Shown here: piece after piece, positions 1 through 64,000 of the stretch
How the letters are laid out: the number at the start of each line of letters is the position of its first letter
How positions within the stretch are numbered: the stretch's first letter is position 1
Source: Candidatus Eisenbacteria bacterium
GTDB lineage: Bacteria; Orphanbacterota; Orphanbacteria; Orphanbacterales; Orphanbacteraceae
Direction of reading: 5' to 3'
DNA length: 64,000 nucleotides
Assembly (NCBI GenBank): GCA_016930695.1
Contig: JAFGGD010000054.1
Location: forward strand, 1 to 64,000
Notes under the pieces: model-generated
What the model saw: only the letters and a program-made list of their open reading frames with translations
Database searches by the model: none
Told to the model about the DNA's origin: nothing
Made by a program: the position numbers and the translations under genes

Positions 1-152
1 GACCCTCCCTTCCGCCGCCGGTCTCCCTCTCGGGGCCGTCTCGACTCGCCGGGCACCCACCGGAGCCCGCCTCCGTCGAGGTGATAAAAGAATCTGTCGA
101 GCTTGTCGGGGCGGGCGAAGGTGGGTCGGCGAGCGAGAAGAGGGAGGATGCA

Positions 153-269
153 GAGCATCCGGACCGTGCCCCGAAAGAAGAGCCGGGGGTGGAAGGAAAG
201 GCACCCTCACCCCCACCCTCTCCCGCAAGCGGGAGAGGGAGAAAACGATTTCGATAGCGATACCGATTT
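153..269. repeat. dispersed intergenic repeat, copy A, ending in CGATNN hexamers
   Basis: The stretch begins with a block around GCATCCGGACC and GCCCCGAA, continues through a purine-rich GGAAGG block and ends with four tandem hexamers (CGATTT, CGATAG, CGATAC, CGATTT; 246-269). The same order of blocks occurs at 14171-14257, where the hexamer is present six times, and a shorter version lies at 321-358. It lies between genes and is not part of any protein I can support. Confidence 0.65.
216..239. repeat. perfect 11-bp inverted repeat
   Basis: CCCTCTCCCGC, a two-base AA loop, then GCGGGAGAGGG. It resembles short REP-type palindromes seen between genes in many bacteria. No T-run follows on either strand, so it does not look like an intrinsic terminator. 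It sits inside repeat copy A. Confidence 0.6.
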
Positions 270-320
270 CAAGCGCCCCGGACTCCGAGAAGAATTACCC
301 GTCCGTCCTCCTTCCCCACA

Positions 321-358
321 CCGTGCCCCGAAGGGAGAGCCGGCGGGTGGAAGGGAAA
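321..358. repeat. dispersed intergenic repeat, copy B (partial)
   Basis: This partial copy repeats the CCGTGCCCCGAA / GGAGAGCCGGCGGG / GGAAGGGAA blocks of copies A and C, but lacks the hexamer tail. Confidence 0.5.
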
Positions 359-380
359 GAAGAAGACAAACCCGCACAAA

Positions 381-413
381 AAGCGGGGGCCCGTCCGCAA
401 TCGGACGGGCCCC
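381..413 (-). terminator. intrinsic terminator of the porin operon
   Basis: A perfect 12-bp stem (386-397 with 402-413) closes a CAAT loop. Read on the minus strand it is followed by CGCTTTTTG. It lies 45 bases beyond the porin stop codon. Confidence 0.9.
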
Positions 414-457
414 GTCGTTCCGCTCCTCGAGAAGAGGGGCGGCAGGTCGCCGGATGG

Positions 458-1642
458 CTAGAAGCTGTACACCGTCTGGAACGTGACGCGCACGTTGTCA
501 CCGGCCTCGATCTCGTCCCCGGCGGCGTCGTCCATGTAATGGGTCTTCATGTAGTCCACGCCGAGCTTCATCGCGATCTCGGGGATCAGCTTGCTGGTCA
601 GCGTGCCGAAGATCCAGTCGTTGCGGTCCCGGGCTTCCGGCGGAAGATCCTCCTCGTCCGGGTCGTCCATGCCGCCGCCGACGGTGAGGTTCCACTTCTC
701 GTGCAGGTCCACCGAGACCTGGCCCCAACCGCCGAAGGAGACGACGTTCTCCACCTTGTCGTCATAACGGACAAAGCCCTGGAACACGCCGCCGAAGAAC
801 TGGTTCAGGTTCTCCCCGTAAAAACCGTTCAGCGTGAGGGAGAACTTCGGCTGCTTCAGGACGACCGCGCCGACCACCGAGTAGGTGTCCATGTCATGCG
901 CGGCCAGATTCAGATCGTTGATCTGCTCCTGGCCGTAGTGGCCGCCCACGGAGATGTTGACCGGGTCGACCATCGCCCAAACCCGCCCCATCACCCAGGG
1001 CATACCGCTGCGCTCGCCGTCGCCGACCGGATCGAAATCCCCGCCGGCGAAGGAGTCGTACTTGTTGTTCCCCGCCATCGGCCGGTTCAGGCTGAGGGCG
1101 TATTTGAACTGATCGAACTTCTGCATGAACTGAATCTGGGGATAGCGCATCCACAGGTTGCCCGCGCCGGCGCCGACCACGAAGTTGGCCGTCCCCGGGA
1201 AGGGGTCGCTGATCAGCGCCCAATCCTGCCCGAACCGCAGCGCCCAGTTCGACTTGGCGTACTGCATCCAAGCGTGGCGCAGGCGCACCTGCGGCTGGCG
1301 CGCCGCGGTGCTCGAGTTGGGGAATCCGCCGGCGAAGTCCAACTCGATCTTCGCGGTGACCATCCCCTCCTCCGGGCATCCGCCCTTGGAGATGTCGAAG
1401 CCGAGCCGCGTGTGGCGGGCGGTGGCGGTGAGCGCGTCCTGTTCCGCCTGGGCGCTCTCGCCCGGTTGCACGAAGAGCAGCCAGTCCCCCTTCGCCACTT
1501 CCGTGTTGTCGTAAATCATGTCGAAGCGCACGAACCCATAGGGTGTGAACTTCATCTCGCTCTTGCATCCACTGCAATCCCCGGCCGCGACGAGCGCCGG
1601 CACGCAGACCAGAAGCAGCGCGATCAATCCGAATCGCCTCAT
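458..1642 (-). CDS. outer-membrane porin, phosphate-selective-porin/DcaP-like
   Basis: The product is predicted to be a trimer-type beta-barrel porin (394 aa) letting small solutes cross the outer membrane. The start at 1642 is chosen because GGGAGG lies six bases before that ATG and the protein then begins with a clean signal peptide (Arg-Arg then about 16 hydrophobic residues ending AAG). A Cys pair (DCSGCKS) follows the cleavage region. The rest alternates short strands and turns (LRFGQDW, RLRHAWMQY) and ends in aromatic Phe (TVYSF), as barrel proteins do. It is the third gene after DUF485 and the ActP symporter on the same strand, so acetate or other organic acids are the likely cargo by context. 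Substrate is not proven; an upstream in-frame ATG at 1738 lacks a ribosome site. Confidence 0.75.
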   Translation of the reverse strand: MRRFGLIALLLVCVPALVAAGDCSGCKSEMKFTPYGFVRFDMIYDNTEVAKGDWLLFVQPGESAQAEQDALTATARHTRLGFDISKGGCPEEGMVTAKIELDFAGGFPNSSTAARQPQVRLRHAWMQYAKSNWALRFGQDWALISDPFPGTANFVVGAGAGNLWMRYPQIQFMQKFDQFKYALSLNRPMAGNNKYDSFAGGDFDPVGDGERSGMPWVMGRVWAMVDPVNISVGGHYGQEQINDLNLAAHDMDTYSVVGAVVLKQPKFSLTLNGFYGENLNQFFGGVFQGFVRYDDKVENVVSFGGWGQVSVDLHEKWNLTVGGGMDDPDEEDLPPEARDRNDWIFGTLTSKLIPEIAMKLGVDYMKTHYMDDAAGDEIEAGDNVRVTFQTVYSF

Positions 1643-1757
1643 TCGTTCCTCCCTTCCGGGGCCTGCCCCGAAACGCCTCTGCACGGGACCTCCGACTAGA
1701 GATCCTCCTCCTGGCCGCAATCTAGGGGAATCCCCCATCTGATAGCAAGCAAGAAAG

Positions 1758-3926
1758 TTACGCCGAGGCAGTCTCTCCTTCCTTCTTCTGCGTCACGAGA
1801 GAAACGATCACCAAGGTGAGGAAACTGAGCGGGATCGAAATGATCCCCGGATTGCTGAAGGGAATCGGCGCGTTCGCCGGGTCGAGCCCGTACCGCCCCC
1901 ACATGCTCGGCGATAGCAGAATGATCCCGAGCGCCGCCGTGCTTCCGATCATGATGGAAGCGACGATTCCCTTCGCGGTGGTCTTTTTCCAGAAGAGGAG
2001 CATGATGATGGCGGGTAGGTTCGCAGACGCGGCGACCGCGAAAGCCCATCCCACCAGATAGGAAACGTTCATCCCCTTGAAGACGATCCCGAGGATGATG
2101 GCGATCAGGCCGACGCTGAAAGCGGCGATCCGGCCGGCGTAGACCTTCTGTTTCTCCGTGTAGCGTAGCCCGGCGAAACGGTCGAGGAAATCGTGGGCCA
2201 CCGCGCCCGAGGCGGCCACGATCAGTCCGCTCACCGTGCCGAGCACGGTGGCGAAGGCGATGGCCGAGATGACAGCGAACAGGAACGTGCCGAAGGAACG
2301 CGCCAGGAGCGGTCCCGACATGTTGTTGTCCTGTAAATTGATCACCCCGTTGGTCATGGCGCCGAGCCCCATGTAGAGGGTGAGGATATAGAAGAAGCCG
2401 ATCGCCGCGATCGCCACGATGGTCGATTTGCGCGCATCCGCGGTGCTGCGGACCGTGTAGTAGCGGATCAGGATGTGCGGGAGCGCCGCGGTGCCGCAGA
2501 AGAGGGCGAGCATGAGGGAGACGAAGTTCAGCTTCTCCATTCCCGTGCCGTCCACCTTGAACTTGAGGCCCGGACGCATGATCTTGTTCCCCGCCGTGAA
2601 GGTCGGGTGATAGAGGGTGACCTCGTCCCGCCCGTCGTTGAAGGAGACGGAGGACCAGCGGCGCACCACGCTCCTCTCGTCGCCGAGGAGCGAGAGGAAC
2701 TTGAAGGGGCCGACGCCGCCCGTCGCGGCGGCGGGGCCGCTCTTGCCGGCGATCACCTCCATGTTCCCCACCTGCATCAGCTCGTTCTCCACCGAAGACG
2801 GGGCTCCGTTCACCCAGCGGCCGCCGTCGGGACGCATGGTGACCCATTGGGTTTCGTGCAGACGGACCCGGTCTCCGCCGAGGTTCTCCCGGCTCCACCA
2901 GGTGTTCACCTTCACCACCACGCTGCCGTCGTCTTCCATGAACCGGACGCCGTCGATCTCGACGAACTGGCCGGCGTCCACGGCGAGAACCTGGGCTCCG
3001 TTGATCTCGACCACGGTGAAGCGCTGCCCGTCGATCTCAACCACCTTCCGCCCCTCGCCGCTCAGGAGACGGTCCAACTCGTCGCCGTGCCGCCCGTCGA
3101 TCCGAACGATGCTGTTGTTGAAGGGTGCGGCCCAGACGCCGTCTTCGTCACGGGTGACCGGCAGGCTCTGGGTCAGCTTGACGAATTCGTTCTCCTTCAC
3201 GGTCGTCCGGGTAAGAACGTGGTAGGACTGGTCGTCCAGTTTGATCGCGTCTCCCTCCACTTTTCCGGAGAGAGTCTTGTATTCGTGGTAGGGGACCTTT
3301 CCCCCCTGGTCGGGCGAGGTGGAAAGACCGCGAACCATCACCGCCGTCACCAGGATCAGGGAGAAGATGATCAGCATGCCGCCCTTGAGGAACTGCACGT
3401 AAGTGGTGGAGGTCATGCCGGCGGTCGCGACGATGGTGATCACGATCGCGCCGACCATGATCACGCCCACGTGGTGCGGCAGCCCGAGAAGCGGCTCCAC
3501 CAGCACGCCGGCGCCCACCATCTGCGGGATCAGATAAAACAGGGAGACCACCAGAGTGCTCAGCGCCGCCGCGAGCTGGATCCCCTTGCTGTTGAATTTC
3601 GCGTCCAGCGCGTCGGTGAACGTGTATTTGCCGAGCCGCTTCATCGGTTCGGCGACGACGAAGAGCGCCACGATCCACCCGGCCAGATATCCGATCGAGT
3701 AGAGGAAGCCGTCGTAGCCGACGGTGGCGATCATGCCGCAGATGCCGAGGAAGGAGGCGGCGGAAAGGTAATCGCCGGCGAAGGCGATGCCGTTCACCGT
3801 GTAGTGGATGTGCCCGCCGGCGGCGAAATAGCCGCTCGCCGATTGCGCTTTCCGAGCGAAATAGAACGAGAGGCCCAACACGAGGGCAACGAAGAAGAGG
3901 AACACGAAGATCGCCGTGTGCGCCAT
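1758..3926 (-). CDS. actP: cation/acetate symporter ActP, solute:sodium symporter family, with large insert
   Basis: A 722-aa inner-membrane sodium:solute symporter. The N-terminal half has the family pattern (SASGYFAAGG, NGIAFAGDYLSAASFLG, then about six membrane helices). The C-terminal half opens with ALPHILIRYYTV, which matches the ActP signature, and contains GTVSGLIVAASGAVAHD. Between them, at about residues 205-445, lies a hydrophilic segment with repeated EIDG/VEIDG turns, making the protein roughly 170 residues longer than the usual 550. Its ATG is 3 bases after the DUF485 stop and preceded by a purine-rich GGGAGGG site, so the two are coupled, as in yjcH-actP pairs. Acetate (or a related short carboxylate) uptake with Na+ or H+ is inferred from family membership. 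The function of the insert is unknown. Confidence 0.88.
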   Translation of the reverse strand: MAHTAIFVFLFFVALVLGLSFYFARKAQSASGYFAAGGHIHYTVNGIAFAGDYLSAASFLGICGMIATVGYDGFLYSIGYLAGWIVALFVVAEPMKRLGKYTFTDALDAKFNSKGIQLAAALSTLVVSLFYLIPQMVGAGVLVEPLLGLPHHVGVIMVGAIVITIVATAGMTSTTYVQFLKGGMLIIFSLILVTAVMVRGLSTSPDQGGKVPYHEYKTLSGKVEGDAIKLDDQSYHVLTRTTVKENEFVKLTQSLPVTRDEDGVWAAPFNNSIVRIDGRHGDELDRLLSGEGRKVVEIDGQRFTVVEINGAQVLAVDAGQFVEIDGVRFMEDDGSVVVKVNTWWSRENLGGDRVRLHETQWVTMRPDGGRWVNGAPSSVENELMQVGNMEVIAGKSGPAAATGGVGPFKFLSLLGDERSVVRRWSSVSFNDGRDEVTLYHPTFTAGNKIMRPGLKFKVDGTGMEKLNFVSLMLALFCGTAALPHILIRYYTVRSTADARKSTIVAIAAIGFFYILTLYMGLGAMTNGVINLQDNNMSGPLLARSFGTFLFAVISAIAFATVLGTVSGLIVAASGAVAHDFLDRFAGLRYTEKQKVYAGRIAAFSVGLIAIILGIVFKGMNVSYLVGWAFAVAASANLPAIIMLLFWKKTTAKGIVASIMIGSTAALGIILLSPSMWGRYGLDPANAPIPFSNPGIISIPLSFLTLVIVSLVTQKKEGETASA

Positions 3927-3929
3927 GTC

Positions 3930-4220
3930 CTATCCCTCCCTTTCCGTCGCCGCCCGCCCCTGAATCCCCTCTTCGCGGCCGCAGCTGTGGTTGTAGATGA
4001 GCGCGAGGACGAGGGCGAGCACGATCAGCCCGAAGCCGTAGGTCACGGCGAGGTTCAGACCGAAAAACACGGTCTTCTCCATAAGGACGGGACGGATCAC
4101 GTTAATCGCCACGAAGCCGGCGTAGATGATCGCGTACACGACGAACATCCGGACGCCGAGCCGGCTCTTGAATTCCACTGCGTGTTCGGGGCCCAACTGT
4201 TGGGCCGGTTTGTGCAGCAT
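3930..4220 (-). CDS. DUF485 small membrane protein, YjcH-like
   Basis: A 96-aa inner-membrane protein with two predicted helices (about 25-45 and 52-76) and a charged tail. The family almost always precedes an ActP symporter and is thought to help it. The start at 4220 has AGGGAGGAAGGAGC just upstream. The open frame continues much further upstream (to 4673), but that extension is low-complexity Arg/Pro sequence and has no family match. The stop is 3 bases before the symporter start. Confidence 0.88.
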   Translation of the reverse strand: MLHKPAQQLGPEHAVEFKSRLGVRMFVVYAIIYAGFVAINVIRPVLMEKTVFFGLNLAVTYGFGLIVLALVLALIYNHSCGREEGIQGRAATEREG

Positions 4221-4781
4221 GCTCCTTCCTCCCTTGTGGCACCCCGGACTCGGATCCACCCCTCTCGGGGCGGGGGGCCGTGAAGATCCGGACCGATCGC
4301 GCGGTCCGGCGCGGCGCTTCCGCGGTTCTCTCTTTCCGGTCCCTATGGGGCGATCGTTCTTCTCGATCGAAACGGACGGGCGCCCGCTGAAAAGACGGGC
4401 GCGCCCGATTCGCGGTACTCGTATGTATTCCGGGACGGGGCGCGGGCCGCCGCCCGGCGAATCACGTTCCGCTCGTGCCGGGGGACGGCCGGGGCGAAAC
4501 GATATCTGGAAAAAACGGGAGAAGGGCGAAGCGCGGCGTCGATGGCGAAACTCGCCGTTGTGGGTGCCGGGGTGCGGTCGATCATGTGCGGGCGACGCCG
4601 AATGCCCCACGGAAAGCTCATGATGCGGCAGAAAGCAGGGGGCTTCTGCTCTGCCGGAGCCGGGGTGCAACATGATTCAGGTCAAGGCTAGCATGAGAGG
4701 GTAGAAGAGTCATCCGGTTTTTTCGGGAAAGCCTTGTCGCGCAAGGAAATGTGGGGGAAGCGGGGCGGTTTCGCCCGAAGG
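4221..4781. other. long upstream region of the DUF485-actP-porin operon
   Basis: About 560 bases without a supportable gene between the DUF485 start and the terminator at 4782. It contains GC-rich inverted segments near 4380-4415 and, at 4672-4685, an FNR/CRP-family-like dyad. I take it as a long leader or regulatory region for the minus-strand operon. No sigma-70 promoter stands out. Confidence 0.5.
4672..4685. promoter_or_regulatory. FNR-like dyad (imperfect)
   Basis: ATGAT-TCAG-GTCAA on the plus strand, equal to TTGAC-CTGA-ATCAT on the minus strand. It matches eight of ten positions of TTGAT-N4-ATCAA. It lies about 450 bases upstream of the DUF485 start. A perfect version of this dyad exists at 43404-43417, which is why I note this weaker one. 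Confidence 0.35.
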
Positions 4782-4817
4782 AAAACGGCGAGGGCTCGGA
4801 GCCCCCGCCGCTTTTTT
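4782..4817. terminator. bidirectional intrinsic terminator
   Basis: The stem CGGCGAGGGCT / AGCCCCCGCCG (one A-C mismatch, loop CGG) is followed by CTTTTTT on the plus strand and by TTTT on the minus strand. On the minus strand it lies 28 bases beyond the stop of the secreted-protein gene at 4845-5579. Confidence 0.8.
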
Positions 4818-4844
4818 ATCGCTTCCAATCGATCGTGCGCGCGG

Positions 4845-5579
4845 CTACCGGAAAAGGGTCTTTAGGCTCCCCCAGGAAGTCGCCTCTTCGCCCTCGGCGC
4901 CGATCCTCACCATGGTCTTGGGGCTCCCGTTGAACATCGGGCACCTCGCCCAACGCTCCTCCGCCTTGATGATGCAGAAGCTGCCCTCATAACCCGTGGC
5001 GAATCGATGGCACTTGATCTGAATCTCGTGCGTTCCCGGCGGGATCACCACCACACCGGTGGAGAGGTCCGGTTCGTTCCAACCGTCGCATCCTTCCGAC
5101 TGATCGACGAGCGCATAGTTGTCGCCGCCGATCCCGGAGAGGCCATAGTAGGAACCGTCGTCGATGCATCCTCCGGTATGGCCGGCGGGCGCGCCGTCCA
5201 CCCAGACCTGGTACTTATCGCCTACCACCAGGAAGTCGCTTATGAGCAGAACGACGCGGAAGGGGGAAGTGGTTTCCCAGGAAAAGCAGGGATCGGATTG
5301 CCAGCCCCCTTGACCGTCGAGACCGACCGTGCCGTTGTCGCAGTTCATCCCGCACCAGGTGCCGTCCACCGGAAGGGTCATCGGCGGCACGACGGCGCGG
5401 GTCGTCGCGCCGAACAGCATGTTCTCGGACGCGCCGGCGGCGATCGGATCGGCGGGGCGAATCGAGGCCGGCTCGTCGACGATGATCGGTTTCACGTCCG
5501 CCCGCTCGGGGGCGACGCCGGCCGTAGCCACGCCGGCCGCGAGGGCGAGTAGACAGAGAATCATGAGCCAGATTCGCAT
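4845..5579 (-). CDS. secreted protein of unknown function
   Basis: A 244-aa exported protein. The start at 5579 follows GAGAAGGAGGATCCCCCG and gives a signal peptide (MRIWLMILCLLALAAGVATA). I do not recognise a family. The mature part has a segment rich in Cys and aromatic residues (GTWCGMNCDNG, QSDPCFSWE), then an all-beta-looking stretch (FRVVLLISDFLVVGDKYQVWVDG, VVVIPPGTHEIQIK) that resembles carbohydrate-binding or jelly-roll accessory modules. It has eight Cys, suggesting disulfides outside the cytoplasm. It stands alone between a terminator and the mmd operon. Confidence 0.7.
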   Translation of the reverse strand: MRIWLMILCLLALAAGVATAGVAPERADVKPIIVDEPASIRPADPIAAGASENMLFGATTRAVVPPMTLPVDGTWCGMNCDNGTVGLDGQGGWQSDPCFSWETTSPFRVVLLISDFLVVGDKYQVWVDGAPAGHTGGCIDDGSYYGLSGIGGDNYALVDQSEGCDGWNEPDLSTGVVVIPPGTHEIQIKCHRFATGYEGSFCIIKAEERWARCPMFNGSPKTMVRIGAEGEEATSWGSLKTLFR

Positions 5580-5741
5580 CGGGGGATCCTCCTTCTCGGG
5601 TTCGGTTCGGGACTCGGATCGAATCGGCGGTTTGTCTCGATGCGCTTCCCGGAATGCGCCCGCCTCGTCGACGCGCACCTTAGCACGAGGGAATGTGCGA
5701 CTCCAGCCCGAAGGTCCGCGATTCTCCGCGCGTTGGGGGCT

Positions 5742-6872
5742 CTAGTGGAGCGCCATCACCGAGAGGAAGACGCCCGCCGCGACCGCCGAGCCGATCACGC
5801 CGGCCACGTTGGGCGCCATGGCGTGCATGATGAGGAAGTTGGTGGGATCCTCCTTGGCGCCCACCATCTGGCAGACCCGCGCCGAGTCGGGGACCGCGGA
5901 GACTCCCGCCGCGCCGATGATCGGGTTGATCTTGTCCTTCACGACGAGATTCATCAGCTTGGCGAAGAGAACGCCCGCGGCGGTGGCGACGGCGAAAGAG
6001 GCGGCGCCGAGAGCGAAGATCTTGACGCTGTCCGGCGTGAGGAAGCGCCGCGCGTCGGTGGAGGCGCCCACGGTGAGACCGAGGAGAATGGTGATCACGT
6101 CGATGAACGGATCCCTCGCCGTCTTGGCGAGCCGCTCCGTCACGCCGCATTCCTTCAGCAGGTTGCCGAAGAAGAGCATCCCCAGAAGGGGGATCGAGCC
6201 GGGGGCGAGGCACGCGGTGAGCACGAAGGCGATGACCGGAAAGATGATCCTCGTCCGCTTGCTCACCGGTTTGGTCGGCTTCATCCGAATGAGCCGCTCC
6301 TTCTTGGTGGTGAGCAGTTTGATGATGGGCGGTTGAATCACCGGCACCAGGGCCATGTAGGAATAGGCCGCCACGGCGATCGCGCCGAGGAGGTGCGGCG
6401 CGAGCTGCGAGGAGAGGAAGATCGCCGTCGGGCCGTCGGCGCCCCCGATGATCCCGATGGACGCCGCCTCCCGCACCCCGAAACCGAGATAGAGGGAACC
6501 GATGAAGGTGATGAAGATCCCCGCCTGCGCGGCCGCGCCGAGCAGGATCAGTCGCGGGTTGGAGAGCATGGCGGAGAAGTCGGTCATCGCGCCGATGCCG
6601 AGGAAGATGAGCGGCGGGTACCAACCCTGGGTCACGCCCTTATAAAGGATCTGCAGGACCGAGCCTTCCTCGTAGATGCTGAGGCGCATCCCGTCCACGA
6701 AAGGGATGTTCCCCACAAGCATGCCGAAACCGATCGGCACGAGGAGCAGCGGCTCGTAATCCTTGGCCACCGCGAGGTAGAGAAAAAAGCAGCCCACGGC
6801 CATCATCACGAGGTTCCCGAGAGAGAACGTCCCGATCGCGTTGGCCGCGAAGAATTGGGCGAGCATGTCCAT
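5742..6872 (-). CDS. mmdB: sodium-pumping methylmalonyl-CoA/oxaloacetate decarboxylase beta subunit
   Basis: A 376-aa polytopic inner-membrane subunit that removes CO2 from carboxybiotin and couples this to export of Na+. It contains the invariant IGIIGGADGPTAIF segment (about residues 140-152, Asp146 being the Na+-site aspartate known in the family) and a closing stretch PNVAGVIGSAVAAGVFL. Length and helix pattern match OadB/GcdB/MmdB. It is the last gene of the four-gene operon, 27 bases after the biotin carrier gene. Substrate choice (methylmalonyl-CoA rather than oxaloacetate) is inferred from the carboxyltransferase gene at the head of the operon. Confidence 0.92.
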   Translation of the reverse strand: MDMLAQFFAANAIGTFSLGNLVMMAVGCFFLYLAVAKDYEPLLLVPIGFGMLVGNIPFVDGMRLSIYEEGSVLQILYKGVTQGWYPPLIFLGIGAMTDFSAMLSNPRLILLGAAAQAGIFITFIGSLYLGFGVREAASIGIIGGADGPTAIFLSSQLAPHLLGAIAVAAYSYMALVPVIQPPIIKLLTTKKERLIRMKPTKPVSKRTRIIFPVIAFVLTACLAPGSIPLLGMLFFGNLLKECGVTERLAKTARDPFIDVITILLGLTVGASTDARRFLTPDSVKIFALGAASFAVATAAGVLFAKLMNLVVKDKINPIIGAAGVSAVPDSARVCQMVGAKEDPTNFLIMHAMAPNVAGVIGSAVAAGVFLSVMALH

Positions 6873-6899
6873 GGCGTTGGGTCCCGCGCGGTCTTCCCG

Positions 6900-7316
6900 C
6901 TATTCGAAAACGACGAGCGTCTGGCCTTCCCGAACCGTGTCGCCGGCGGCGACCTCCACCGAGCGGATCCGTCCGGCGCCGGGGGCGACGATGCTGGTGT
7001 TCATCTTCATCGCCTCGATGACCAGGAGCGCGTCACCCGCCTTCACGTTGTCGCCCGGCTTGCTTTTCACCTCGACCACGGTGCCGGCGATCGGCGAGGC
7101 GACGGTGCTCGTGTCGCCCGGCTTGGGCGCTTGGGCCGCCGGAGTCGCGGAGGGCTTGAGGGGCTTGGGGACGGATGCCGGCGGCGCGGTCTGCGCCTTG
7201 GGCGAGGCGGTCTGCACGTGGGGCAGGGGCGCGAGAGAGGTGAACCCCTCGCCGGGATCGAGCACCTCCACCTCCACCTCATAAGCCACACCGTGCACGG
7301 TGATTTTGAGCTTCAT
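6900..7316 (-). CDS. mmdC: biotin carrier subunit of methylmalonyl-CoA decarboxylase
   Basis: A 138-aa biotin carboxyl carrier protein. An N-terminal strand (about 1-20) is followed by an Ala/Pro-rich flexible linker (about 30-68) and a C-terminal biotinyl domain with EAMKMN at residues 101-106; Lys104 is the expected biotinylation site. It shuttles CO2 between the cytoplasmic carboxyltransferase and the membrane beta subunit. It lies between the delta-subunit gene and mmdB on the same strand. Confidence 0.93.
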   Translation of the reverse strand: MKLKITVHGVAYEVEVEVLDPGEGFTSLAPLPHVQTASPKAQTAPPASVPKPLKPSATPAAQAPKPGDTSTVASPIAGTVVEVKSKPGDNVKAGDALLVIEAMKMNTSIVAPGAGRIRSVEVAAGDTVREGQTLVVFE

Positions 7317-7374
7317 CGATCCTCTCCGGTTTGCGGGCGCGCCGGCGGCGCGGCCCCTTCACAGGCCCGGCGCC

Positions 7375-7719
7375 TCACTGCGGCGGCTGGGGTCTGCGTA
7401 CGAGTACGTGCGATCCCTGCAGGGTCGCGCGCCCCTGACTCGACCAGGGGCTGCTCGGCGAATCCACGGAGAGAAGCCGGCGGACCGAGCGGATCCGGTG
7501 GCGACCTCCGACGATGGTGGCTACCGCGGCGGCGATGAGGACCACCGTGACGGTGTCCAGGTTCTGCTGTTTATCGAGGGCGGCGGAGGCTTGGCGTTCC
7601 TCACGATCCTGCCAGCCCCGGTCGATCCGGCGCACCAGCGAGACGACCAGCGTGATCAGGACCTGCACCATGAACACGATGCCGAGCCCGACCAGCGCGA
7701 GTGTGAGGTTGCCGTTCAT
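7375..7719 (-). CDS. mmdD: OadG/MmdD-type membrane anchor subunit
   Basis: A 114-aa protein with one N-terminal membrane helix (MNGNLTLALVGLGIVFMVQV onward) and a second hydrophobic stretch (TVTVVLIAAAVATIV) before a basic tail. These are features of the OadG/MmdD delta or gamma subunits that tether the carboxyltransferase and biotin carrier to the beta subunit. The start at 7719 follows GGAGACGGACGGC. The frame is open further upstream in the shadow of mmdA, but the family-like sequence begins here. It lies between mmdA and mmdC. Confidence 0.8.
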   Translation of the reverse strand: MNGNLTLALVGLGIVFMVQVLITLVVSLVRRIDRGWQDREERQASAALDKQQNLDTVTVVLIAAAVATIVGGRHRIRSVRRLLSVDSPSSPWSSQGRATLQGSHVLVRRPQPPQ

Positions 7720-7757
7720 GCCGTCCGTCTCCGGAAAAACCGCCCGCCCGCCGGGGA

Positions 7758-9308
7758 TCAGAGCGGGATCAGTCCGTGCTTCTTCTGGGGCCGCAGCTCT
7801 CTCTTGGCGCGGAGCACTTCCAGGGAAGCGGCCAAATACACGCGGGTGTCCGCCGGTTCGATGATGTCGTCCACCATTCCCCGGGACGCCGCCACATAGG
7901 GATTGGAGAACGTCTCCCGGTACTCCTGCACCCGCCGGTTCCGCTCCGCCCTCGGGTCCTCCGCTTCTTCGATCTCCTTGCGGTAAAGGATGTTCACCGC
8001 CCCCTCGGCGCCCATGACCGCGATTTCCGCGGTCGGCCAGGCGCAGATCCGGTCGGCGCCCATGTCCTTGGAACACATGGCGAGGAAGGAGCCGCCGTAG
8101 GCCTTGCGAACCACCACGGTCATCTTCGGCACCGTGGCGGAGGAGTAGGCGAAGAGCATCTTGGCGCCGTGCCGAATGATGCCGCCGTACTCCTGCTGCA
8201 GCCCGGGCAGGAAGCCGGGCACGTCCACGAAGGTGATCAGCGGGATGTTGAAGGCGTTGCAGAAACGAATGAAGCTCGAACCCTTGCAGGATGAATCGAT
8301 GTCGAGAACGCCCGCCTTGTGCATCGGCTGGTTGGCGATCACGCCGACGGTCCGGCCCTCGAGCCGCGCGAAACCGACGAGCAGGTTGGGCGCGAAGGAG
8401 GCGTGGACCTCCAGAAAATCGCCCCGGTCCACGACGCGCCCGATCACCTCGTGCATGTCGTAGGGCTCGCGCGGATTCGCGGGGACGACCGTGTTGAGCG
8501 ATTCGTCGGCGGCGACTTCCTCCTCGTGCAGCTCCCGGTAGAAGGGCGGATCCTCGGTGTTGTTGCTCGGCAGGAAGGAGAGGAGCCTGCGGGTGAGGGC
8601 GATGGCGTCCTCGTCGTCCTCGGCGACGAAATGGGCGACGCCGCTCAAACGGCTCGTGGTCTCCACGCCGCCGAGTTCCTCCGCCGTCACCTGCTCGCCG
8701 GTCACCTCGCTGATCACCTTCGGCCCGGTGATGAACATCTGCCCCGTGCCCCGCACCTGGATGACGAAATCGGTGAGCGCCGGCGAGTAGGCCGCGCCTC
8801 CCGCGCAGGGACCGGCGATGATGCTGATCTGGGGGACCACGCCGGAAAGGAGCACGTTCCTGTAGAAGATGCCGCCGTACCCGGAGAGGCTGTCGATCCC
8901 CTCCTGGATGCGGGCGCCGCCGCTGTCGTTGATGAAAATGAACGGGTCGCCGGTTTTGAGCGCCGCGTCCATCACCGCCTGGATCTTGAGGGCGTGGGTC
9001 ATCCCCACCGAGCCGCCGGCGACGGTGAAATCCTGGCTCACCGCGTAGACCGGCCGCCCCTCGACGACGCCGAACCCGGTAACCGCCCCCTCGCCGGGCA
9101 TCTCCTTCCCCGCCATTCCGAAGTGCATGCACTGGTGTTTAATGAAGAGGTAGGACTCCTGAAAAGTGTCCGGGTCGTAGAGCAGCGCGAGCCGCTCCCG
9201 GGCGGTGAGTTTGCCGGCCGCGTGATGTTTCTCAATTCGCTTCGCCCCGCCTCCCTGGTAGAGACGTGCGCGCATCTCATTGAGTTTTTTGATCTTGTCT
9301 TCGTTCAT
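7758..9308 (-). CDS. mmdA: methylmalonyl-CoA decarboxylase alpha subunit / acyl-CoA carboxyltransferase
   Basis: A 516-aa carboxyltransferase of the PCC-beta/MmdA family, cytoplasmic. It transfers the carboxyl group of (S)-methylmalonyl-CoA to biotin. Visible signatures are NDSGGARIQEG near residue 125, IAGPCAGGAAYSPALTDF near 165, the second-half oxyanion loop GFLPG near 360 and RKAYGGSFLAMCSKDMGAD. The length is typical. It heads the order mmdA-mmdD-mmdC-mmdB. No biotin carboxylase gene is nearby, which favours decarboxylase over carboxylase. The start has GAGGACCCG before it and a promoter-like pair upstream. Confidence 0.93.
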   Translation of the reverse strand: MNEDKIKKLNEMRARLYQGGGAKRIEKHHAAGKLTARERLALLYDPDTFQESYLFIKHQCMHFGMAGKEMPGEGAVTGFGVVEGRPVYAVSQDFTVAGGSVGMTHALKIQAVMDAALKTGDPFIFINDSGGARIQEGIDSLSGYGGIFYRNVLLSGVVPQISIIAGPCAGGAAYSPALTDFVIQVRGTGQMFITGPKVISEVTGEQVTAEELGGVETTSRLSGVAHFVAEDDEDAIALTRRLLSFLPSNNTEDPPFYRELHEEEVAADESLNTVVPANPREPYDMHEVIGRVVDRGDFLEVHASFAPNLLVGFARLEGRTVGVIANQPMHKAGVLDIDSSCKGSSFIRFCNAFNIPLITFVDVPGFLPGLQQEYGGIIRHGAKMLFAYSSATVPKMTVVVRKAYGGSFLAMCSKDMGADRICAWPTAEIAVMGAEGAVNILYRKEIEEAEDPRAERNRRVQEYRETFSNPYVAASRGMVDDIIEPADTRVYLAASLEVLRAKRELRPQKKHGLIPL

Positions 9309-9340
9309 CGGGTCCTCGGGTTACCTCGCACGAACTATTG

Positions 9341-9370
9341 ATTATGCCAAAAAAGAGGGGGAAAAGTCAT
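9341..9370 (-). promoter_or_regulatory. probable sigma-70 promoter of the mmd operon
   Basis: On the minus strand: ATGACT, 18-base spacer, CATAAT. Predicted initiation is near 9334, about 25 bases before the mmdA ATG. The surrounding sequence is the only AT-rich stretch in the gap. Confidence 0.5.
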
Positions 9371-9510
9371 CCGCTGTATCGGCAAGGAGCGAAAAAAGAG
9401 GAGCCCGGAGGCGGAGATGCCGGGGCGGGTTGACCGGCGGCGGGCGCCGCGGATACCATGCGGGTGCGACGCCGGCGCCCCCCGACCGATCGAAAGAGAG
9501 GAGAATGGTC

Positions 9511-10194
9511 ATGCGGATCGTCCTGTTCGATATCGACGGCACCCTGCTGCTCTCCGGAGGCGCCGGGCTCAGGGCGCTGAATCGCGCCTGGGAGGAAATC
9601 TTCGGCCACCCGGGGGCGATGAACGATATCCGGCCGGACGGGATGACCGACGGCGCGATCATCGCCGAGATGGGGCGACGGCGGATGGGGCGGCCGCCGA
9701 CGGCGGAGGAGGAAGGATTGGTGGAGAAGCTCTACCTCCGCTACTTGGAGGATGAACTCCCCCGCTCCGAGGGATATCGCCTGATGCCGGGCGTGACGGA
9801 GTTGCTGAAACGCCTCTCCGGCGAGGAGGACCTTCTGCTCGGTCTGGTGACGGGCAACTTCGAGCCCGCTTCGCGGCTCAAACTGCGCCGCGGCGCCCTG
9901 GAGGGTTTCTTCCGCTTCGGCGGTTACGCCACCGACTCCTTCGATCGCATGGAACTGACGCGGATCGGCATCGAGAGGGGCCGCGCCCTGGCCGGCGCGC
10001 CGGTGCCGGACCGCGCGGTTTTCCTCGTCGGCGACACGGTGCACGACGTGCGCTGCGGCCGCGCCTCCGGCGCGCGGGTCGTCGCCGTCGCCACCGGCTC
10101 CACGCCGGCGGAAACGCTCCGCGCCGAGGGCCCGGAGCATGTCCTCCCCGATCTCACCGACACGGAGCGCGTCGCCGGCATCCTGCGGGGCTGA
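9511..10194 (+). CDS. HAD-family hydrolase, phosphoglycolate-phosphatase-like
   Basis: A 227-aa cytoplasmic HAD phosphatase. Motif I is FDIDGTLL (residues 6-13; Asp7 nucleophile, Asp9 acid/base), motif II is GLVTGNF, and motif IV is VFLVGDTVHDVRCG with paired acidic residues. A helical cap follows motif I. I chose the second of two in-frame ATGs because AGGAG lies seven bases before it; the first ATG (9505) is almost on top of that site. Substrate is unknown; Gph-like and nucleotide phosphatases look alike at this level. It diverges from the mmd operon. Confidence 0.85.
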   Translation: MRIVLFDIDGTLLLSGGAGLRALNRAWEEIFGHPGAMNDIRPDGMTDGAIIAEMGRRRMGRPPTAEEEGLVEKLYLRYLEDELPRSEGYRLMPGVTELLKRLSGEEDLLLGLVTGNFEPASRLKLRRGALEGFFRFGGYATDSFDRMELTRIGIERGRALAGAPVPDRAVFLVGDTVHDVRCGRASGARVVAVATGSTPAETLRAEGPEHVLPDLTDTERVAGILRG

Positions 10195-10280
10195 CCCGTA
10201 GGAGCGGCCCGCCCGAACGCCCTTGCCCGGCCGCTCCCGGCGCTGCTATTCTCGGGCATTCGATCCGAGGTGCGGAAAAG

Positions 10281-10604
10281 ATGAAGAATCGCTTCAACTG
10301 GGTTTTCGAGCTTCTCAAGGCGGCCTACCGGGGCGCTCAGGCGGAGTATCTGCGGCGGACCGACGCGGAGAGGGATCGGGAGGCGCTCTACCGAAATCTG
10401 CGCGCTGCGCTCGCGGAGACCGAGGAGCGGCGCGGCGAGTTCCCCGGCGTGGACCAGTACGACCTTTTCTTGGACGAGTACGCGCGAATTCTCCGGGACG
10501 TGCTCGACCGGGCGCCGGCCGAGACGGACCTGGAACCGCTCCTCGCCGAGGGGTGGCGCCGGTTCACCGCCTTGGAAGACGAAATCCGTATACGTCTTAA
10601 ATAA
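10281..10604 (+). CDS. small hypothetical helical protein
   Basis: A 107-aa protein with no recognised family. It is rich in Arg, Glu and Leu, predicted almost wholly helical, with no membrane segment and no signal peptide (FELLKAAYRGAQAEYLRR, GVDQYDLFLDEYARILRDVLD). A purine-rich stretch (GCGGAAAAG) precedes the ATG. It sits 87 bases after the HAD gene and 90 bases before ddl, on the same strand, so co-transcription is possible. Confidence 0.6.
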   Translation: MKNRFNWVFELLKAAYRGAQAEYLRRTDAERDREALYRNLRAALAETEERRGEFPGVDQYDLFLDEYARILRDVLDRAPAETDLEPLLAEGWRRFTALEDEIRIRLK

Positions 10605-10694
10605 CAATCGCGGCGCTCCGGACGAACCGCGGCGCGGTGCGCGGGCGACCGGTCCGCCCCGATTTCTCCGCAGGAACACCCGGGAGGTGGCTTC

Positions 10695-11861
10695 ATGGCG
10701 CGAAGAACGATCCGCGTCGGCGTCCTCTTCGGCGGACAGTCGAGCGAGCACGAGGTCTCCCTCGCGTCGGCCCATTCGGTGATGCGGGCTCTCGAGGCGT
10801 GCGACGATTTCGAGGTGGTCCCCATCGGGATCACCCGGAGCGGCCGCTGGTTGGTCGGCGCCGAAGCCCATCCCGCCTTGATCGCGCAGGCCAAGGTCCG
10901 CCTCGGCGAGCCGCCGCCGCCCCCCCGGGACATCTCCCGCGGCGCCGAGCCGGTGGCGCTCCTGCCGGACGGCGGCGAGCGCGCGCTCCTGCCGATCCGC
11001 GAGGGAGGGGAGGCGCGGCCGGTGGACGTGATCTTCCCGGTGCTCCACGGTCCCAAAGGGGAAGACGGCACGGTGCAGGGCTTCCTCGAACTGGCCGGCA
11101 TTCCCTACGTCGGGAGCGGCGTCGCGGCCTCGGCGGTGGGGATGGACAAGGATCTGATGAAGAGGCTCTTCCGCGACGCCGGGCTCCGGACGGCGGAGTG
11201 GATCACGGTGCGCAAGGGGCGCTGGAAGGAAGACCGGGAAACGGTCCTCCGGGAGGCGTCCCGGATCGGCTTTCCCTGTTTCGTCAAGCCGGCGAATCTC
11301 GGGTCCAGCGTGGGGATCGGCAAGGCGAAGGACGGGGACGGCCTCGCGCGGGCGATCGACGAGGCCGCTCTTTACGACCTCAAGATTCTTGTGGAACGGG
11401 CGGTCGACGCGCGGGAGATCGAGTGCAGCGTGCTCGGCAACGACGACCCGCGGGCGTCCGTGCCGGGCGAGGTGGTGTCGAACCGGGAGTTCTACGATTA
11501 CCGCGCCAAGTACATCGACGGCGCCTCGCGGCTGCTCATCCCGGCGCCGATCCCGCCGGAGACCGCCGAGGAGGTGCGCCGCGTTTCGGTAGAGGCCTTC
11601 CGGACGCTCGACTGCGCCGGCATGGCGCGGGTCGACTTTTTTCTCGACCGGGGAACGGGCGAACTCTACATCAACGAGCTGAACACGATCCCCGGCTTCA
11701 CGTCGATCAGCATGTACAACAAGCTGTGGGAAGCGAGCGGCGTCGGCTACACCGAACTGGTGGTGCGCCTCGTGCAACTCGCCCTCGAACGATACCGGGA
11801 GCGGAAGGACCTCGATCTGTCGCCGCGCATCGGAGAAGCGGACGGGGAGGAATCGGCATGA
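10695..11861 (+). CDS. ddl: D-alanine--D-alanine ligase
   Basis: A 388-aa ATP-grasp ligase that makes D-Ala-D-Ala for peptidoglycan. The N-terminal GVLFGGQSSEHEVSLASA is the family signature. The central part carries PCFVKPANLGSSVGIGKAK (ATP-grasp loop), and the end has RVDFFLD and ELNTIPGFTSISMYNKLWEASG, the conserved metal-binding and Mg-ATP segment. GGGAGGTGGCTTC precedes the ATG. Its stop overlaps the next gene's start in ATGA, so the two are coupled. Confidence 0.95.
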   Translation: MARRTIRVGVLFGGQSSEHEVSLASAHSVMRALEACDDFEVVPIGITRSGRWLVGAEAHPALIAQAKVRLGEPPPPPRDISRGAEPVALLPDGGERALLPIREGGEARPVDVIFPVLHGPKGEDGTVQGFLELAGIPYVGSGVAASAVGMDKDLMKRLFRDAGLRTAEWITVRKGRWKEDRETVLREASRIGFPCFVKPANLGSSVGIGKAKDGDGLARAIDEAALYDLKILVERAVDAREIECSVLGNDDPRASVPGEVVSNREFYDYRAKYIDGASRLLIPAPIPPETAEEVRRVSVEAFRTLDCAGMARVDFFLDRGTGELYINELNTIPGFTSISMYNKLWEASGVGYTELVVRLVQLALERYRERKDLDLSPRIGEADGEESA

Positions 11862-12604
11862 CGCCCGCCGCCGCGCCGGCGCCCCGAACGATCGCCGCCG
11901 AGGCGCTCGCCCGGATCCGCTCCCTCGCCGATCCGAAGCGCGCCGAGTCGAACCAGCGCTTCTTCAAGGAGCCGGTTCCGATGTACGGCCTGGACGCGAA
12001 GACGATCCGCACGATCACCCGGGAAACGGCGTCGCGCGTGAAGGGCGCCTGGACGGTCCGGGAAACGGTTCGTTTCGTCGACGCGATGGTCCGGGATCCC
12101 CGCTGGGAAGCGCGCGCCGTCGCCTATCTGATGCTCGAGCGCCACGCGAAGGACGCGGGGCCGGAGCTGCTCCCGGCGGTCCGCCGCTGGCTGGAGAAGA
12201 GCTGCGGCAACTGGGCGGCCGTGGATACTCTGGCGCCGTCGGTGCTCGCGCCCCTCCTCGACCGCCATCCGGAGCTGATCGGCGAAGTGACCGCCTGGAC
12301 GGACTCACCGAACCTCTGGCTCCGGCGCGGCGCCGCGGTCGCCTTCGTCCCCCTCGCGCGCAAGGGCCGCCGTCTGAACGAGGCGTACCGGGTCGCCGGC
12401 CGCCTCCTCGGCGACGACGAAGACTTGATGCACAAAGCGGTCGGCTGGCTCCTCCGGGAAGCGGGGCGAACGGACCGGCCCCGATTGGAGGCTTGGCTTC
12501 GAAAGAAGGGCCCGCGCATCCCCCGCACCTCCCTCCGCTACGCCATCGAACATTTCCCCGAAACGCGGCGGAAGGCGCTCCTCCGGGACACCCGGCCGCG
12601 GTAG
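11858..12604 (+). CDS. DNA alkylation repair protein, AlkD-like HEAT-repeat glycosylase
   Basis: A 248-aa all-helical protein of the AlkC/AlkD family, which removes N3/N7-alkylated purines. The helices carry RFFKEPVPMYGL near the N terminus, KSCGNWAAVDTLAPSVL (family Trp and Asp of the lesion cleft) and SPNLWLRRGAAVAFVPLAR. The ATG lies inside the ddl stop (ATGA overlap) with GGGGAGG eight bases upstream. The family and active-site residues are seen; the substrate is by analogy. Confidence 0.85.
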   Translation: MTPAAAPAPRTIAAEALARIRSLADPKRAESNQRFFKEPVPMYGLDAKTIRTITRETASRVKGAWTVRETVRFVDAMVRDPRWEARAVAYLMLERHAKDAGPELLPAVRRWLEKSCGNWAAVDTLAPSVLAPLLDRHPELIGEVTAWTDSPNLWLRRGAAVAFVPLARKGRRLNEAYRVAGRLLGDDEDLMHKAVGWLLREAGRTDRPRLEAWLRKKGPRIPRTSLRYAIEHFPETRRKALLRDTRPR

Positions 12605-12687
12605 GTGGAATTCCGCCTCCCGCCCGTCTATATTGAGAATGAAACCGCTTCTCGATCGTGGACCCCGAACCGGATTCGAGGTGAACC

Positions 12688-14118
12688 ATGCTCAAACCGA
12701 CTTATCCTTTTTACCTCGCGAACGAGCCGATGGAGCCGAATCACGACCTCGTCGTGACGGATAAGTATTCCGGAGAGACGGCGGCGCGGGTCGCCCTGGC
12801 CGACGCGAAGCACATCGACCGCGGAATCGCCGCGGCGGTGGAGGCGGCGGCGCCGATGCGCCGCATGCCCGCCTACGAGAGGCAGGAGGTCCTGAACCAC
12901 TGCGTCGCCCGCTTCCGCGAGCGCGCCGACGAACTCGCCCACGCCCTGTGCGTCGAGGCGGGAAAGCCGATTCGCGACGCCCGCGGCGAGGTTTCGCGCC
13001 TGATCGACACATTCCGCTACGCGGCCGAGGAGTCGGTGCGCGTGACCGGCGAGGTGATGGAGATGGAGATCGGACCCCGCGTCAAAGGGTACGCGGGCAT
13101 GTGGAAGCGGGTCCCTATCGGCCCCTGCTCGTTCATTTCGCCCTTCAACTTTCCACTGAATCTCGTCGCCCACAAGGTGGCGCCCGCCCTCGCCGTCGGC
13201 TGCCCCTTCGTGCTGAAGCCGGCGAGCCACACCCCCATCGGCGCCCTCATCATCGGCGAGATCCTCGCCGAGACCTCCCTGCCGAAGGGCGCCTTTTCCG
13301 TCCTTCCCTGCCGCCGCGACGGCGCGAACCTCTTCACCGAGGACGACCGCCTCAAGCTGCTCAGCTTCACCGGCTCCCCGGAGGTCGGCTGGGCGCTGAA
13401 GGCAAAGGCGGGAAAGAAGAAGGTGGTGCTCGAGCTGGGGGGAAACGCCGCGGTGATCGTCGACCAAGACGCCGACATCGACGACGTGATCGACCGGGTC
13501 ATCGTGGGCGCATTCTATCAGTCCGGCCAGAGCTGCATCAGCGTGCAACGCATCCTGGTCCACGAGTCGCTCTACGACGCGCTCAAGGACAAACTCGTCG
13601 CCGCGACGAAGAAGCTGAGGATGGGAGACCCGAAGGAGGAGGAGACCTTCATCGGGCCGATGATCTCCCTCAAGGAGGCGGAACGCCTTCACGGCTGGAT
13701 CCTCGCGGCGAAGGAGCGGGGCGCCCGCGTCCTCTGCGGCGGGAACCGGAAGGGGGCGATGCTCGAGGCGACCCTCATGGAGGACGTCCCCAAGAGCGAG
13801 AATGTCTGCACCCAAGAAGCCTTCGGACCCCTGGCGGTGCTCTCCCGTTTTCGCGGCTTCGACGAGGCGCTCGCCGAGGTGAACGACAGCGACTTCGGGC
13901 TGCAGGCGGGTATCTTTACGCGGGACCTCTTCAAGGCGCACAAAGCCTGGGAGGAACTGGAAGTGGGAGGCGTGGTGATAGGCGACGTCCCCAGCTGGCG
14001 CGTGGACCACATGCCCTACGGCGGCGTGAAGGAGAGCGGCCTCGGCCGCGAGGGGATCCGCTTCGCCATGGAGGACATGAGCGAGATCCGCCTCCTGGCG
14101 ATCCGCGGCGCGCGGTAG
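12688..14118 (+). CDS. NAD(P)-dependent aldehyde dehydrogenase family protein
   Basis: A 476-aa ALDH-superfamily enzyme oxidising an aldehyde to an acid. Catalytic residues are visible: Asn154 in SPFNFPLN, Glu249 in VLELGG and Cys283 in QSGQSCIS; the NAD-site loop FTGSPEVGW is at about 228-236. The non-acylating ALDH pattern and MPYGGVKESGLGREG near the C terminus are intact. Closest in style to lactaldehyde/succinate-semialdehyde/non-phosphorylating GAPDH groups; the true substrate cannot be read. ATG at 12688 follows CGAGGTGAACC. The gene ends just before the repeat-bearing intergenic region. Confidence 0.88.
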   Translation: MLKPTYPFYLANEPMEPNHDLVVTDKYSGETAARVALADAKHIDRGIAAAVEAAAPMRRMPAYERQEVLNHCVARFRERADELAHALCVEAGKPIRDARGEVSRLIDTFRYAAEESVRVTGEVMEMEIGPRVKGYAGMWKRVPIGPCSFISPFNFPLNLVAHKVAPALAVGCPFVLKPASHTPIGALIIGEILAETSLPKGAFSVLPCRRDGANLFTEDDRLKLLSFTGSPEVGWALKAKAGKKKVVLELGGNAAVIVDQDADIDDVIDRVIVGAFYQSGQSCISVQRILVHESLYDALKDKLVAATKKLRMGDPKEEETFIGPMISLKEAERLHGWILAAKERGARVLCGGNRKGAMLEATLMEDVPKSENVCTQEAFGPLAVLSRFRGFDEALAEVNDSDFGLQAGIFTRDLFKAHKAWEELEVGGVVIGDVPSWRVDHMPYGGVKESGLGREGIRFAMEDMSEIRLLAIRGAR

Positions 14119-14170
14119 GAAAGGAAGAGAAAAGGAACCTCTCGCGAAGGCGCCGATGCGCGAAGGGAGC

Positions 14171-14257
14171 AGCATCCGGACCCTGGCCCCGAAGGGAGGA
14201 GCGGCGGGGGAAGGGGGAATCCGATTTCGATTTCGATTTCGATACCGATGCCGATAG
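14171..14257. repeat. dispersed intergenic repeat, copy C, with six CGATNN hexamers
   Basis: It has the same block order as copy A: GCATCCGGACC, GCCCCGAAGGGAGGAG, GGCGGGGGAAGG, then six tandem hexamers (CGATTT three times, CGATAC, CGATGC, CGATAG; 14222-14257). It lies in the gap between two convergent genes. Confidence 0.65.
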
Positions 14258-14300
14258 CGACAAAGGCACCCCCATCTTGCACCGAAGGCTTTCTCTCTCC

Positions 14301-15218
14301 CTACTCCCGGGCGGAATCCCGCACCGCGTCGAGCGCCCTCTGCGCGCCCGGCGTCGGCACGATGCCGCAGCCGGAGGCGGGGCGCACCCTCCAACCATCG
14401 CCGCGCCGGACGACCTCGATCCAGAACCCCTGGTGAAGCGTCTCCTCCACCACGTAGACGCGCAGCATCGCCCTCTCCCGGACCGGATCGAAGAGGAAGT
14501 CCTTGAACTCGACGGTGACATCGCCGCGAACTCCCTCCGGCGCGAACCGCTCCGGGTCGAAACGCTTCAACGTGTGCACCCGCAATTCGATCTCCTCCTT
14601 CGCCGGCACGACGATCTCCTCCCTCTTGCGGAGGGTGAGGTCGTAGAATTCGGTCCGGCCCGTCTCGCGCCACTTCCTCTCGTACTTCGTGTCGAACCCG
14701 GGCGGAATCGCCTGCCACTCCGCCTCGAACCCGGCGCCCGGCGTCTGCTCCAACACCCAATCGAGGAAGTCGTGGTGGTCGGTCACCACGCGCACCTCCC
14801 CTTCCGGCGCGAGCCGTCCATTCAACAGCCGCAGAAACTCATTCGAGAAAAGGCGGTGTTTGATGTGCTTCTCCTTCGGCCAAGGGCAGGGGAAGAGGCT
14901 GTAAACCCGGTCGAGCGAGCCGGGCGCGAAGATCCGTTCGAGGGCGACCCGGGCGTCCACCTTCAGGACCCGCACGTTCGAAACGCCCGCCCTTGCGGCG
15001 CGCCGGAGCGCCCGCCGCGCCGACTCCCAACCGAGTTCCACGCCGACGAAATCGCGCTCCGGGCGCTCCACCGCCCTCTCGATCAGATAGCCGCCGTTGC
15101 CGAAGCCGATCTCCAGCTCCAGGGGCGCGCCCCTCCCGAAGAGGCGCGGCCAATCGATCGGCCGCTGCTCGATCCTCCAGTCCACGTAGGGACGCAAGCT
15201 GATGTGCGCGATTCCCAT
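14301..15218 (-). CDS. trmB: tRNA (guanine-N7-)-methyltransferase, long form
   Basis: A 305-aa SAM-dependent methyltransferase that makes m7G46 in tRNA. The SAM motif ELEIGFGNGGYL is at residues 34-45, and VGVELG follows. The substrate motif, normally PDPWPKKRH, reads SLFPCPWPKEKHIKHRLF here, with Cys replacing the first Asp. TKYERKW near residue 190 is the usual end of the core. About 90 further residues form a C-terminal extension absent from the common 220-240-aa enzymes. GGGAGGAAAAGG precedes the ATG. It is transcribed convergently to the aldehyde dehydrogenase gene. Confidence 0.88.
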   Translation of the reverse strand: MGIAHISLRPYVDWRIEQRPIDWPRLFGRGAPLELEIGFGNGGYLIERAVERPERDFVGVELGWESARRALRRAARAGVSNVRVLKVDARVALERIFAPGSLDRVYSLFPCPWPKEKHIKHRLFSNEFLRLLNGRLAPEGEVRVVTDHHDFLDWVLEQTPGAGFEAEWQAIPPGFDTKYERKWRETGRTEFYDLTLRKREEIVVPAKEEIELRVHTLKRFDPERFAPEGVRGDVTVEFKDFLFDPVRERAMLRVYVVEETLHQGFWIEVVRRGDGWRVRPASGCGIVPTPGAQRALDAVRDSARE

Positions 15219-15313
15219 CCTTTTCCTCCCACAGAGACAACGACGAGAGTAGCACGCCCTTCCGGCGCCCCCAACACGCTTCTCCCGCCGGAACGCCTTT
15301 CTTCTCGTTCTTC

Positions 15314-15342
15314 TTGAGCGGGCCGGCGAATCTGTTTACTTT
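15314..15342 (+). promoter_or_regulatory. possible sigma-70 promoter of cydAB
   Basis: TTGAGC, 17-base spacer, TACTTT. It is the only AT-rich segment before cydA and would start transcription about 25 bases before its ATG. Confidence 0.4.
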
Positions 15343-15372
15343 TCTAGGCACGAAAGAAAGGAGGGTTCCCGG

Positions 15373-16749
15373 ATGGGTCTCGACGCGGTATTGCTCTCGC
15401 GGATCCAATTCGCCCTCACCATCGGCTTCCACTATCTGTTCCCCCCCCTCACCATCGGCCTCGCCGCGCTCATGGTTTTCATGGAGGCGATGTTCCATCG
15501 CACCGGCGACCGCCTCTACGAATCGATGGCGCGCTTCTGGACCAAGATCTTCGCCGTCAACTTCGCCCTCGGAGTGGCGACGGGGATCGTGATGGAGTTC
15601 CAGTTCGGGACGAACTGGTCGGCCTACTCCCGCTTCGTGGGCGACATCTTCGGATCGCCCCTCGCCGCGGAGGGACTCTTCGCCTTCTTCCTGGAATCCA
15701 CATTCCTGGGGATCCTGGTCTTCGGGTGGGACCGCGTGTCGCCGCGGATGCACCTGGTCTCCACGATCCTCGTGGCGACCGGCTCGATCCTTTCCGCCTT
15801 CTGGATCATCGTCGCCAATTCGTGGCAGCAGACTCCGGCGGGTTTCCGGATCGTCGGCGAGGGGGCGATGCGGCGCGCCGAGATCACCGACTTTTGGGCG
15901 GCCGTGTTCAACCCCTCCACGATGACCCGTTACGTCCACGTGATCCTCGGCGCCTTCATTCTGGGCGCGTTCTTCGTGGCGGGCGTGGCGGCCTGGTATC
16001 TGCTCAAGGGGCGACACGTCGCTTTCGCCAAGCGCTCGATGACGCTCGCCCTCGTTTTGGCGGCGGTCTCCTCGACGGCGCAGCTCGCCTCGGGCCATCA
16101 CCAGGCGAACAACGTCGCCGAGCACCAGCCGATCAAGATGGCCGCCTACGAAGGGCACTACCGGAGCCTGCGCGGCGGGGCGCCCCTCTACCTGTTCGGC
16201 TTCCCCGACGACGACGCGATGAAGGTGAGAATGGGGATCGGCATCCCCGGCATGCTCAGCTTCCTGATCCACAACGACTGGAAGGAGCCGGTGCCGGCCC
16301 TCGATCAATTCCCGCGGGAGGACTGGCCGCCGGTGGGACTCACTTTCCAGAGCTATCACGTGATGATCGCCCTCGGGATGTACTTCATCGGTCTCTCCCT
16401 CCTCGGCCTCGTGCTTCTGCGGCGGGATCTCCTTTTCCGGACGCGCCCGCTCCTGTGGGTCTTCGTCTTCTCCGTCGCCGGTCCCTATCTGGCCAATCAA
16501 TTCGGTTGGACGGGCGCCGAGGTGGGCCGGCAACCCTGGATCGTCTACGGCCTGCTCCGCACCTCGGACGGCGTGTCCCGTTCGGTCTCCGCCGGCGAGG
16601 TGCTCGCGTCGACCCTCCTCTTCTCACTGGTCTATCTGGGCCTCTTCATCCTCTGGCTCTGGTTGTTGGGCCGCAAGCTGAAGCACGGTCCCGAGCCTCT
16701 CGAGACGTCCACCGCCGTCCCCGCCGGGACACGATCGCAGGAGGCGTGA
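15373..16749 (+). CDS. cydA: cytochrome bd quinol oxidase subunit I
   Basis: A 458-aa haem-carrying subunit of a bd-type terminal oxidase in the inner membrane, which oxidises quinol and reduces O2. Expected haem ligands are visible: His20 in [10 protein letters not shown], His189 in RYVHV and Met336 in ALGMYF. Glu100 and Glu108 ([14 protein letters not shown]) match the proton-channel glutamates, and the family tag GRQPW is at 385-389. It is shorter than the E. coli protein, consistent with a short quinol loop. AAAGGAGGG lies before the ATG. cydB follows after 4 bases. Confidence 0.95.
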
Positions 16750-16753
16750 CGCC

Positions 16754-17770
16754 ATGGATCTGAACATTCTCTGGTTCAACCTGCTCGGCGTTCTCCTCGC
16801 CGGTTACGCCGTTTTGGACGGCTTCGACCTGGGCGTCGGCATCCTCCACCCGCTGGCCCGCAAGGACGCGGAGAAGCGAACCTTCATGAACGCCATCGGT
16901 CCGGTCTGGGACGGAAACGAGGTGTGGCTCATCACTTTCGGCGGCGCGCTCTTCGCCGCCTTCCCCCACGCCTACGCCACCGTCTTTTCCGGCTTCTATC
17001 TCGCCTTCATGCTTCTCCTCTTCGCGCTCATTTTCCGGGCCGTTTCGATGGAGTTCCGGAGCAAGGCGGAATCGCCGGTCTGGCGCGGTTTCTGGGACAA
17101 GATGTTCTTCGGCGGGAGCACCGTGGCGACGCTCCTTTTCGGCACCGCCGTGGGAGACTCGATCCACGGAATCCCGGTCGGCGCGGACATGGAGTACGCC
17201 GGCGGCTTCCTCGATCTGCTCCACCCCTACGCGCTCCTCGTCGGCGTGATGACCGTGGCGCTCTTCGCCATGCACGGCGCGCTCTACCTGGTCATGAAAA
17301 CCGACGGGGATCTGCTCGCCCGGGTGCGACGCGCGGCGGGGCGCGCCTTCACCGTCTATCTCGTCCTCTGGGCGGCGACCGCCGCGACCACCCTCGCCGC
17401 CCTCCCCGCGGCGCGTGAAACCGCACGGACGAACCCGGCGAGCTTCGCCATCCTCGCCCTCGGCCTCCTGGTGCTGGTCGGGATCCCGTTCTCGCTCCGG
17501 AAGGAGAAGCCCTTCCGGGCGTTTCTCCTCTCGTCGCTCCACATCGCGACGCTCGTCGGTCTCCTCGGAACCCACCTCTACCCGAACCTGGTGATCTCCA
17601 GCCTGAACCCGGAGTGGAACCTGACGATCCGAAACGCCGCCTCGTCGCCGCAGACTCTGCGCAACATGACGATCATCGCCCTCATCGGCGTGCCGCTGGT
17701 TCTGCTGTACACGGTGATCATCTACAGAACCTTCAAGGGCAAAGTGAAGTTGGGAGAGACGAGTTACTAG
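16754..17770 (+). CDS. cydB: cytochrome bd quinol oxidase subunit II
   Basis: A 338-aa polytopic partner of CydA. The N terminus (LFNLLGVLLAGYAVLDGFDLGVG) and the following GPVWDGNEVWLITFGGALFAAFP are the CydB signatures. About eight membrane helices are predicted. AGGAGGCGTGACGCC precedes the ATG inside the end of cydA. The pair gives high-affinity oxygen respiration, fitting a microaerobic or facultative life. An intrinsic terminator follows. Confidence 0.95.
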   Translation: MDLNILWFNLLGVLLAGYAVLDGFDLGVGILHPLARKDAEKRTFMNAIGPVWDGNEVWLITFGGALFAAFPHAYATVFSGFYLAFMLLLFALIFRAVSMEFRSKAESPVWRGFWDKMFFGGSTVATLLFGTAVGDSIHGIPVGADMEYAGGFLDLLHPYALLVGVMTVALFAMHGALYLVMKTDGDLLARVRRAAGRAFTVYLVLWAATAATTLAALPAARETARTNPASFAILALGLLVLVGIPFSLRKEKPFRAFLLSSLHIATLVGLLGTHLYPNLVISSLNPEWNLTIRNAASSPQTLRNMTIIALIGVPLVLLYTVIIYRTFKGKVKLGETSY

Positions 17771-17788
17771 CCGCGAAAACGGCATCGG

Positions 17789-17819
17789 GGGCGGGCCTTT
17801 CCGGGGGTCCGCCCTTTTT
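17789..17819 (+). terminator. intrinsic terminator after cydAB
   Basis: The 9-bp stem GGGCGGGCC / GGTCCGCCC (one G-U pair) is followed directly by TTTTT. It begins 19 bases after the cydB stop. Confidence 0.85.
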
Positions 17820-17849
17820 CGCGCGCCGCCGCCGCGCGCCCGGATTCGC

Positions 17850-17879
17850 TTGACAGCCCCTCGAACCGGAGCCTAGCTT
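17850..17879 (+). promoter_or_regulatory. sigma-70-type promoter of the acetyltransferase gene
   Basis: A perfect -35 (TTGACA), 18-base spacer, TAGCTT. Predicted initiation is about 30 bases before the ATG at 17916. Confidence 0.55.
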
Positions 17880-17915
17880 TCAGACACCAAACAACCCGCA
17901 ACCGGAGAGCGCGCC

Positions 17916-18446
17916 ATGTCTTACGGATGGATAGGCGAAAAGGTCCGGCTCGTCCCGCTGGACCGGGAGAAACACCTGGAGAACGCGATCCTCTGGCTGA
18001 ACGACCCGGAGGTGACGCGCTGGCTCCTGGTGGACATCCCCATCACGCGACTGCAGGAAGAACGTTATTTCGAGGAGAACATGGTCGCGCGGGAGGACCG
18101 CGTACAGTTCGCCGTGGAGACCCTCGGCGGGGAGCACATCGGTTTCACCGGGCTCTTCGAGATCAACCAGCGGCATCGCTCTTGCCGGAGCGGCATCGTG
18201 ATCGGGCCGCCGTCGAACTGGAGGAAGGGATACGGCCTCGACGCGATCCGCGTGCGCAGCCGCTTCGCTTTCGAGGCGCTCGGGCTCAGACTTCTTCTCA
18301 CCGAGGCGATGGCGGAGAACGAGGCGTCGGTGCGCGCCCTGCGGAAGGCGGGTTACCGGGAGCTGGGCGTCCTGCCGAAGCGCTACTGGAGGCGGGGCGC
18401 TTTCCGGGACGCCGTGCAGTTCTTCCTGGAGAGCCCGCTCGGCTGA
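17916..18446 (+). CDS. GNAT-family N-acetyltransferase, RimJ/RimL-like
   Basis: A 176-aa cytoplasmic acetyltransferase. It has the RimJ/RimL arrangement: an N-terminal LVPLDREKH, a central HIGFTGLFEINQRHRSCRSGIVIG strand pair, an acetyl-CoA loop region NWRKGYGLDAIRVRSRFAFEALGL and the closing AENEASVRALRKAGYRELG. Such enzymes acetylate ribosomal-protein N termini or small amines; the acceptor here is unknown. CCGGAGAG lies before the ATG. It is followed 53 bases later by the epimerase gene. Confidence 0.85.
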   Translation: MSYGWIGEKVRLVPLDREKHLENAILWLNDPEVTRWLLVDIPITRLQEERYFEENMVAREDRVQFAVETLGGEHIGFTGLFEINQRHRSCRSGIVIGPPSNWRKGYGLDAIRVRSRFAFEALGLRLLLTEAMAENEASVRALRKAGYRELGVLPKRYWRRGAFRDAVQFFLESPLG

Positions 18447-18499
18447 GTCCGACGGTGAAAGGGGCGCGGCGGGGACGGGCCGCGCCGGAGGGATGAATC

Positions 18500-19426
18500 A
18501 TGGGCGAGCCCACCGCTCTCGATTCCGCGATGCGCGTCGCCGTCACCGGATCGACCGGGCTCGTCGGGACGGCGCTCCTCGAATCCCTCGCCGCCGACGG
18601 GATCCACGCGGCGCGCCTCGTCCGGCGACGTCCGGGGGGAGCCGGCGAGATCGGATGGGACCCCGGGGCGGGAAGGATCGACGGCGACGCGCTGGAGGGG
18701 ATGGACGCGGTGGTTCATCTCGCCGGCGCGAGCATCGCCGCCGGACGGTGGAACGCGGCGCGCAAACGCCTCATCCGCGAGAGCCGCGTGCAAGGGACGC
18801 GCCTCCTGTCGGAGACCCTCGCCGGCCTGAACCGCAAACCGCGCGTCTTCCTCTCCGCTTCCGCCGTCGGGTACTACGGCGACCGCCGTGAAGAGCCGGT
18901 CGACGAGACGGCCGGCGCGGGAGAAGGCTTTCTCGCCGAGGTGTGCGCCGCATGGGAAGAGGCGGCCGGCCCGGCGCGAGACGCCGGCGTCCGCGTCGTC
19001 CATCCCCGAATCGGTTTCGTGCTGAGCGGGCGCGGCGGCGGGCTCCCCAAGATGCTCCTCCCCTTCCGTCTCGGCCTGGGCGGACGCATCGGGAACGGGC
19101 GGCAACGGGTGAGCTGGATCTCCCTCACGGACCTCGTCGGGATCCTCCGCTTCCTGATCCGCCGCGACGACATCCCCGGCCCGGTCAACGCGGTCTCTCC
19201 TCGATCGGTCACCAACGCGGAGCTGACCCGCGCCCTCGGACGCGCCCTCGGACGGCCGACCCCCTTCCCCGTCCCCGCGGCGATGATCGGCCTCCTCTTC
19301 GGCGAGATGGGGCGGGCCACGCTCCTCTCCGGTGCGCGGGTCCTTCCGGAGCGACTCGAAAGAGCCGGCTTCCGCTGGCGCCATTCGGACATCGACTCCG
19401 CGCTCCGCGCCGCGCTGGAGGAGTAG
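18500..19426 (+). CDS. TIGR01777-family NAD(P)-dependent epimerase, YfcH-like
   Basis: A 308-aa extended short-chain dehydrogenase. The Rossmann loop is VAVTGSTGLVGTALLESL at residues 12-29. VVHLAGASIAAGRW and LSASAVGYYGDR (Ser/Tyr region) are typical of this family, and the C-terminal domain contains NAVSPRSVTNAELTRALGRAL. The family substrate is unknown. The start at 18500 is favoured by GGAGGGATGAATC; an internal ATG at 18530 would begin nearer the Rossmann strand but has no ribosome site. Confidence 0.88.
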   Translation: MGEPTALDSAMRVAVTGSTGLVGTALLESLAADGIHAARLVRRRPGGAGEIGWDPGAGRIDGDALEGMDAVVHLAGASIAAGRWNAARKRLIRESRVQGTRLLSETLAGLNRKPRVFLSASAVGYYGDRREEPVDETAGAGEGFLAEVCAAWEEAAGPARDAGVRVVHPRIGFVLSGRGGGLPKMLLPFRLGLGGRIGNGRQRVSWISLTDLVGILRFLIRRDDIPGPVNAVSPRSVTNAELTRALGRALGRPTPFPVPAAMIGLLFGEMGRATLLSGARVLPERLERAGFRWRHSDIDSALRAALEE

Positions 19427-19521
19427 ACGGGGGGAGGAGAGAGAGGGTCTTCTCTTCTTCTCTCCCGCCCCCTGGACCCGCCCCGTCCCTCCTGATAGGA
19501 TAGAAACGACCGTTTTCAGAC

Positions 19522-20799
19522 ATGCAACCGAGGGAGGGTCGGCTCCTGAGCCCGCGCGCGAATCGCTTTATCCTTTACGGGATCCTCGCCGGCGTCGTCC
19601 TCGGCGCCTTGTCGGGCTGGGTCTTCGGCGAGCGAATGACGGCCGTCGATTGGATCGGCGGTTTCTTCCTGGACGCCCTTAAAATGATGGTCGTGCCGCT
19701 GGTGGTCTCGTCGATGATCGTGGGGATCACCGGGCTCGGAGACGTGCGCCGCCTCGGCCGGACCGGCGCCACCGCCATCCTGTACTATGTCGCCACCACC
19801 GGTCTGGCGGTCCTCCTCGGCATCATCCTGGTCAACATCATCCACCCCGGTTCCGCGTTCGAATGGGCGGGCGGCGCGATGCCCGACGCGGTCCTCGGCA
19901 AGGAAACCACCGGCATCATCGATGTCTTTCGCTCCCTGGTCACGCCCAACCTGATCCGGGCCGCCGCGGACACCCAGATCCTGCCGCTCATCGTGTTCTC
20001 GCTCCTCTTCGGGGCCGTGCTCACCACGATCGGCGAGAAGGGGCGGCCGGTGATCCGCTTCTTCGACGGCGTCAACGAGGCGATCCTGAAGATCGTGCTC
20101 CTGGTTCTTTTCATCGCGCCGGTGGGCGTGTTCGCTTTGGTCGCCTCCCGGCTCGGGCAGGCGGGGGGCGGCGGCGCCTTCGTCGCCGAAGTATCCAAGA
20201 TCGGCCTCTACGCGCTGACGGTGATCGTCGGCCTTTTCCTCCACGGCGCGGTGACGCTGCCGCTGATCCTGTTCTTCGTGGCGCGGCGCAATCCCTGGAG
20301 ATACCTGTGCGACGTGGCGCCGGCGGTGGGGACCGCTTTCTCCACCGCCTCCAGCTCGGCCACGTTGCCGGTCACCATCGAATGCTGCGAGAACCGCGGC
20401 GGCCTCTCCAAACGCTCCTCCTACTTCATCCTCCCTCTCGGCGCGACGATCAACATGGACGGCACCGCCCTCTACGAATCGGTGGCGGCGATCTTCATCG
20501 CCCAGGCGGTCGGCCACCCCCTTTCGGCGGCGAACCAGGTGGTGATCTTCCTGACCGCCACGCTCGCCTCCATCGGCGCCGCCGGCATTCCCCAGGCGGG
20601 GCTCGTCACGATGGTGATCGTGCTCCGCGCCGTCGGCCTCCCCCTCGAAGGGATCGGCATGATCCTCGCGATCGATTGGTTCCTCGACCGGTGCCGCACA
20701 GCGGTGAACGTTTGGGGCGACACGGTGGGGGCGGCGGTTCTCGATCGGATCGATCCCGTATGCGAAGGCGCGCCCGGTGAATTCGAGTCGCCCCGATGA
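19522..20799 (+). CDS. dicarboxylate/amino acid:cation symporter (DAACS family)
   Basis: A 425-aa inner-membrane secondary transporter of the GltP/DctA/Glt-Ph family. It carries the serine-rich hairpin motif TASSSATLPVT, the substrate/Na+ motif NMDGTALYE and DRCRTAVNVWGD near the end, where Asp and Arg help set substrate selectivity. It therefore takes up C4-dicarboxylates or acidic amino acids with Na+ or H+. The start is the least certain part: only a weak ribosome site precedes the ATG. The stop overlaps the next start (ATGA). Confidence 0.9.
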   Translation: MQPREGRLLSPRANRFILYGILAGVVLGALSGWVFGERMTAVDWIGGFFLDALKMMVVPLVVSSMIVGITGLGDVRRLGRTGATAILYYVATTGLAVLLGIILVNIIHPGSAFEWAGGAMPDAVLGKETTGIIDVFRSLVTPNLIRAAADTQILPLIVFSLLFGAVLTTIGEKGRPVIRFFDGVNEAILKIVLLVLFIAPVGVFALVASRLGQAGGGGAFVAEVSKIGLYALTVIVGLFLHGAVTLPLILFFVARRNPWRYLCDVAPAVGTAFSTASSSATLPVTIECCENRGGLSKRSSYFILPLGATINMDGTALYESVAAIFIAQAVGHPLSAANQVVIFLTATLASIGAAGIPQAGLVTMVIVLRAVGLPLEGIGMILAIDWFLDRCRTAVNVWGDTVGAAVLDRIDPVCEGAPGEFESPR

Positions 20800-22169
20800 C
20801 GCCCCTCCGTTTCCGGGAGATCTTCCGTTTCTATCTCCCGCTGATGCTCACTTCGCAGATGATGACCCTCTCGGGACCGCTCATCAATATGGGGGTGGGG
20901 CGCTCCGCCGATCCGAAACCGGAGTTCGCCGGCTTTTGGCTCGGCTTCACCGTGACCATGTTTATCGAGAGCCCGACGCTGATCATGCAACCCGTGTCGG
21001 CGGCGCTCATCGGCGGAAAGCGTTCCCTCCGCCGCCTTGTTCTCGTCTCGGCGCTGCTCGGTCTCGCCGCGGCGGCGGTGATCCTCCTGGTCGCCCTCAC
21101 CCCCGCCGGGGGCTTCCTCTTCTCCCGCGTGATCCCCACGACGGAACGAGCGGCGGTGGTCGCCCGCCGGGTGATGATCGTCCTCTCGCCGGTCCCCATC
21201 TGGATCGCCTTCCGCGCCGTCGCGAACGCCCTCGCCCTTCGGGAAAAACGGACCGGACTGATCGCCATGGCGACCGGCTGCCGCCTGCTGGTGATCGCCA
21301 TCCTGATCGCCCTTGCCGCGGGGGGCTCTCTCGGCGTCCCCGGCGCGGAGTCGGGCGCACTTGCCCTCACCGCGGGCATCGCCGTGGAGACCCTCTTCAT
21401 CGCCGCCGCGACGCGCCGCTTCTGGAGAGGAGACCGCGCCGGCGCGCCGGCGGGGGACGACCCGGACCTTCCCTACCGCGAGATCGTCGCCGTCGCCTTT
21501 CCCCTCGCCGTCTCCGCCTGGGTTTGGTCTACCATCCGTCCCCTCATCAACGCGATCCTCGGCCTGCTCCCCGATCCGGAACTCGCCCAGGCCGGATTCG
21601 GCGTGGTGACACCCCTCCTCCTTCTCACCTCCTCGGCGCTCTGGGCGCTGCAGAACGTCACCCTCATTCTGCCGGAGTGCCGCGAGGACCTCCGCAAGGT
21701 TCTCCATTTCGCCGCCGCCGCGACATTCTTCTTCATCGCCCTCATCACCCTCTTCCTCTTCACGCCGATCCGCGACCTCCTCCTGGACCGATTTTTCAAC
21801 CTCTCCATCGAGATGCGCGCCGTAGTGGCGCCGGCGCTTTTCCTGATCCTACTGGAGCCTCTCTTCCTCACCGCCCGCGCCTCGGCGCAGGGACTACTCG
21901 TCCGCGCCCGCCGTACCGGAGTCTTCTCCGTCATCAGTCTCGGGAAAATCCTCGTTCTCGGATTGACCGGCTACCTGGCGGTTCGAACCGATCCGAGCCT
22001 GAACGGCGCGTTCCTCGCGACGGCGCTCTTCGTCGGCGGCGAACTTTTCGACGGTGTTTTTTATGTATTAAAGGCTCGTTCGGTGGTGCTCTCCGGGGGG
22101 CTCTTCGCGCACGTGGCGCCCGCACCGGCCGGCGCCGCGCCGGAAGGGGACCCGGCGGTGGAGGCGTGA
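20796..22169 (+). CDS. MATE/MOP-superfamily transporter, possibly ANKH-like
   Basis: A 457-aa membrane protein with about twelve predicted helices arranged as two similar halves. Each half begins with the same idea: FYLPLMLTSQMMTLSGPLINMG near residue 12 and VAFPLAVSAWVWSTIRPLINAI near 230. That two-half design is the MOP/MATE fold. The halves recall the progressive ankylosis (ANKH) branch more than NorM drug exporters, but this is a visual judgement. The substrate is unknown. It is translationally coupled to the DAACS symporter by an ATGA overlap and ends 40 bases before a convergent gene. Confidence 0.7.
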   Translation: MTPLRFREIFRFYLPLMLTSQMMTLSGPLINMGVGRSADPKPEFAGFWLGFTVTMFIESPTLIMQPVSAALIGGKRSLRRLVLVSALLGLAAAAVILLVALTPAGGFLFSRVIPTTERAAVVARRVMIVLSPVPIWIAFRAVANALALREKRTGLIAMATGCRLLVIAILIALAAGGSLGVPGAESGALALTAGIAVETLFIAAATRRFWRGDRAGAPAGDDPDLPYREIVAVAFPLAVSAWVWSTIRPLINAILGLLPDPELAQAGFGVVTPLLLLTSSALWALQNVTLILPECREDLRKVLHFAAAATFFFIALITLFLFTPIRDLLLDRFFNLSIEMRAVVAPALFLILLEPLFLTARASAQGLLVRARRTGVFSVISLGKILVLGLTGYLAVRTDPSLNGAFLATALFVGGELFDGVFYVLKARSVVLSGGLFAHVAPAPAGAAPEGDPAVEA

Positions 22170-22209
22170 AAAAAAGGGGGTCCGGCGCGCGAGAGACGCG
22201 CGACGGAAA

Positions 22210-23082
22210 TCAACGAAGAAGGACCGCCCGCCCGGTCGCGTGAACGCCGCCCGCCTCGAGACGGATCAGATAGATCCCGCTCGGCGCCGCCCGGCCCGAG
22301 TCGCCCCTCCCGTCCCAGACCACCTCTCTCTCCCCCCCATCGAAGAATTCATCCGCCAGAATCGCCACGAGACGCCCCCGCGTGTCGTACACGGCGAGAA
22401 GGACCGGAAGCGATTCGGGAAGAAGAAAGCGGACGGTCACTTTTGGGTTAAAGGGGTTGGGAAGGACCGGAAGGAGCGCGGGAGCGGAAGGGGGCGACTC
22501 GACCGCGGCGGAGGGGAAGGGGGGCGGCGGCGCGGAGTCGGGCGGGGCGCCGGGATCGAGTGAGTCCGCGGGTGCGTCGGTCGTGTCGGGCGGGACGGGG
22601 GGGGCGCCGGGATCGAGTGAGTCCGCGGCAGCGTGGGCGAAAACACGGATCTCCGGCCACACACCGCCCTCTCCGTCCGCTCCGTCGGACCAAGGCGTGG
22701 CGACTGCGTACGACTCCACCGATCGCGCCGGAAGCTCGTCGAAAAAGAGCCAGCCCCCGGCCAGCATGGACGCCGCGAAATCCTCACCGTAAAGAGCGGA
22801 GAGGCGACTCGCCGTCTCCGGGTCCGTCTCTCCGGCCGCTTCATCCGCCCCGGCGCGCCGCCATACCGAATAGCGGACCGGCGCCGTTCCGTCGATCGGG
22901 ACGGCCGCGGTTCCTTCCCAAGAGAGGATCGCCGCACGGTCCGCACGCCCGCCCCCCTCCGCGACGAGCCGCGGTTCCGGTTCGGAAGCATCGGCGGCCG
23001 GTAGCGCGAACAGAAGCGCCACGACCGCGGCCACGGCCGCCGTCCGGAGCCCCTCTCGTCTATGGAAAACAATAAACGGCAC
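22210..23082 (-). CDS. secreted protein with FlgD-Ig-like C-terminal sorting module
   Basis: A 290-aa exported protein starting with GTG (GGGAGGCGACC upstream; the next ATG would lose the signal peptide). The signal peptide ends near ALPAADA. A beta-rich region of unknown function (about 33-155) is followed by a Pro/Asp linker with ADSLDPGAPP written twice. The C-terminal module has PNPFNPKVTVRFLLPE, VYDTRGRLVAIL, VVWDGRGDSGRAAPSGIYLIRLEAGG and the end AVLLR. That module recurs in three other proteins of this window and resembles T9SS type-A/FlgD-Ig sorting domains. Where the protein is finally placed is inferred, not shown. Confidence 0.75.
   Translation of the reverse strand: MPFIVFHRREGLRTAAVAAVVALLFALPAADASEPEPRLVAEGGGRADRAAILSWEGTAAVPIDGTAPVRYSVWRRAGADEAAGETDPETASRLSALYGEDFAASMLAGGWLFFDELPARSVESYAVATPWSDGADGEGGVWPEIRVFAHAAADSLDPGAPPVPPDTTDAPADSLDPGAPPDSAPPPPFPSAAVESPPSAPALLPVLPNPFNPKVTVRFLLPESLPVLLAVYDTRGRLVAILADEFFDGGEREVVWDGRGDSGRAAPSGIYLIRLEAGGVHATGRAVLLR
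22544..22628. repeat. 28-bp direct repeat encoding the ADSLDPGAPP linker
   Basis: Two identical 28-base copies (22544-22571 and 22601-22628) lie 57 bases, or 19 codons, apart inside the linker of the secreted protein, giving a duplicated ADSLDPGAPP. An in-frame slippage or duplication product. Confidence 0.85.
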
Positions 23083-23183
23083 GGTCGCCTCCCGCCGGCC
23101 GTCGAGTCACCGGCCTCTCCCTGCTTGTAGGATAACCCACCCGGAGCGAATCGCCCAACACGGCGGCACCGGCCCCGGGCTTC

Positions 23184-24182
23184 CTAACGCCGTCGCCGAA
23201 TGACGAGCCAGAGGAAGAAGGGACCGCCGAGGAGCGCGGTCAGGATCCCGACGGGGAGTTCCGTTTCGGCGAGAACGTTGCGGGCGACCACGTCGCACAC
23301 CACGAGGAAGGGGCCGCCGATCAGCACGGAGCCGGCGATCAGGTAACCGTGGGAGAGGCCGAGCAGATAGCGGAGCGCGTGAGGGACGATCAGTCCGACG
23401 AATCCGATCGGTCCGCAGGTCGCCACGGTCGCGGCGGTGAGAAAGGAGGCGGCCAGATAGACATGAAGCCGCACGCGATCGACCCGCACTCCCCGGCTCC
23501 GGGCGATCTCCTCGCCGGAGACGAGCAGGTCCAGGTCGCGCCGGAGGTAGAAAAGCGTCGCCGTCCCGACGAGAAAAGCGGGGAAAACGGTGAGCGCCGG
23601 CGCGTAACCGATCGTATCGAGGCGCCCCATCATCCAGCGGACCACACGATAAGTCTCGGTGAAGTCGGCGAAATACTGCGCCGTCAGAAGAAGCGCCGCG
23701 AAGAAGTAGGAGAGCGCCACCCCGGCGAGGAGAAGGTGAAGCGTGGAAAGGCCGGCGCCACGCCGCGCGAGGCCGTAGAGAAGCGCAACCACCAGGAGCG
23801 CGAAAGCGAGGGCGAAGAGGGCGGTCCCGTCCAGACCGAACAGGACACCCTCGACGCCGAGAAGCACCGCCACCGAAGCGCCGAATGCGGCGCCGGAGCT
23901 GACGCCGAGGGTGAAGGGGGTCGCGAGCGGGTTCCGGAAAAGCGCCTGGAAGGAGAGCCCTGCCAGAGAGAGGGAAGCCCCGGCGAGAAGGCCGAGCAGC
24001 AGCCTCGGCACCCGCAGCGTCCAGAAGATGAAGAATCGCGTCGTTCCTTTATCTCCGAATAAATCGTCGAGGCCGATCGGTTCGCGCCCGAAGAAAGGGG
24101 CGGCGAGAAGGACCGTCACGAAAAGAACGGCGCAGAGCGCCAGAAAGCCCGCCCGCCCGTCCCGCGGCCTCCGTCCGCTCAT
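23184..24182 (-). CDS. iron-siderophore/cobalamin ABC transporter permease (FecCD/BtuC family)
   Basis: A 332-aa inner-membrane permease with about nine to ten helices. Family stretches are visible: LRVPRLLLGLLAGASLSLAG, FQALFRNPLATPFTLGVSSGAAFGAS and CGPIGFVGLIVPHALRYLLG. It forms the channel of a type II ABC importer with the ATPase encoded just upstream; their genes overlap in ATGA. Cobalamin or ferric siderophore is the cargo of the family. I favour corrinoid because of the binding protein, but the sequence does not settle it. Confidence 0.88.
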   Translation of the reverse strand: MSGRRPRDGRAGFLALCAVLFVTVLLAAPFFGREPIGLDDLFGDKGTTRFFIFWTLRVPRLLLGLLAGASLSLAGLSFQALFRNPLATPFTLGVSSGAAFGASVAVLLGVEGVLFGLDGTALFALAFALLVVALLYGLARRGAGLSTLHLLLAGVALSYFFAALLLTAQYFADFTETYRVVRWMMGRLDTIGYAPALTVFPAFLVGTATLFYLRRDLDLLVSGEEIARSRGVRVDRVRLHVYLAASFLTAATVATCGPIGFVGLIVPHALRYLLGLSHGYLIAGSVLIGGPFLVVCDVVARNVLAETELPVGILTALLGGPFFLWLVIRRRR

Positions 24183-24964
24183 TCCTCATACTCCCCGGGG
24201 AGAACGATCATTCCCCCCGTCACCGGATGGGGCGCTAAAAGGAAGCGCGCGCCGTAGATCTCCTCGAGCGCCTCCACTCGTGCGATCGCCTCCGGGATTC
24301 CCTCCCGAACCACGCGGCCGTCACGAAGCGCGACGATCCGGTCCGCGGAAAGGAGCGCGCGGTTCACCTCGTGCGTGACGATCAGAAGCGCCAATCCCCT
24401 CTCCCTCCGCGCCCGGTCCAGTACGCGAAAGATCGCCTCCCGCGAGGTGGGATCGAGGAATGTGGTCGGCTCGTCCACCAGGAGGAGACGGGCGTCCTGG
24501 GCGAGCGCCGCCGCGATCAGAATCGCCTGCTGCTCTCCTCCGGAAAGCGTATCGAAGGGCCGGTCCGCGTAATCGAGAGCGCCTACCTCGCCGAGCGCCC
24601 TCTCCACCCGCCGCCGGTCCTCTTCGCGATGGGGCCGCCACACCGACAGGTAAGGGTACCGCGCCTGCGCCGCCATCTCCCTCCCGGTGTAAGGGATCTC
24701 CGCGTCACGCACCTGGGGGACATAGGCGACCCGGCGGGCCGCTTCGCGCGGATCGAGTCGGGTTCGGTCCTCGCCGCGGAGGAAAACCGTCCCCGGAGGC
24801 GGCGGCAAGACACCCGCGACGTGCCTCAGGAGGGTAGACTTGCCCGCGCCGTTGGGACCGATCAGGGCGACGGACTCCCCCTCGCCGACACGGAGTGAAA
24901 CGCCGCGCAGTATCTCGCGCTCGCCCCGCCTGCACCGCAGCGACTCGACTCGGAGCACGATCAA
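24179..24964 (-). CDS. ABC transporter ATPase (BtuD/FecE-like)
   Basis: A 261-aa cytoplasmic ATPase. Walker A is GPNGAGKS, the signature is LSGGEQQ, Walker B is LLLVDEPTTFLD and the switch His is in VTHEVN. I place the start at a TTG that overlaps the binding-protein stop (TTGA), with GGAGG four bases upstream; the GTG two codons later is nearly as good. The frame runs further upstream inside the binding-protein gene but that part is low-complexity. It powers the permease encoded next. Confidence 0.88.
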   Translation of the reverse strand: MIVLRVESLRCRRGEREILRGVSLRVGEGESVALIGPNGAGKSTLLRHVAGVLPPPPGTVFLRGEDRTRLDPREAARRVAYVPQVRDAEIPYTGREMAAQARYPYLSVWRPHREEDRRRVERALGEVGALDYADRPFDTLSGGEQQAILIAAALAQDARLLLVDEPTTFLDPTSREAIFRVLDRARRERGLALLIVTHEVNRALLSADRIVALRDGRVVREGIPEAIARVEALEEIYGARFLLAPHPVTGGMIVLPGEYEE

Positions 24965-25848
24965 CCCGCCTCCCGAAGCGCCGCGCCGAGTTCCTCGACG
25001 ATCCGCGCCATCCTCGGCCCGGGAACCAAAAGATGGTCGCCGACCAGGACGTACACGCGCCCCTCCTCCGCCGCCTTCAGACCCGGGAGCGTCGCCCAAG
25101 CCGCGCGGGCGAGACTTCGCTCCGTCTCCTGATCCGTCCCGTCCGGGCGCAGCTCGATGATCACTTCCGGGTTCTTATGGAGGATCTCCTCGACGCTCAC
25201 CTCGGGATAGCGGGCCAACGCATTCTCGAACACGTTTCTCCCCCCGGCCCGGAAGAGCAATTCGTTCAGGAAAGTGCCCGGTCCTACGGCGAAAACGTCC
25301 TCGATCCGGCGCCCGGCGCGGCTGACGACGATCATCGTCCGCCGACGGATCGACGGGGGAGCGCTCCGTACCGCCTCCATCCTCCCGCGGATGGAATCGA
25401 CGAGCGCCGCCGCCCGATCCGCCCGGCCCGTCGCCCCTCCGATCCGCTCGATGGAATCGAGGACGTCCTCCACCGTGTCGTTCCTCACCGTCAGCGAGCG
25501 GATTCCGCGCGAAGAGAGCTTCTCCCCGAGGCCGCCGTGCGCCGGCAGCATCAGAACCAGGTTCGGCTCGAGCGCGAACATGCGTTCCAGATTCGGATTG
25601 AGGAGCGCCCCCACCTTCGGCTTCTCCGCCGCCTCGGGCGGATAACGGCAGAAATCGGTCACGCCGACGACGCGCCCCCCCAATCCGAGACGGAAAACGA
25701 TCTCCGTCAGGTTGGGGGAGAGGGAGAGTATGCGCAGAGAGTCCGGGGAGAGGTCGGAGGATTCTCGGCCACCCGGCGTCGTTTCCCTGAAACGGAAAAA
25801 GAGAAGGATCGGAACGAGAAGGATGACGAGAAAGAGCCACCTGCGCAA
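24961..25848 (-). CDS. periplasmic binding protein of the BtuF/FecB type, membrane-tethered
   Basis: A 295-aa substrate-binding protein. I choose a TTG start at 25848, preceded by AAGGAG and seven bases; it gives an N-terminal hydrophobic helix (WLFLVILLVPILLFF) that looks like an uncleaved anchor or signal. The mature part follows the two-lobe BtuF pattern: RILSLSPNLTEIVFRLGLGGRVVGVTDFC, then GALLNPNLERMFALEPNLVL and later YPEVSVEEILHKNPEVII. It is the first gene of a three-gene importer operon. The frame stays open to 26055, but the upstream part is Arg/Pro-rich and unsupported. Confidence 0.82.
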   Translation of the reverse strand: MRRWLFLVILLVPILLFFRFRETTPGGRESSDLSPDSLRILSLSPNLTEIVFRLGLGGRVVGVTDFCRYPPEAAEKPKVGALLNPNLERMFALEPNLVLMLPAHGGLGEKLSSRGIRSLTVRNDTVEDVLDSIERIGGATGRADRAAALVDSIRGRMEAVRSAPPSIRRRTMIVVSRAGRRIEDVFAVGPGTFLNELLFRAGGRNVFENALARYPEVSVEEILHKNPEVIIELRPDGTDQETERSLARAAWATLPGLKAAEEGRVYVLVGDHLLVPGPRMARIVEELGAALREAG

Positions 25849-26082
25849 GGGAAGTCTCCTTGGGGGATTCCGGGCGCCCGGGTTTCGAGCGCGCCGTCGG
25901 GGAGGCGGACCGCGCCATCCCTTTATCGGCCGATTGTAACGCCCGTCGCCCGGAATGGCGAATCCTATCACAGGAAGCCGCGCCCGCGCCCGTCCTTCGA
26001 AGAAAAGGATACGCATAACCGTGCGCGCATTCGTTCGCCCCGGGCCGGACACCAATGCACGGACAATTCATTGAAAACCGGT

Positions 26083-26111
26083 TTGTTAGAATACAAATAT
26101 ACGTATGATAA
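26083..26111 (+). promoter_or_regulatory. possible distal promoter of the serpin gene
   Basis: TTGTTA, 17-base spacer, TGATAA, in the AT-rich island (26060-26115) between the divergent importer and serpin genes. It would give a leader of about 190 bases. The same island probably also serves the minus-strand importer operon. Confidence 0.35.
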
Positions 26112-26259
26112 TTTGTTCGCGCCCACCACCCCCGCGCGCCGATCAAAGAATTCGAATTGCATGTGGCGTGGCCTCGGATCCCATGCCCGCGACGGCCCTG
26201 CGCCTATTTGAAGACTCTTCTTTCCGTGCCGATCATGGGCCGCTTCGGGAGAACAGGAG

Positions 26260-26265
26260 TATAAT
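26260..26265 (+). promoter_or_regulatory. possible proximal -10 box of the serpin gene
   Basis: A perfect TATAAT with no good -35 at the usual distance. Initiation near 26272 would give a 37-base leader to the ATG at 26309. Confidence 0.3.
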
Positions 26266-26308
26266 GTTTATGTGGATGCACACGCCACCACCCGGAAGGA
26301 GTCCCGCC

Positions 26309-27565
26309 ATGCGGAAATTGCACGCCCTCCTTATCGCCCTCCTCTTCTTATCCGTCATCGCCTGCGGAGGAAAGGACAATCCCGTAGACCGTACCGATCC
26401 CTTCGAGCTCCGTAAAATCCCGGCCGAGTTGGCCGCGGACGTGGAGACGGTGGTGGAGGCGAACAACCGTTTCGCCCTCGATCTGTACGGCGCCCTGAAA
26501 AACCGGGAAGGGAATCTATTTTTCTCCCCCTTCAGCATCTCCACCGCACTCGCCATGACCTGCGCCGGCGCGCGCAATGAAACGGCGGACGAGATGGAGT
26601 CGGCGCTCCACTTCGACGTGGTGCAAGACAATCTGCACGCCTCCTACGGCGCGCTCGTGGAGAGCATCGATCGCGGTTCCACTACCGGCGGCTACCGCCT
26701 CTCGACGGCGAATCGTCTTTGGGGGCAGGCCGGGTACCACTTCCTCGACGAGTTCCTCGCGACCTGCGCGAACGACTACCATGCGCCGATGGACACCCTC
26801 GACTTCGTGGCCGATCCCGAGAGCGCTCGCGTCACCATCAATGACTGGGTGGAGGAGAAGACGGAGGGGAAGATCGAGGATCTTCTACAGCCCGGAACGA
26901 TCCACGATCTGATCCGGCTGGTGTTGACCAACGCGATCTACTTCAAGGGAGACTGGCTCTACCAATTCGACGAGACGGAGACGGTAAGCCGACCCTTCCA
27001 CCTTTCCGGCGGCGGCGAGACGTTCGCCCCGTTCATGTCGCAACGGGAAGGTTTCGGTTATCTGCAAGGAGATGGTTTCGCGGCGTTGGAAATGCTCTAT
27101 GTGGGGGAAGATCTCTCCATGCTCGTCTTTTTGCCCGACGAGAGAGACGGCCTCGGCGAGATCGAAGCGCAACTCACCCACGAGAACCTGGAGAGCTGGA
27201 TCGCATCGCTCGACACTCGAACGGTCGACGTGTTCCTGCCGAGTTTCACCTTTACGACGACCTTCGCCCTCGTGCCGGAACTCGCCGAGCTGGGGATCGA
27301 GGACGCCTTCATCCCGGGCGCCGCCGATTTTTCCGGAATCGACGGTACGAGGGAACTCTTCATCGGCGACGTCATCCACAAGGCTTTCGTGCAAGTGAAC
27401 GAAGAGGGGACCGAGGCGGCCGCCGCGACCGCCGTCACCGTCGACGCCTCCTCCATCCCGGACTACCCGGTTTTCCGGGCGGATCATCCCTTCCTTTTCC
27501 TGATTCTGGACCGCGTAACCGGAAGCATCCTTTTCCTCGGTCGGGTGGATGACCCGACCGCCTGA
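26309..27565 (+). CDS. serpin-family protease inhibitor, lipoprotein
   Basis: A 418-aa serpin, a suicide inhibitor of serine or cysteine proteases. The N terminus is a lipoprotein signal (hydrophobic run ending VIAC, Cys at about 20), so it should be anchored in a membrane facing outward. Serpin landmarks: NLFFSPFSISTALAMTCAGA, ANRLWGQ, VLTNAIYFKGDW, FLPSFTF and FRADHPFLFLI. The reactive-centre hinge EEGTEAAAATAV has the small-residue pattern needed for loop insertion, so it is probably inhibitory. Counting from the hinge Glu as P17 puts P1 at the first Ser of ASSIP. The start follows AAGGAG and seven bases; an in-frame ATG at 26264 also has AGGAG. Confidence 0.92.
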   Translation: MRKLHALLIALLFLSVIACGGKDNPVDRTDPFELRKIPAELAADVETVVEANNRFALDLYGALKNREGNLFFSPFSISTALAMTCAGARNETADEMESALHFDVVQDNLHASYGALVESIDRGSTTGGYRLSTANRLWGQAGYHFLDEFLATCANDYHAPMDTLDFVADPESARVTINDWVEEKTEGKIEDLLQPGTIHDLIRLVLTNAIYFKGDWLYQFDETETVSRPFHLSGGGETFAPFMSQREGFGYLQGDGFAALEMLYVGEDLSMLVFLPDERDGLGEIEAQLTHENLESWIASLDTRTVDVFLPSFTFTTTFALVPELAELGIEDAFIPGAADFSGIDGTRELFIGDVIHKAFVQVNEEGTEAAAATAVTVDASSIPDYPVFRADHPFLFLILDRVTGSILFLGRVDDPTA

Positions 27566-27574
27566 ACCTCCTCC

Positions 27575-27617
27575 GGGGCCGGCTCCGGGCGCTCGATCGC
27601 CCGGACCGGCCGGCCCT
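27575..27617 (+). terminator. possible terminator after the serpin gene
   Basis: A strong GC hairpin (CTCCGGGCG-type arms around a CTCGAT loop, extended by GGGCC/GGCCC) lies just after the stop. Only TTGAA follows, so the T-run is poor. Confidence 0.4.
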
Positions 27618-27825
27618 TGAATCACTCAACTAAATACCGCACAGCACGTTGAACGGCCCGCCCAACACATGCGCATCGAGGAATCTATTTGCACCCCCTC
27701 CGGCTGTTCTTTTTTGCTGTCCTCCACGCCCCCCGATGCCGATCTCCCGTCCGTGGGCGGAAGCCCCCTTTCCCTTGTCGCCCACCCCGTGCGTGGTACA
27801 CTTGGATTTGTGACGGGAGGATCCC

Positions 27826-28539
27826 ATGGGACGAAATGACGAGACGCCTCCCGAGCAGAAGGAGCGGGAGTGTTCCGGCTCGGAGCCGGTTCAGGGCTGT
27901 CCGGGCGGACCACTGATCACGATCTCGCGCGACTTCAGCTGCGGCGGAGGAACGGTGGCGAAGAAACTCGCCGCCCGGCTCGGTTGGAACTTCTACGACC
28001 GATCCCTGCTCGATCGCATCGTGGCGCAGAGGCGGGGAGAGGGAGGCGGGTTCGACGACCTCGGCGAGGACGCCCCGGAGCATCTGGGCGACATGGCCCG
28101 CTCGATCTTTGAATCCGGCTATAAAGGGGACAAGACGTACATGCGCGCGCTGGTGCGCGCCCTACTCGACGTCTCCCGCGAGGGGAACGCGGTCCTCGCC
28201 GGTCGAGGCACCAACTTCCTGATCCCCGAACGCCGGCGTCTCGCGATTCGTCTCGCCGCTCCGACGGATTGGCGCATCGCCCGCTACGCCCGGGTCCTCG
28301 AGACCGACTTGGACAAGGCGACCGACGCCGTCCGCCAAGAGGACGAACGCCGCCGACGTTTCTGCCGGGAGAACATCGATAGGGAGATCAGCGATCCCCT
28401 CGCCTACGATCTGGTCATCAACATGCGATCGATCGACACCAACACGGTGCAGCTCCTCATCCTGAACGCGCTCCGCTCCCGTTTCGACCTGAAGGAGACG
28501 GCCCTTCCCCTCTCCGACAGCGGCATCCGCCCCCTCTGA
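27826..28539 (+). CDS. cytidylate-kinase-like family protein
   Basis: A 237-aa P-loop protein of the cytidylate kinase-like family (PF13189 type). After a 28-residue polar N terminus it reads LITISRDFSCGGGTVAKKLAARLGWNFYDR, in which the loop SCGGGTVAKK replaces the usual GxSGSGKS. An AGRGTNFLIP strand and a basic lid region (EDERRRRFCRENID) follow, then YDLVINMRSIDTNTVQLLI. Such proteins are thought to phosphorylate an unknown small molecule; the true substrate is open. GGGAGGATCCC precedes the ATG. Confidence 0.85.
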   Translation: MGRNDETPPEQKERECSGSEPVQGCPGGPLITISRDFSCGGGTVAKKLAARLGWNFYDRSLLDRIVAQRRGEGGGFDDLGEDAPEHLGDMARSIFESGYKGDKTYMRALVRALLDVSREGNAVLAGRGTNFLIPERRRLAIRLAAPTDWRIARYARVLETDLDKATDAVRQEDERRRRFCRENIDREISDPLAYDLVINMRSIDTNTVQLLILNALRSRFDLKETALPLSDSGIRPL

Positions 28540-28656
28540 TCGTCCCAATCGCCCCACAAAAATCACATTACTCAAATCGCATTTGTGTTCCGGGCCGCAC
28601 TCCGCCCATCACCGCTACCGGGATGGGTAGTGGAGGATGGCCAAAGGAACACCGAG

Positions 28657-28677
28657 AAAAACGGTCCCGAGAACCGT
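28657..28677 (-). terminator. intrinsic terminator of the sulfatase gene
   Basis: On the minus strand ACGGTTC-TCG-GGACCGT forms a 7-bp stem (one G-T pair) followed by TTTTTC. It lies about 70 bases beyond the sulfatase stop. Confidence 0.75.
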
Positions 28678-28744
28678 AAAAACGACCCTGTAGAGGCCCT
28701 TCAGACGTATTCGAATTTGGTTATGTGTTGTCTGACTAGAGGAA

Positions 28745-30187
28745 TTAACGCACGTAGCCGAGGGCGCGGAGGTTTTCGATCTGCTCCGGAGAGAGCTCGA
28801 CGTCGGCCGTATCGGCCGGCTCCCCCGCCATGACGCCGAAGGGGCCCCCTTCCGCGGCAAAGCGTTCGTAATCACCGAGAAATCGGGCAATCGTGTCCGG
28901 AAGGTCCGCGCCCCGATCGGCGTTTTCCCGTGGATCCGCTTCGAGACTGTACAGCTCCTCGGCGCCATCTAATATGGAAAGGATCGTCTTCCACTCCCCA
29001 CGCTGGATCGACCGGAGAAAGAGGGGAAACGAACCGGTCACCTTCTGCCCCTCATCCTCTTCCCAGGAACGGTTCCGCGTTTCGGCCAAGACGACGCGCG
29101 TTTCTCCGTTTGTCTCCGCTTGGAGCGGGAGGGGCTCCCCCTCGATTCCGGCGGGAGTCCCGACGCCGGCCGCCCGGAGCACCGTCGGCAACACGTCGAC
29201 GGTACGAACCGCGGATGAAACCAGCGCCCCGCGCGCGAAGCCGGGACCGCTCACCAAGAGCGGGATTCGAATCAGCTCGTCGTATAGAGTCTTGGTGTGG
29301 CTCAGCCGGCCGTGCTCCTTGAACTCCTCGCCATGGTCGCTCAGGAGAACCACCAGGGGTTCATCATCGAAACGTTCCCGGTAGGCGGCGAGCAGATCGC
29401 CGAGGGCGAGGTCGGCGGCGAATATCTCTCCTTCGTAGAGGTGGATCAGTTGCCGCCTCAGCGGCTCGGGCATCGGGATCTCCGGTTGGAAATACTCCTG
29501 GGGCGGCCGCCCGCGGATCGCCAACATGTCGCTCGGCCCTTCATCGAAAGCGCGGCGAAAACGGTCCGGCGGCTGGTAGGGGAGGTGAGGATCGAAGTAG
29601 TGCACCCACAGGAAAAAGGGCTCCTTCGCCTCCTCCCGCAGCCAGACGAGCGCCTCCCGGTTGATGTCCTCCGCCTGGGGTTGATTCTGGCGGGCCTGCC
29701 GGGCGAGGGCGAACGCCTTGTCTTCGTCCTCCAGATCCACATCCAGCTCGACGAAACGCTCGAAGCCCTTGTCGAACCCGTAGAGGGAAGAGACGAGCAG
29801 GTGGCCGTGGAAACCGGCGGTGGCGTAGCCGGCGCGGCGCAGCTCTTCGGCGATGGAGGGGGCGTTCCCATCGATTCGCCTGTCCACCCAGTATGCGCCG
29901 TGCTGCGACGGGTACCGTGAGGTCATGATGGTCGCCATCGACGGCAGCGTCCAAGGGGCGGCGGAGAAGGCTTCGGTGTAGAGCGTCCCGCCGGCGGAGA
30001 GGCGGTCGATGTTCGGCGTCCGGCCGGAGGGGCTTCCATAAGCGCCGAGATGATCGGGGCGCACGGTATCGATGGTGACGAGCAGAATATTAGGCCGCGA
30101 CCGCGCGTCGCCGCCGCCGCACCCCGCGAGGGAGAGGGCGGCCAGGGCGAAGAGATACGCCACCGCCCGCCGCGCCGATCCGCGCAT
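28745..30187 (-). CDS. sulfatase-superfamily lipoprotein (alkaline-phosphatase fold)
   Basis: A 480-aa exported hydrolase. The start at 30187 gives a lipoprotein signal with LAGC. The metal-binding core is clear: RPNILLVTIDTVRPDHLGAYG at the N terminus, FFLWVHYFDPHLPY in the middle and VLLSDHGEEFKEHG later. The active-site segment reads APWTLPSMATIMTSRYPSQHG. The position that is Cys or Ser in true formylglycine sulfatases is Thr here (TLPS), so it may be a phosphodiesterase or transferase rather than a sulfatase. It ends with LRALGYVR, common in this branch. It is divergent from the membrane protein gene at 30285. Confidence 0.85.
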   Translation of the reverse strand: MRGSARRAVAYLFALAALSLAGCGGGDARSRPNILLVTIDTVRPDHLGAYGSPSGRTPNIDRLSAGGTLYTEAFSAAPWTLPSMATIMTSRYPSQHGAYWVDRRIDGNAPSIAEELRRAGYATAGFHGHLLVSSLYGFDKGFERFVELDVDLEDEDKAFALARQARQNQPQAEDINREALVWLREEAKEPFFLWVHYFDPHLPYQPPDRFRRAFDEGPSDMLAIRGRPPQEYFQPEIPMPEPLRRQLIHLYEGEIFAADLALGDLLAAYRERFDDEPLVVLLSDHGEEFKEHGRLSHTKTLYDELIRIPLLVSGPGFARGALVSSAVRTVDVLPTVLRAAGVGTPAGIEGEPLPLQAETNGETRVVLAETRNRSWEEDEGQKVTGSFPLFLRSIQRGEWKTILSILDGAEELYSLEADPRENADRGADLPDTIARFLGDYERFAAEGGPFGVMAGEPADTADVELSPEQIENLRALGYVR

Positions 30188-30244
30188 CCCGGCTCTCGCC
30201 GATCCTCTCGGGGATAGGCCGCCTTTCCCGTTGCTATCGCATGG

Positions 30245-30274
30245 CTTGACTCGCATTCTATTCTGAGTGTACTG
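30245..30274 (+). promoter_or_regulatory. possible promoter giving a nearly leaderless transcript
   Basis: TTGACT, 18-base spacer, TACTGT. Predicted initiation (about 30281) is almost at the ATG at 30285, and no ribosome binding site is visible there. Confidence 0.35.
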
Positions 30275-30284
30275 TGCCGCTAGC

Positions 30285-31838
30285 ATGAGCGCAAGAGACC
30301 CATCGCAAAGAACCCGGGGGCTCGGCCCGGCCGGCGTCCGCCGCGTCGCGGCGGCGGCGCTCATGCTCCTACCCGCGGCGGTCGCCCTGATCAACCTGGC
30401 GCCGTCGCTGCCGGACGGTTTGGTCGGCTCCGACACTTATCCGATCTTGCTCACCAGCGGATACCATTCGCCCGGCGAGCTGCTCGACGTACTCCGCTCC
30501 CGCCTGATGCCCGACTTCTTCCCCGTCGATTTCTACCGTCCGGTCGCGGGCGCGGTCTGGGGGGCGGGGCGCGCGCTCTGGGGGCTCGCGCCGCGCCCCT
30601 GGTTGCTCCTCCTTCTTCTGATCCACGCGGTGAACGTGACGCTGATCGCCCGAATCGGCCCCTTGCTCCTCGAGGAACGGGGGCGCGCCATCGGCTTTCT
30701 CGCGGCCCTCCTTCTCGCCCTCCACCCCTTGACCCCGGAAACGGTCCCGGTGGTCTCCCGCCTTCCCGACCTCCTCGGCGGGACGCTTGTTCTGCTCGTC
30801 CTTCTCCTCCGCGGCGGTGAGGCGCGGGGCGCGGGGCGCGCGCGCGCCGCCGGCGCCCTCCTACTCGCGCTCCTCGCTTACGGCACGAAGGAGGGGACCT
30901 ACTTTCTGCCGGCGCTCCTCTTCGGTTTCGCGATGCTCCGCGGCCGCGGCCCCGGGCGCGCGCTCCGGGAGTCGATTCCCTACGCGGCGGCGCTCCTCCT
31001 CTTCCTCGCCCTGCGACGCTCCGTGCTCGGCGGAATCGGCGGATACGGCGAGGAGGGGGCGGGAACGTTTCATGCCCTAAGCACGGCGGGCGCGTTTCTC
31101 TCCGCTCTCGCCGCGCCCTTCGGTCCCGGAGAGACGGCGGCGGCGAACGGCGGCGCGGACTTCGGCCTGCGCGCCGCCTTCGCCCTCCTCCTCGCGATCC
31201 TCTGGACGGCGACGACGGGACGACGCGCCGACGAGCCCGTCGCGGGGACGCGGCGCCGCGCGATCCTTTTCCTGCTTCTCTGGATCGGTCTCGTGGTCGC
31301 CGTCCATCTGCCGGTGCGCCGCTTCAGCCACCGATATGCCTACCTCGGCCTCCTCCCGACCTGCCTCCTCTTCGCGGCGATCGCCCTCGGCCGTGTCCGC
31401 TCCACGGCCGGCCGCGTCCTCTCCGCTCTCTTCGTCGTCCTTCTGTTCTGGAACGGCACCTTCGCACCCCTCTTCGGAGGCTACCGGGAGTGGAAGGTCG
31501 GCGCGCGCGAGGCGGGCGTCTTCCTGGACAACGCGGCGCGCGCGATCGAGGCGGAACCGGGCAGGACCCGCTTCTTCTTCTCCGGTTGTCCCTGGAAGGT
31601 GAGCCTCCTCCGCGCAAGGACGCCCCACATCCAGCAGGCGTACATCCTCTCGTCGCGTTCGGTGCGCGCCTGGGCGGCGCTCCGCTTTCCGGAGCGGGAG
31701 ATGCGGATCGAAGTGGATCGCGTCAGGATCGAGATCGAAGAGGTGGGCGGCGGAGCGATCCTCCACAGAAAGCCCGTGGGACCGGTTCGGCCGGACGAGG
31801 CGGAGGAGAACGGCGACGGGCGGGGGGGCGGTTCCTAG
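30285..31838 (+). CDS. polytopic membrane protein, possible GT-C-type glycosyltransferase
   Basis: A 517-aa inner-membrane protein with about eleven predicted helices. Early in the chain is SDTYPILLTSGYHSPGELLDVL, then DFFPVDFYRPVAGAVW, a periplasmic loop of the sort found in GT-C enzymes and in eukaryotic-type TMTC proteins (an acidic residue followed by YRP). LPDLLGGTLVLLVLLLR and AYGTKEGTYFLPALLF also match that style. The soluble tail (about 430-517) has no recognised domain. Function is inferred weakly. The start could also be a codon at 30267; no ribosome site supports either. Confidence 0.65.
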   Translation: MSARDPSQRTRGLGPAGVRRVAAAALMLLPAAVALINLAPSLPDGLVGSDTYPILLTSGYHSPGELLDVLRSRLMPDFFPVDFYRPVAGAVWGAGRALWGLAPRPWLLLLLLIHAVNVTLIARIGPLLLEERGRAIGFLAALLLALHPLTPETVPVVSRLPDLLGGTLVLLVLLLRGGEARGAGRARAAGALLLALLAYGTKEGTYFLPALLFGFAMLRGRGPGRALRESIPYAAALLLFLALRRSVLGGIGGYGEEGAGTFHALSTAGAFLSALAAPFGPGETAAANGGADFGLRAAFALLLAILWTATTGRRADEPVAGTRRRAILFLLLWIGLVVAVHLPVRRFSHRYAYLGLLPTCLLFAAIALGRVRSTAGRVLSALFVVLLFWNGTFAPLFGGYREWKVGAREAGVFLDNAARAIEAEPGRTRFFFSGCPWKVSLLRARTPHIQQAYILSSRSVRAWAALRFPEREMRIEVDRVRIEIEEVGGGAILHRKPVGPVRPDEAEENGDGRGGGS

Positions 31839-31884
31839 TCCCGCGATGCGCACCCTCGAGCGGAATCCCCGCGCGCGATCCGGG

Positions 31885-32940
31885 CTAGCGCGTCCGCGCC
31901 CGGTTCATCGCCTCGTCGATCGCCCGAGCCGCCACCTCGCATCCGGCGGGGTCGGCGTGGATGTGGTCCAGATAGAGAGGACCCGCCGCCGCACGGAAGG
32001 GACCGACCAGATCGATCACCGGAATCCCCGCCTCCGCGCCGACGTGGTCCACGATGGGTTGATAGGCGACGCGTTCCGGCGCCTCCCCCTCCACCTGATC
32101 GCGGAAAGGCCATACTAAAAGCAGAAGAGGTACGTCGTGGTCCGCGCAAACACGGTTTATCTCTAAAAGTGTTTCGCGAAACTCCTCCGGCGTGAGGCGG
32201 GGGCGCCTTTCGCCGTCGTTCTCGCCCACCCCCGAGACCCTCCCCCGACGGAGCAGCCCTCGAAGGGCGACGACCAGCCGGCTCCGGTCGAGAAGGCGGG
32301 CCGCGCGCCGGGCGGCCAGCGCCCGCGCCGTCTCCCGGTCCCCCCGCGGGCCCCAGGCGTCCACGTCGTTGAAGCCGAAGCAGGCGATCGCCAGGTCCGG
32401 CGCCGGGTCGAGGCCCCCTCCCTGCAGCAGGCGGAGTCCCTGGAAGGAGGTGTAGCCGGGAACGCCGGCGTTCCTCACCCGCGCGTCCATCCCCCTTCTC
32501 TCTCGAAGGATCGCTTCGAGACGGGCGGGCCAGGTCTCTTCGTCGCCGACGCCCACGCCGAAAGTGCAGGAGTTGCCCACCGCGAGAATCGTGAACCTCC
32601 CGCCGCTCCGCCCGGCGGGGGCGGAGCGCATCCCCCGGTTGTCGGTGCTCACCCGGAAATCGATCTCCGCGCCGCGTATCCGCCCGATGATCCTTTCGCG
32701 GCGCAGGTTCTCCCGGAGCGCCCAGAAACGGTCGGGATCGAAACGCATCAACCGGTTCATCTCCGAAAGGCCGAGGATGCGGATCATCTCCCGGTGAGTT
32801 TCGTAGAGGCCGGGATCGGGCGGGGGGGTAAAGAGGCGGGCCGCCCCCTCGAGAAGGGCGAAAACGACGAGAACCGTCGACGCCGAGAAGAGAACCTTCC
32901 GGCGGAGCGTCATCCCCTTCGACCGTTCCGGCTCCATCAT
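31885..32940 (-). CDS. SGNH/GDSL-family hydrolase, membrane-anchored
   Basis: A 351-aa exported or anchored esterase-like protein. A hydrophobic helix (KVLFSASTVLVVFALLEGAAR, about 15-35) follows a basic start. The SGNH block I is AVGNSCTFGVGV (residues 120-131, nucleophile Ser124; Asn replaces the usual Asp before it). Block III is FGFNDVDAW, and block V is LDHIHADPAG (Asp325, His328). Relatives deacylate or acylate cell-envelope glycans. GGGAGGAAGGC precedes two adjacent ATGs, of which I take the first. It is convergent with the membrane protein gene. Confidence 0.82.
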   Translation of the reverse strand: MMEPERSKGMTLRRKVLFSASTVLVVFALLEGAARLFTPPPDPGLYETHREMIRILGLSEMNRLMRFDPDRFWALRENLRRERIIGRIRGAEIDFRVSTDNRGMRSAPAGRSGGRFTILAVGNSCTFGVGVGDEETWPARLEAILRERRGMDARVRNAGVPGYTSFQGLRLLQGGGLDPAPDLAIACFGFNDVDAWGPRGDRETARALAARRAARLLDRSRLVVALRGLLRRGRVSGVGENDGERRPRLTPEEFRETLLEINRVCADHDVPLLLLVWPFRDQVEGEAPERVAYQPIVDHVGAEAGIPVIDLVGPFRAAAGPLYLDHIHADPAGCEVAARAIDEAMNRARTR

Positions 32941-33089
32941 GCCTTCCTCCCGCCGCGCCCGCGGCCGCATTCATCATACCCGGAACGTCCCCCTTTCCCA
33001 ACCACGCCTTGGTCGTCGCGGCCGGACGCTGCTACAATCCCGGAGACAGGGAGAGGACGCCCGCGCCCATCCCCGGAGGTGGCTCCACC

Positions 33090-34535
33090 ATGCCGCGACG
33101 CGCCGCGCTTTTTACGATCACCCTCCTTCTGCTCGGGACCTTCTGCTCCCGGGAAAAGGGCAAGGCCATGCACGAAGAGAACCACGCGCGCATCGCCGAT
33201 CATTTGATCGACGAAGCCCTCCGCTCCGATCTCGCCTACGCCAAGCTTTCCCATCTGAGCACGCGGATCGGCCACCGCCTTTGCGGATCACACGCGCTGG
33301 AGGAAGCGATCACTTGGGCGGAGGAGACCATGCGCCGGGACGGGCTGGCGAACGTGCGGAGCGAACCGGTGATGGTGCCGTGTTGGGTCCGAGGAGAGGA
33401 ACGGGCGGAGCTGCTCACGCCGGTCCGGAGGGAGCTGAAGATTCTCGGCCTCGGCATGAGCGTGGGAACGCCGCCCGAGGGGATCGAGGCGGACGTGGTC
33501 GCCGTGGAAAGCTTCGACGAGTTGGAGCGCCTCGGCCGCGAAGAGGTGGAAGGGAAGATCGTTCTCTACGCCGTCCCCTACGAGGGGTACGGCGGGACGG
33601 TGGATTACCGGCTCCACGGCGCTTCCCGGGCGGCTCGTCTCGGCGCCGTCGCCGCTCTGGTCCGCTCGATCAGCCCCGCGCGCCACGACACTCCCCACAC
33701 CGGCACGCTGTTCTACGACGACGACTCACCGCGCATCCCCGCGGCCGCGGTCACCGTCGAGGACGCCGAGCGGATCCGCGGCGCGGCGGCGCGCGGCGAG
33801 CCGGTTCGTGCGCGCATCGCCATGGGCGCCCGCCTTCTGGGCGATGCCCCGTCGGCCAACGTGATCGGCGAGGTGGCCGGCCGTGAAAAGCCGGAGGAAA
33901 TCGTACTGATCGGCGGGCACATCGACAGCTGGGACGTGGGCCAGGGCGCGCAGGACGACGGCGTCGGCTGCGTGATCGCCATGGAGGCGGCCCGCCTGAT
34001 CCACCGTCTCGGCGCGCCGCCGCGCCGAACGATCCGCGTCGTTCTTTTTACGAACGAAGAGAACGGCACGCGCGGCGGAAAAGCCTACCGGGACGGTCAC
34101 CGGGAAGAGCTGCCCCTCCACGTCGCGGCGATCGAATCGGACGCGGGGAACGGATTGGCGGCCGGCTTCGGCCTCGACCTGCGCGTCCCCGGGCTGGAGG
34201 GGGAGGCGTTGGAGCGCGCCCGCGCCCGCGGCGTGGAACTGCTCGCCCGGATCGCGCCCTTCTTGGAGCGCCTCGGCGCCGGAGACATGCGAACCGGCTG
34301 GTCCGGCGTCGACATCGGCCCCATCGTGGAGGCGGGGGTGCCCGGCCTCGGCATGCGGCACGACACGAGCCGTTACTTCGACGTGCACCATAGCGACGCG
34401 GACCGGATCGACCGGATCGATCCGGAGGCGCTCAGGCGGAACACGGCGATTCTCGCGGTGACCGCCTATCTTCTCGCGGATTTTCCGGAAAGCCTCGCGG
34501 AGATCGCCGCGGAGGAGAGGGACGGCGGTTCTTAG
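33090..34535 (+). CDS. M28-family zinc aminopeptidase with PA domain
   Basis: A 481-aa exported metallopeptidase. A signal peptide (about 1-20) precedes a helical propeptide-like part and a PA-type insert (about 125-250). The two-zinc site is complete: His277 in GGHIDSWD, Asp289 in GAQDDGVG, Glu323/Glu324 in TNEENG, Asp351 in ESDAGNG and His434 in DVHHSDADR. It removes N-terminal residues from peptides outside the cytoplasm. CCGGAGGTGGCTCCACC precedes the chosen ATG; the frame continues upstream without a signal. Confidence 0.9.
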   Translation: MPRRAALFTITLLLLGTFCSREKGKAMHEENHARIADHLIDEALRSDLAYAKLSHLSTRIGHRLCGSHALEEAITWAEETMRRDGLANVRSEPVMVPCWVRGEERAELLTPVRRELKILGLGMSVGTPPEGIEADVVAVESFDELERLGREEVEGKIVLYAVPYEGYGGTVDYRLHGASRAARLGAVAALVRSISPARHDTPHTGTLFYDDDSPRIPAAAVTVEDAERIRGAAARGEPVRARIAMGARLLGDAPSANVIGEVAGREKPEEIVLIGGHIDSWDVGQGAQDDGVGCVIAMEAARLIHRLGAPPRRTIRVVLFTNEENGTRGGKAYRDGHREELPLHVAAIESDAGNGLAAGFGLDLRVPGLEGEALERARARGVELLARIAPFLERLGAGDMRTGWSGVDIGPIVEAGVPGLGMRHDTSRYFDVHHSDADRIDRIDPEALRRNTAILAVTAYLLADFPESLAEIAAEERDGGS

Positions 34536-34579
34536 AAGACCGCTTTCACCACGGAAGGCAAGAGCGGAAGAGCGGTCGC

Positions 34580-37500
34580 TCACCGAATCAGCATGAGCCT
34601 TCGAACGCGGCTCTCGCCGCTCCACTCGATCCGTAAAAAGTACACGCCCGAAGCGACCGGCCGGCCGGCGTCGTCCCGGCCGTTCCAAACCACGGCGTGG
34701 GCGCCCGCCTCGCGCGAGCCCTCCACGAGCGTGCGCACCCGGGCGCCGCGAAGGTCATAGACGGCGAGCCGGACCGCGCCCGTCGCGGGCAGTCCGTACT
34801 CGATCGTCGCGTAGGCGTTGAAGGGATTCGGCCGCGCATCGTTCAGGCGGAGTCGCGCCGGCGGAAGCTCCGGCCGGATCGCCGCCACGTCGAGCCGAAG
34901 GGACACCCTCTCCCCGCCCGCGCCGATCATCTCCACCGCCTCCGGCCGCAGCGAGGGCGTCTTCCCCTCGCCGTCGGGCAGGACACGAATGAGATCGTAG
35001 ACGCACGCGCCATCCCCCCTCGCATCGAAAAGGAACACGCCCACCGAGCCGGTTTCCCCGTCCACGGCGACGATCGTCCGGGAGGGATCCGCCGGCAGGG
35101 CGGCGGCCGGATCGCCCTCCTCCACGCGGAATCGCGCGCGGACCGCCCGGAGCGGGAAAGAGGATGTGAGACGGATCACGGGTTCCGCCGAGGCGACGCA
35201 GGCGAACTCCACCTTGCCCGCGCCGGCGGGCGGCGCCGGCGCGCCGGCGGCCAGATCCCGCCCGAGGAGCACCACGTCCGACACATTGATCCGCCCGTCC
35301 CCGTTGGCGTCGGCGCCGAGGCTCTCCTCCGCCGTCGGCGTGAACACGCCGAGCAACGCCTCCAGCAGACGGGTCGCGTCCTCCATCTCGGCGCGGCAGT
35401 CCCAATCGACATCTCCCGCGGGCCGCGGCGGCGGGGCGAGGGAGACATCGAAACCGATCGGCCGGCGGCCGGGAGGAACCGGGTCGGTATCGATGAAGAG
35501 GCTCTCCCGGTACGAAATGCCGCACCGGTACTCGCCGGGGCGGACCCGCACGGTCTCCTTCTCGGCGGCCGCGACCACTCCCGACGGCGGATCGAAAACC
35601 ATCCAATCCCCCGGATCGCTCACGGACCAACCGAGAGATCGGTCGTATCGATTTTCCAGGACGAGCAGGGAATCGACGAAGAGCGTGTCGGAGCCGTTGC
35701 CGAAGGGGAGGCGGGTCGCGCCGGCGATCAGCTCCAGGCCGGGCGCGACGCCGAGACTGAAGACTCGGACCGCCGACGCGGGTCCGGGACCGCAATTGTT
35801 CCAGCCGGAAACGCGCCAGCGATAGGAGCGATAGAACTCGAAGCCGGAGACCTCCGCTTCGTCGCCCGTGACCAGGGAGTCGACGAGCAGCGTGTCGAAG
35901 AGGGGATCCAGCGCCACCTCGAGCCGAACCGCCACGGCGCCCGCGTCGGCGCTCCAGGCGAAAAGCACCGTCGTCTCCAAGTCGGTGGCGCCGTCCGGGG
36001 GCGCCGTCGGCGTCGTCGATCCGGGCGGGCTGATCGCCCGGCCGATCGCCTGGCAGTTGCCGTAGGTTTCGCCGCAGCGGTTCGCGGCCGCGACCCGGTA
36101 GAGGTAATCGAGACCGGCCGTCGGCGTCGTGTCGTCGTAGTCCAGGCCGCCGAGCCCGGGTGGAACGGCGCCGATCTTCACGAACGGCTGCGACGACGGG
36201 GTCTGCTTCCGGTAGATTCGGAACTCGCTCAGCTCGGATCCGATGTAGGCCGGATCCCAATACCAATAGACCCGGACCGTGCCGCAGCGGTTGCTCGATG
36301 CGGAGCACTGCGAGGGCGCCGGCGGAGGCGCGGCCCGGGAGCCGCGGGCGGAGCACGCCGCGGCGGCGACGAAGCATCGGTTTCCGGCGCGAACCGTGTA
36401 GGTGGACGAATCGCCGGCGGCGATGGTCGCGTCCAGGAGGCTGTCCGTCCCCGCGGGAACGTCGGCGAAAACGTGGCCGTCCTTCGACCGAACGACCCGG
36501 TACCATTCGATGTCCGGGGAAGTCCAATTCCAACGGACCGTGATGCCGGCGCAGGCGCCGCGGGTGGCGGTGCAGGCGCCGGCGGGCGCCGGGGCGATCT
36601 CGCCCGGAATGCGAACCGCCGCCGTGCACGCTTCCGCGGACCGCCCGCAGGCGTTGACGGAAAAGATCGTATAGATGTAATCCGTTCCTGAATCGAGCGA
36701 GCCTTGTCCCGCGGCGATTATCCCCGGGCCGACCGAATCGACCGGGCCGGCGCCGTTCCGGAAAAGGACGTAGCCGAGCCCGGCGTCCACCACGGGGCTC
36801 CAGGAAAGGTGGACCGAGTCGCAGGAGGCGATCGAAGCGGCGGCGGACGAGGGGGGCGAGGGGGCCGCTTCGATGGTCCTTCCCGTGTCGCTTACGATCG
36901 GGGATTCCTCGCAGTTGTGGGCGCGAAGGGTGTACACCGCCTCGGCCGGCGCGTCGCCGTCGACGTATTCGTACGAATCGCCGGACAAGACCACCGTCCA
37001 GCCGCCCGCGCCGGTACGGGTCAGCGAGTAGGTCCACACGGGGCCCCCCGTCGCCGGCGGGTTCCAATGCAATTCCACCGCCCGGCACAGATCGCGCGAA
37101 GCGGTGAAGTCGGCCGGCGCGGCGGGCGCCGAAAGGGAAACGCCGCTATCCTCGCACGCCTCGGACCAACCGCAGAGGCTCCAGCCGCGCACGCCGTAGA
37201 GCGCGCGCTCGTTCGACGGCGCCGCGACGTGGGTCAGCGTGTACGGCTCCGTGGTGCGAACGCCGATCGAGTCGCCGTCCCGGTATACCACCCAACGCTC
37301 CACATGCCCCGGTGAGGTGGGGGCGGTCCACGTAACGCGGACCCGGCCGCAAAGACTGTCGCTGGCATCGCAGCTGTTCGCCATCGGAGGAGCGCCCTGG
37401 CGCATGCCGCCGTCCGACACCGAGCCCGGAGAGAATCCGCAGGAGCTTCGTGTGCGAAGCGAGTAGGTCGCCGCCGCCATCGGCGCGACCGACGAATCGC

Positions 37501-39466
37501 GGAAGACCGTCGGGGCGTCCCCCGCGACCGCGCCGAGCGAATCGCCGTCACGGTAAAGGATGTAGCGGAGGATCTCCCATTCCACGGCGCTCCAGGTCAG
37601 CTCCACGTAAGCGCAGAGCGCGTCCGACGCGTCGAAGAGCGCGGGGAGGGGCGGATCGGCGCCGCGCAACCCGTCGTCCGCCGCGGACTGCGCCGAGTAG
37701 CCGCATCGGTTCCAGGCGCGGACCGAGTACTCGTATAGGCTGTCCGGCTCGCCGTTCGTGTCGGACCATGAAAGAGGCGATCCGGTCGCCACGCCGATCG
37801 AGTCGCCGTCCCGGTAGAGGACCCAACGCTCCACGAAACCCGTATCGGGCGACGCGGTCCATGTAACGACCGTCTCGTCGCATCGGTCGTCGGTGGCGTC
37901 GCAGCTCGCGGGCGACGGAGGACGGCCGATCCGCATCCCCGTGTCCGGCCCCGCCGCCTCGGAGAATCCGCAGGCGTTCCAAGCGCGCACCGAGTAGGCG
38001 TGGCGGATCATGGAGTCGGCGCCGGCGTCCGCGAAGGAGGGCATCGCGCCCCGGGCGACCACGCCGACCGAGTCGTCGTCGCGAAAGACCACATAGCGTT
38101 CCACGTCGCCGGCGGTGGTGTCCCAGCTCACCTCCACCGCGGCGCAAAACGAATCCGTCGCCGAAACGGCGGTGGGCGCCGGAGGCAGATCGCGGCGCGA
38201 TCCGGCCGCCTCCGCGGACGAGGCGGTATCGCACAGGCCCGCCGCGTCGACCCGGTACACATGAACCACGCCGCGGGCGACGGATTCGTCGAGCCACGAC
38301 GTCTCGGCCGCGCCCGGCGAGGCGACCAACGTGTCGTTCCGGAACACGCGGTAACCGACGGCGCCCGCCGCCGCCGCCCAGGTGAGGCGCACGCCGGCGC
38401 AGGCGGTGTCCGTCGCCGCGAAGGATCCCGGCGGGGAGGGCGTCCCCGGCGCGAGCCCCGAGTCGGGCGCCGAGTCCCCCGAGGGGCCGCAATCGTTAAC
38501 GCCGCGCACCACGTATTCGTACGCCGCTCCCTCCACCGCCGAGGTGTCGCTCCAGGCGAGTGAGTCGGCGGGAAGGGAGTCCGCGACCACCACGAAACCG
38601 CCCGATCCGGCGGGGCGTCGCGCCACCGCATAGAGAATGCCGGCGGCGGTGGAGGAATCGGCCCAGGCGAGACGAACGCGACCGCAGAGGGTGTCCGTGG
38701 CGGTCAGCCCATAAGGCGGATAAAGTCCCTCGCAGGAAACAACGAAGTCGTCGACGAACCAGCCGCGGAAACCGTTTCGGTTCGGATCGGCCGTGTCGAA
38801 AATAAAACGGAACCGGATCTCACCTTCGGCGCCGGTGCTACAGGAATAAACCTTCTCCTCCCAAACACCGGGCTCGCCGTACCCACCCGAGGTTATCGGC
38901 ACATCGTCCTCGGGCGATGGAGGATACGAGGTGCCGATCACGGTGGCCAAGGGCGTGTAGGCGGCCCCGCTGTCGTCGGAGAACTCCACGTACATCCAGT
39001 CCGTAGAGCCGATGCCGACGCTCTCCACCTCCCACCAGGTCCGGAACCGGATCCGGACTTCTCGGCCCGGCGGGGCGAAGATCACCGGCGTCCAGGCCGT
39101 GTCCCTTCGCGCGGCGAGGGATGTTCCTCCGTTGCCGGCGCTCTGCGCCGCCGGATCCCAGGGCGCCACGTAGGTTCCCGTCGATTCGTCCGCCGCGACG
39201 AGGCAGGCGTTCCCCTCCGCCGCGGCGGGCCACCACCCGTCTTCGGAAAGGGTCACCAGGCTCTCCCGAACCGCCGGGGCTACCTGCACCGTCTCCGGTG
39301 CCGCGGTCCGGTGCCAACCGCCCCGCATCTCCCACCGGAGGGAATCGGCGACTTCGAAGTTTTCCCGATAGGGAAAGGTGGCCGCCCGGGCGGGACGGAG
39401 AAGGGGCGCGAGGAGAAGGGGGAGAAGGATGACGAAGACGCGGGCGCGTCCGCCGATTCCACTCAC
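34580..39466 (-). CDS. giant secreted FN3-repeat protein with dockerin and C-terminal sorting module
   Basis: A 1628-aa exported protein starting with GTG, two bases after the barrel gene stop. Order of parts: signal peptide (1-28); a jelly-roll/MAM-like domain ending RGWFVDDFVVSCE (about 30-250); ten FN3-like repeats of about 88 residues, each with one Cys in the first strands (TDTLCGRVRLAW type) and one near the end (NACG type); an eleventh FN3 without the first Cys; a BACON-like sheet (LGWSVSDPGDWMVFDPPSG); a dockerin-type pair of calcium loops (about 1349-1405; the second, DANGDGRINVSD, is perfect, the first, DVDWDCRAEMED, degenerate); a beta domain; and a FlgD-Ig-like end (RPNPFNAYATIEYGLP to LMLIR). 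It probably acts as a long surface rod or adhesin. Third gene of an operon with a CsgG-like lipoprotein and a barrel. Confidence 0.85.
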   Translation of the reverse strand: MSGIGGRARVFVILLPLLLAPLLRPARAATFPYRENFEVADSLRWEMRGGWHRTAAPETVQVAPAVRESLVTLSEDGWWPAAAEGNACLVAADESTGTYVAPWDPAAQSAGNGGTSLAARRDTAWTPVIFAPPGREVRIRFRTWWEVESVGIGSTDWMYVEFSDDSGAAYTPLATVIGTSYPPSPEDDVPITSGGYGEPGVWEEKVYSCSTGAEGEIRFRFIFDTADPNRNGFRGWFVDDFVVSCEGLYPPYGLTATDTLCGRVRLAWADSSTAAGILYAVARRPAGSGGFVVVADSLPADSLAWSDTSAVEGAAYEYVVRGVNDCGPSGDSAPDSGLAPGTPSPPGSFAATDTACAGVRLTWAAAAGAVGYRVFRNDTLVASPGAAETSWLDESVARGVVHVYRVDAAGLCDTASSAEAAGSRRDLPPAPTAVSATDSFCAAVEVSWDTTAGDVERYVVFRDDDSVGVVARGAMPSFADAGADSMIRHAYSVRAWNACGFSEAAGPDTGMRIGRPPSPASCDATDDRCDETVVTWTASPDTGFVERWVLYRDGDSIGVATGSPLSWSDTNGEPDSLYEYSVRAWNRCGYSAQSAADDGLRGADPPLPALFDASDALCAYVELTWSAVEWEILRYILYRDGDSLGAVAGDAPTVFRDSSVAPMAAATYSLRTRSSCGFSPGSVSDGGMRQGAPPMANSCDASDSLCGRVRVTWTAPTSPGHVERWVVYRDGDSIGVRTTEPYTLTHVAAPSNERALYGVRGWSLCGWSEACEDSGVSLSAPAAPADFTASRDLCRAVELHWNPPATGGPVWTYSLTRTGAGGWTVVLSGDSYEYVDGDAPAEAVYTLRAHNCEESPIVSDTGRTIEAAPSPPSSAAASIASCDSVHLSWSPVVDAGLGYVLFRNGAGPVDSVGPGIIAAGQGSLDSGTDYIYTIFSVNACGRSAEACTAAVRIPGEIAPAPAGACTATRGACAGITVRWNWTSPDIEWYRVVRSKDGHVFADVPAGTDSLLDATIAAGDSSTYTVRAGNRCFVAAAACSARGSRAAPPPAPSQCSASSNRCGTVRVYWYWDPAYIGSELSEFRIYRKQTPSSQPFVKIGAVPPGLGGLDYDDTTPTAGLDYLYRVAAANRCGETYGNCQAIGRAISPPGSTTPTAPPDGATDLETTVLFAWSADAGAVAVRLEVALDPLFDTLLVDSLVTGDEAEVSGFEFYRSYRWRVSGWNNCGPGPASAVRVFSLGVAPGLELIAGATRLPFGNGSDTLFVDSLLVLENRYDRSLGWSVSDPGDWMVFDPPSGVVAAAEKETVRVRPGEYRCGISYRESLFIDTDPVPPGRRPIGFDVSLAPPPRPAGDVDWDCRAEMEDATRLLEALLGVFTPTAEESLGADANGDGRINVSDVVLLGRDLAAGAPAPPAGAGKVEFACVASAEPVIRLTSSFPLRAVRARFRVEEGDPAAALPADPSRTIVAVDGETGSVGVFLFDARGDGACVYDLIRVLPDGEGKTPSLRPEAVEMIGAGGERVSLRLDVAAIRPELPPARLRLNDARPNPFNAYATIEYGLPATGAVRLAVYDLRGARVRTLVEGSREAGAHAVVWNGRDDAGRPVASGVYFLRIEWSGESRVRRLMLIR

Positions 39467-39468
39467 GG

Positions 39469-40665
39469 CTAAAATTCCCAGACGAGGGAGGAAAACGCGT
39501 CGAGACCGGAGAGGTCGACGGCGCCTTCCTCCGCCTCGCCGAAAAGACCGGAGAGGCGTATCTCGAGTGCGCTCCGGGCGCCGAGACCGAGGCGCGCGCC
39601 GCCGCCGGTCCGCCAGACCCGGCCCGACCCGAGCAGCCGCTCTCCCTCCGTCGTCACGCCCGAGTACTCCCCGTAATCGACGAAGGCCACGGAAGCGAGC
39701 AGAACCAGGCGGCCCGAAACGGGGTGGGCGTACTCGGCGCGCAGCTCCAGCGCGTCACCCGTCAGGCCGCGAACCAGGTACCGCTCCAAGGAAAGGGAAT
39801 CCGGATCGCCGGCGGCGAAGGCGCCCTCTTCGGAACCCTCTCCCTTGAAGAGAAGGAAGGCGGAGAGGTCGAGGGTGCGGCCGCTCGGGAAGTGGAGGAG
39901 CGCCTCGCCGAGCAGGTCGACTTGGTCCCCCTCGTCGAAAAAGGCGGAGCCGTTCTTCTCGTCCCGCGCGAAACGCCGGTAACGAATATCGCCGGACAGG
40001 TCGTATCGGATCCCGCCCGCTTCGATCCCGCGGGCCGCGCCACCGGCGAGGTAAAACTCGTCGCCCGGTTTATAGCGCACCGTTCCGTCGTCGGTCTCGA
40101 TGTAGTCGTACTCCCCATTCCGGAGGTACCCGGCGCCGACGGAAACAAGAGGACCGCCGGGAACCGTGAAAACCCGCGCCCCCCCGAGGCCGACGTCGAA
40201 TCCTTCGCCGAGACGTTTAACGGGAAAACCGAAGAGCCGGTTCGCCATGAGCCCGGCGAGCAATTCCTCGTCCGGTTCGATCGGCGCGCGACCGGTCGGA
40301 AGTCCGAGGCTCAAGTCGACGCGCCAGCGGCCGCGGTCCAGGAGGAGGGCGCCGGAGAGACGGGCGTCGACGAGCCCGGCGTAGTCCGATTTCCCCTCCC
40401 CCTCCGTGGAGGCGATCGCGTCCCGCAAGAGGAGGGAGACCGAGCCGACACGCCCGATCCGCCGCCGCACCTCCAGCGGCGTGGTCCAGAGAAGCGCCTT
40501 CTGGTCGGGCGAACCTTCCTTCTTCACCGTCCAGTCGCGGAGAGCGAAAGAGAGACGCGTCTCGAAGGGGGGCGGGTCGTCGAGGCGGATCTCCTCCGAT
40601 CCACCGGTCGAGGCTCCGAAAAGGAGGGCCGCCAACGCGGCGCCGAAGACCGCGATTCGTCTCAT
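39469..40665 (-). CDS. outer-membrane beta-barrel protein
   Basis: A 398-aa protein with a signal peptide (ending near GASTGGSEE) and about a dozen amphipathic strand pairs, closing with SSLVWEF, the aromatic C-terminal signature read by the Bam machinery. SLGLPTGRAPIEPDEE recalls the phenol-degradation/MetA-type barrel group, but I cannot assign a transport substrate. It starts in an ATGA overlap with the upstream CsgG/TPR lipoprotein and ends 2 bases before the FN3 giant. Its position suggests a role in exporting or holding that protein, which is inference from context only. Confidence 0.75.
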   Translation of the reverse strand: MRRIAVFGAALAALLFGASTGGSEEIRLDDPPPFETRLSFALRDWTVKKEGSPDQKALLWTTPLEVRRRIGRVGSVSLLLRDAIASTEGEGKSDYAGLVDARLSGALLLDRGRWRVDLSLGLPTGRAPIEPDEELLAGLMANRLFGFPVKRLGEGFDVGLGGARVFTVPGGPLVSVGAGYLRNGEYDYIETDDGTVRYKPGDEFYLAGGAARGIEAGGIRYDLSGDIRYRRFARDEKNGSAFFDEGDQVDLLGEALLHFPSGRTLDLSAFLLFKGEGSEEGAFAAGDPDSLSLERYLVRGLTGDALELRAEYAHPVSGRLVLLASVAFVDYGEYSGVTTEGERLLGSGRVWRTGGGARLGLGARSALEIRLSGLFGEAEEGAVDLSGLDAFSSLVWEF

Positions 40666-41987
40666 GGCCGGTCCACCCGCACCGTGAGTTCCGCCCCCGA
40701 GGAGGGACGCATCACGGAGAGATCGTTCTCCTCGCCGAAACCGACGGGCGGGGCGGGCCCGAGCATCGCCGCCGTACGGTCGAGCCGGCGGGTCCGCGCC
40801 TCCTCCCGCGGCCTCTCGAGCTCGGCCGCCGCGATCGCGGCGATCGTCTCCCGGTCCCCCGCGACCCTTTCCAGGCGCTCCTCGGCGAGGGCGAAACCGG
40901 GATCGAGGCGGAGCGCCTGGCCGAAGAGAGAACGCGCCCGGTCATGATTCTCCCGGTCCTCCGCTTCGAGGGCGTTGCAGTAGGCGAGGAAGGCCTTGAA
41001 ATTGGTGGTCGGCACATTCATCCACTCCGGGTCCGTCTCCCGCGGCGGCGGCAGGTCGAGCATCTCCATCACCGCGCTTACGATCCGCCGCTCCATGTCG
41101 AAGAACTCGGAGAGACGGCCGCTGAGGGAAGTGGGGGCGTGCACGTCGCCGGTGAGGTTGTCCACCAGGAAGAACTCGATTCGCACCTCGTCCCTCTCCT
41201 CTCGCGGGAGGATGGTCCCGCCGAGGGACCACCCTGCGCCGAGCGTCATCTCGGGGGACCGGTCCGTGCCGGCGCTCCGGCCGCCGGCGGCGTTCGCTTC
41301 ACGCCGGAAAGATTCATAAAAAAGACGGGGCAACACGTGAAGGCCCTCGAGGCGAGAAAGGTCGGCGATCAGCTGCTCGGCGAGCCCTTTCCCCAGGTTG
41401 CCGTAGATCTCGGTCTCGGCGAGCACATCGAAATAACGAACGGCGATCACGTCGCCGGAAGGCTCTTCGGGTTCGTCCAGCGCCTTCCGCGCTCGTTCGC
41501 CGTAGATCTCCCGCACGAGGCGGGCGATTCGGCCCCGCACGGATCGAGCCACCACCGACCCGCCCGCCGATCCCGGATAGGAGCGGTAGGCGGCGATCGC
41601 CCGGTTCCATTCGCGGCGCCCCTCTTGGGCGAGACCGAGGAGGAGGGGGACGGCGCGGTCCTCGGGGAGGAAGTCGCGGGCCGCGCGGAGATGCTCCACC
41701 GCCTCTTCATAGCGGCCCGTCTCTAAAAAGGCGCGGCCGAGGTCCCGGCGGAGAACCCCGTCGCCGGGAGACCGATACACCTCCGCTTCCAGAACGGGAA
41801 TCGCGTCCTCCCAGCGGCCCTCGTCGAGGGCTCGATCGATCCGCCCGCGGGGACCGAAGGCGCAGGAGAGAATCGCGAGGGGGAGGAGAAGAAAGAGAAG
41901 GGCGGCGGCGGTCCGGCGCCGGAAGCCCGGGAGGTCGCGCCGGCGGGCACAGCGCGGGCGCCCGATGGATTCCAGGGGGAAGCACAT
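40662..41987 (-). CDS. TPR lipoprotein with CsgG/TolB-N-like domain
   Basis: A 441-aa lipoprotein (basic start, hydrophobic run, AILSC near residue 42). Two TPR-like helix pairs (RALDEGRWEDAIPVLEAEVYRSP, AFLETGRYEEAVEHLRAARDFLP) come first. A CsgG/FlgO-like part follows at about 185-310: IAVRYFDVLAETEIYGNLGKGLAEQLIADLSRLEGLHVLPR and later LGAGWSLGGTILPREERDEVRIEFFLVDNLTGDVHA, the alternating pattern seen in CsgG and TolB N-terminal domains. A third TPR-like pair (NHDRARSLFGQALRLDPGFALA) and a tail close the protein. CsgG proteins form secretion pores for curli; TolB-N proteins sense or assemble envelope complexes. First gene of the barrel/FN3-giant operon. Confidence 0.75.
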   Translation of the reverse strand: MCFPLESIGRPRCARRRDLPGFRRRTAAALLFLLLPLAILSCAFGPRGRIDRALDEGRWEDAIPVLEAEVYRSPGDGVLRRDLGRAFLETGRYEEAVEHLRAARDFLPEDRAVPLLLGLAQEGRREWNRAIAAYRSYPGSAGGSVVARSVRGRIARLVREIYGERARKALDEPEEPSGDVIAVRYFDVLAETEIYGNLGKGLAEQLIADLSRLEGLHVLPRLFYESFRREANAAGGRSAGTDRSPEMTLGAGWSLGGTILPREERDEVRIEFFLVDNLTGDVHAPTSLSGRLSEFFDMERRIVSAVMEMLDLPPPRETDPEWMNVPTTNFKAFLAYCNALEAEDRENHDRARSLFGQALRLDPGFALAEERLERVAGDRETIAAIAAAELERPREEARTRRLDRTAAMLGPAPPVGFGEENDLSVMRPSSGAELTVRVDRP

Positions 41988-42155
41988 TTCCCGTCTCGCC
42001 TCTTCGTCGGGGTTTCCGGGGATAGGAGCGCCCCATCCCCACGTCCGACCGTCCCTACCATAACACTTCCGAACGGCCGGTTTCCACGGGAAGGGGGGGC
42101 GGGATCCGTCAATAATCGCCGCGCAGGATTCTTAATAACAGGACAAGGGGGCGCA

Positions 42156-42189
42156 AAAAGGGCCCCGGAGGCGATTTCCCCCGGGGCCC
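42156..42189 (-). terminator. intrinsic terminator after the Omp28-like gene
   Basis: Stem GGGCCCCGG (42160-42168) with CCGGGGCCC (42181-42189). On the minus strand it is followed by CTTTTTGCG. It lies about 30 bases past the stop. Confidence 0.88.
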
Positions 42190-42217
42190 CGTCGTGATTC
42201 GATCGAAGCCGATCTCG

Positions 42218-43273
42218 CTAACGGATCAGAACCATCTTCCGCGTGAGCGCGGTTTTGTCCGCGTCCAGACGGTAATAATAAACACCGCTCCCCACTTCAT
42301 GGCCGAAGCGGTCCTTGCCGTTCCAGGTCACCGCGTGCGGTCCTTCGCCCATCACCTCGTGCACGAGGTCGGTCACCAGGCGGCCGGCGGGGCTGTAAAC
42401 CGAGAGGCGCACCGGTCCAGCCTCGTTCAACGTGTAGCGGATCGTGGTGAGCGGGTTGAACGGATTGGGGGCGTTCTGATCGAGCAGAATCTTGATGGGA
42501 GCTTCACCGACCGCCACATCCGTCGGATCGGGAACGAGGGCGCCCCAAGACTGCACGACGGACTTCGTCCCGGTCCTCTGGAGGAAAACCACGTTCGAGT
42601 AGCGGTTCAGGTTCAGCGCGCTATCGACCGGGAGGGACCAGTCGAAGTGGAGCGAATCGCCGAAGGCGAGGGTCAGCGGCTCGCCGGTCGTGTTGGGGAC
42701 GAAGTCGCGGAAGATGTCATGATACTTCCCTATGCCCGCGATCCGCATCCAGCTTGTCTTCACCGCCCAAAACAGATTCATGTTCGGATTGGCGAGGGTA
42801 TCCGTCACCACCACGTCGATGCCCACGTAGAGGGAATCGTTATCCCGCCAGTGATTCACGTTCAAGCGGACCGGGCTCGACAGGGTGACGAGGCTGTCCA
42901 AGGTACTCCGCATGAAGGAATAGAACTCCTCCGGCGTCCCGAAATCGGAGGGATCGGCGATGTACTTGCCGTCCCAACGGATCGTTGGGACGTAGTTCAC
43001 GCCGTACCAAAGACGCCGGGTCGTGATCTCCACCGGATTGTACAGATAATACTCGTCGTTCGCGGCGGGCCAATTCACGTGATACTTGATGATATTCACT
43101 TGGCCGCCATACTCGGAGACGATTTGTGTGATCGTGTCCTTGACCGTGCCGCAGCTGGGGCAGGCTGTGTTGGTGAATTTCTCCAACAAGACCGTCCGCT
43201 GCTCGGCGAACGCGGGTAGGGTCATCGCGAGCATCAATGCGGCGATGATGAAAGTACGGAGTCGCACGGCCAT
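42218..43273 (-). CDS. Omp28-like thioredoxin-fold secreted protein with C-terminal sorting module
   Basis: A 351-aa exported protein. After a signal peptide (ending MTLPAFA) comes a thioredoxin-like fold: RTVLLEKFTNTACPSCGTVKDTI, with a CPSC redox motif at about 38-41, and GVNYVPTIRWDGKYI with a cis-Pro-like VPT. This matches the Omp28-related group known from Bacteroidetes. A beta-rich middle follows. The last 80 residues are a FlgD-Ig-like module (PNPFNPLTTIRYTLNEAG, VYSPAGRLVTDLVH, VTWNGKDRFGHEVGSGVYYYRL, ending KMVLIR). It could act as an extracytoplasmic disulfide enzyme for the Cys-rich giants nearby; that is inference. GGAGG precedes the ATG, and an extended -10 lies upstream. Confidence 0.85.
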   Translation of the reverse strand: MAVRLRTFIIAALMLAMTLPAFAEQRTVLLEKFTNTACPSCGTVKDTITQIVSEYGGQVNIIKYHVNWPAANDEYYLYNPVEITTRRLWYGVNYVPTIRWDGKYIADPSDFGTPEEFYSFMRSTLDSLVTLSSPVRLNVNHWRDNDSLYVGIDVVVTDTLANPNMNLFWAVKTSWMRIAGIGKYHDIFRDFVPNTTGEPLTLAFGDSLHFDWSLPVDSALNLNRYSNVVFLQRTGTKSVVQSWGALVPDPTDVAVGEAPIKILLDQNAPNPFNPLTTIRYTLNEAGPVRLSVYSPAGRLVTDLVHEVMGEGPHAVTWNGKDRFGHEVGSGVYYYRLDADKTALTRKMVLIR

Positions 43274-43329
43274 CCTCCTTCTCCTGCTTTCATTAATTTG
43301 AGTTCACTACGGGGAAGCTAACAGGTTGA

Positions 43330-43338
43330 ATTATAACA
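43330..43338 (-). promoter_or_regulatory. extended -10 promoter of the Omp28-like gene
   Basis: TGTTATAAT on the minus strand (TG-N-TATAAT). Predicted initiation is about 50 bases before the ATG at 43273. No good -35 is needed for this promoter class. Confidence 0.55.
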
Positions 43339-43403
43339 CAGCCTATTCAAAAGAGATAGCTCATTCTTCCTCTCGAGACACCCCAAAAGGGCGCGCCCCT
43401 TAC

Positions 43404-43417
43404 TTGATTAAAATCAA
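43404..43417. promoter_or_regulatory. perfect FNR-type binding site
   Basis: TTGAT-TAAA-ATCAA matches the FNR consensus TTGAT-N4-ATCAA at all ten fixed positions. It is centred 131-137 bases from the minus gene start and about 297 bases from the start of the haem-protein operon. Oxygen-responsive control of one or both is likely. Confidence 0.75.
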
Positions 43418-43707
43418 GAGTTTATGGCGGGCCATTTGTTCGCGAAATAGAAAAAAATGTGAAAAAATGCGGGCTCTGGCCGGCCGGGCCCTTTAGGAGA
43501 ACGCTCCTTGCGCGCGCGGGCCGAGCGGTGGACGGGCGCAACGGCCGGGCCGGACGATCGCGGGGCCGGCGACGAGGAAGGAAAAAGTTGGACAGTGACT
43601 CCCGGCGTTTGCAATATGAGTGGCGTCTCGGAGGTAACTCAGCCCCCCCCGCGAGGAGCGCGAGCGGAGAAACGTCCTTCCCGTAAGAAGCCGCCCGGAG
43701 GTCGTCG

Positions 43708-44784
43708 ATGAACCCATCCTCCTTACTTCCCGATCCGGACGCGATCCCCGTTCCCTGGCCCTGGTTTAAAATTCTCCTCCTCATCACGTTCATCCTGCAC
43801 CTGCTCTTCATGAATCTGACCCTCGGCGGCAGCCTGGTCGCCTCATGGAACACTCTCCGGCGCCGGGAAAGAAGGCCCGAGTTCCGCTCCATTCCGATCC
43901 TGATCGCCCTCACCGTCAACTTGGGAGTGCCTCCGCTGCTTTTCGCACAGGTGCTCTTCGGCCATTTCCTCTACACGAGCTCGATCGTGATGGCGGCGTG
44001 GTGGATCGCCGTGGTTCCGGTCCTCCTTGTCGCCTACTACGCGGCATACCTCTACGTGTATAAAGGGAAAGGGTCACACCGCTGGGCGGTCTTTTCGAGC
44101 GTGCTTTCCTCGCTCCTTCTCCTCGCCGTCGCCTTCCTTCTCGTGAACAACCTCACCCTCTCCCAGACTCCGGAACGATGGACCGCCTGGTTCCACGCGC
44201 CGGGCGGCACGAGCCTCAACCTGGGGGATTTCTCGCTCTACCCGCGCTTTCTCCACTTCGTTCTCGCCTCCCTCGCCGTGGCCGGGCTCGGTTCGGCGGT
44301 CTGGTACGCCGTTAAGGGTCGACGCGAGAGAAGCGCCCCCGCGACTTACGAAACGGAGAAACGGGCGGGGCTCCGCCTCTTCTCGATCGCCACCATGATT
44401 CAAGTGCTGGTCGGTGTCTGGTTCCTGATCGCTCTTCCGCGCCCCGTGATGCTCGCGCTCATGGGGGGGAGCGCCGCAGCCACGACGGTGTTTCTCCTCG
44501 CCGTCGCCGCCGCCCTCGCCGCGCTCTTCTTCGGTTTCCGCGGCTCCCTCGCCCCCGCCGTCGGCGCCACACTACTCACCGTGATCCTCATGGCGATCCT
44601 GAGGGATCAGGTCCGGGGCGCTTACCTGGAGGGTCTCTTCCACCCGCACGACCTCGAGGTGATCCCGCAGTACGCCCCGCTCCTTCTCTTCCTGGCCGTC
44701 TTCCTCCTGGGGCTCGGCGGGATCGGCCTGATGGTCCGCATCGCCTGGAAAGCGACGGCGAAGGCGGGAGGGAGCCGGTCATGA
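43708..44784 (+). CDS. CydA-like polytopic membrane subunit (probable b-haem quinol protein)
   Basis: A 358-aa inner-membrane protein with about eight helices. Its first helix reads LITFILHLLFMNLTLGGSLVASW, with a central His and a GG pair. The N-terminal part of the next gene's product has the same layout (AVIAILHVYIAHLAVGGGFFLVW), so the two are paralogous partners. Both resemble the quinol-oxidising half of bd-type oxidases but lack the GRQPW tag. The His residues are candidate haem b ligands. GGAGGTCGTCG precedes the ATG. The stop overlaps the next start in ATGA. I infer a membrane quinol dehydrogenase feeding the fused cytochrome c. Confidence 0.65.
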   Translation: MNPSSLLPDPDAIPVPWPWFKILLLITFILHLLFMNLTLGGSLVASWNTLRRRERRPEFRSIPILIALTVNLGVPPLLFAQVLFGHFLYTSSIVMAAWWIAVVPVLLVAYYAAYLYVYKGKGSHRWAVFSSVLSSLLLLAVAFLLVNNLTLSQTPERWTAWFHAPGGTSLNLGDFSLYPRFLHFVLASLAVAGLGSAVWYAVKGRRERSAPATYETEKRAGLRLFSIATMIQVLVGVWFLIALPRPVMLALMGGSAAATTVFLLAVAAALAALFFGFRGSLAPAVGATLLTVILMAILRDQVRGAYLEGLFHPHDLEVIPQYAPLLLFLAVFLLGLGGIGLMVRIAWKATAKAGGSRS

Positions 44785-47435
44785 ATTATCCCTTCTGGCA
44801 TATTCCGACCGTGGGCGGCGGCGTTCTGATCGCCGTCATCGCCATCCTTCACGTCTACATCGCCCACCTCGCCGTCGGGGGTGGTTTCTTTCTGGTCTGG
44901 ACGGAGCGGCTCGCCCGCCGCCGAAACGACGACGCCCTCTTCGAATACGTCCGCCGCCACACCTGGTTCTTTCTGCTCCTCACCATGGTCTTCGGCGGAA
45001 TCAGCGGCGTCGGCATCTGGTTCATCATCGCCCTGGTTCACCCCGCCGCGACCTCCGCGCTGATCCACGCGTTCGTCTTCGGATGGGCGATCGAGTGGGT
45101 ATTCTTCGTCGTCGAGATCACGGCGCTTCTCCTCTATCACTATCTCTTCACACGCCTCTCCGGCCGAGCGCACATGGCGATCGGTTGGGTCTACTTCGGC
45201 GCCGCCTGGCTCTCCCTCTTCATCATCAACGGCATCCTCGCCTTCATGCTCACCCCCGGCCGCTGGCTCGAGACCGGATCCTTCTTCGACGGTTTCTTCA
45301 ATCCTTCATTCTGGCCGAGCTTGATTTACCGAACCGCGTTCGCCCTCACCGTGGCGGGACTCTTCGGATTGATCACGGCGGCCTTCTCCCGCGGCACGCG
45401 TCTCGAAAATTCGCTCTACCGTTACTGCGCCCGTTTCACCCTCATCCCCTTCGTCGGGATGCTCCTCTCCGGATATTGGTTTCTCCGCACGCTCCCCGGG
45501 GAAGCGGCGGCGAACCTGCTTCACCTCAACCCGGAGGCGGAGTTCTTCGTCGCCGCCTTCCTGTTGGGGGCGGCCCTCATCTTCCTCGGCGGCCTCTCGA
45601 TGCTCTCGTCCATGTCACGGCCGGCCCGCCGCGCCTCCGTGCTTCTCCTCGTGTTGATCGGCCTCGGGTGGATGGGGGGCATGGAGTACATTCGCGAGAT
45701 CGCCCGCAAACCCTTCGTCATCTACGACCACATGTACTCCACGTCCGTGCTCGTCTCCGACGCAGAGCGCTTGAACAACGAAGGGTTCCTGGCGAACGCG
45801 AAATGGGTCGCCCACAAAGAGGTAACGGACGAGAACCGTCTCGATGCGGGCCGCGAGCTGTTCGTTCACCAATGTCTGATCTGTCACACCGTCGGCGGAT
45901 ACAACGACGTATCCGCGAAGACCGCCGGCCTGGACGCCTTCGCCCTCTCGGTCCGCTTGAACGGCCAGGGGAAAGCGCGCACCTACATGCCCCCCTTCGC
46001 CGGCACGACCGCGGAGAGAGAGGCGCTGGCCGCCTACGTCGCCGAGGGACTCCATGGCGTCGCGCCGGTGGAACGGCCGCCGGTCGCCGTCGCGCGGGAG
46101 GAGATGGACCCGCTCCCCTTCGATCCGTCCCGCGCCGAATACGTTCTCCTCGCTTGGAACGATCTGGGGATGCACTGTATCTCCGACAACGACCGTTACT
46201 TCGTGATCCTACCGCCGGCGAACACGCTCTACGCCCAGCTGATCCGGCGCGGGCCGAAACCCGTCATCGTCTCCGGGGGCGTGGAACTGACCTACGCGCC
46301 CGAAGCGGGATACATGCGCCCCGAGAGCCACGTCCCCTTCTGGGAGTTCGCGTCCTCCAACTTCGGCGTCGCGCTGGAGCCGGGAGTGGGTTTGAAGGGG
46401 AACCGCGTGACCGGTGCCCTGGAGTATCAAGCCGCGCAGAAGGCCTATGTGGCCGAGGCGATCCCCGTCGTTCCCTATCGGGACGAGCGCCCCTACAATC
46501 CCTACCCGGTCTTCACCGTCGAAGCGCGAGACCGGAAAACGGGCGGGCTGCTGGCGTCCACCCGGACGGTGGTGCCCACCACCACCGAGATGGGGTGCCT
46601 GAACTGCCACGGGGGCGAGTGGCGCGTCGGCGGCGTGTCGGGGATCGGCGACATCACCGCCGAGAACATTCTTGCCGTGCATGACCGGTCCCACGGCACG
46701 GACCTGCTCGTCGGCGCGCGGGAGGGAGCGCCGAGGCTCTGCCAGAGCTGCCACCCGGATCCCGTGCTCGGCGCGAAGGGCGCGCCGGGAATGATGAGCC
46801 TTTCCGCGTCGCTTCATGGTTTTCACGCGAACTATCTGCGCGGCTACGGCGTCCGGGCCTGCAACGCCTGCCACCCGAACCACCCGGACGGAGTCACCAA
46901 GTGCCTCCGCGGCGTGCACCCGCAGAGGCGCGTCTCCTGCACCACCTGCCACGGCGACATCGAGGAGCACGCCCTCGCGCTGCTTCTCCGCGAGAGAGAG
47001 CTGGGGCGGCCCCAGGCGGAGCGTTACATCCGCAATCTCCGTCCCCTTTCGGTCGCCTCCATCGACGAGATCCACTCGCGTACTCCCTGGTTGAACGAGC
47101 CGGACTGCCTCAACTGTCACCCGGAGTACGCGCGGACGCCGGACCGGACGAAACTCGCCTCCTACAACAAGTGGGTCCCCGCCGGGGAGATGCTCTTCCG
47201 CAACCGAGGCGACGCCCGGGGGATTCTCTGCGCCACCTGCCACGGCGCGCCCCACGCGATCTACCCGACCCGGAACATGTACGGCGAGGACAGGGACAAC
47301 CTCGGGCCGCTCCAGTATCAGGGGAACAGAAACGTCATCGGCCGCGGCGACAACTGCGCGCTTTGCCACACCCGTAAGATGCCCTGCAACGCGCACCACC
47401 CCGGCGTGCTGCGCGGAAGCGAAGGAGGCCGATAG
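44781..47435 (+). CDS. CydA-like membrane domain fused to eight-haem cytochrome c
   Basis: An 884-aa fusion. Residues 1-300 form about eight membrane helices with His24/His29 in the first (ILHVYIAHLAVGG). A single-haem cytochrome c domain follows (CLICH at 365-369, likely axial Met403 in TYMPPFAG). A beta-rich segment has AWNDLGMHC near 458-466. Then come seven more CxxCH sites (CLNCH 606, CQSCH 654, CNACH 694, CTTCH 720, CLNCH 776, CATCH 817, CALCH 859), eight in all. The soluble part must lie in the periplasm to receive haem c. This looks like a quinol-to-multihaem conduit for respiration with an external or periplasmic acceptor; the acceptor is not identifiable. A nitrite or other small-molecule reductase role is an alternative. 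Confidence 0.75.
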   Translation: MNYPFWHIPTVGGGVLIAVIAILHVYIAHLAVGGGFFLVWTERLARRRNDDALFEYVRRHTWFFLLLTMVFGGISGVGIWFIIALVHPAATSALIHAFVFGWAIEWVFFVVEITALLLYHYLFTRLSGRAHMAIGWVYFGAAWLSLFIINGILAFMLTPGRWLETGSFFDGFFNPSFWPSLIYRTAFALTVAGLFGLITAAFSRGTRLENSLYRYCARFTLIPFVGMLLSGYWFLRTLPGEAAANLLHLNPEAEFFVAAFLLGAALIFLGGLSMLSSMSRPARRASVLLLVLIGLGWMGGMEYIREIARKPFVIYDHMYSTSVLVSDAERLNNEGFLANAKWVAHKEVTDENRLDAGRELFVHQCLICHTVGGYNDVSAKTAGLDAFALSVRLNGQGKARTYMPPFAGTTAEREALAAYVAEGLHGVAPVERPPVAVAREEMDPLPFDPSRAEYVLLAWNDLGMHCISDNDRYFVILPPANTLYAQLIRRGPKPVIVSGGVELTYAPEAGYMRPESHVPFWEFASSNFGVALEPGVGLKGNRVTGALEYQAAQKAYVAEAIPVVPYRDERPYNPYPVFTVEARDRKTGGLLASTRTVVPTTTEMGCLNCHGGEWRVGGVSGIGDITAENILAVHDRSHGTDLLVGAREGAPRLCQSCHPDPVLGAKGAPGMMSLSASLHGFHANYLRGYGVRACNACHPNHPDGVTKCLRGVHPQRRVSCTTCHGDIEEHALALLLRERELGRPQAERYIRNLRPLSVASIDEIHSRTPWLNEPDCLNCHPEYARTPDRTKLASYNKWVPAGEMLFRNRGDARGILCATCHGAPHAIYPTRNMYGEDRDNLGPLQYQGNRNVIGRGDNCALCHTRKMPCNAHHPGVLRGSEGGR

Positions 47436-47461
47436 ACACCGCCCGGAGAGGAGGGCCCGCA

Positions 47462-47908
47462 TTGCAGAAAGATCTCGTCCACCGGATCGAACAAATCGAA
47501 ACGATTCTTTACGGCGTTATCGCGTTGCTTCTGATCGTCGCCTGCGTAGCCATCCTCGGCACAGCGGCCGTGCACTTCGTGTCGGAGATCCGATCGGGGA
47601 ATGTGGTGCTCGGGCTGGTCCACCTTCTCGAATATCTTCTTCTCGCTTTCATGGCCGTGGAGCTTCTCTACACGGTCTGCGTCTCTCTCAGGACGCACAA
47701 GCTCTCCGCGGAACCCTTCCTCATCGTCGGTCTCGTGGCGGCGATCCGGCGGATCCTGGCGGTGTCCGTTGAAGGATCAACCTATCTTCACGGCGACGAT
47801 CTGCTCAAGTTCCGTCTTGCCCTCTGGGAGATCGCGCTCCTCACCGGTTCGGTGCTGATTTTGGTCATTTCCATACACGTGCTCCGCAGGGGACGAACAG
47901 AGGAATAG
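47462..47908 (+). CDS. PsiE-like small membrane protein
   Basis: A 148-aa protein with four predicted helices and the PsiE-family pattern (FLIVGLVAAIRRILAVSVE; the family is phosphate-starvation-inducible, role unknown). It starts with TTG: GGAGAGGAGG lies eight bases upstream and no ATG fits. It follows the haem fusion gene by 26 bases on the same strand, so it probably belongs to that operon. No haem motif is present. Confidence 0.75.
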   Translation: MQKDLVHRIEQIETILYGVIALLLIVACVAILGTAAVHFVSEIRSGNVVLGLVHLLEYLLLAFMAVELLYTVCVSLRTHKLSAEPFLIVGLVAAIRRILAVSVEGSTYLHGDDLLKFRLALWEIALLTGSVLILVISIHVLRRGRTEE

Positions 47909-47955
47909 GGGCGATCCGGCGCCCTTCCGGCTCGCCCGGACCGGTCCCTCACGCG

Positions 47956-47990
47956 AAAAGGCCCCGCGCCGGTGCGCGGGGCCTTGCGTT
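47956..47990. terminator. bidirectional terminator between convergent genes
   Basis: A perfect 10-bp stem GGCCCCGCGC / GCGCGGGGCC with loop CGGT. The minus strand continues CTTTTCG and the plus strand TTGCGTT. It separates the PsiE-like gene and the DsbA-like gene. Confidence 0.8.
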
Positions 47991-48014
47991 CGTATCGAAC
48001 CTCCGGCGAAGAGA

Positions 48015-48884
48015 CTACTTCTTCTCCGCTTCGGCGGCGACCATCTCCAGCTCCTCGTCGATTCGGTCGTAAAGCTCCTCGGGCGTCTTCACGCCGAGAT
48101 ACCGCTTGCCGTTGATGAAAATGCCCGGCGTGGTCCGCACCCCGAAATGGAGCGCTTCGGTTTTCTCGTTTCTGAGACGCTCCACCAGCGCCTTGTCTTT
48201 CCGGTCCGCCGCGAATCGCGCCGCGTCCATCTTCGTCTCGACGGCGCAGGCCGCGTAGGTCGCCTCGCCCAGCGCGTCGTCCTTGGCGTAAAGGTAATCC
48301 AACGCCTCCCAGAAACGCCCCTGCCGTTCGGCGGCGAGCAAAGCCAGCGCCGCGGGGACCGCCTGTTCGTTCGTCTTCAAGGGAAAGTTTTTGAAATAGA
48401 AAGCGATTTTGTCGGGCTCCTCGGCGGTCCATTCCCGGAAGGCGGCGGTGGCCACCTTGCAGTAGGGGCACCCGAAATCGGCGTAAATCACGACCTGAAC
48501 CGGTGCGTCCGCGTCACCGGAGGGGACGAGCCCGTCGAGGTCCGGTTCGTGGATGTCCGGCGGCGCGGCGGAGAGGCGGCGCTCCTCGACTTCCTGCAGA
48601 ATCTCCTCGGGATCCCGGTCCGCCCGTACCCTTCGCACGACGAAGTCGGCGAGCCGGCGCGCCGCCCGGTCGTCGGGATTCCGGTTGAGACAGTCCAATA
48701 TCGTTCCGTCGCAGCCGCCGTAGTTCTCCGCCACGGCGAGCACCTCGGCGACGACCTCCTGTTGGAAGGGACGCAGATCCTCCCCTCCTTCGATCAGATG
48801 CCAGGGGACGTCCGCGGCGGAGGTCGCTCCGGCAAGCGCCGCCCAGAGGACGGCGGCGGCGATAATCCAACGGTTCTTACACAT
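48015..48884 (-). CDS. DsbA-family thiol:disulfide protein
   Basis: A 289-aa exported thioredoxin-fold protein. The signal peptide ends near ATSAA. An N-terminal helical part (about 25-125) contains a separate Cys pair (GGCDGTILDC). The DsbA core begins DAPVQVVIYADFGCPYCKVATAAF (redox CPYC) and ends with the cis-Pro loop VRTTPGIFINGKRYLG. It can make or isomerise disulfides in the periplasm. Its start overlaps the MauE-like gene by 8 bases, forming one operon with the rhodanese-like gene. Confidence 0.88.
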   Translation of the reverse strand: MCKNRWIIAAAVLWAALAGATSAADVPWHLIEGGEDLRPFQQEVVAEVLAVAENYGGCDGTILDCLNRNPDDRAARRLADFVVRRVRADRDPEEILQEVEERRLSAAPPDIHEPDLDGLVPSGDADAPVQVVIYADFGCPYCKVATAAFREWTAEEPDKIAFYFKNFPLKTNEQAVPAALALLAAERQGRFWEALDYLYAKDDALGEATYAACAVETKMDAARFAADRKDKALVERLRNEKTEALHFGVRTTPGIFINGKRYLGVKTPEELYDRIDEELEMVAAEAEKK

Positions 48885-49377
48885 GTCGCAAACGCCTCCT
48901 CCGAAAAAGACCGTCCATTCCGTAACGGCCGTCGTCGAACAGGATGAGGAACGCCGCCAGCGCGGTCCAGAAAAAGTCCCGCGCCAGGGTGAGCCAGCTG
49001 ATCTCCTCCGCCGCCTCCTGCGAGGCGAAGCATCCGCAACCCATCTCCCGTCCCGTGCCGAGGACGACGGAAAGGACGACGATGAAGAGGATCATCATGA
49101 GCAGGATCAGCGTCGCGTTCTCCTTGGTCCAGAAACCGGCGATGAGGGCGACGCCCGTCACAAGCTCCACCCAGGGCAAGATGACGGCGAAGATGTTGAC
49201 CAACACCAGCGGGGCGACCTGATAGGTCGCCACCGCGAGGGCGAAATCGTAAGGTTCGGCGATTTTGTAGATGGCGGCGTAGATAAAAACGATCCCGAGA
49301 TAGATCCGGATCGGAACGCTCAGCGCCGCCAGGATTTTCCGCCGTCGCTCAACGGGAGTCATGCTCTCGGCCGCCAT
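48877..49377 (-). CDS. MauE/DoxX-like membrane protein
   Basis: A 166-aa inner-membrane protein with four helices in the MauE/DoxX arrangement (IRIYLGIVFIYAAIYKIAEP, VNIFAVILPWVELVTGVALI, ATLILLMMILFIVVLSVVLGTGREMGCGCF). The CGC at the end of the third helix is typical of MauE proteins, which support disulfide formation in periplasmic enzymes. It overlaps both neighbours (29 bases with the rhodanese-like gene, 8 with the DsbA-like gene). An internal ATG at 49362 is an equally possible start. Confidence 0.8.
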   Translation of the reverse strand: MAAESMTPVERRRKILAALSVPIRIYLGIVFIYAAIYKIAEPYDFALAVATYQVAPLVLVNIFAVILPWVELVTGVALIAGFWTKENATLILLMMILFIVVLSVVLGTGREMGCGCFASQEAAEEISWLTLARDFFWTALAAFLILFDDGRYGMDGLFRRRRLRHV

Positions 49378-49861
49378 GCAGAAGCGCCGGCCAACCCTGG
49401 CCGTCCTCGAGGTACTGCACCCACTCGATCCCTTGTGCGATCAGATCGTCCGCGAGAAGCTTGGCGGTCATCGAGTCGCCCACCACCACCACGGTCCGGT
49501 CGCCCACGCTTTCACGGATGGCGAGGACCGCCTCCTCATCCACCGGGAAGAGCGGATCGTAGGGGATGGAAATCGATCCCTCCAGATGGTCGGCGACGAA
49601 CGACTCCTCATCCCGGCAATCGATGACCAGAAAATAATCCGGGTTCTCCCGAAGCTCGTCCAGAGTGACCGGCGTGGCCGGTTCCGTCGACTCGGGGCAT
49701 TCTTCGTAGATTTCGTACTCCGCGGCGGCGACCCAATCAAGGGAGTCGCTTCGAAAAGCGTTGACCATTACGGCGGTCAGGGAGGAAACGCCCACGAGGA
49801 TCGTCGTGCGAAGCAGGAAGCCTTTCAGGTTTCGGGCGTGTGGCATTCTCCAATACTCCAT
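49349..49861 (-). CDS. rhodanese-like domain protein, catalytic Cys missing
   Basis: A 170-aa protein with an N-terminal hydrophobic helix (LLRTTILVGVSSLTAVMV) and a rhodanese fold: TPVTLDELRENPDYFLVIDCRDEESFVADHLEGSISIPYDPLF. The active loop that normally starts with Cys reads VVVVGDSMTAKLLADDL, so the Cys position is Asp and sulfur transfer is unlikely. It may be a binding or regulatory domain facing the periplasm. First gene of the MauE/DsbA operon. The start could be the ATG at 49846. Confidence 0.8.
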   Translation of the reverse strand: MEYWRMPHARNLKGFLLRTTILVGVSSLTAVMVNAFRSDSLDWVAAAEYEIYEECPESTEPATPVTLDELRENPDYFLVIDCRDEESFVADHLEGSISIPYDPLFPVDEEAVLAIRESVGDRTVVVVGDSMTAKLLADDLIAQGIEWVQYLEDGQGWPALLHGGREHDSR

Positions 49862-49972
49862 GCGCGCGTCGTTTCGGCGGCGGGAAGGGATTCGCGCCTC
49901 TTCGTTTCACCCGCCTCGATCGCCCCGGTTCCCGCCGCGGCGACCGCCGGTCCGACAAGGGACCGGCCTATT

Positions 49973-49978
49973 ATTATA
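49973..49978 (-). promoter_or_regulatory. possible -10 box of the rhodanese-MauE-DsbA operon
   Basis: TATAAT on the minus strand in the only AT-rich spot of the gap. No convincing -35 accompanies it. Confidence 0.35.
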
Positions 49979-50065
49979 TCACGGTCCGCGCCGGGAGCGC
50001 CCGTGCGCCTAAAACCCATAACACAAGGCCCGGCAATGGATTGTGCGGGAAGCCCGGACGGGGAC

Positions 50066-51058
50066 TCAGCGGCTCCGCGTCGAGGCGTGCGTTTCCTCTC
50101 GCTCGTCGACCGGGAATCCGTGACCGCGCATCCACTCGTCACTCACGAACTTGGTCAGATAGTTACGTATCGCGTCGGGGAGAATGCAGAGCGCGGTGCG
50201 GATCTCCGGCTCCTCCCGGAGCGCCTCCAGCATCGCCCAAACCGCCGAGCCGGAGCTGCCGCCGACGAGAAGGCCTTCTTCGCGAATCAACCTTCGCGCC
50301 ATGAGAAAACTGTCCCGGTCGTTCACGTAGACGTACCGGTCCACCAGGCCGTTGTCGAGCACGTCGGGGATGAAGTCGTAGCCGATCCCCTCGACCAGGT
50401 AGGAGTGCACCTCCTTGCGGCCGCCGAGCACCGAGCCGTAAGGATCGACACCGATGACCCGGATCTTCGGGTTGCGTTCCTTGAGATATCGAGCGACGCC
50501 GGTAATGGTGCCGCCCGTTCCGGCGCCGATCACCACCATGTCCAACCCGTCGCCGAAGTCCTCCCAGATCTCCTTGCCCGTGCCGTAGTAGTGGGAGTCC
50601 GGGTTGTCCCGGTTGGTGTACTGGTCGGGGATGATCGAGTCCTCGATCTCCTCGTTCAAGCGCTTCGCCACCATGAACTGGCCGTCCGGGTCGTCGTGAA
50701 GCGCCTCGGTGGGCGTTCGGACGATCTCCACGCCGAGCGCCTCGAGCACCGCCACCTTCTCCCGGCTCATCTTCTCCGGCATGGTGACGATCAAGCGATA
50801 GCCGCCGACGGCGGCGGCCAACGCCATGCCGATCCCGGTATTGCCGCTGGTCGGTTCGATCAGGGTGGAACCCTCGCGGATCGCCCCCTTCTCCTCCAAC
50901 CCCTGAACCATGCGCACCCCGACCCGATCCTTCAACGAACCGCCGGGGTTCAGGAACTCGCACTTGGCGTACAGGCGGACCGGGAGGTCGGCGCCGATCC
51001 TGTTCAGGCGGACTACCGGGGTGTTGCCCACCACCTGCAGAATGTCGTCGTAAATCAT
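50066..51058 (-). CDS. cysteine synthase / cystathionine beta-synthase-type PLP enzyme
   Basis: A 330-aa fold-type II PLP enzyme. The PLP lysine is in NPGGSLKDR (Lys42), the substrate loop is EPTSGNTGIG, and the phosphate loop is GAGTGGTITG. DNPDSHYYGTGKEI favours the CysM/CBS side of the family. No CBS or haem domain is present, so it is either O-acetylserine sulfhydrylase or a bare cystathionine beta-synthase. GGAGGTCGAATC precedes the ATG at 51058; the frame extends upstream without support. It supplies cysteine, fitting the disulfide-rich secretome, though that link is inference. Confidence 0.92.
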   Translation of the reverse strand: MIYDDILQVVGNTPVVRLNRIGADLPVRLYAKCEFLNPGGSLKDRVGVRMVQGLEEKGAIREGSTLIEPTSGNTGIGMALAAAVGGYRLIVTMPEKMSREKVAVLEALGVEIVRTPTEALHDDPDGQFMVAKRLNEEIEDSIIPDQYTNRDNPDSHYYGTGKEIWEDFGDGLDMVVIGAGTGGTITGVARYLKERNPKIRVIGVDPYGSVLGGRKEVHSYLVEGIGYDFIPDVLDNGLVDRYVYVNDRDSFLMARRLIREEGLLVGGSSGSAVWAMLEALREEPEIRTALCILPDAIRNYLTKFVSDEWMRGHGFPVDEREETHASTRSR

Positions 51059-51076
51059 GATTCGACCTCCGCACGC

Positions 51077-51105
51077 ATTATACGCCCCGCGACGGAGCAA
51101 CGCAA
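51077..51105 (-). promoter_or_regulatory. promoter of the cysteine-synthase-family gene
   Basis: TTGCGT, 17-base spacer and a perfect TATAAT on the minus strand. Predicted initiation is about 12 bases before the ATG, with the GGAGG in between. Confidence 0.5.
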
Positions 51106-51132
51106 AGGCCCCCGCCCCGAGGGGAGGAGGCC
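51103..51132 (-). terminator. probable terminator of the 2594-residue gene
   Basis: An imperfect GC hairpin (GGCCTCCTCCCC with GGCGGGGGCC) is followed by TTTGCGTT on the minus strand. It lies about 30 bases after the giant gene stop and overlaps the next promoter. Confidence 0.5.
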
Positions 51133-51160
51133 TCACTCTTAAAATGATGGGCGCGGACCC

Positions 51161-54100
51161 TCAGCGCAAGAGGGTCATGCGGATCGCCCGGGTTCTCGCG
51201 CCGCACTCGACCCGGCAGAAGTAGGTCCCCGACGCGACCGGCTCGCCGGCGCGGTTCCGGCCGTCCCACGCCGCGACCCGCCAGCCCGAACGCTCCGGAC
51301 CCTCGGCGAGCACCGCCACCACGCGCCCGGAGAGATCGTAGACGACGACGCGAACGTCGCCCGGTTCGGGCAGGTAGAAATGGATCTCCGTAAACGGGTT
51401 GAAGGGGTTGGGCCGATTCGGTACGAGGCGGAGTTCCTCCGCGCGGCCGACGGAGGGCGACCCCGCGGCGAGGAAGCGTTGGCCCTCCGCGCCGCCGCCG
51501 AGAACGAGCCGTTCCACCCGCAGTCGCTCCGGCGGCTCGGCCCCTTCCCATTCCAGAATGATCCGCGCCTCGCCCGGCCCCGCCGCCGGGAGAAGGCCGC
51601 CCCCTTCGACGGTGAAGAGCGCTCGGATAAAACCGCCGGCAACCGCCCGCCACGCCCGGACCGAACCGTCGTCCGCCGCGTCGGCGGAGATGAGGCGTCC
51701 CGAACCGCCCGCGCTCCTCACCTCGAGATAGCACGCCGCCGCCCCGCTCCCGACCGGTATGTCGAGGATCAGGCGGAACCGGCCGGGAAGATCGCCCGGC
51801 TCGGCGGCGACTCCGATCCGCGCCGGCAGGAGAGCGGTCTCCGCCGCGGGCGCGCTCGGACCTTGCTCGACGAGAGCGTGGCCGAGCATCACCATGTCCG
51901 CCACGTTGAAACGATAGTCGCCGTTCAGGTCGACGAGGTCGATCGGCAGAGGCGCGACGCCGCGGAGCCCGATCAGGATCGAATCGGCGAGGAGCACATC
52001 GCGAAGGTCGCGCCGGTAATCGCCGTTCAGGTCGCCGAAGGGGCGAAGCGCCGGCTGGGTCGTGAAGGCGATGGACCGCCTCCCTTCAATCGGGCGGCCG
52101 TACGCGTCCCGCAGCCCGTCGAAGAGAAAGAGATAGTCCGCGCCGAAAGCGAGAGGGGACGCCGGCTCGAAGAAAAGCACGGCGCCGTTCTCCTCGAGGC
52201 GGGCCTCTCCCGCCGTTTCCGTGTCCCCCCGGAGAAGGCGGACCGACGCGAGGCCCTCCGGATCGATGGGGAAGTTGAATTGCACGCGGATCACCACGTC
52301 CGCCGGCGTCTCGATCTCGCCGTCGAGGGGCCGCGTCGCGAGCGCCGCCGGCGCGGCGCCGCCGACGGAGAAGGCGCGCCAAGCCGAGGGAACGCCGACC
52401 CCGCAGCCGCTCCGCGTGGCCGCCCGCCAGCGATAGGAGCCTCCCGGCTCCACGCCGAAAAGGAGGAACGCCGTCTCGCCGGCGCCGAGGGTCGTGTCCG
52501 TGGTCGCGGCGCCGCCCGCCGCGGGCTCCACCCGCACCGTGTATCCCGCCGCTCCTTCCACCGCCGACCACCGGAGCGTGACCGGCACCGGTAGATCCGC
52601 CGCGTCCTCCTCGGGCGCTTCCTGCACCGGCGGAGCGAGACCGGGCAGGGAAGCGCCGGCGACGGGACCGCTCCGTTCCGAGGCGCCGCAATGGTTCTCC
52701 ATGGCCGCCTCATATGCGTAGGTCACGCCGTCGGTCACCGTCGAATCGACGAAAAACGTGTCCGGCGGCTCTACCTCGGCGATCCGCCCGCCGTCCCGGT
52801 AGACCGCCACCCTCTCCGTTGCCGACCCGCCCGCGCGCCAGGCGAGGCGCACCCGCCCGCATAGGCCCTGCGACGCCGTGAGGCCCACCGGCGGATCCGG
52901 GCTTCCGGCGACGAAGACGATCCATGGGTCGCTCTTCTCACCGAATCCGCAGGCGCCGCGCGCCCGGATCCGGAAGGCGCGCTCCCCTTCCGCGGCGGCG
53001 AGCCCGCCCCACTCGGTCGTGCCCGCGCCGAGAGTCGCCAGCGGGAACTCCTGCGACCCCACCGTTTCCGAGAGCCGGTAATCGAGCGCTCCCTCCCAGG
53101 GTTCCCAGAAAAGATAGAAGCTGTCCCCCACGCAGGATGCGGCGTCGGAATCCGAGGTGAACCGCCCGCGCGGCGCGGTGGGCAGGAATCCCCCGTCGTC
53201 CCTCGAGGTCTCCTCCGGCAGCGAAACGCCGCAGACGTTGACGGCACACACTTCATATGTATATGTTCCCTCGCCTCCCCGATCGACGAAACGCCGCGAC
53301 GCCGGCGGCAGGGAATCGGCGACCACGATGGTCGTGTCGTTTCGAGCCCGGCGCACCTCGATCCGGCGAATCGTGGCGTCGGAGGAGGGGAAGCTCCAGG
53401 TCACGACCACGCTGTCGCAGAAACCGTTCGAGGCGGTGACCGACGCGGGCGACGCGGGCCGGATCCGGGGCCGGAGAAGCGCCACGGCGGTCCCTTCCGA
53501 CTCGCCGCAGCCGTTGAAGCCGTGAAGCTGGTAGGTCACCGCCCGCCCCGGCGAGTCGACGAAACGCCCGTCGCCCGGTCCGCTCCACACCGGAGCGACC
53601 CGGTCGGAGCGATAGATGCGCACGCTGTCCTCCTGCGCCTCCCATTCGATCACCACGGAATCGCAGAAAGAGGAGTCGAGGATCACGCCGGACGGGGGCG
53701 AGGGCGCCTCGCCGACGAGGAGGACCCAAGGATCGGAAGGTTCGCCCTCACCGCAGCCGCTTCGCGCAATCACTTCATAAACGAAGGTCCCGAGGCCGTT
53801 CGGCAAGAGCGGGAAAGCGATCGTGTCGACGACGGCGACGAGAGAGCCCGCCTCCCGAAGCAGGTACTCCTCCGCCCCCTCCACCTCGGTCCAACGGAGC
53901 AGGTAGGGGACACCGGCGCAGGCGGCGGATTGCGGGTTATCCCAGGTCGGAGAGCCGGGCCGCGTCTCGGCCCAGCCCGTGTCCGGCGCGCCGACCGCTT
54001 GGGCGCAGCGGCCCAGCGCCCGCACGCGATAAACGTAACGCCTGCCGGCCGCCGCGTTTCGATCCACCGCGCGGAAGGGGGACGAAGGATCGGTCACGGC

Positions 54101-57100
54101 GATGACGGATGTCAACGGCCCGTCGTAACGAACGACGCGGAAGGAATCCACCGCCACCGCGTCGCCGTTCCAATCCCACTTCACCTCCACCGAATCGCAC
54201 AGTCCGTCGCTCGCCGTCACGTTGTCGGGCGCATCCAGGGCGAGGGGGAAGGCGTATCCGCTCACCGTGTCCGACGCGGCGAGCGTGTCGCAGGCGTTCC
54301 AACCGCCGATCGGATAGCTCCGAGCGCCTCCCTCGGGAAGGGAGTCGGTCCACGTCTCCGGTCCGTCCAAAAAGACCGTGCCCGTGCCCGTTTCGATCCA
54401 GACGCCCCCCGTCCCCACGGATGTCCAGCCGAGACGGATCGCGCCGCAACGGTCGCCGGTCGCCGAGGGAGAGGCGGGCGCCTCGGGAAGAACCTGGATC
54501 TCCACCTCGCGGACGCCGCTCCATTCACCCGCGCCGCAAGCCCCCGTCGCGCGCACGCGGAAGGCCGATGTCCCGGCGTCCGGGCGCGTCAATGTCACGC
54601 TCGTGTCCGTGGTGTTCGTCGTTCCCGCCTCCATCTCTTCCAGTTCGTAGGAGAGCGCCCCTTCGACCGGCCGCCAGGAGAGAGTGAAGGGACGGCCGCC
54701 GCACACCTCCGCCGGCAGGGCGGTGAAGTCCGCCGGCACGCCCGGCGCGCCCCGCCGCACCCCCGCGTCCACGCTTCCCGCCGTCTCCGGAGAAGAGCCG
54801 CACTCGTTGAAGGCGACCACGCGGTACTCGTAGCTCCCCGGCGCGGGCGCGTGGACGTATCGGAGGGGCGCCCCGTACACGACGCCGACGGGCTCCCAGT
54901 TCGGCGTCTGCGCCGGGTCGCGGAAGGAGACGACGAAGCTGTCGATCATTTCCCCGGCCGGGTAGCTCCACGTGACGAGGATGTCGTCGCACCGGTCGTC
55001 GCTCGCGGAGACGTCGGTCGGCGCCATGGGATAGCCCAGGATCCTCTCCCCCATGACGGGACCGGCGGACCCCACGCCGCAGGAGTTGTACGCCTCGATC
55101 CGATACGTGTGAGTCCCGCTCTCCACGGCGTTGTCCTCGTAGGAAGTGGTGTTCGGTCCGAGGACGATGATCGGGATCCCCGCGCCGTCCCGATAGATCC
55201 GATAGCCGTCCTCGTTCGCCGTGTCGTTCCAGGAGACACGGATGTGCTTGCAGTTGTTGTCCGTGGCGTTCGGATTTTCGGGAGGCGCCGGCGCGTCCGG
55301 CGGGCGCGAGCCCGCGTCGGCGTCGCTGAAGCCGGAGACGTCGCAAGAATTATAGGCTTTCACTTTATAGAGGTGCGTTCCCGGCGACGCCTCGCCGTCC
55401 GCGAAGAGGGGCGATTCGGTGACGGCGATCATCACGTTGTCCCGGAAGACGCGGTAGCCGTCGGCGTGGGCGGAGCGGAGCCAATCCACGCGGATGGAGC
55501 CGCAGTTTCCATCGCCCGCGGAGACGCCCACCGGCGGGGCGGGCCCGTCCCACGGTCGGATCCCCGTCGCCCAGGAGCCGAACGCCGGCTCGGGATGGCA
55601 GCCGTTGAAGACCCCCACCCCGTACTCGTAGACGGCGCCCGTGTCGGCCGTGAAGTCCTCGAAGAAGGTCGCGTCCGCGCCCAGCGTGTCGAGGGCGACC
55701 CCCTCTTCGTCCTGGCGGCGCACCACGACGTAGCCCGCCTCCCAATCCACATCGGACCAGGAGAGACGGACGCCGCCGCAGATCGAGTCGGCGTCGAGGT
55801 CGACGACCGGCGGCGGCGCGGGAAGGAGAAAACCCTCGGCGGAGTCGCCGAAGGAAGGGGCGGCGGAACAGCCGTTGAAGGCGCCGACACGGTAAACGTG
55901 CGTCCCGGGCGTCGCCGCTTCGTCCAACCAGGAGAGGGTCTCCGCGGGGAGCGTGTCGGCCGCCGCCTCGTCCCGGAGCACCACGTACCACTCCTCGTTC
56001 TCCACGTCCGTCCAGGAGACGAGTATTCCGTCGCACCGGTTCGTGGAAGCGCCGGTCGAGTCGGGGGCGGCGGGCGGGCCGGGCGGACGGGCGCCCGTGA
56101 CGGCGCCGCTCTCCTCCGAGACGCCGCAGGAGTTCGAGGCGCGCACCGTGTAGAGATAGGAGGCGCCCGCGAGCGCGGTGTCGTCGCGGTACAGGGTGTC
56201 GGCCGTGGCGCCGAGCGGGATGCCTTCGCGGAGGACGTCGTACGATATCGCGTCCGCCGCCGGAGACCAGGCGACGAAAACGAAACCGCAGGAGTCGCTC
56301 GAAGCGGAGAGTCCGGCCGGCGGCTGGGGCGGATCGGGGGGCCGTGTACCCGAGTCCTGCGCGGCGGGGGAGTCGCCGCAGCGGTTCCGCGCCGCCACGG
56401 CGTAGAGATAGGCGTCGGGCGGAGCCGTGTCGACCAGGGTCGTCTCGGCGATCACCGCGACGGGGATTCCGTCTCGGTAGACCGCGTAGGAGTCCGCGTC
56501 GGCGACGGCGCCCCAGACGAGGCGGACGAAGCCGCAGGAATCGTCGGACGCGGCGAGCGCGGCGAGCGGCGGCGGCGGGCCGAGTGAGAGCCCGATCGAG
56601 GCGGTCGAGTCGGACCACCCGCATCGGTTTCCCGCCGAGACGGCGTAGGCGTAGCCGCCCGGCGGAACCGAATCTTCATAGGTGAAGATCGTGGCGCCCA
56701 GCGTCGCCGCCGGCGCGCCGTCCCGCCACACGCGGTAGCTGTCCGCGTCGGCCGAGGCGCTCCAGGACACGACGATCCGCGCGCAGGCGGTGTCGCTCGC
56801 CGTCACCGCCGAGGGCGCGGCGGGGACGCCGAGCACGCGTCCCTCGGCGACGGTGGAATCGGACCAGCCGCAGGTGTTCCGGCTGGACACGCCGTAGAGA
56901 TACGCGCCCGGAGCGACCGTGTCCCGATAGGCGGCGGCCGGCGCGTCCAAAGCGGCGATCGGCGCGCCGTCCCTCCACACCCGGTAGCTGTCCGCGTCTG
57001 CGACCGCATCCCAGGCGACGAACACGAAGAGACAGGAGGTGTCGCTCGCCGCCACCGCCGCGGGGGGGACGGGCGCGGGGAGCGTCGACCCCTCGGCGAC

Positions 57101-58945
57101 GGTGGAATCGGACCAGCCGCACCGGTTCCCCGCCGAGACGCCGTAGAGATAGGCTCCGGAGGCGACCGTGTCCTCGTATGCGGTGGCCGCGCCGTCCAGC
57201 GTCGCCGCCGGCGCGCCGTCCCGCCACACCCGGTAACTGTCCGCGTCCGCCGAGGCGCTCCACGTCACATAGATAAAGGAGCAGGAAGTGTCGCTCGCCG
57301 CCACCGCCGAGGGCGCGGCGGGGATCCCGGCGGAGGTTCCGGAGGCGACCGCCGAGTCGGACCAGCCGCAGGCGTTCCCGGCGGAAACGCCGTAGATGTA
57401 TGTCCCGGCGGCGATGGAGTCCACCCAGGAGAGGGCGGCGCCGTCCAGAATCGTCACCGGCGCGCCGTCCCGCCACACCCGGTAGCTGTCCGCGTTCGCC
57501 GAGGCGCTCCAGTCGAGGCGCACCGCGCCGCAGAGGGTGTCCGTGGCGACGATCGTCGCCGGAGCCCCGGGCCCGATCAGTATCTTCACCTCCCAAGGAT
57601 CGCTCTCGGGGCCCGCGCCGCAGTGGTTTTCGGCGCGCACCCGAAAGAGATGCGCCCCGGGGCCGTCCAGAGAACCGACCCAGGAGGTGTCGGCGCCGAC
57701 CGGGGTCTCGATGGCGCCCTCGATCACGGTGTAGGAGGTCGCGCCTTGGACGCCCTTCCAGACGAGCCGGAAGGGAGCGCCTGCGCACCCCTCGGCGTCG
57801 CTTTCGGAGGTGAAGGCGGGCGCGCCGGCGGGCGGGGCGTCGCGGCTCCCCTCGTCCTGGCTCGCCGCCGCGGCGGGGGTGCAGCCGCAGTGGTTGCAGG
57901 CGGCCACGTAATACGCGTATGTCCCCGGCGCCGGGGCGTGGGCGACCCGATAGGGGGGCGCCGTCACCGCGCCCACGCGGATCCACGCGGGCGCTCCGCC
58001 CACCTCGCGGTGATAGACGATGAAGCTGTCCGCGCCGGCCGGCTCCGTCGCCGTGGCCCAGGTCACGACGATGCTGTCGCACCGGCCGTCGGAGGCTTCG
58101 ACGTTCACCGGCGATTCGGGATAACCGAAGATCCTCTCTCCCGCCGCCGTCCCCCCCGAGGCCTCGCCGCAACGGTTCACCGAGGCGACCCGGTAGGAGT
58201 GGGTCACCCCCGCCTCGACCGTCTCGTCCGCCCAGGCGGTCGCGTCCGCCGGAGGCTCGGCGACGGGAGTCGCCGCGCCGTCCCGGTAGATCCGGTATCC
58301 CTCCTCGTCCGGCGCGTCCGTCCAGGTCACGAGGATGAAGTGGCAGCTCGTGTCCGACGCCGCGACGCTCCCCGGCGGCGCGGGAAGATCGAGCCGCTCA
58401 CCCGTCGCCGTCGCCGAGTCGGACCACCCGCAGGCGCTCCCGGCGGAGACGCCATAGAGGTACGGTCCCGGCGGCGGCCCGTCCTCGTAAAAGAGGACCG
58501 TGGCGTCCACCGTGGCGATCGGCGCGCCGTTCCGCCATACCCGGTAACTGTCCGCCTCCGCCGAGGCGCTCCAATCCAAACGGACCATCGCGCATGAGGT
58601 GTCGCTCGCCGAGATCGAAGCGGGAGCGGAAGGGGTCGACGGCCGGAAACCGGTCACGTCGGCGCTGTCGCCGAGGCCGTGGGAGCCGAAGCCGGCCACC
58701 CAGTACTGGCTCGAACCGGCCGGAGCAAGTGTGTCCCGGAAGAAAAGATCCTGCACGTGGAAGACGTTCGTCCCGCGCCTCACATAAAAAGAGTCCGCGT
58801 CCGGGAGCGAATCCCAGGAGAGGTAAATCCCCCAGCAGCTGTCGGTCGACGCGGCGAGGCCGGTCGGCGGGGGAAGGTCTCCCTCGGCGGCCGACAACGA
58901 CGGTAAAAGCGCCGCCATGAGGGCGATAAAGACCGCGCGTTTCAT
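51161..58945 (-). CDS. giant secreted FN3-repeat protein with Big_5, dockerin and C-terminal sorting module
   Basis: A 2594-aa exported protein. A signal peptide (ending SLSAA) is followed by about 25 FN3-like repeats of 80-95 residues (about 22-2190). Nearly all have one Cys early (SDTSC..V..W) and one late (GNRCGWSD), suggesting a disulfide in each. Repeats 6-9 are near-identical (DADSYRVWRDGAP) and lie exactly 249 bases apart. Next come a Big_5/SbsA-type Ig domain (about 2192-2297), a dockerin pair of calcium loops (DLNGDYRRDLRD and DLNGDYRFNVAD, about 2300-2355), a beta domain and a FlgD-Ig-like end (RPNPFNPFTEIHFYLP to MTLLR). GGAG lies eight bases before the ATG, and a near-consensus promoter lies upstream. 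Likely a fibre or scaffold on the surface. A cohesin-like lipoprotein is encoded directly upstream. Confidence 0.88.
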   Translation of the reverse strand: MKRAVFIALMAALLPSLSAAEGDLPPPTGLAASTDSCWGIYLSWDSLPDADSFYVRRGTNVFHVQDLFFRDTLAPAGSSQYWVAGFGSHGLGDSADVTGFRPSTPSAPASISASDTSCAMVRLDWSASAEADSYRVWRNGAPIATVDATVLFYEDGPPPGPYLYGVSAGSACGWSDSATATGERLDLPAPPGSVAASDTSCHFILVTWTDAPDEEGYRIYRDGAATPVAEPPADATAWADETVEAGVTHSYRVASVNRCGEASGGTAAGERIFGYPESPVNVEASDGRCDSIVVTWATATEPAGADSFIVYHREVGGAPAWIRVGAVTAPPYRVAHAPAPGTYAYYVAACNHCGCTPAAAASQDEGSRDAPPAGAPAFTSESDAEGCAGAPFRLVWKGVQGATSYTVIEGAIETPVGADTSWVGSLDGPGAHLFRVRAENHCGAGPESDPWEVKILIGPGAPATIVATDTLCGAVRLDWSASANADSYRVWRDGAPVTILDGAALSWVDSIAAGTYIYGVSAGNACGWSDSAVASGTSAGIPAAPSAVAASDTSCSFIYVTWSASADADSYRVWRDGAPAATLDGAATAYEDTVASGAYLYGVSAGNRCGWSDSTVAEGSTLPAPVPPAAVAASDTSCLFVFVAWDAVADADSYRVWRDGAPIAALDAPAAAYRDTVAPGAYLYGVSSRNTCGWSDSTVAEGRVLGVPAAPSAVTASDTACARIVVSWSASADADSYRVWRDGAPAATLGATIFTYEDSVPPGGYAYAVSAGNRCGWSDSTASIGLSLGPPPPLAALAASDDSCGFVRLVWGAVADADSYAVYRDGIPVAVIAETTLVDTAPPDAYLYAVAARNRCGDSPAAQDSGTRPPDPPQPPAGLSASSDSCGFVFVAWSPAADAISYDVLREGIPLGATADTLYRDDTALAGASYLYTVRASNSCGVSEESGAVTGARPPGPPAAPDSTGASTNRCDGILVSWTDVENEEWYVVLRDEAAADTLPAETLSWLDEAATPGTHVYRVGAFNGCSAAPSFGDSAEGFLLPAPPPVVDLDADSICGGVRLSWSDVDWEAGYVVVRRQDEEGVALDTLGADATFFEDFTADTGAVYEYGVGVFNGCHPEPAFGSWATGIRPWDGPAPPVGVSAGDGNCGSIRVDWLRSAHADGYRVFRDNVMIAVTESPLFADGEASPGTHLYKVKAYNSCDVSGFSDADAGSRPPDAPAPPENPNATDNNCKHIRVSWNDTANEDGYRIYRDGAGIPIIVLGPNTTSYEDNAVESGTHTYRIEAYNSCGVGSAGPVMGERILGYPMAPTDVSASDDRCDDILVTWSYPAGEMIDSFVVSFRDPAQTPNWEPVGVVYGAPLRYVHAPAPGSYEYRVVAFNECGSSPETAGSVDAGVRRGAPGVPADFTALPAEVCGGRPFTLSWRPVEGALSYELEEMEAGTTNTTDTSVTLTRPDAGTSAFRVRATGACGAGEWSGVREVEIQVLPEAPASPSATGDRCGAIRLGWTSVGTGGVWIETGTGTVFLDGPETWTDSLPEGGARSYPIGGWNACDTLAASDTVSGYAFPLALDAPDNVTASDGLCDSVEVKWDWNGDAVAVDSFRVVRYDGPLTSVIAVTDPSSPFRAVDRNAAAGRRYVYRVRALGRCAQAVGAPDTGWAETRPGSPTWDNPQSAACAGVPYLLRWTEVEGAEEYLLREAGSLVAVVDTIAFPLLPNGLGTFVYEVIARSGCGEGEPSDPWVLLVGEAPSPPSGVILDSSFCDSVVIEWEAQEDSVRIYRSDRVAPVWSGPGDGRFVDSPGRAVTYQLHGFNGCGESEGTAVALLRPRIRPASPASVTASNGFCDSVVVTWSFPSSDATIRRIEVRRARNDTTIVVADSLPPASRRFVDRGGEGTYTYEVCAVNVCGVSLPEETSRDDGGFLPTAPRGRFTSDSDAASCVGDSFYLFWEPWEGALDYRLSETVGSQEFPLATLGAGTTEWGGLAAAEGERAFRIRARGACGFGEKSDPWIVFVAGSPDPPVGLTASQGLCGRVRLAWRAGGSATERVAVYRDGGRIAEVEPPDTFFVDSTVTDGVTYAYEAAMENHCGASERSGPVAGASLPGLAPPVQEAPEEDAADLPVPVTLRWSAVEGAAGYTVRVEPAAGGAATTDTTLGAGETAFLLFGVEPGGSYRWRAATRSGCGVGVPSAWRAFSVGGAAPAALATRPLDGEIETPADVVIRVQFNFPIDPEGLASVRLLRGDTETAGEARLEENGAVLFFEPASPLAFGADYLFLFDGLRDAYGRPIEGRRSIAFTTQPALRPFGDLNGDYRRDLRDVLLADSILIGLRGVAPLPIDLVDLNGDYRFNVADMVMLGHALVEQGPSAPAAETALLPARIGVAAEPGDLPGRFRLILDIPVGSGAAACYLEVRSAGGSGRLISADAADDGSVRAWRAVAGGFIRALFTVEGGGLLPAAGPGEARIILEWEGAEPPERLRVERLVLGGGAEGQRFLAAGSPSVGRAEELRLVPNRPNPFNPFTEIHFYLPEPGDVRVVVYDLSGRVVAVLAEGPERSGWRVAAWDGRNRAGEPVASGTYFCRVECGARTRAIRMTLLR
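56585..57575. repeat. tandem array of four near-identical 249-bp FN3 units
   Basis: The segment CGCGCCGTCC-type anchor recurs at 56714, 56963, 57212 and 57461, exactly 249 bases (83 codons) apart. A fifth related copy is at 58523. The ends given are approximate. Other repeats of the gene are much more diverged, so these four were copied or homogenised recently. Confidence 0.85.
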
Positions 58946-58990
58946 GCGAATGGCTCCGATGAGGCAGGTTGAACGCTATAACTCATTGAA

Positions 58991-59020
58991 ATTATATCAG
59001 AACGACCACGAGTTGGTCAA
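58991..59020 (-). promoter_or_regulatory. near-consensus sigma-70 promoter of the 2594-residue gene
   Basis: On the minus strand: TTGACC, 18-base spacer, perfect TATAAT. Initiation near 58984 would give a leader of about 38 bases. It separates the giant's transcription from the cohesin-like gene upstream, though read-through is possible. Confidence 0.8.
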
Positions 59021-59053
59021 TCGCCCCCGGCGCGCCCGGGCGACGCGGCGCCT

Positions 59054-59998
59054 CTACTCCGTGATGATCAGCAGGCCGTTGGTCGTGTCCGTGACGGCGA
59101 TGTCGGAGCTGCCCGACGGCGTGGAGAAGAACACGTCTTCCAGGGAGAGACGGATCGTGTCGGGCAAGACCGGGAACTGGTCGCCGAGGTCCACCCGCAC
59201 GAAGAAGAGCAGGTCGTTGCCGGGCGGGATCGATTGGAGCGGTTCGAAAAGAGAGTCCCCCCTGAGGTCGACGGTCACCACCCGCAGCGTGGAATCCGTG
59301 GGCTGCGCGAAGTGGGAGCCGATCAGCGAGTCCGCCGAGGCGCCCGTGAAGAGACGGCTCGAAGGGTCGACCTCGATCCCCTCCACCGATTCGATCGTCC
59401 TCCCATCGAAACGAATCTGGAACTGGAGCCCGCCGATGGCCGCTCCGTTTTTCAGCACGATCGGCAGGCCGTGGTCCCTGGCGCCGGAGACCGCTTCGCT
59501 GTTCGCCACGGAGAGCCCGAAGGCGTCGGCGGGCGGCGCGCCCGGCTCGGTGAGCACCATGGTCAGGTTCTTCCGGTCGCCGGGTGCGAGCGTAACGGTC
59601 CTTTCCCCCGCCACTTTCTCGCGACCGATGGCGCCGACGTAGGAGAAGCGGGTCGCCACGCGGAAGACACGCTCCTCGGTCAGGTCGACCCGAAGGGGAG
59701 CGCGATAAACCGCGTCCTCGGATTGGGAGACGAGGTCGGCTCGGGCGGCGAGAGGGAAAGACTCGGGCTCGTCGGTGTAACGATCGCCCGTGATGTCGTA
59801 GAGACGGACGGAGAGGGAATCGGTCGCCTGTGTTTTTCGGGCGTCGTCACCCGAAAAGACCTGGACGCGCACGTCGAGGCCGGCTTCACCGGCCGGGTCG
59901 AGAGGTCCGGCGTCCAGACAGCCGGACAGACGGAGCGCGGCGGCGAGGGCGGCCGCGACGAGCGCCGCGCGGGCCGATTTTCGTGCAAAGAACGCCAT
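59054..59998 (-). CDS. lipoprotein with cohesin-like domain
   Basis: A 314-aa lipoprotein (hydrophobic run then LSGC, Cys27). Residues about 40-150 form a beta-rich domain (VRVQVFSGDD, SVRLYDITGD, RVFRVATRFSYVGA). Residues about 160-314 resemble a cohesin: GLPIVLKNGAAIGGLQFQIRFDGRTIESVEGIEV, then VVTVDLRGDSLF and LLFFVRVDLG, ending in SDIAVTDTTNGLLIITE. Cohesins bind dockerins, and the next gene downstream ends in a dockerin. I therefore infer an outer-membrane receptor for the giant. Only a distant GGGGAGG lies before the ATG at 59998; an upstream ATG at 60043 would hide the lipoprotein signal. Confidence 0.72.
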   Translation of the reverse strand: MAFFARKSARAALVAAALAAALRLSGCLDAGPLDPAGEAGLDVRVQVFSGDDARKTQATDSLSVRLYDITGDRYTDEPESFPLAARADLVSQSEDAVYRAPLRVDLTEERVFRVATRFSYVGAIGREKVAGERTVTLAPGDRKNLTMVLTEPGAPPADAFGLSVANSEAVSGARDHGLPIVLKNGAAIGGLQFQIRFDGRTIESVEGIEVDPSSRLFTGASADSLIGSHFAQPTDSTLRVVTVDLRGDSLFEPLQSIPPGNDLLFFVRVDLGDQFPVLPDTIRLSLEDVFFSTPSGSSDIAVTDTTNGLLIITE

Positions 59999-60043
59999 GG
60001 CTGAAGAATCGCCTCCCCGGGGCGGTGTCGCCCCGCACACCAT

Positions 60044-60326
60044 GCTACACCTTCACGGGACGGATGAGAAGGGGGGCGGCGGGAACGGAGGTGCCGGGGG
60101 GTTTCTTCCATCGCCTCCGCGGGTGAGTCGCCGCGCACACCGCATCCCCCTCGCCCATTGCCCGCCCAATCCCTCAATCCGCAAGCCCCGCCTTGACCTT
60201 CCTTATTATGTTCAAGTAGGATTATAGTTTGTTAGACGGGTCTTGGACTTCAAGCGCCGCCTTGGGAGAGACGATAATCCGAGAGAGGCGCCCACGGTCC
60301 GCGCATGGACGAGCGGAGACAATCTG
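60044..60326. other. intergenic region upstream of feo genes
   Basis: About 280 bases between divergent genes. It contains an AT-rich island at 60190-60235 with a promoter-like pair. I see no gene here. Confidence 0.5.
60193..60222 (+). promoter_or_regulatory. possible promoter of the feo operon
   Basis: TTGACC, 18-base spacer, TAGGAT. A short GATAACTATC dyad near 60341 faintly recalls half of a Fur box but lies inside the first gene; I do not claim a Fur site. Confidence 0.4.
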
Positions 60327-60539
60327 TTGTCTGGAATAGAGATAACTATCGTTGCGGTCGCCATCGCCGGGGCGGTCTTTTTTCTTCTGCGACGCGCGTG
60401 GCGGTCCGCACGGGGGCGGGAGTCCCACTCCTGCGCGGGATGTGAGGGACTTTCGAGCGGGGCGTGCCCGCAATCGTGCGGGCGGGACGGTCTCGCCATC
60501 CGTGACCGCGTATCGAGCAGCGACCGAGGAGAGAGCTGA
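60327..60539 (+). CDS. FeoB-associated Cys-rich membrane protein
   Basis: A 70-aa protein with one N-terminal helix (ITIVAVAIAGAVFFLL), a basic stop-transfer (RRAWRSARGRE) and a Cys-rich tail (SCAGCEGLSSGACPQSC). This is the layout of the FeoB-associated Cys-rich family, which may bind iron near the FeoB pore. I chose a TTG start, with GGAG eight bases upstream; an in-frame TTG at 60243 is possible but adds an unsupported basic N terminus. It ends 1 base before feoA. Confidence 0.75.
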   Translation: MSGIEITIVAVAIAGAVFFLLRRAWRSARGRESHSCAGCEGLSSGACPQSCGRDGLAIRDRVSSSDRGES

Positions 60540-60540
60540 C

Positions 60541-60762
60541 ATGTTTCTCTCCGATTGCAAACCGGGGCAGACGGCGGTGATCGTCCGCGTGAACGGGGAC
60601 GGGCCGGTCGCCCAGCGGCTGATGGAGTTGGGGCTGGTGGAGGGAGCCCGCCTCCGGGTTCTACGCGTCGCCCCTCTCGGCGACCCGATGCAACTTGAGA
60701 TCCAAAACTATTGCCTCTCCCTCCGCAAATCGGAAGCGCGCGCGGTGGAGGTTCGCTTTTGA
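60541..60762 (+). CDS. feoA: ferrous iron transport protein A
   Basis: A 73-aa SH3-like cytoplasmic protein that helps FeoB. LSDCKPGQTAVIVRVNG, RLMELGLVEGARLRVLRVAPLGDPMQLEI and the closing LSLRKSEARAVEV match the family throughout. GAGGAGAGAGCTGAC precedes the ATG. Its stop overlaps the feoB start (TTGA). Confidence 0.94.
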   Translation: MFLSDCKPGQTAVIVRVNGDGPVAQRLMELGLVEGARLRVLRVAPLGDPMQLEIQNYCLSLRKSEARAVEVRF

Positions 60763-62921
60763 TCCCGGTCAAAACACAGCACCGCGTCGCCATCATCGGC
60801 AATCCGAACACGGGGAAATCGAGCGTCTTCAACGCGCTCACCGGTCTTTCGCAAAGGGTGGGCAACTACCCGGGCGTCACGGTGGATAAAACCACCGGCG
60901 TGTTGGCGCCCGGCGTGGATTTGGTCGATCTCCCCGGCACATACAGCCTCGCCGCCCGCAGCCCCGACGAGATGGTGGCGGTCCGCGTCCTTCTCGGCGA
61001 CTTAGAGGAGGAACCCCAACCGGACCTGGTCGTGGTGGTCATCGACGCGAGCAACCTGCAGCGCAATCTCTATCTCGCCACGCAGGTGATGGAGCTCGGC
61101 CTCCCGGTGGTGATCGTCCTCAACATGGTGGACGTGGCGGATCGCGCGGGCGTGCACGTCAACGCCCGGGGACTCGCCAAGGCGCTCGGCGTCCCGGTGG
61201 TCCCCACCGTGGCGAGCCGGCGCTTCGGCGCCGAGGAACTCCGCTCGGTGATCGTGAAACAGCTCGACGCGCCCCCCCCCGATCCCGGCTGGTCCTGGCC
61301 GGAGCCGATCCGGCGCGAGCTGGAGGCGCTCGAATCCCGCTTCCTCTTCGACCGCTTTCTTCTGGGTCGCGCGCTGATCGACGAGGGCGGCTCGGTGGAG
61401 CGCCTTCTCGACGCGAGGAGCGGAGGCACGCTTCTCCCCGCCCTCGAGGACGCGCGCGTCCGGATCCGGGCGACGGGCTCCACGCCGGTCCGGCTGGAAT
61501 CGGCGATGCGCCACACATGGATCCGCGGGGCGATCGCCCCCTTCCTGGCGGAGACCGAGCACGGCCGGTCGCTCTCGCAGCGGATCGACGACGTGCTGGT
61601 CCACCGTCTCTTCGGCATGCCGATCTTCGCGGCGGTGCTCTTCGTCGTCTTTCTCGCCATCTTCGGCATGGCGCGTCCCTTCACCACCGCCATCTCGGGA
61701 TGGTTCGCCGGGATCGGCGACGCCGTGGTCCACCTCTTCGCCGGCACATCCCTCGCCGGAGGCGCGCTGGAAAGCCTGATCGTGGACGGCGCCCTCGCCG
61801 GCGTCGGGGGGGTGCTCGTCTTCCTCCCGCAGATCGTTTTCCTCTTCCTCTTCGTCGCCATGATGGAAGACTGCGGCTATATGGCCCGCGCCGCCTTTCT
61901 CATGGACCGGATCCTCCGCCTCTTCGGGCTGAGCGGCATGAGCTTCATTCCGCTGCTGAGCAGCTTCGGCTGCGCCGTGCCGGCGATCCTGGCGACGCGG
62001 GTGATCGCCGATCGCCGGGACCGGATCGCCACGCTCCTCGTCGCCCCCCTCATGAGTTGCTCCGCCCGCATTCCGGTTTATACGTTAATGATCGCCGCCT
62101 TCATTCCCGCCCGAAACGTCGCCGGCTTCCTGCCGCTTCAGGGCTTGGTTTTCGGCGCCATGTACGTGGTCGGCGTGATCGTGGCGATCCCGGTGGCGAT
62201 CGTGTTGAAGCGCACGCTGCTGCGCGGCGCGGGGAACACCTTCGTGATGGAGATGCCCTCCTACACGGCGCCGAACCCGCGGTCGGTGGCGATGCGGGTC
62301 TACCAGCGCGCCTGGGCTTTCGTGAAGCAGGCGGGCACGATCATCTTCTTCATGTCCATCGTGGTCTGGGCGCTCGGCTACTTTCCCCGCCCCGCATCGA
62401 TCACCGCCGACTACCAGGCGGGAGTCCGCTCGGCGGAGGAGAGGCTCGACGGCGCGGAGCGGGAAGAGGAGTTGCTCCGAATCGAGAGTGAGCGGGACGG
62501 CGCCTTTTTGCGGCAGAGCTTTCTCGCCCGGGCGGGCCACTTCATAGAACCGGTGGTGGCGCCCCTCGGCTGGGACTGGAAAATCGGCATGGCGACGCTC
62601 GCCTCCTTCCCGGCGCGGGAGGTGGTGGTCTCCACGCTGAACGTGATCTACGACCTGGGGAACGGGGCGGAGAACCGGGAGGCGCTGATCGGAACGCTTC
62701 GGTCGGCGCGGCGGGACGACGGGTCGCCGGCGTTCACCATCCCCGTCGCGCTTTCGCTGATGGTATTCTTCGCCCTCTGCATCCAATGCGGGGCGTCCCT
62801 CGCCGCGATCCGCCGAGAGACCGTCTCCTGGCGATGGCCCCTCTTCACCTTCGGCTACATGACCGCCATCGCCTGGCTCGGCGCCTTCGCCACCCACCAG
62901 ATCTTCGTCCGCATCCTTTAG
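60759..62921 (+). CDS. feoB: ferrous iron transporter FeoB
   Basis: A 720-aa inner-membrane Fe(II) transporter with an N-terminal GTPase. G1 is GNPNTGKS (14-21), G2 is the Thr of NYPGVTVDK, G3 is DLPGTYSL and G4 is NMVD. The membrane part has Gate motifs with the usual cysteines (LLSSFGCAVPAILATR, LMSCSARIPVY). I place the start at a TTG overlapping the feoA stop, seven bases after GGAGG; the open frame upstream overlaps all of feoA and is not real. With FeoA and the Cys-rich protein it forms a ferrous-iron uptake operon suited to low-oxygen habitats. Confidence 0.96.
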   Translation: MIPVKTQHRVAIIGNPNTGKSSVFNALTGLSQRVGNYPGVTVDKTTGVLAPGVDLVDLPGTYSLAARSPDEMVAVRVLLGDLEEEPQPDLVVVVIDASNLQRNLYLATQVMELGLPVVIVLNMVDVADRAGVHVNARGLAKALGVPVVPTVASRRFGAEELRSVIVKQLDAPPPDPGWSWPEPIRRELEALESRFLFDRFLLGRALIDEGGSVERLLDARSGGTLLPALEDARVRIRATGSTPVRLESAMRHTWIRGAIAPFLAETEHGRSLSQRIDDVLVHRLFGMPIFAAVLFVVFLAIFGMARPFTTAISGWFAGIGDAVVHLFAGTSLAGGALESLIVDGALAGVGGVLVFLPQIVFLFLFVAMMEDCGYMARAAFLMDRILRLFGLSGMSFIPLLSSFGCAVPAILATRVIADRRDRIATLLVAPLMSCSARIPVYTLMIAAFIPARNVAGFLPLQGLVFGAMYVVGVIVAIPVAIVLKRTLLRGAGNTFVMEMPSYTAPNPRSVAMRVYQRAWAFVKQAGTIIFFMSIVVWALGYFPRPASITADYQAGVRSAEERLDGAEREEELLRIESERDGAFLRQSFLARAGHFIEPVVAPLGWDWKIGMATLASFPAREVVVSTLNVIYDLGNGAENREALIGTLRSARRDDGSPAFTIPVALSLMVFFALCIQCGASLAAIRRETVSWRWPLFTFGYMTAIAWLGAFATHQIFVRIL

Positions 62922-62977
62922 ATATTATTTTTTATGCCGAGGCCGATCCGCTCGATCATTCGCGCGCCGCTTCCCGG

Positions 62978-63724
62978 TCAACCGGCCAGCGCCGCCACTT
63001 GCGCGACGCCGGCGGCGTTGACCGCCACGTGCAGGAGGATCGCCGGCCAGATCGAGCCGGCGGCGAGCCGGGACCAACCGAGCACGATTCCGTTCAGAAA
63101 GATGGTGGTCATGTCTGTGGGGCCGTACTGGATGTGCGGGAGCGTCCAGAGCAGAGAGGTGATTCCGACGGCGCCGATCCAGCCCATACGGGAGGCGGCG
63201 AGCCCGTGAAGCAGAAACCCGCGCACCAGGATCTCTTCGAAGAGGGGAGCGGCGACGGCGATGGCGAACCAGAGAACGATCGGCGTGGGGGAACTCCGGT
63301 AGGCCCGCAGGAGAAACTCCGGTACCGGTTCGCCGCCGAGCCGCGTCCGAAAGATCTCGATGGCGATGAAGGCGACCGCGCCGATCGCCGTGGCGGCGAG
63401 GAAACGTCCCCAGCCGCTCCACAGGAGTCCCAGGTATTTCGCCGCCGGGTAGGGGCGGCGGCGGAGCGTGAAGAGCGCGGTGAGGGCGATCCCGACCACG
63501 GCGCCGGCGATCACGCCGCGCTCCAGCACCGCGCCGCCCAGAAGAAGATTCTCCGCGTTCGGGCTTCGCCCCTCCCGGATCATGTCGATCAACGCGCCGA
63601 GCAGGAGGGGGATCTGCACGATCTGGCTGAGCGCCAGGATGAGCAGCCCCACGGCGAGCGTGGAGACCGGGCCGTAGAGGCGGCCTTCCTCCGGGCTCGT
63701 TTGCCGCTCCATCTCCTCGGGCAT
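62978..63724 (-). CDS. CPBP-family intramembrane metalloprotease
   Basis: A 248-aa membrane protein with about seven helices. The Abi/CAAX-protease motifs are present: EEILVRGFLLHGL (EExxxR), LLWTLPHIQYG with the second-motif His, and the closing HVAVNAAG with His and Asn. Bacterial relatives cleave membrane proteins or act in bacteriocin immunity; the target is unknown. GGGGAAGGAGAGCGCGC precedes the ATG. It is convergent with feoB. Confidence 0.85.
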   Translation of the reverse strand: MPEEMERQTSPEEGRLYGPVSTLAVGLLILALSQIVQIPLLLGALIDMIREGRSPNAENLLLGGAVLERGVIAGAVVGIALTALFTLRRRPYPAAKYLGLLWSGWGRFLAATAIGAVAFIAIEIFRTRLGGEPVPEFLLRAYRSSPTPIVLWFAIAVAAPLFEEILVRGFLLHGLAASRMGWIGAVGITSLLWTLPHIQYGPTDMTTIFLNGIVLGWSRLAAGSIWPAILLHVAVNAAGVAQVAALAG

Positions 63725-63805
63725 GCGCGCTCTCCTTCCCCGGCGAGTTACCGGAGGGTTCCTCGCGAGCGAAAGGGGGGATCGCTCCGGGATCCGCGCC
63801 GGCTC

Positions 63806-64000
63806 TTATTCCGCGACGCGGCAGACGAGTCCCTTGAGATAGTTCCCCTCCGGAAAGGCGAGGGAAACCGGGTGGTCCGGCGGCTGGCCGAGGCGGTGCA
63901 GCACCTGGACCTCACGGCCCGAGTCGAGCGCCGCGCCGGCCACCACTTTCCGAAAGAGCGGCTCCTCCATGAGGGCGGAACAGGAGAAGGTGAAGAGCAG
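63806..64000 (-). CDS. rlmI: 23S rRNA (cytosine) methyltransferase RlmI, 3' end only
   Basis: The last 64 codons of a gene that continues beyond the right edge; stop TAA at 63808-63806. The readable end contains [11 protein letters not shown] (the SCS loop of the catalytic Cys motif), [29 protein letters not shown] and [13 protein letters not shown], which match the C terminus of the RlmI/RlmK class I methyltransferases that make m5C in 23S rRNA. The N-terminal PUA and SAM parts lie outside the window. Confidence 0.8.

Follow-up and report, generated by a model that had tools for sequence, protein, structure and literature searches.

Within the first half of contig C54 (127,884 bases), part of a draft genome of 3.78 Mb and 96% completeness, two neighboring minus-strand open reading frames encode a 2594-aa giant secreted dockerin protein (51161..58945) and a 314-aa cohesin lipoprotein (59054..59998), which we read with moderate confidence as a non-cellulosomal pair in which a giant fn3 rod, exported by T9SS, is held on the surface of an uncultured diderm bacterium by the cohesin of the lipoprotein. 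The 64-kb stretch analyzed is called the window here, and its features lie on the minus strand unless noted; both frames are where the preliminary description had placed them. One cohesin and one dockerin that are adjacent, conserved and set in a T9SS background offer a minimal system for testing non-cellulosomal function, testable with two small recombinant domains, and if the reading is true, the pair would represent non-covalent, calcium-dependent surface retention of T9SS-exported giants. Cohesins and dockerins are widespread beyond cellulosomes, and two earlier studies (PMC5244752, PMC9012536) describe their role there as largely unknown.

The lipoprotein starts at ATG 59998, inside a longer frame that begins at 60043, and opens with a type II signal peptide and the lipobox LSGC (59918..59998; Cys27), recognized by eye in the sequence and in the homologues. 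The lipobox Cys is present in every homologue with an intact N-terminus in alignment A1, which comprises the window protein and 10 homologues from five related genomes. Leu, not Asp, follows Cys27, which by the E. coli +2 rule would direct the protein to the outer membrane, where it may be exposed on the outer face. Behind the signal peptide lie a predicted N-terminal beta-sandwich spacer (residues 38-150, 59549..59887), recognized from the strands of an AlphaFold2 (AF2) model and from Ig/pilin-type Foldseek matches, and the cohesin domain (residues 158-314, 59057..59527). Searched alone, the lipoprotein had no match in Pfam or NCBIfam, the curated cut-off of PF00963 included, and phmmer against the PDB returned chance matches only. 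Among the members of A1, Pfam Cohesin was the sole family matched (5 of 11 members, best E 7e-4), and the top six PDB matches to a profile of the domain were all cohesins, at weak E-values of 0.13-0.41. The AF2 model has a mean pLDDT of 74, with the cohesin domain mostly at 80-91 except for two loops, and its nine best Foldseek matches in the PDB are cohesins (E down to 5e-7, prob 1.00; TM-score by target length, TMt, 0.72-0.79), sharing the nine-stranded beta-sandwich of that fold. Because the Pfam matches in homologues, the profile and the structure agree, we assign this C-terminal domain a predicted cohesin fold, as had been proposed from its look.

The giant's counterpart is a dockerin at residues 2303-2361 (51863..52039), which contains the loops DLNGDYRRDLRD and DLNGDYRFNVAD. 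By itself this segment scores 12-15 bits against Pfam PF00404, under the cut-off of 22.9 bits, and the lipoprotein alone has no Pfam match, so that both identifications rest on homologues and structure. Profile A3, built from 11 sequences of the matching segment, matched three dockerins of known structure (4fl4, 1clc and 1daq; E 2e-11 to 3e-8); in the profile, D1 and D12 are invariant in both loops, as are N3 and D5 in loop 2. Each calcium loop (D-x-N/D-x-D...D) is followed by a helix, at residues 120-130 and 154-167 of an AF2 model of the last 400 residues of the giant. The two calcium loops that the preliminary description had seen at the giant's end thus form a true two-loop dockerin, although not a terminal one, since a beta domain and a T9SS/FlgD-type tail follow. 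At position 6, where Gly is the norm in dockerin calcium loops, both loops have Tyr, so calcium binding may be weak, which counts against anchoring. The same Tyr fits the idea that the folds are coincidental or vestigial, with cohesin and dockerin as generic secreted modules and the giant held by the T9SS machinery only; the dockerin would then be a calcium-stabilized linker and the cohesin-like domain a beta-sandwich spacer. We consider this improbable, largely on the genomic evidence described below.

Most of the giant consists of an array of approximately 24 fn3-like repeats of about 84 aa (52361..58879), most with two Cys, and with 54 Cys in the whole protein (51161-58945) the repeats probably form a long, disulfide-stapled rod. 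Toward the C-terminus there follow a Big_5 Ig-like domain (52058..52354; Pfam), the dockerin, a cohesin-like domain directly 3′ of it (51437..51862; AF2 and Foldseek) and a T9SS type A sorting/FlgD-Ig domain (51164..51418; TIGR04183 and FlgD_ig). Pfam matches of the giant to RGI_lyase and GH85_C were rejected as enzymes, being short accessory beta-domain matches inside the fn3 array.

The sorting domain, at 27.9 bits against a TIGR04183 cut-off of 23 bits, has the character of a T9SS cargo signal, and the genome encodes the translocon components SprA (above cut-off for PF14349; a fragment also matched TIGR04189 at E 4e-43) and PorV, with eight matches to the latter family above cut-off. Together with 124 FlgD-type tails in the genome, the SprA and PorV-family proteins make T9SS export of the giant well supported by inference. 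Those 124 tails also show that such export needs no cohesin, a point in favor of coincidental folds, and other mechanisms can retain T9SS cargo, which weighs against anchoring by the lipoprotein.

For the pairing itself, we compared genomes of the same family, which are Ca. Eisenbacteria-type MAGs whose labels read Candidatus Eisenbacteria, Gemmatimonadetes or simply bacterium. Each of the nine testable cohesin lipoproteins of the family is followed on the same strand by a dockerin giant, in eight cases directly, whereas chance adjacency is estimated at about 0.1% for each (some four dockerin genes in approximately 3300), although neighboring genes inside one family are non-independent observations. 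The family lipoproteins, complete or partial, fall into two paralogous groups. Group 1 immediately precedes the fn3 giant, in the same orientation, in the source genome, G001, G002 and G005; in G003 it also precedes the giant, but a glycosyltransferase gene and part of a second lipoprotein copy intervene. A different dockerin giant immediately follows group 2 in G001, G002, G004 and G005, and the stop and start codons of this pair overlap in G002 and G005. Outside the nine are group 1 of G004 and one G005 contig, both of which stop at contig ends, and in G006, of the same family, the lipoprotein was not detected, a point against anchoring. The pair is therefore kept in relatives twice over, as two paralogous sets, as the note's anchoring proposal required. 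Because the pairing is conserved in this way, the lipoprotein is probably what keeps the giant attached to the surface, through a putative cohesin-dockerin contact. This linkage also argues against coincidental folds, as does the scarcity of the modules: profile searches of the 3.8-Mb source genome found just three dockerin ORFs and one lipoprotein-type cohesin. By the same searches, other family genomes had 3 to 5 dockerin ORFs and two or three cohesin matches. The family dockerin ORFs are large and have a T9SS-type tail, except for a short G005 fragment and a 34-position partial match in G003.

Two of these loci showed local irregularities. On G003 contig C87 (L019:9540-12498), the partial lipoprotein copy, which covers the last 65 residues at 63% identity, is directly before the giant, and the glycosyltransferase gene separates it from the intact copy in what looks like an insertion with duplication. 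On G001 contig C72 (L024:11900-12440), the second dockerin giant seems frameshifted at its 5′ end, where one frame encodes the signal peptide and some 90 residues before a stop; this may be an assembly error.

Between the two genes of the window, a promoter-like element, TTGACC-18-TATAAT (58991..59020; 11/12, with 0.2 expected), precedes the giant, and comparable elements occur in the corresponding gap of G001, G002, G003 and G005, which suggests that in pair 1 the giant is transcribed separately. A structured RNA in this gap was rejected (fold z-score 0.58, no Rfam match). The gene arrangement bears on a further alternative, that the lipoprotein faces the periplasm or the surface and acts as a chaperone or assembly factor, whose cohesin catches the dockerin while T9SS export is under way, or once it is complete, and later releases it. 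The order of lipoprotein first and giant second, in the family and in the unrelated genome G009, and the T9SS context agree with such a role, but the promoter-like element speaks against strict co-production. The cohesin-dockerin complexes known so far rank with the tightest of protein pairs, and such tightness suits permanent docking better than catch and release; we regard a transient export partner as very unlikely.

The main rival to anchoring comes from the giant's own C-terminus, where the dockerin is directly followed by a 142-residue beta domain and then by the T9SS tail. When the AF2 model of the C-terminal 400 residues (mean pLDDT 81) was searched with Foldseek, 2w1n (cohesin+FN3) ranked first, and the cohesins 2vo8 (TMt 0.68 over 141 columns) and 2jh2 came further down. 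Since 141 columns approximate the length of the 142-residue domain, and since the order of cohesin and then fn3 corresponds to that of the domain and the FlgD-Ig tail, these matches fit the post-dockerin domain best; going by this model, the giant itself probably contains a cohesin-like domain. Lying beside the dockerin, this domain could occupy it, which counts against anchoring by the lipoprotein. The dockerin would then pair with its own chain, as a C-terminal clamp, or between chains, as a head-to-tail polymer, and the lipoprotein would bind something else. The Foldseek cohesins are consistent with such self-pairing, as is the order of dockerin, beta domain and T9SS tail in every dockerin giant whose C-terminus was examined. 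It also has parallels elsewhere: in our survey of 386 sampled genomes with the Pfam cohesin and dockerin families, cohesins occurred in 68, of which 45 had dockerins too, and the two modules recur within a single ORF in many other bacteria (e.g., G045, G077, G083, G093, G204, G286 and G306). Self-pairing nevertheless leaves unexplained why a separate cohesin lipoprotein accompanies the giants, both in the two paralogous sets and in further lineages, and the post-dockerin domain is poorly conserved, with no near-invariant column. Moreover, hhalign found no match between it and the lipoprotein cohesin, so the two are alike in fold only. We therefore judge self-pairing unlikely, and the domain may instead be a structural neighbor of the dockerin or a recruiter of a further dockerin protein. 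The T9SS tail gives the giant an export route, and the cohesin-like domain gives its dockerin a rival partner.

Under the preferred anchoring reading, the giant would leave the cell through SprA, and the lipoprotein, lipidated and facing outward, would bind the giant's dockerin through its cohesin with calcium. A fibre so held would have its C-terminal end at the membrane and its rod pointing outward, and it might serve adhesion or cell-cell contact.

Elsewhere in the window, a second dockerin giant of 1628 aa (34580..39466) consists of fn3 domains, a dockerin (35243-35419) that exceeds the Pfam cut-off of 22.9 bits with 28.8 bits at 35252-35419, a beta domain and a T9SS tail, and no cohesin lipoprotein adjoins it. 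Three dockerin giants thus stand against one cohesin lipoprotein in the genome, and two of the three are without such a neighbor, which weighs against anchoring and fits coincidental folds. No multi-cohesin scaffoldin was found in the genome, where the search yielded one lipoprotein-type cohesin and no Pfam Cohesin match, and none of the three strong dockerin ORFs, with their fn3, Ig-like and beta-propeller domains, is a polysaccharide-degrading enzyme; the system is therefore not a cellulosome, and the glycoside hydrolases that the preliminary description had reported missing are likewise absent from these ORFs.

Several other genes were noted around these proteins. The second giant stands in a row on the minus strand (34580-43273) with an Omp28-like thioredoxin that has a T9SS tail, a TPR lipoprotein-like gene and an outer-membrane-like protein, and G004 (L092) has the same gene order; in G001, G002, G004 and G005, a similar TPR gene, accompanied by the outer-membrane-like gene where resolved, is divergent beside lipoprotein 2. 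The third giant (source genome contig C59, L031:4961-9892) combines beta-propeller and fn3 domains with a T9SS tail and adjoins a glycerol-3-phosphate dehydrogenase-like gene, with no cohesin neighbor. On contig C5 of the source genome (L030:416-3946), a gingipain-family C25 peptidase (Pfam 2e-53) has a weak dockerin-like end and no T9SS tail; G002 (L104) encodes a protein of similar C-terminus beside a 258-aa protein with a cohesin and a T9SS tail. On the plus strand of the window, 44781-47435 encodes a fusion-like protein of 884 aa, a multiheme cytochrome by its many CxxCH heme motifs, which also has membrane helices; a related membrane protein (43708-44784) adjoins it.

Among loci selected for reading in the wider survey, cohesin lipoproteins adjoin secreted giants in the unrelated lineages G009, G361 and G378, parallels that favor the anchoring reading. 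For G009, a 201-aa lipoprotein (Cohesin 7e-9) is 15 bp from a 1123-aa vWA protein with a dockerin-like segment, a next domain that looks cohesin-like by eye and a T9SS tail; G361 has a 2597-aa fn3/FG-GAP giant (Dockerin_1 1.4e-5) with the cohesin lipoprotein 9 nt downstream; and the 174-aa lipoprotein of G378 overlaps an M6-peptidase gene cut by the contig end. Other selected loci, including those of G064 and G203, have a cohesin lipoprotein with no obvious dockerin neighbor. It is possible, if doubtful, that diderms have a general mode of surface display, distinct from cellulosomes, in which a single-cohesin outer-membrane lipoprotein is the dedicated receptor of an adjacent T9SS-exported dockerin giant and the giants are networked by their dockerin-cohesin tandem. 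G232 has several small proteins of about 190 aa with one cohesin each, seen on its contig C10 (L110:3691-6232) in a type II/IV pilus-like cluster.

Among known systems, cohesin/dockerin adhesins in syntrophic bacteria provide a precedent (PMC10553843), and non-cellulosomal cohesins and dockerins occur in ANME archaea and their syntrophic sulfate-reducing partners, going by the accessible portions of PMC10553843, PMC9012536 and PMC5244752. As presented there, those systems resemble ours in being surface or adhesion modules with no cellulose link, in including Gram-negative cells and in having a function inferred from genomes; the ANME scaffoldin-like proteins, however, have several cohesins each as opposed to one here, and the same portions make no mention of an outer-membrane lipoprotein whose cohesin is paired one-to-one with a T9SS-tailed fn3 giant. 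For Ca. Stygibacter (Cloacimonadota), a cellulosome-like complex with a T9SS-tailed cohesin scaffoldin was proposed (PMC8542988), similar in its diderm host and in cohesin/dockerin proteins that use a T9SS-type C-terminal domain for surface attachment. There, the tail is on a 3755-aa scaffoldin with many cohesins and the dockerins are on enzymes (PMC8542988), whereas here the tail is on the dockerin giant, a single cohesin is on the lipoprotein, and no enzyme was found. The best profile match of the lipoprotein domain, the Archaeoglobus fulgidus cohesin 2xdh (E 0.13), also a strong match in fold (TMt 0.72), is likewise non-cellulosomal but is archaeal, with neither a lipoprotein anchor nor an fn3 giant. 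By comparison, the cohesin-FN3 construct of Clostridium perfringens GH84C (2w1n, with the related cohesins 2vo8 and 2jh2) has a cohesin and then an fn3-like domain, as after the giant's dockerin, but these cohesins belong to glycoside hydrolases of a Gram-positive, and no dockerin precedes them in that construct. Non-cellulosomal cohesin/dockerin systems are already known; what is new here is that a cohesin lipoprotein and a T9SS-tailed dockerin giant are paired one-to-one, an arrangement for which we found no description in the open-license papers searched.
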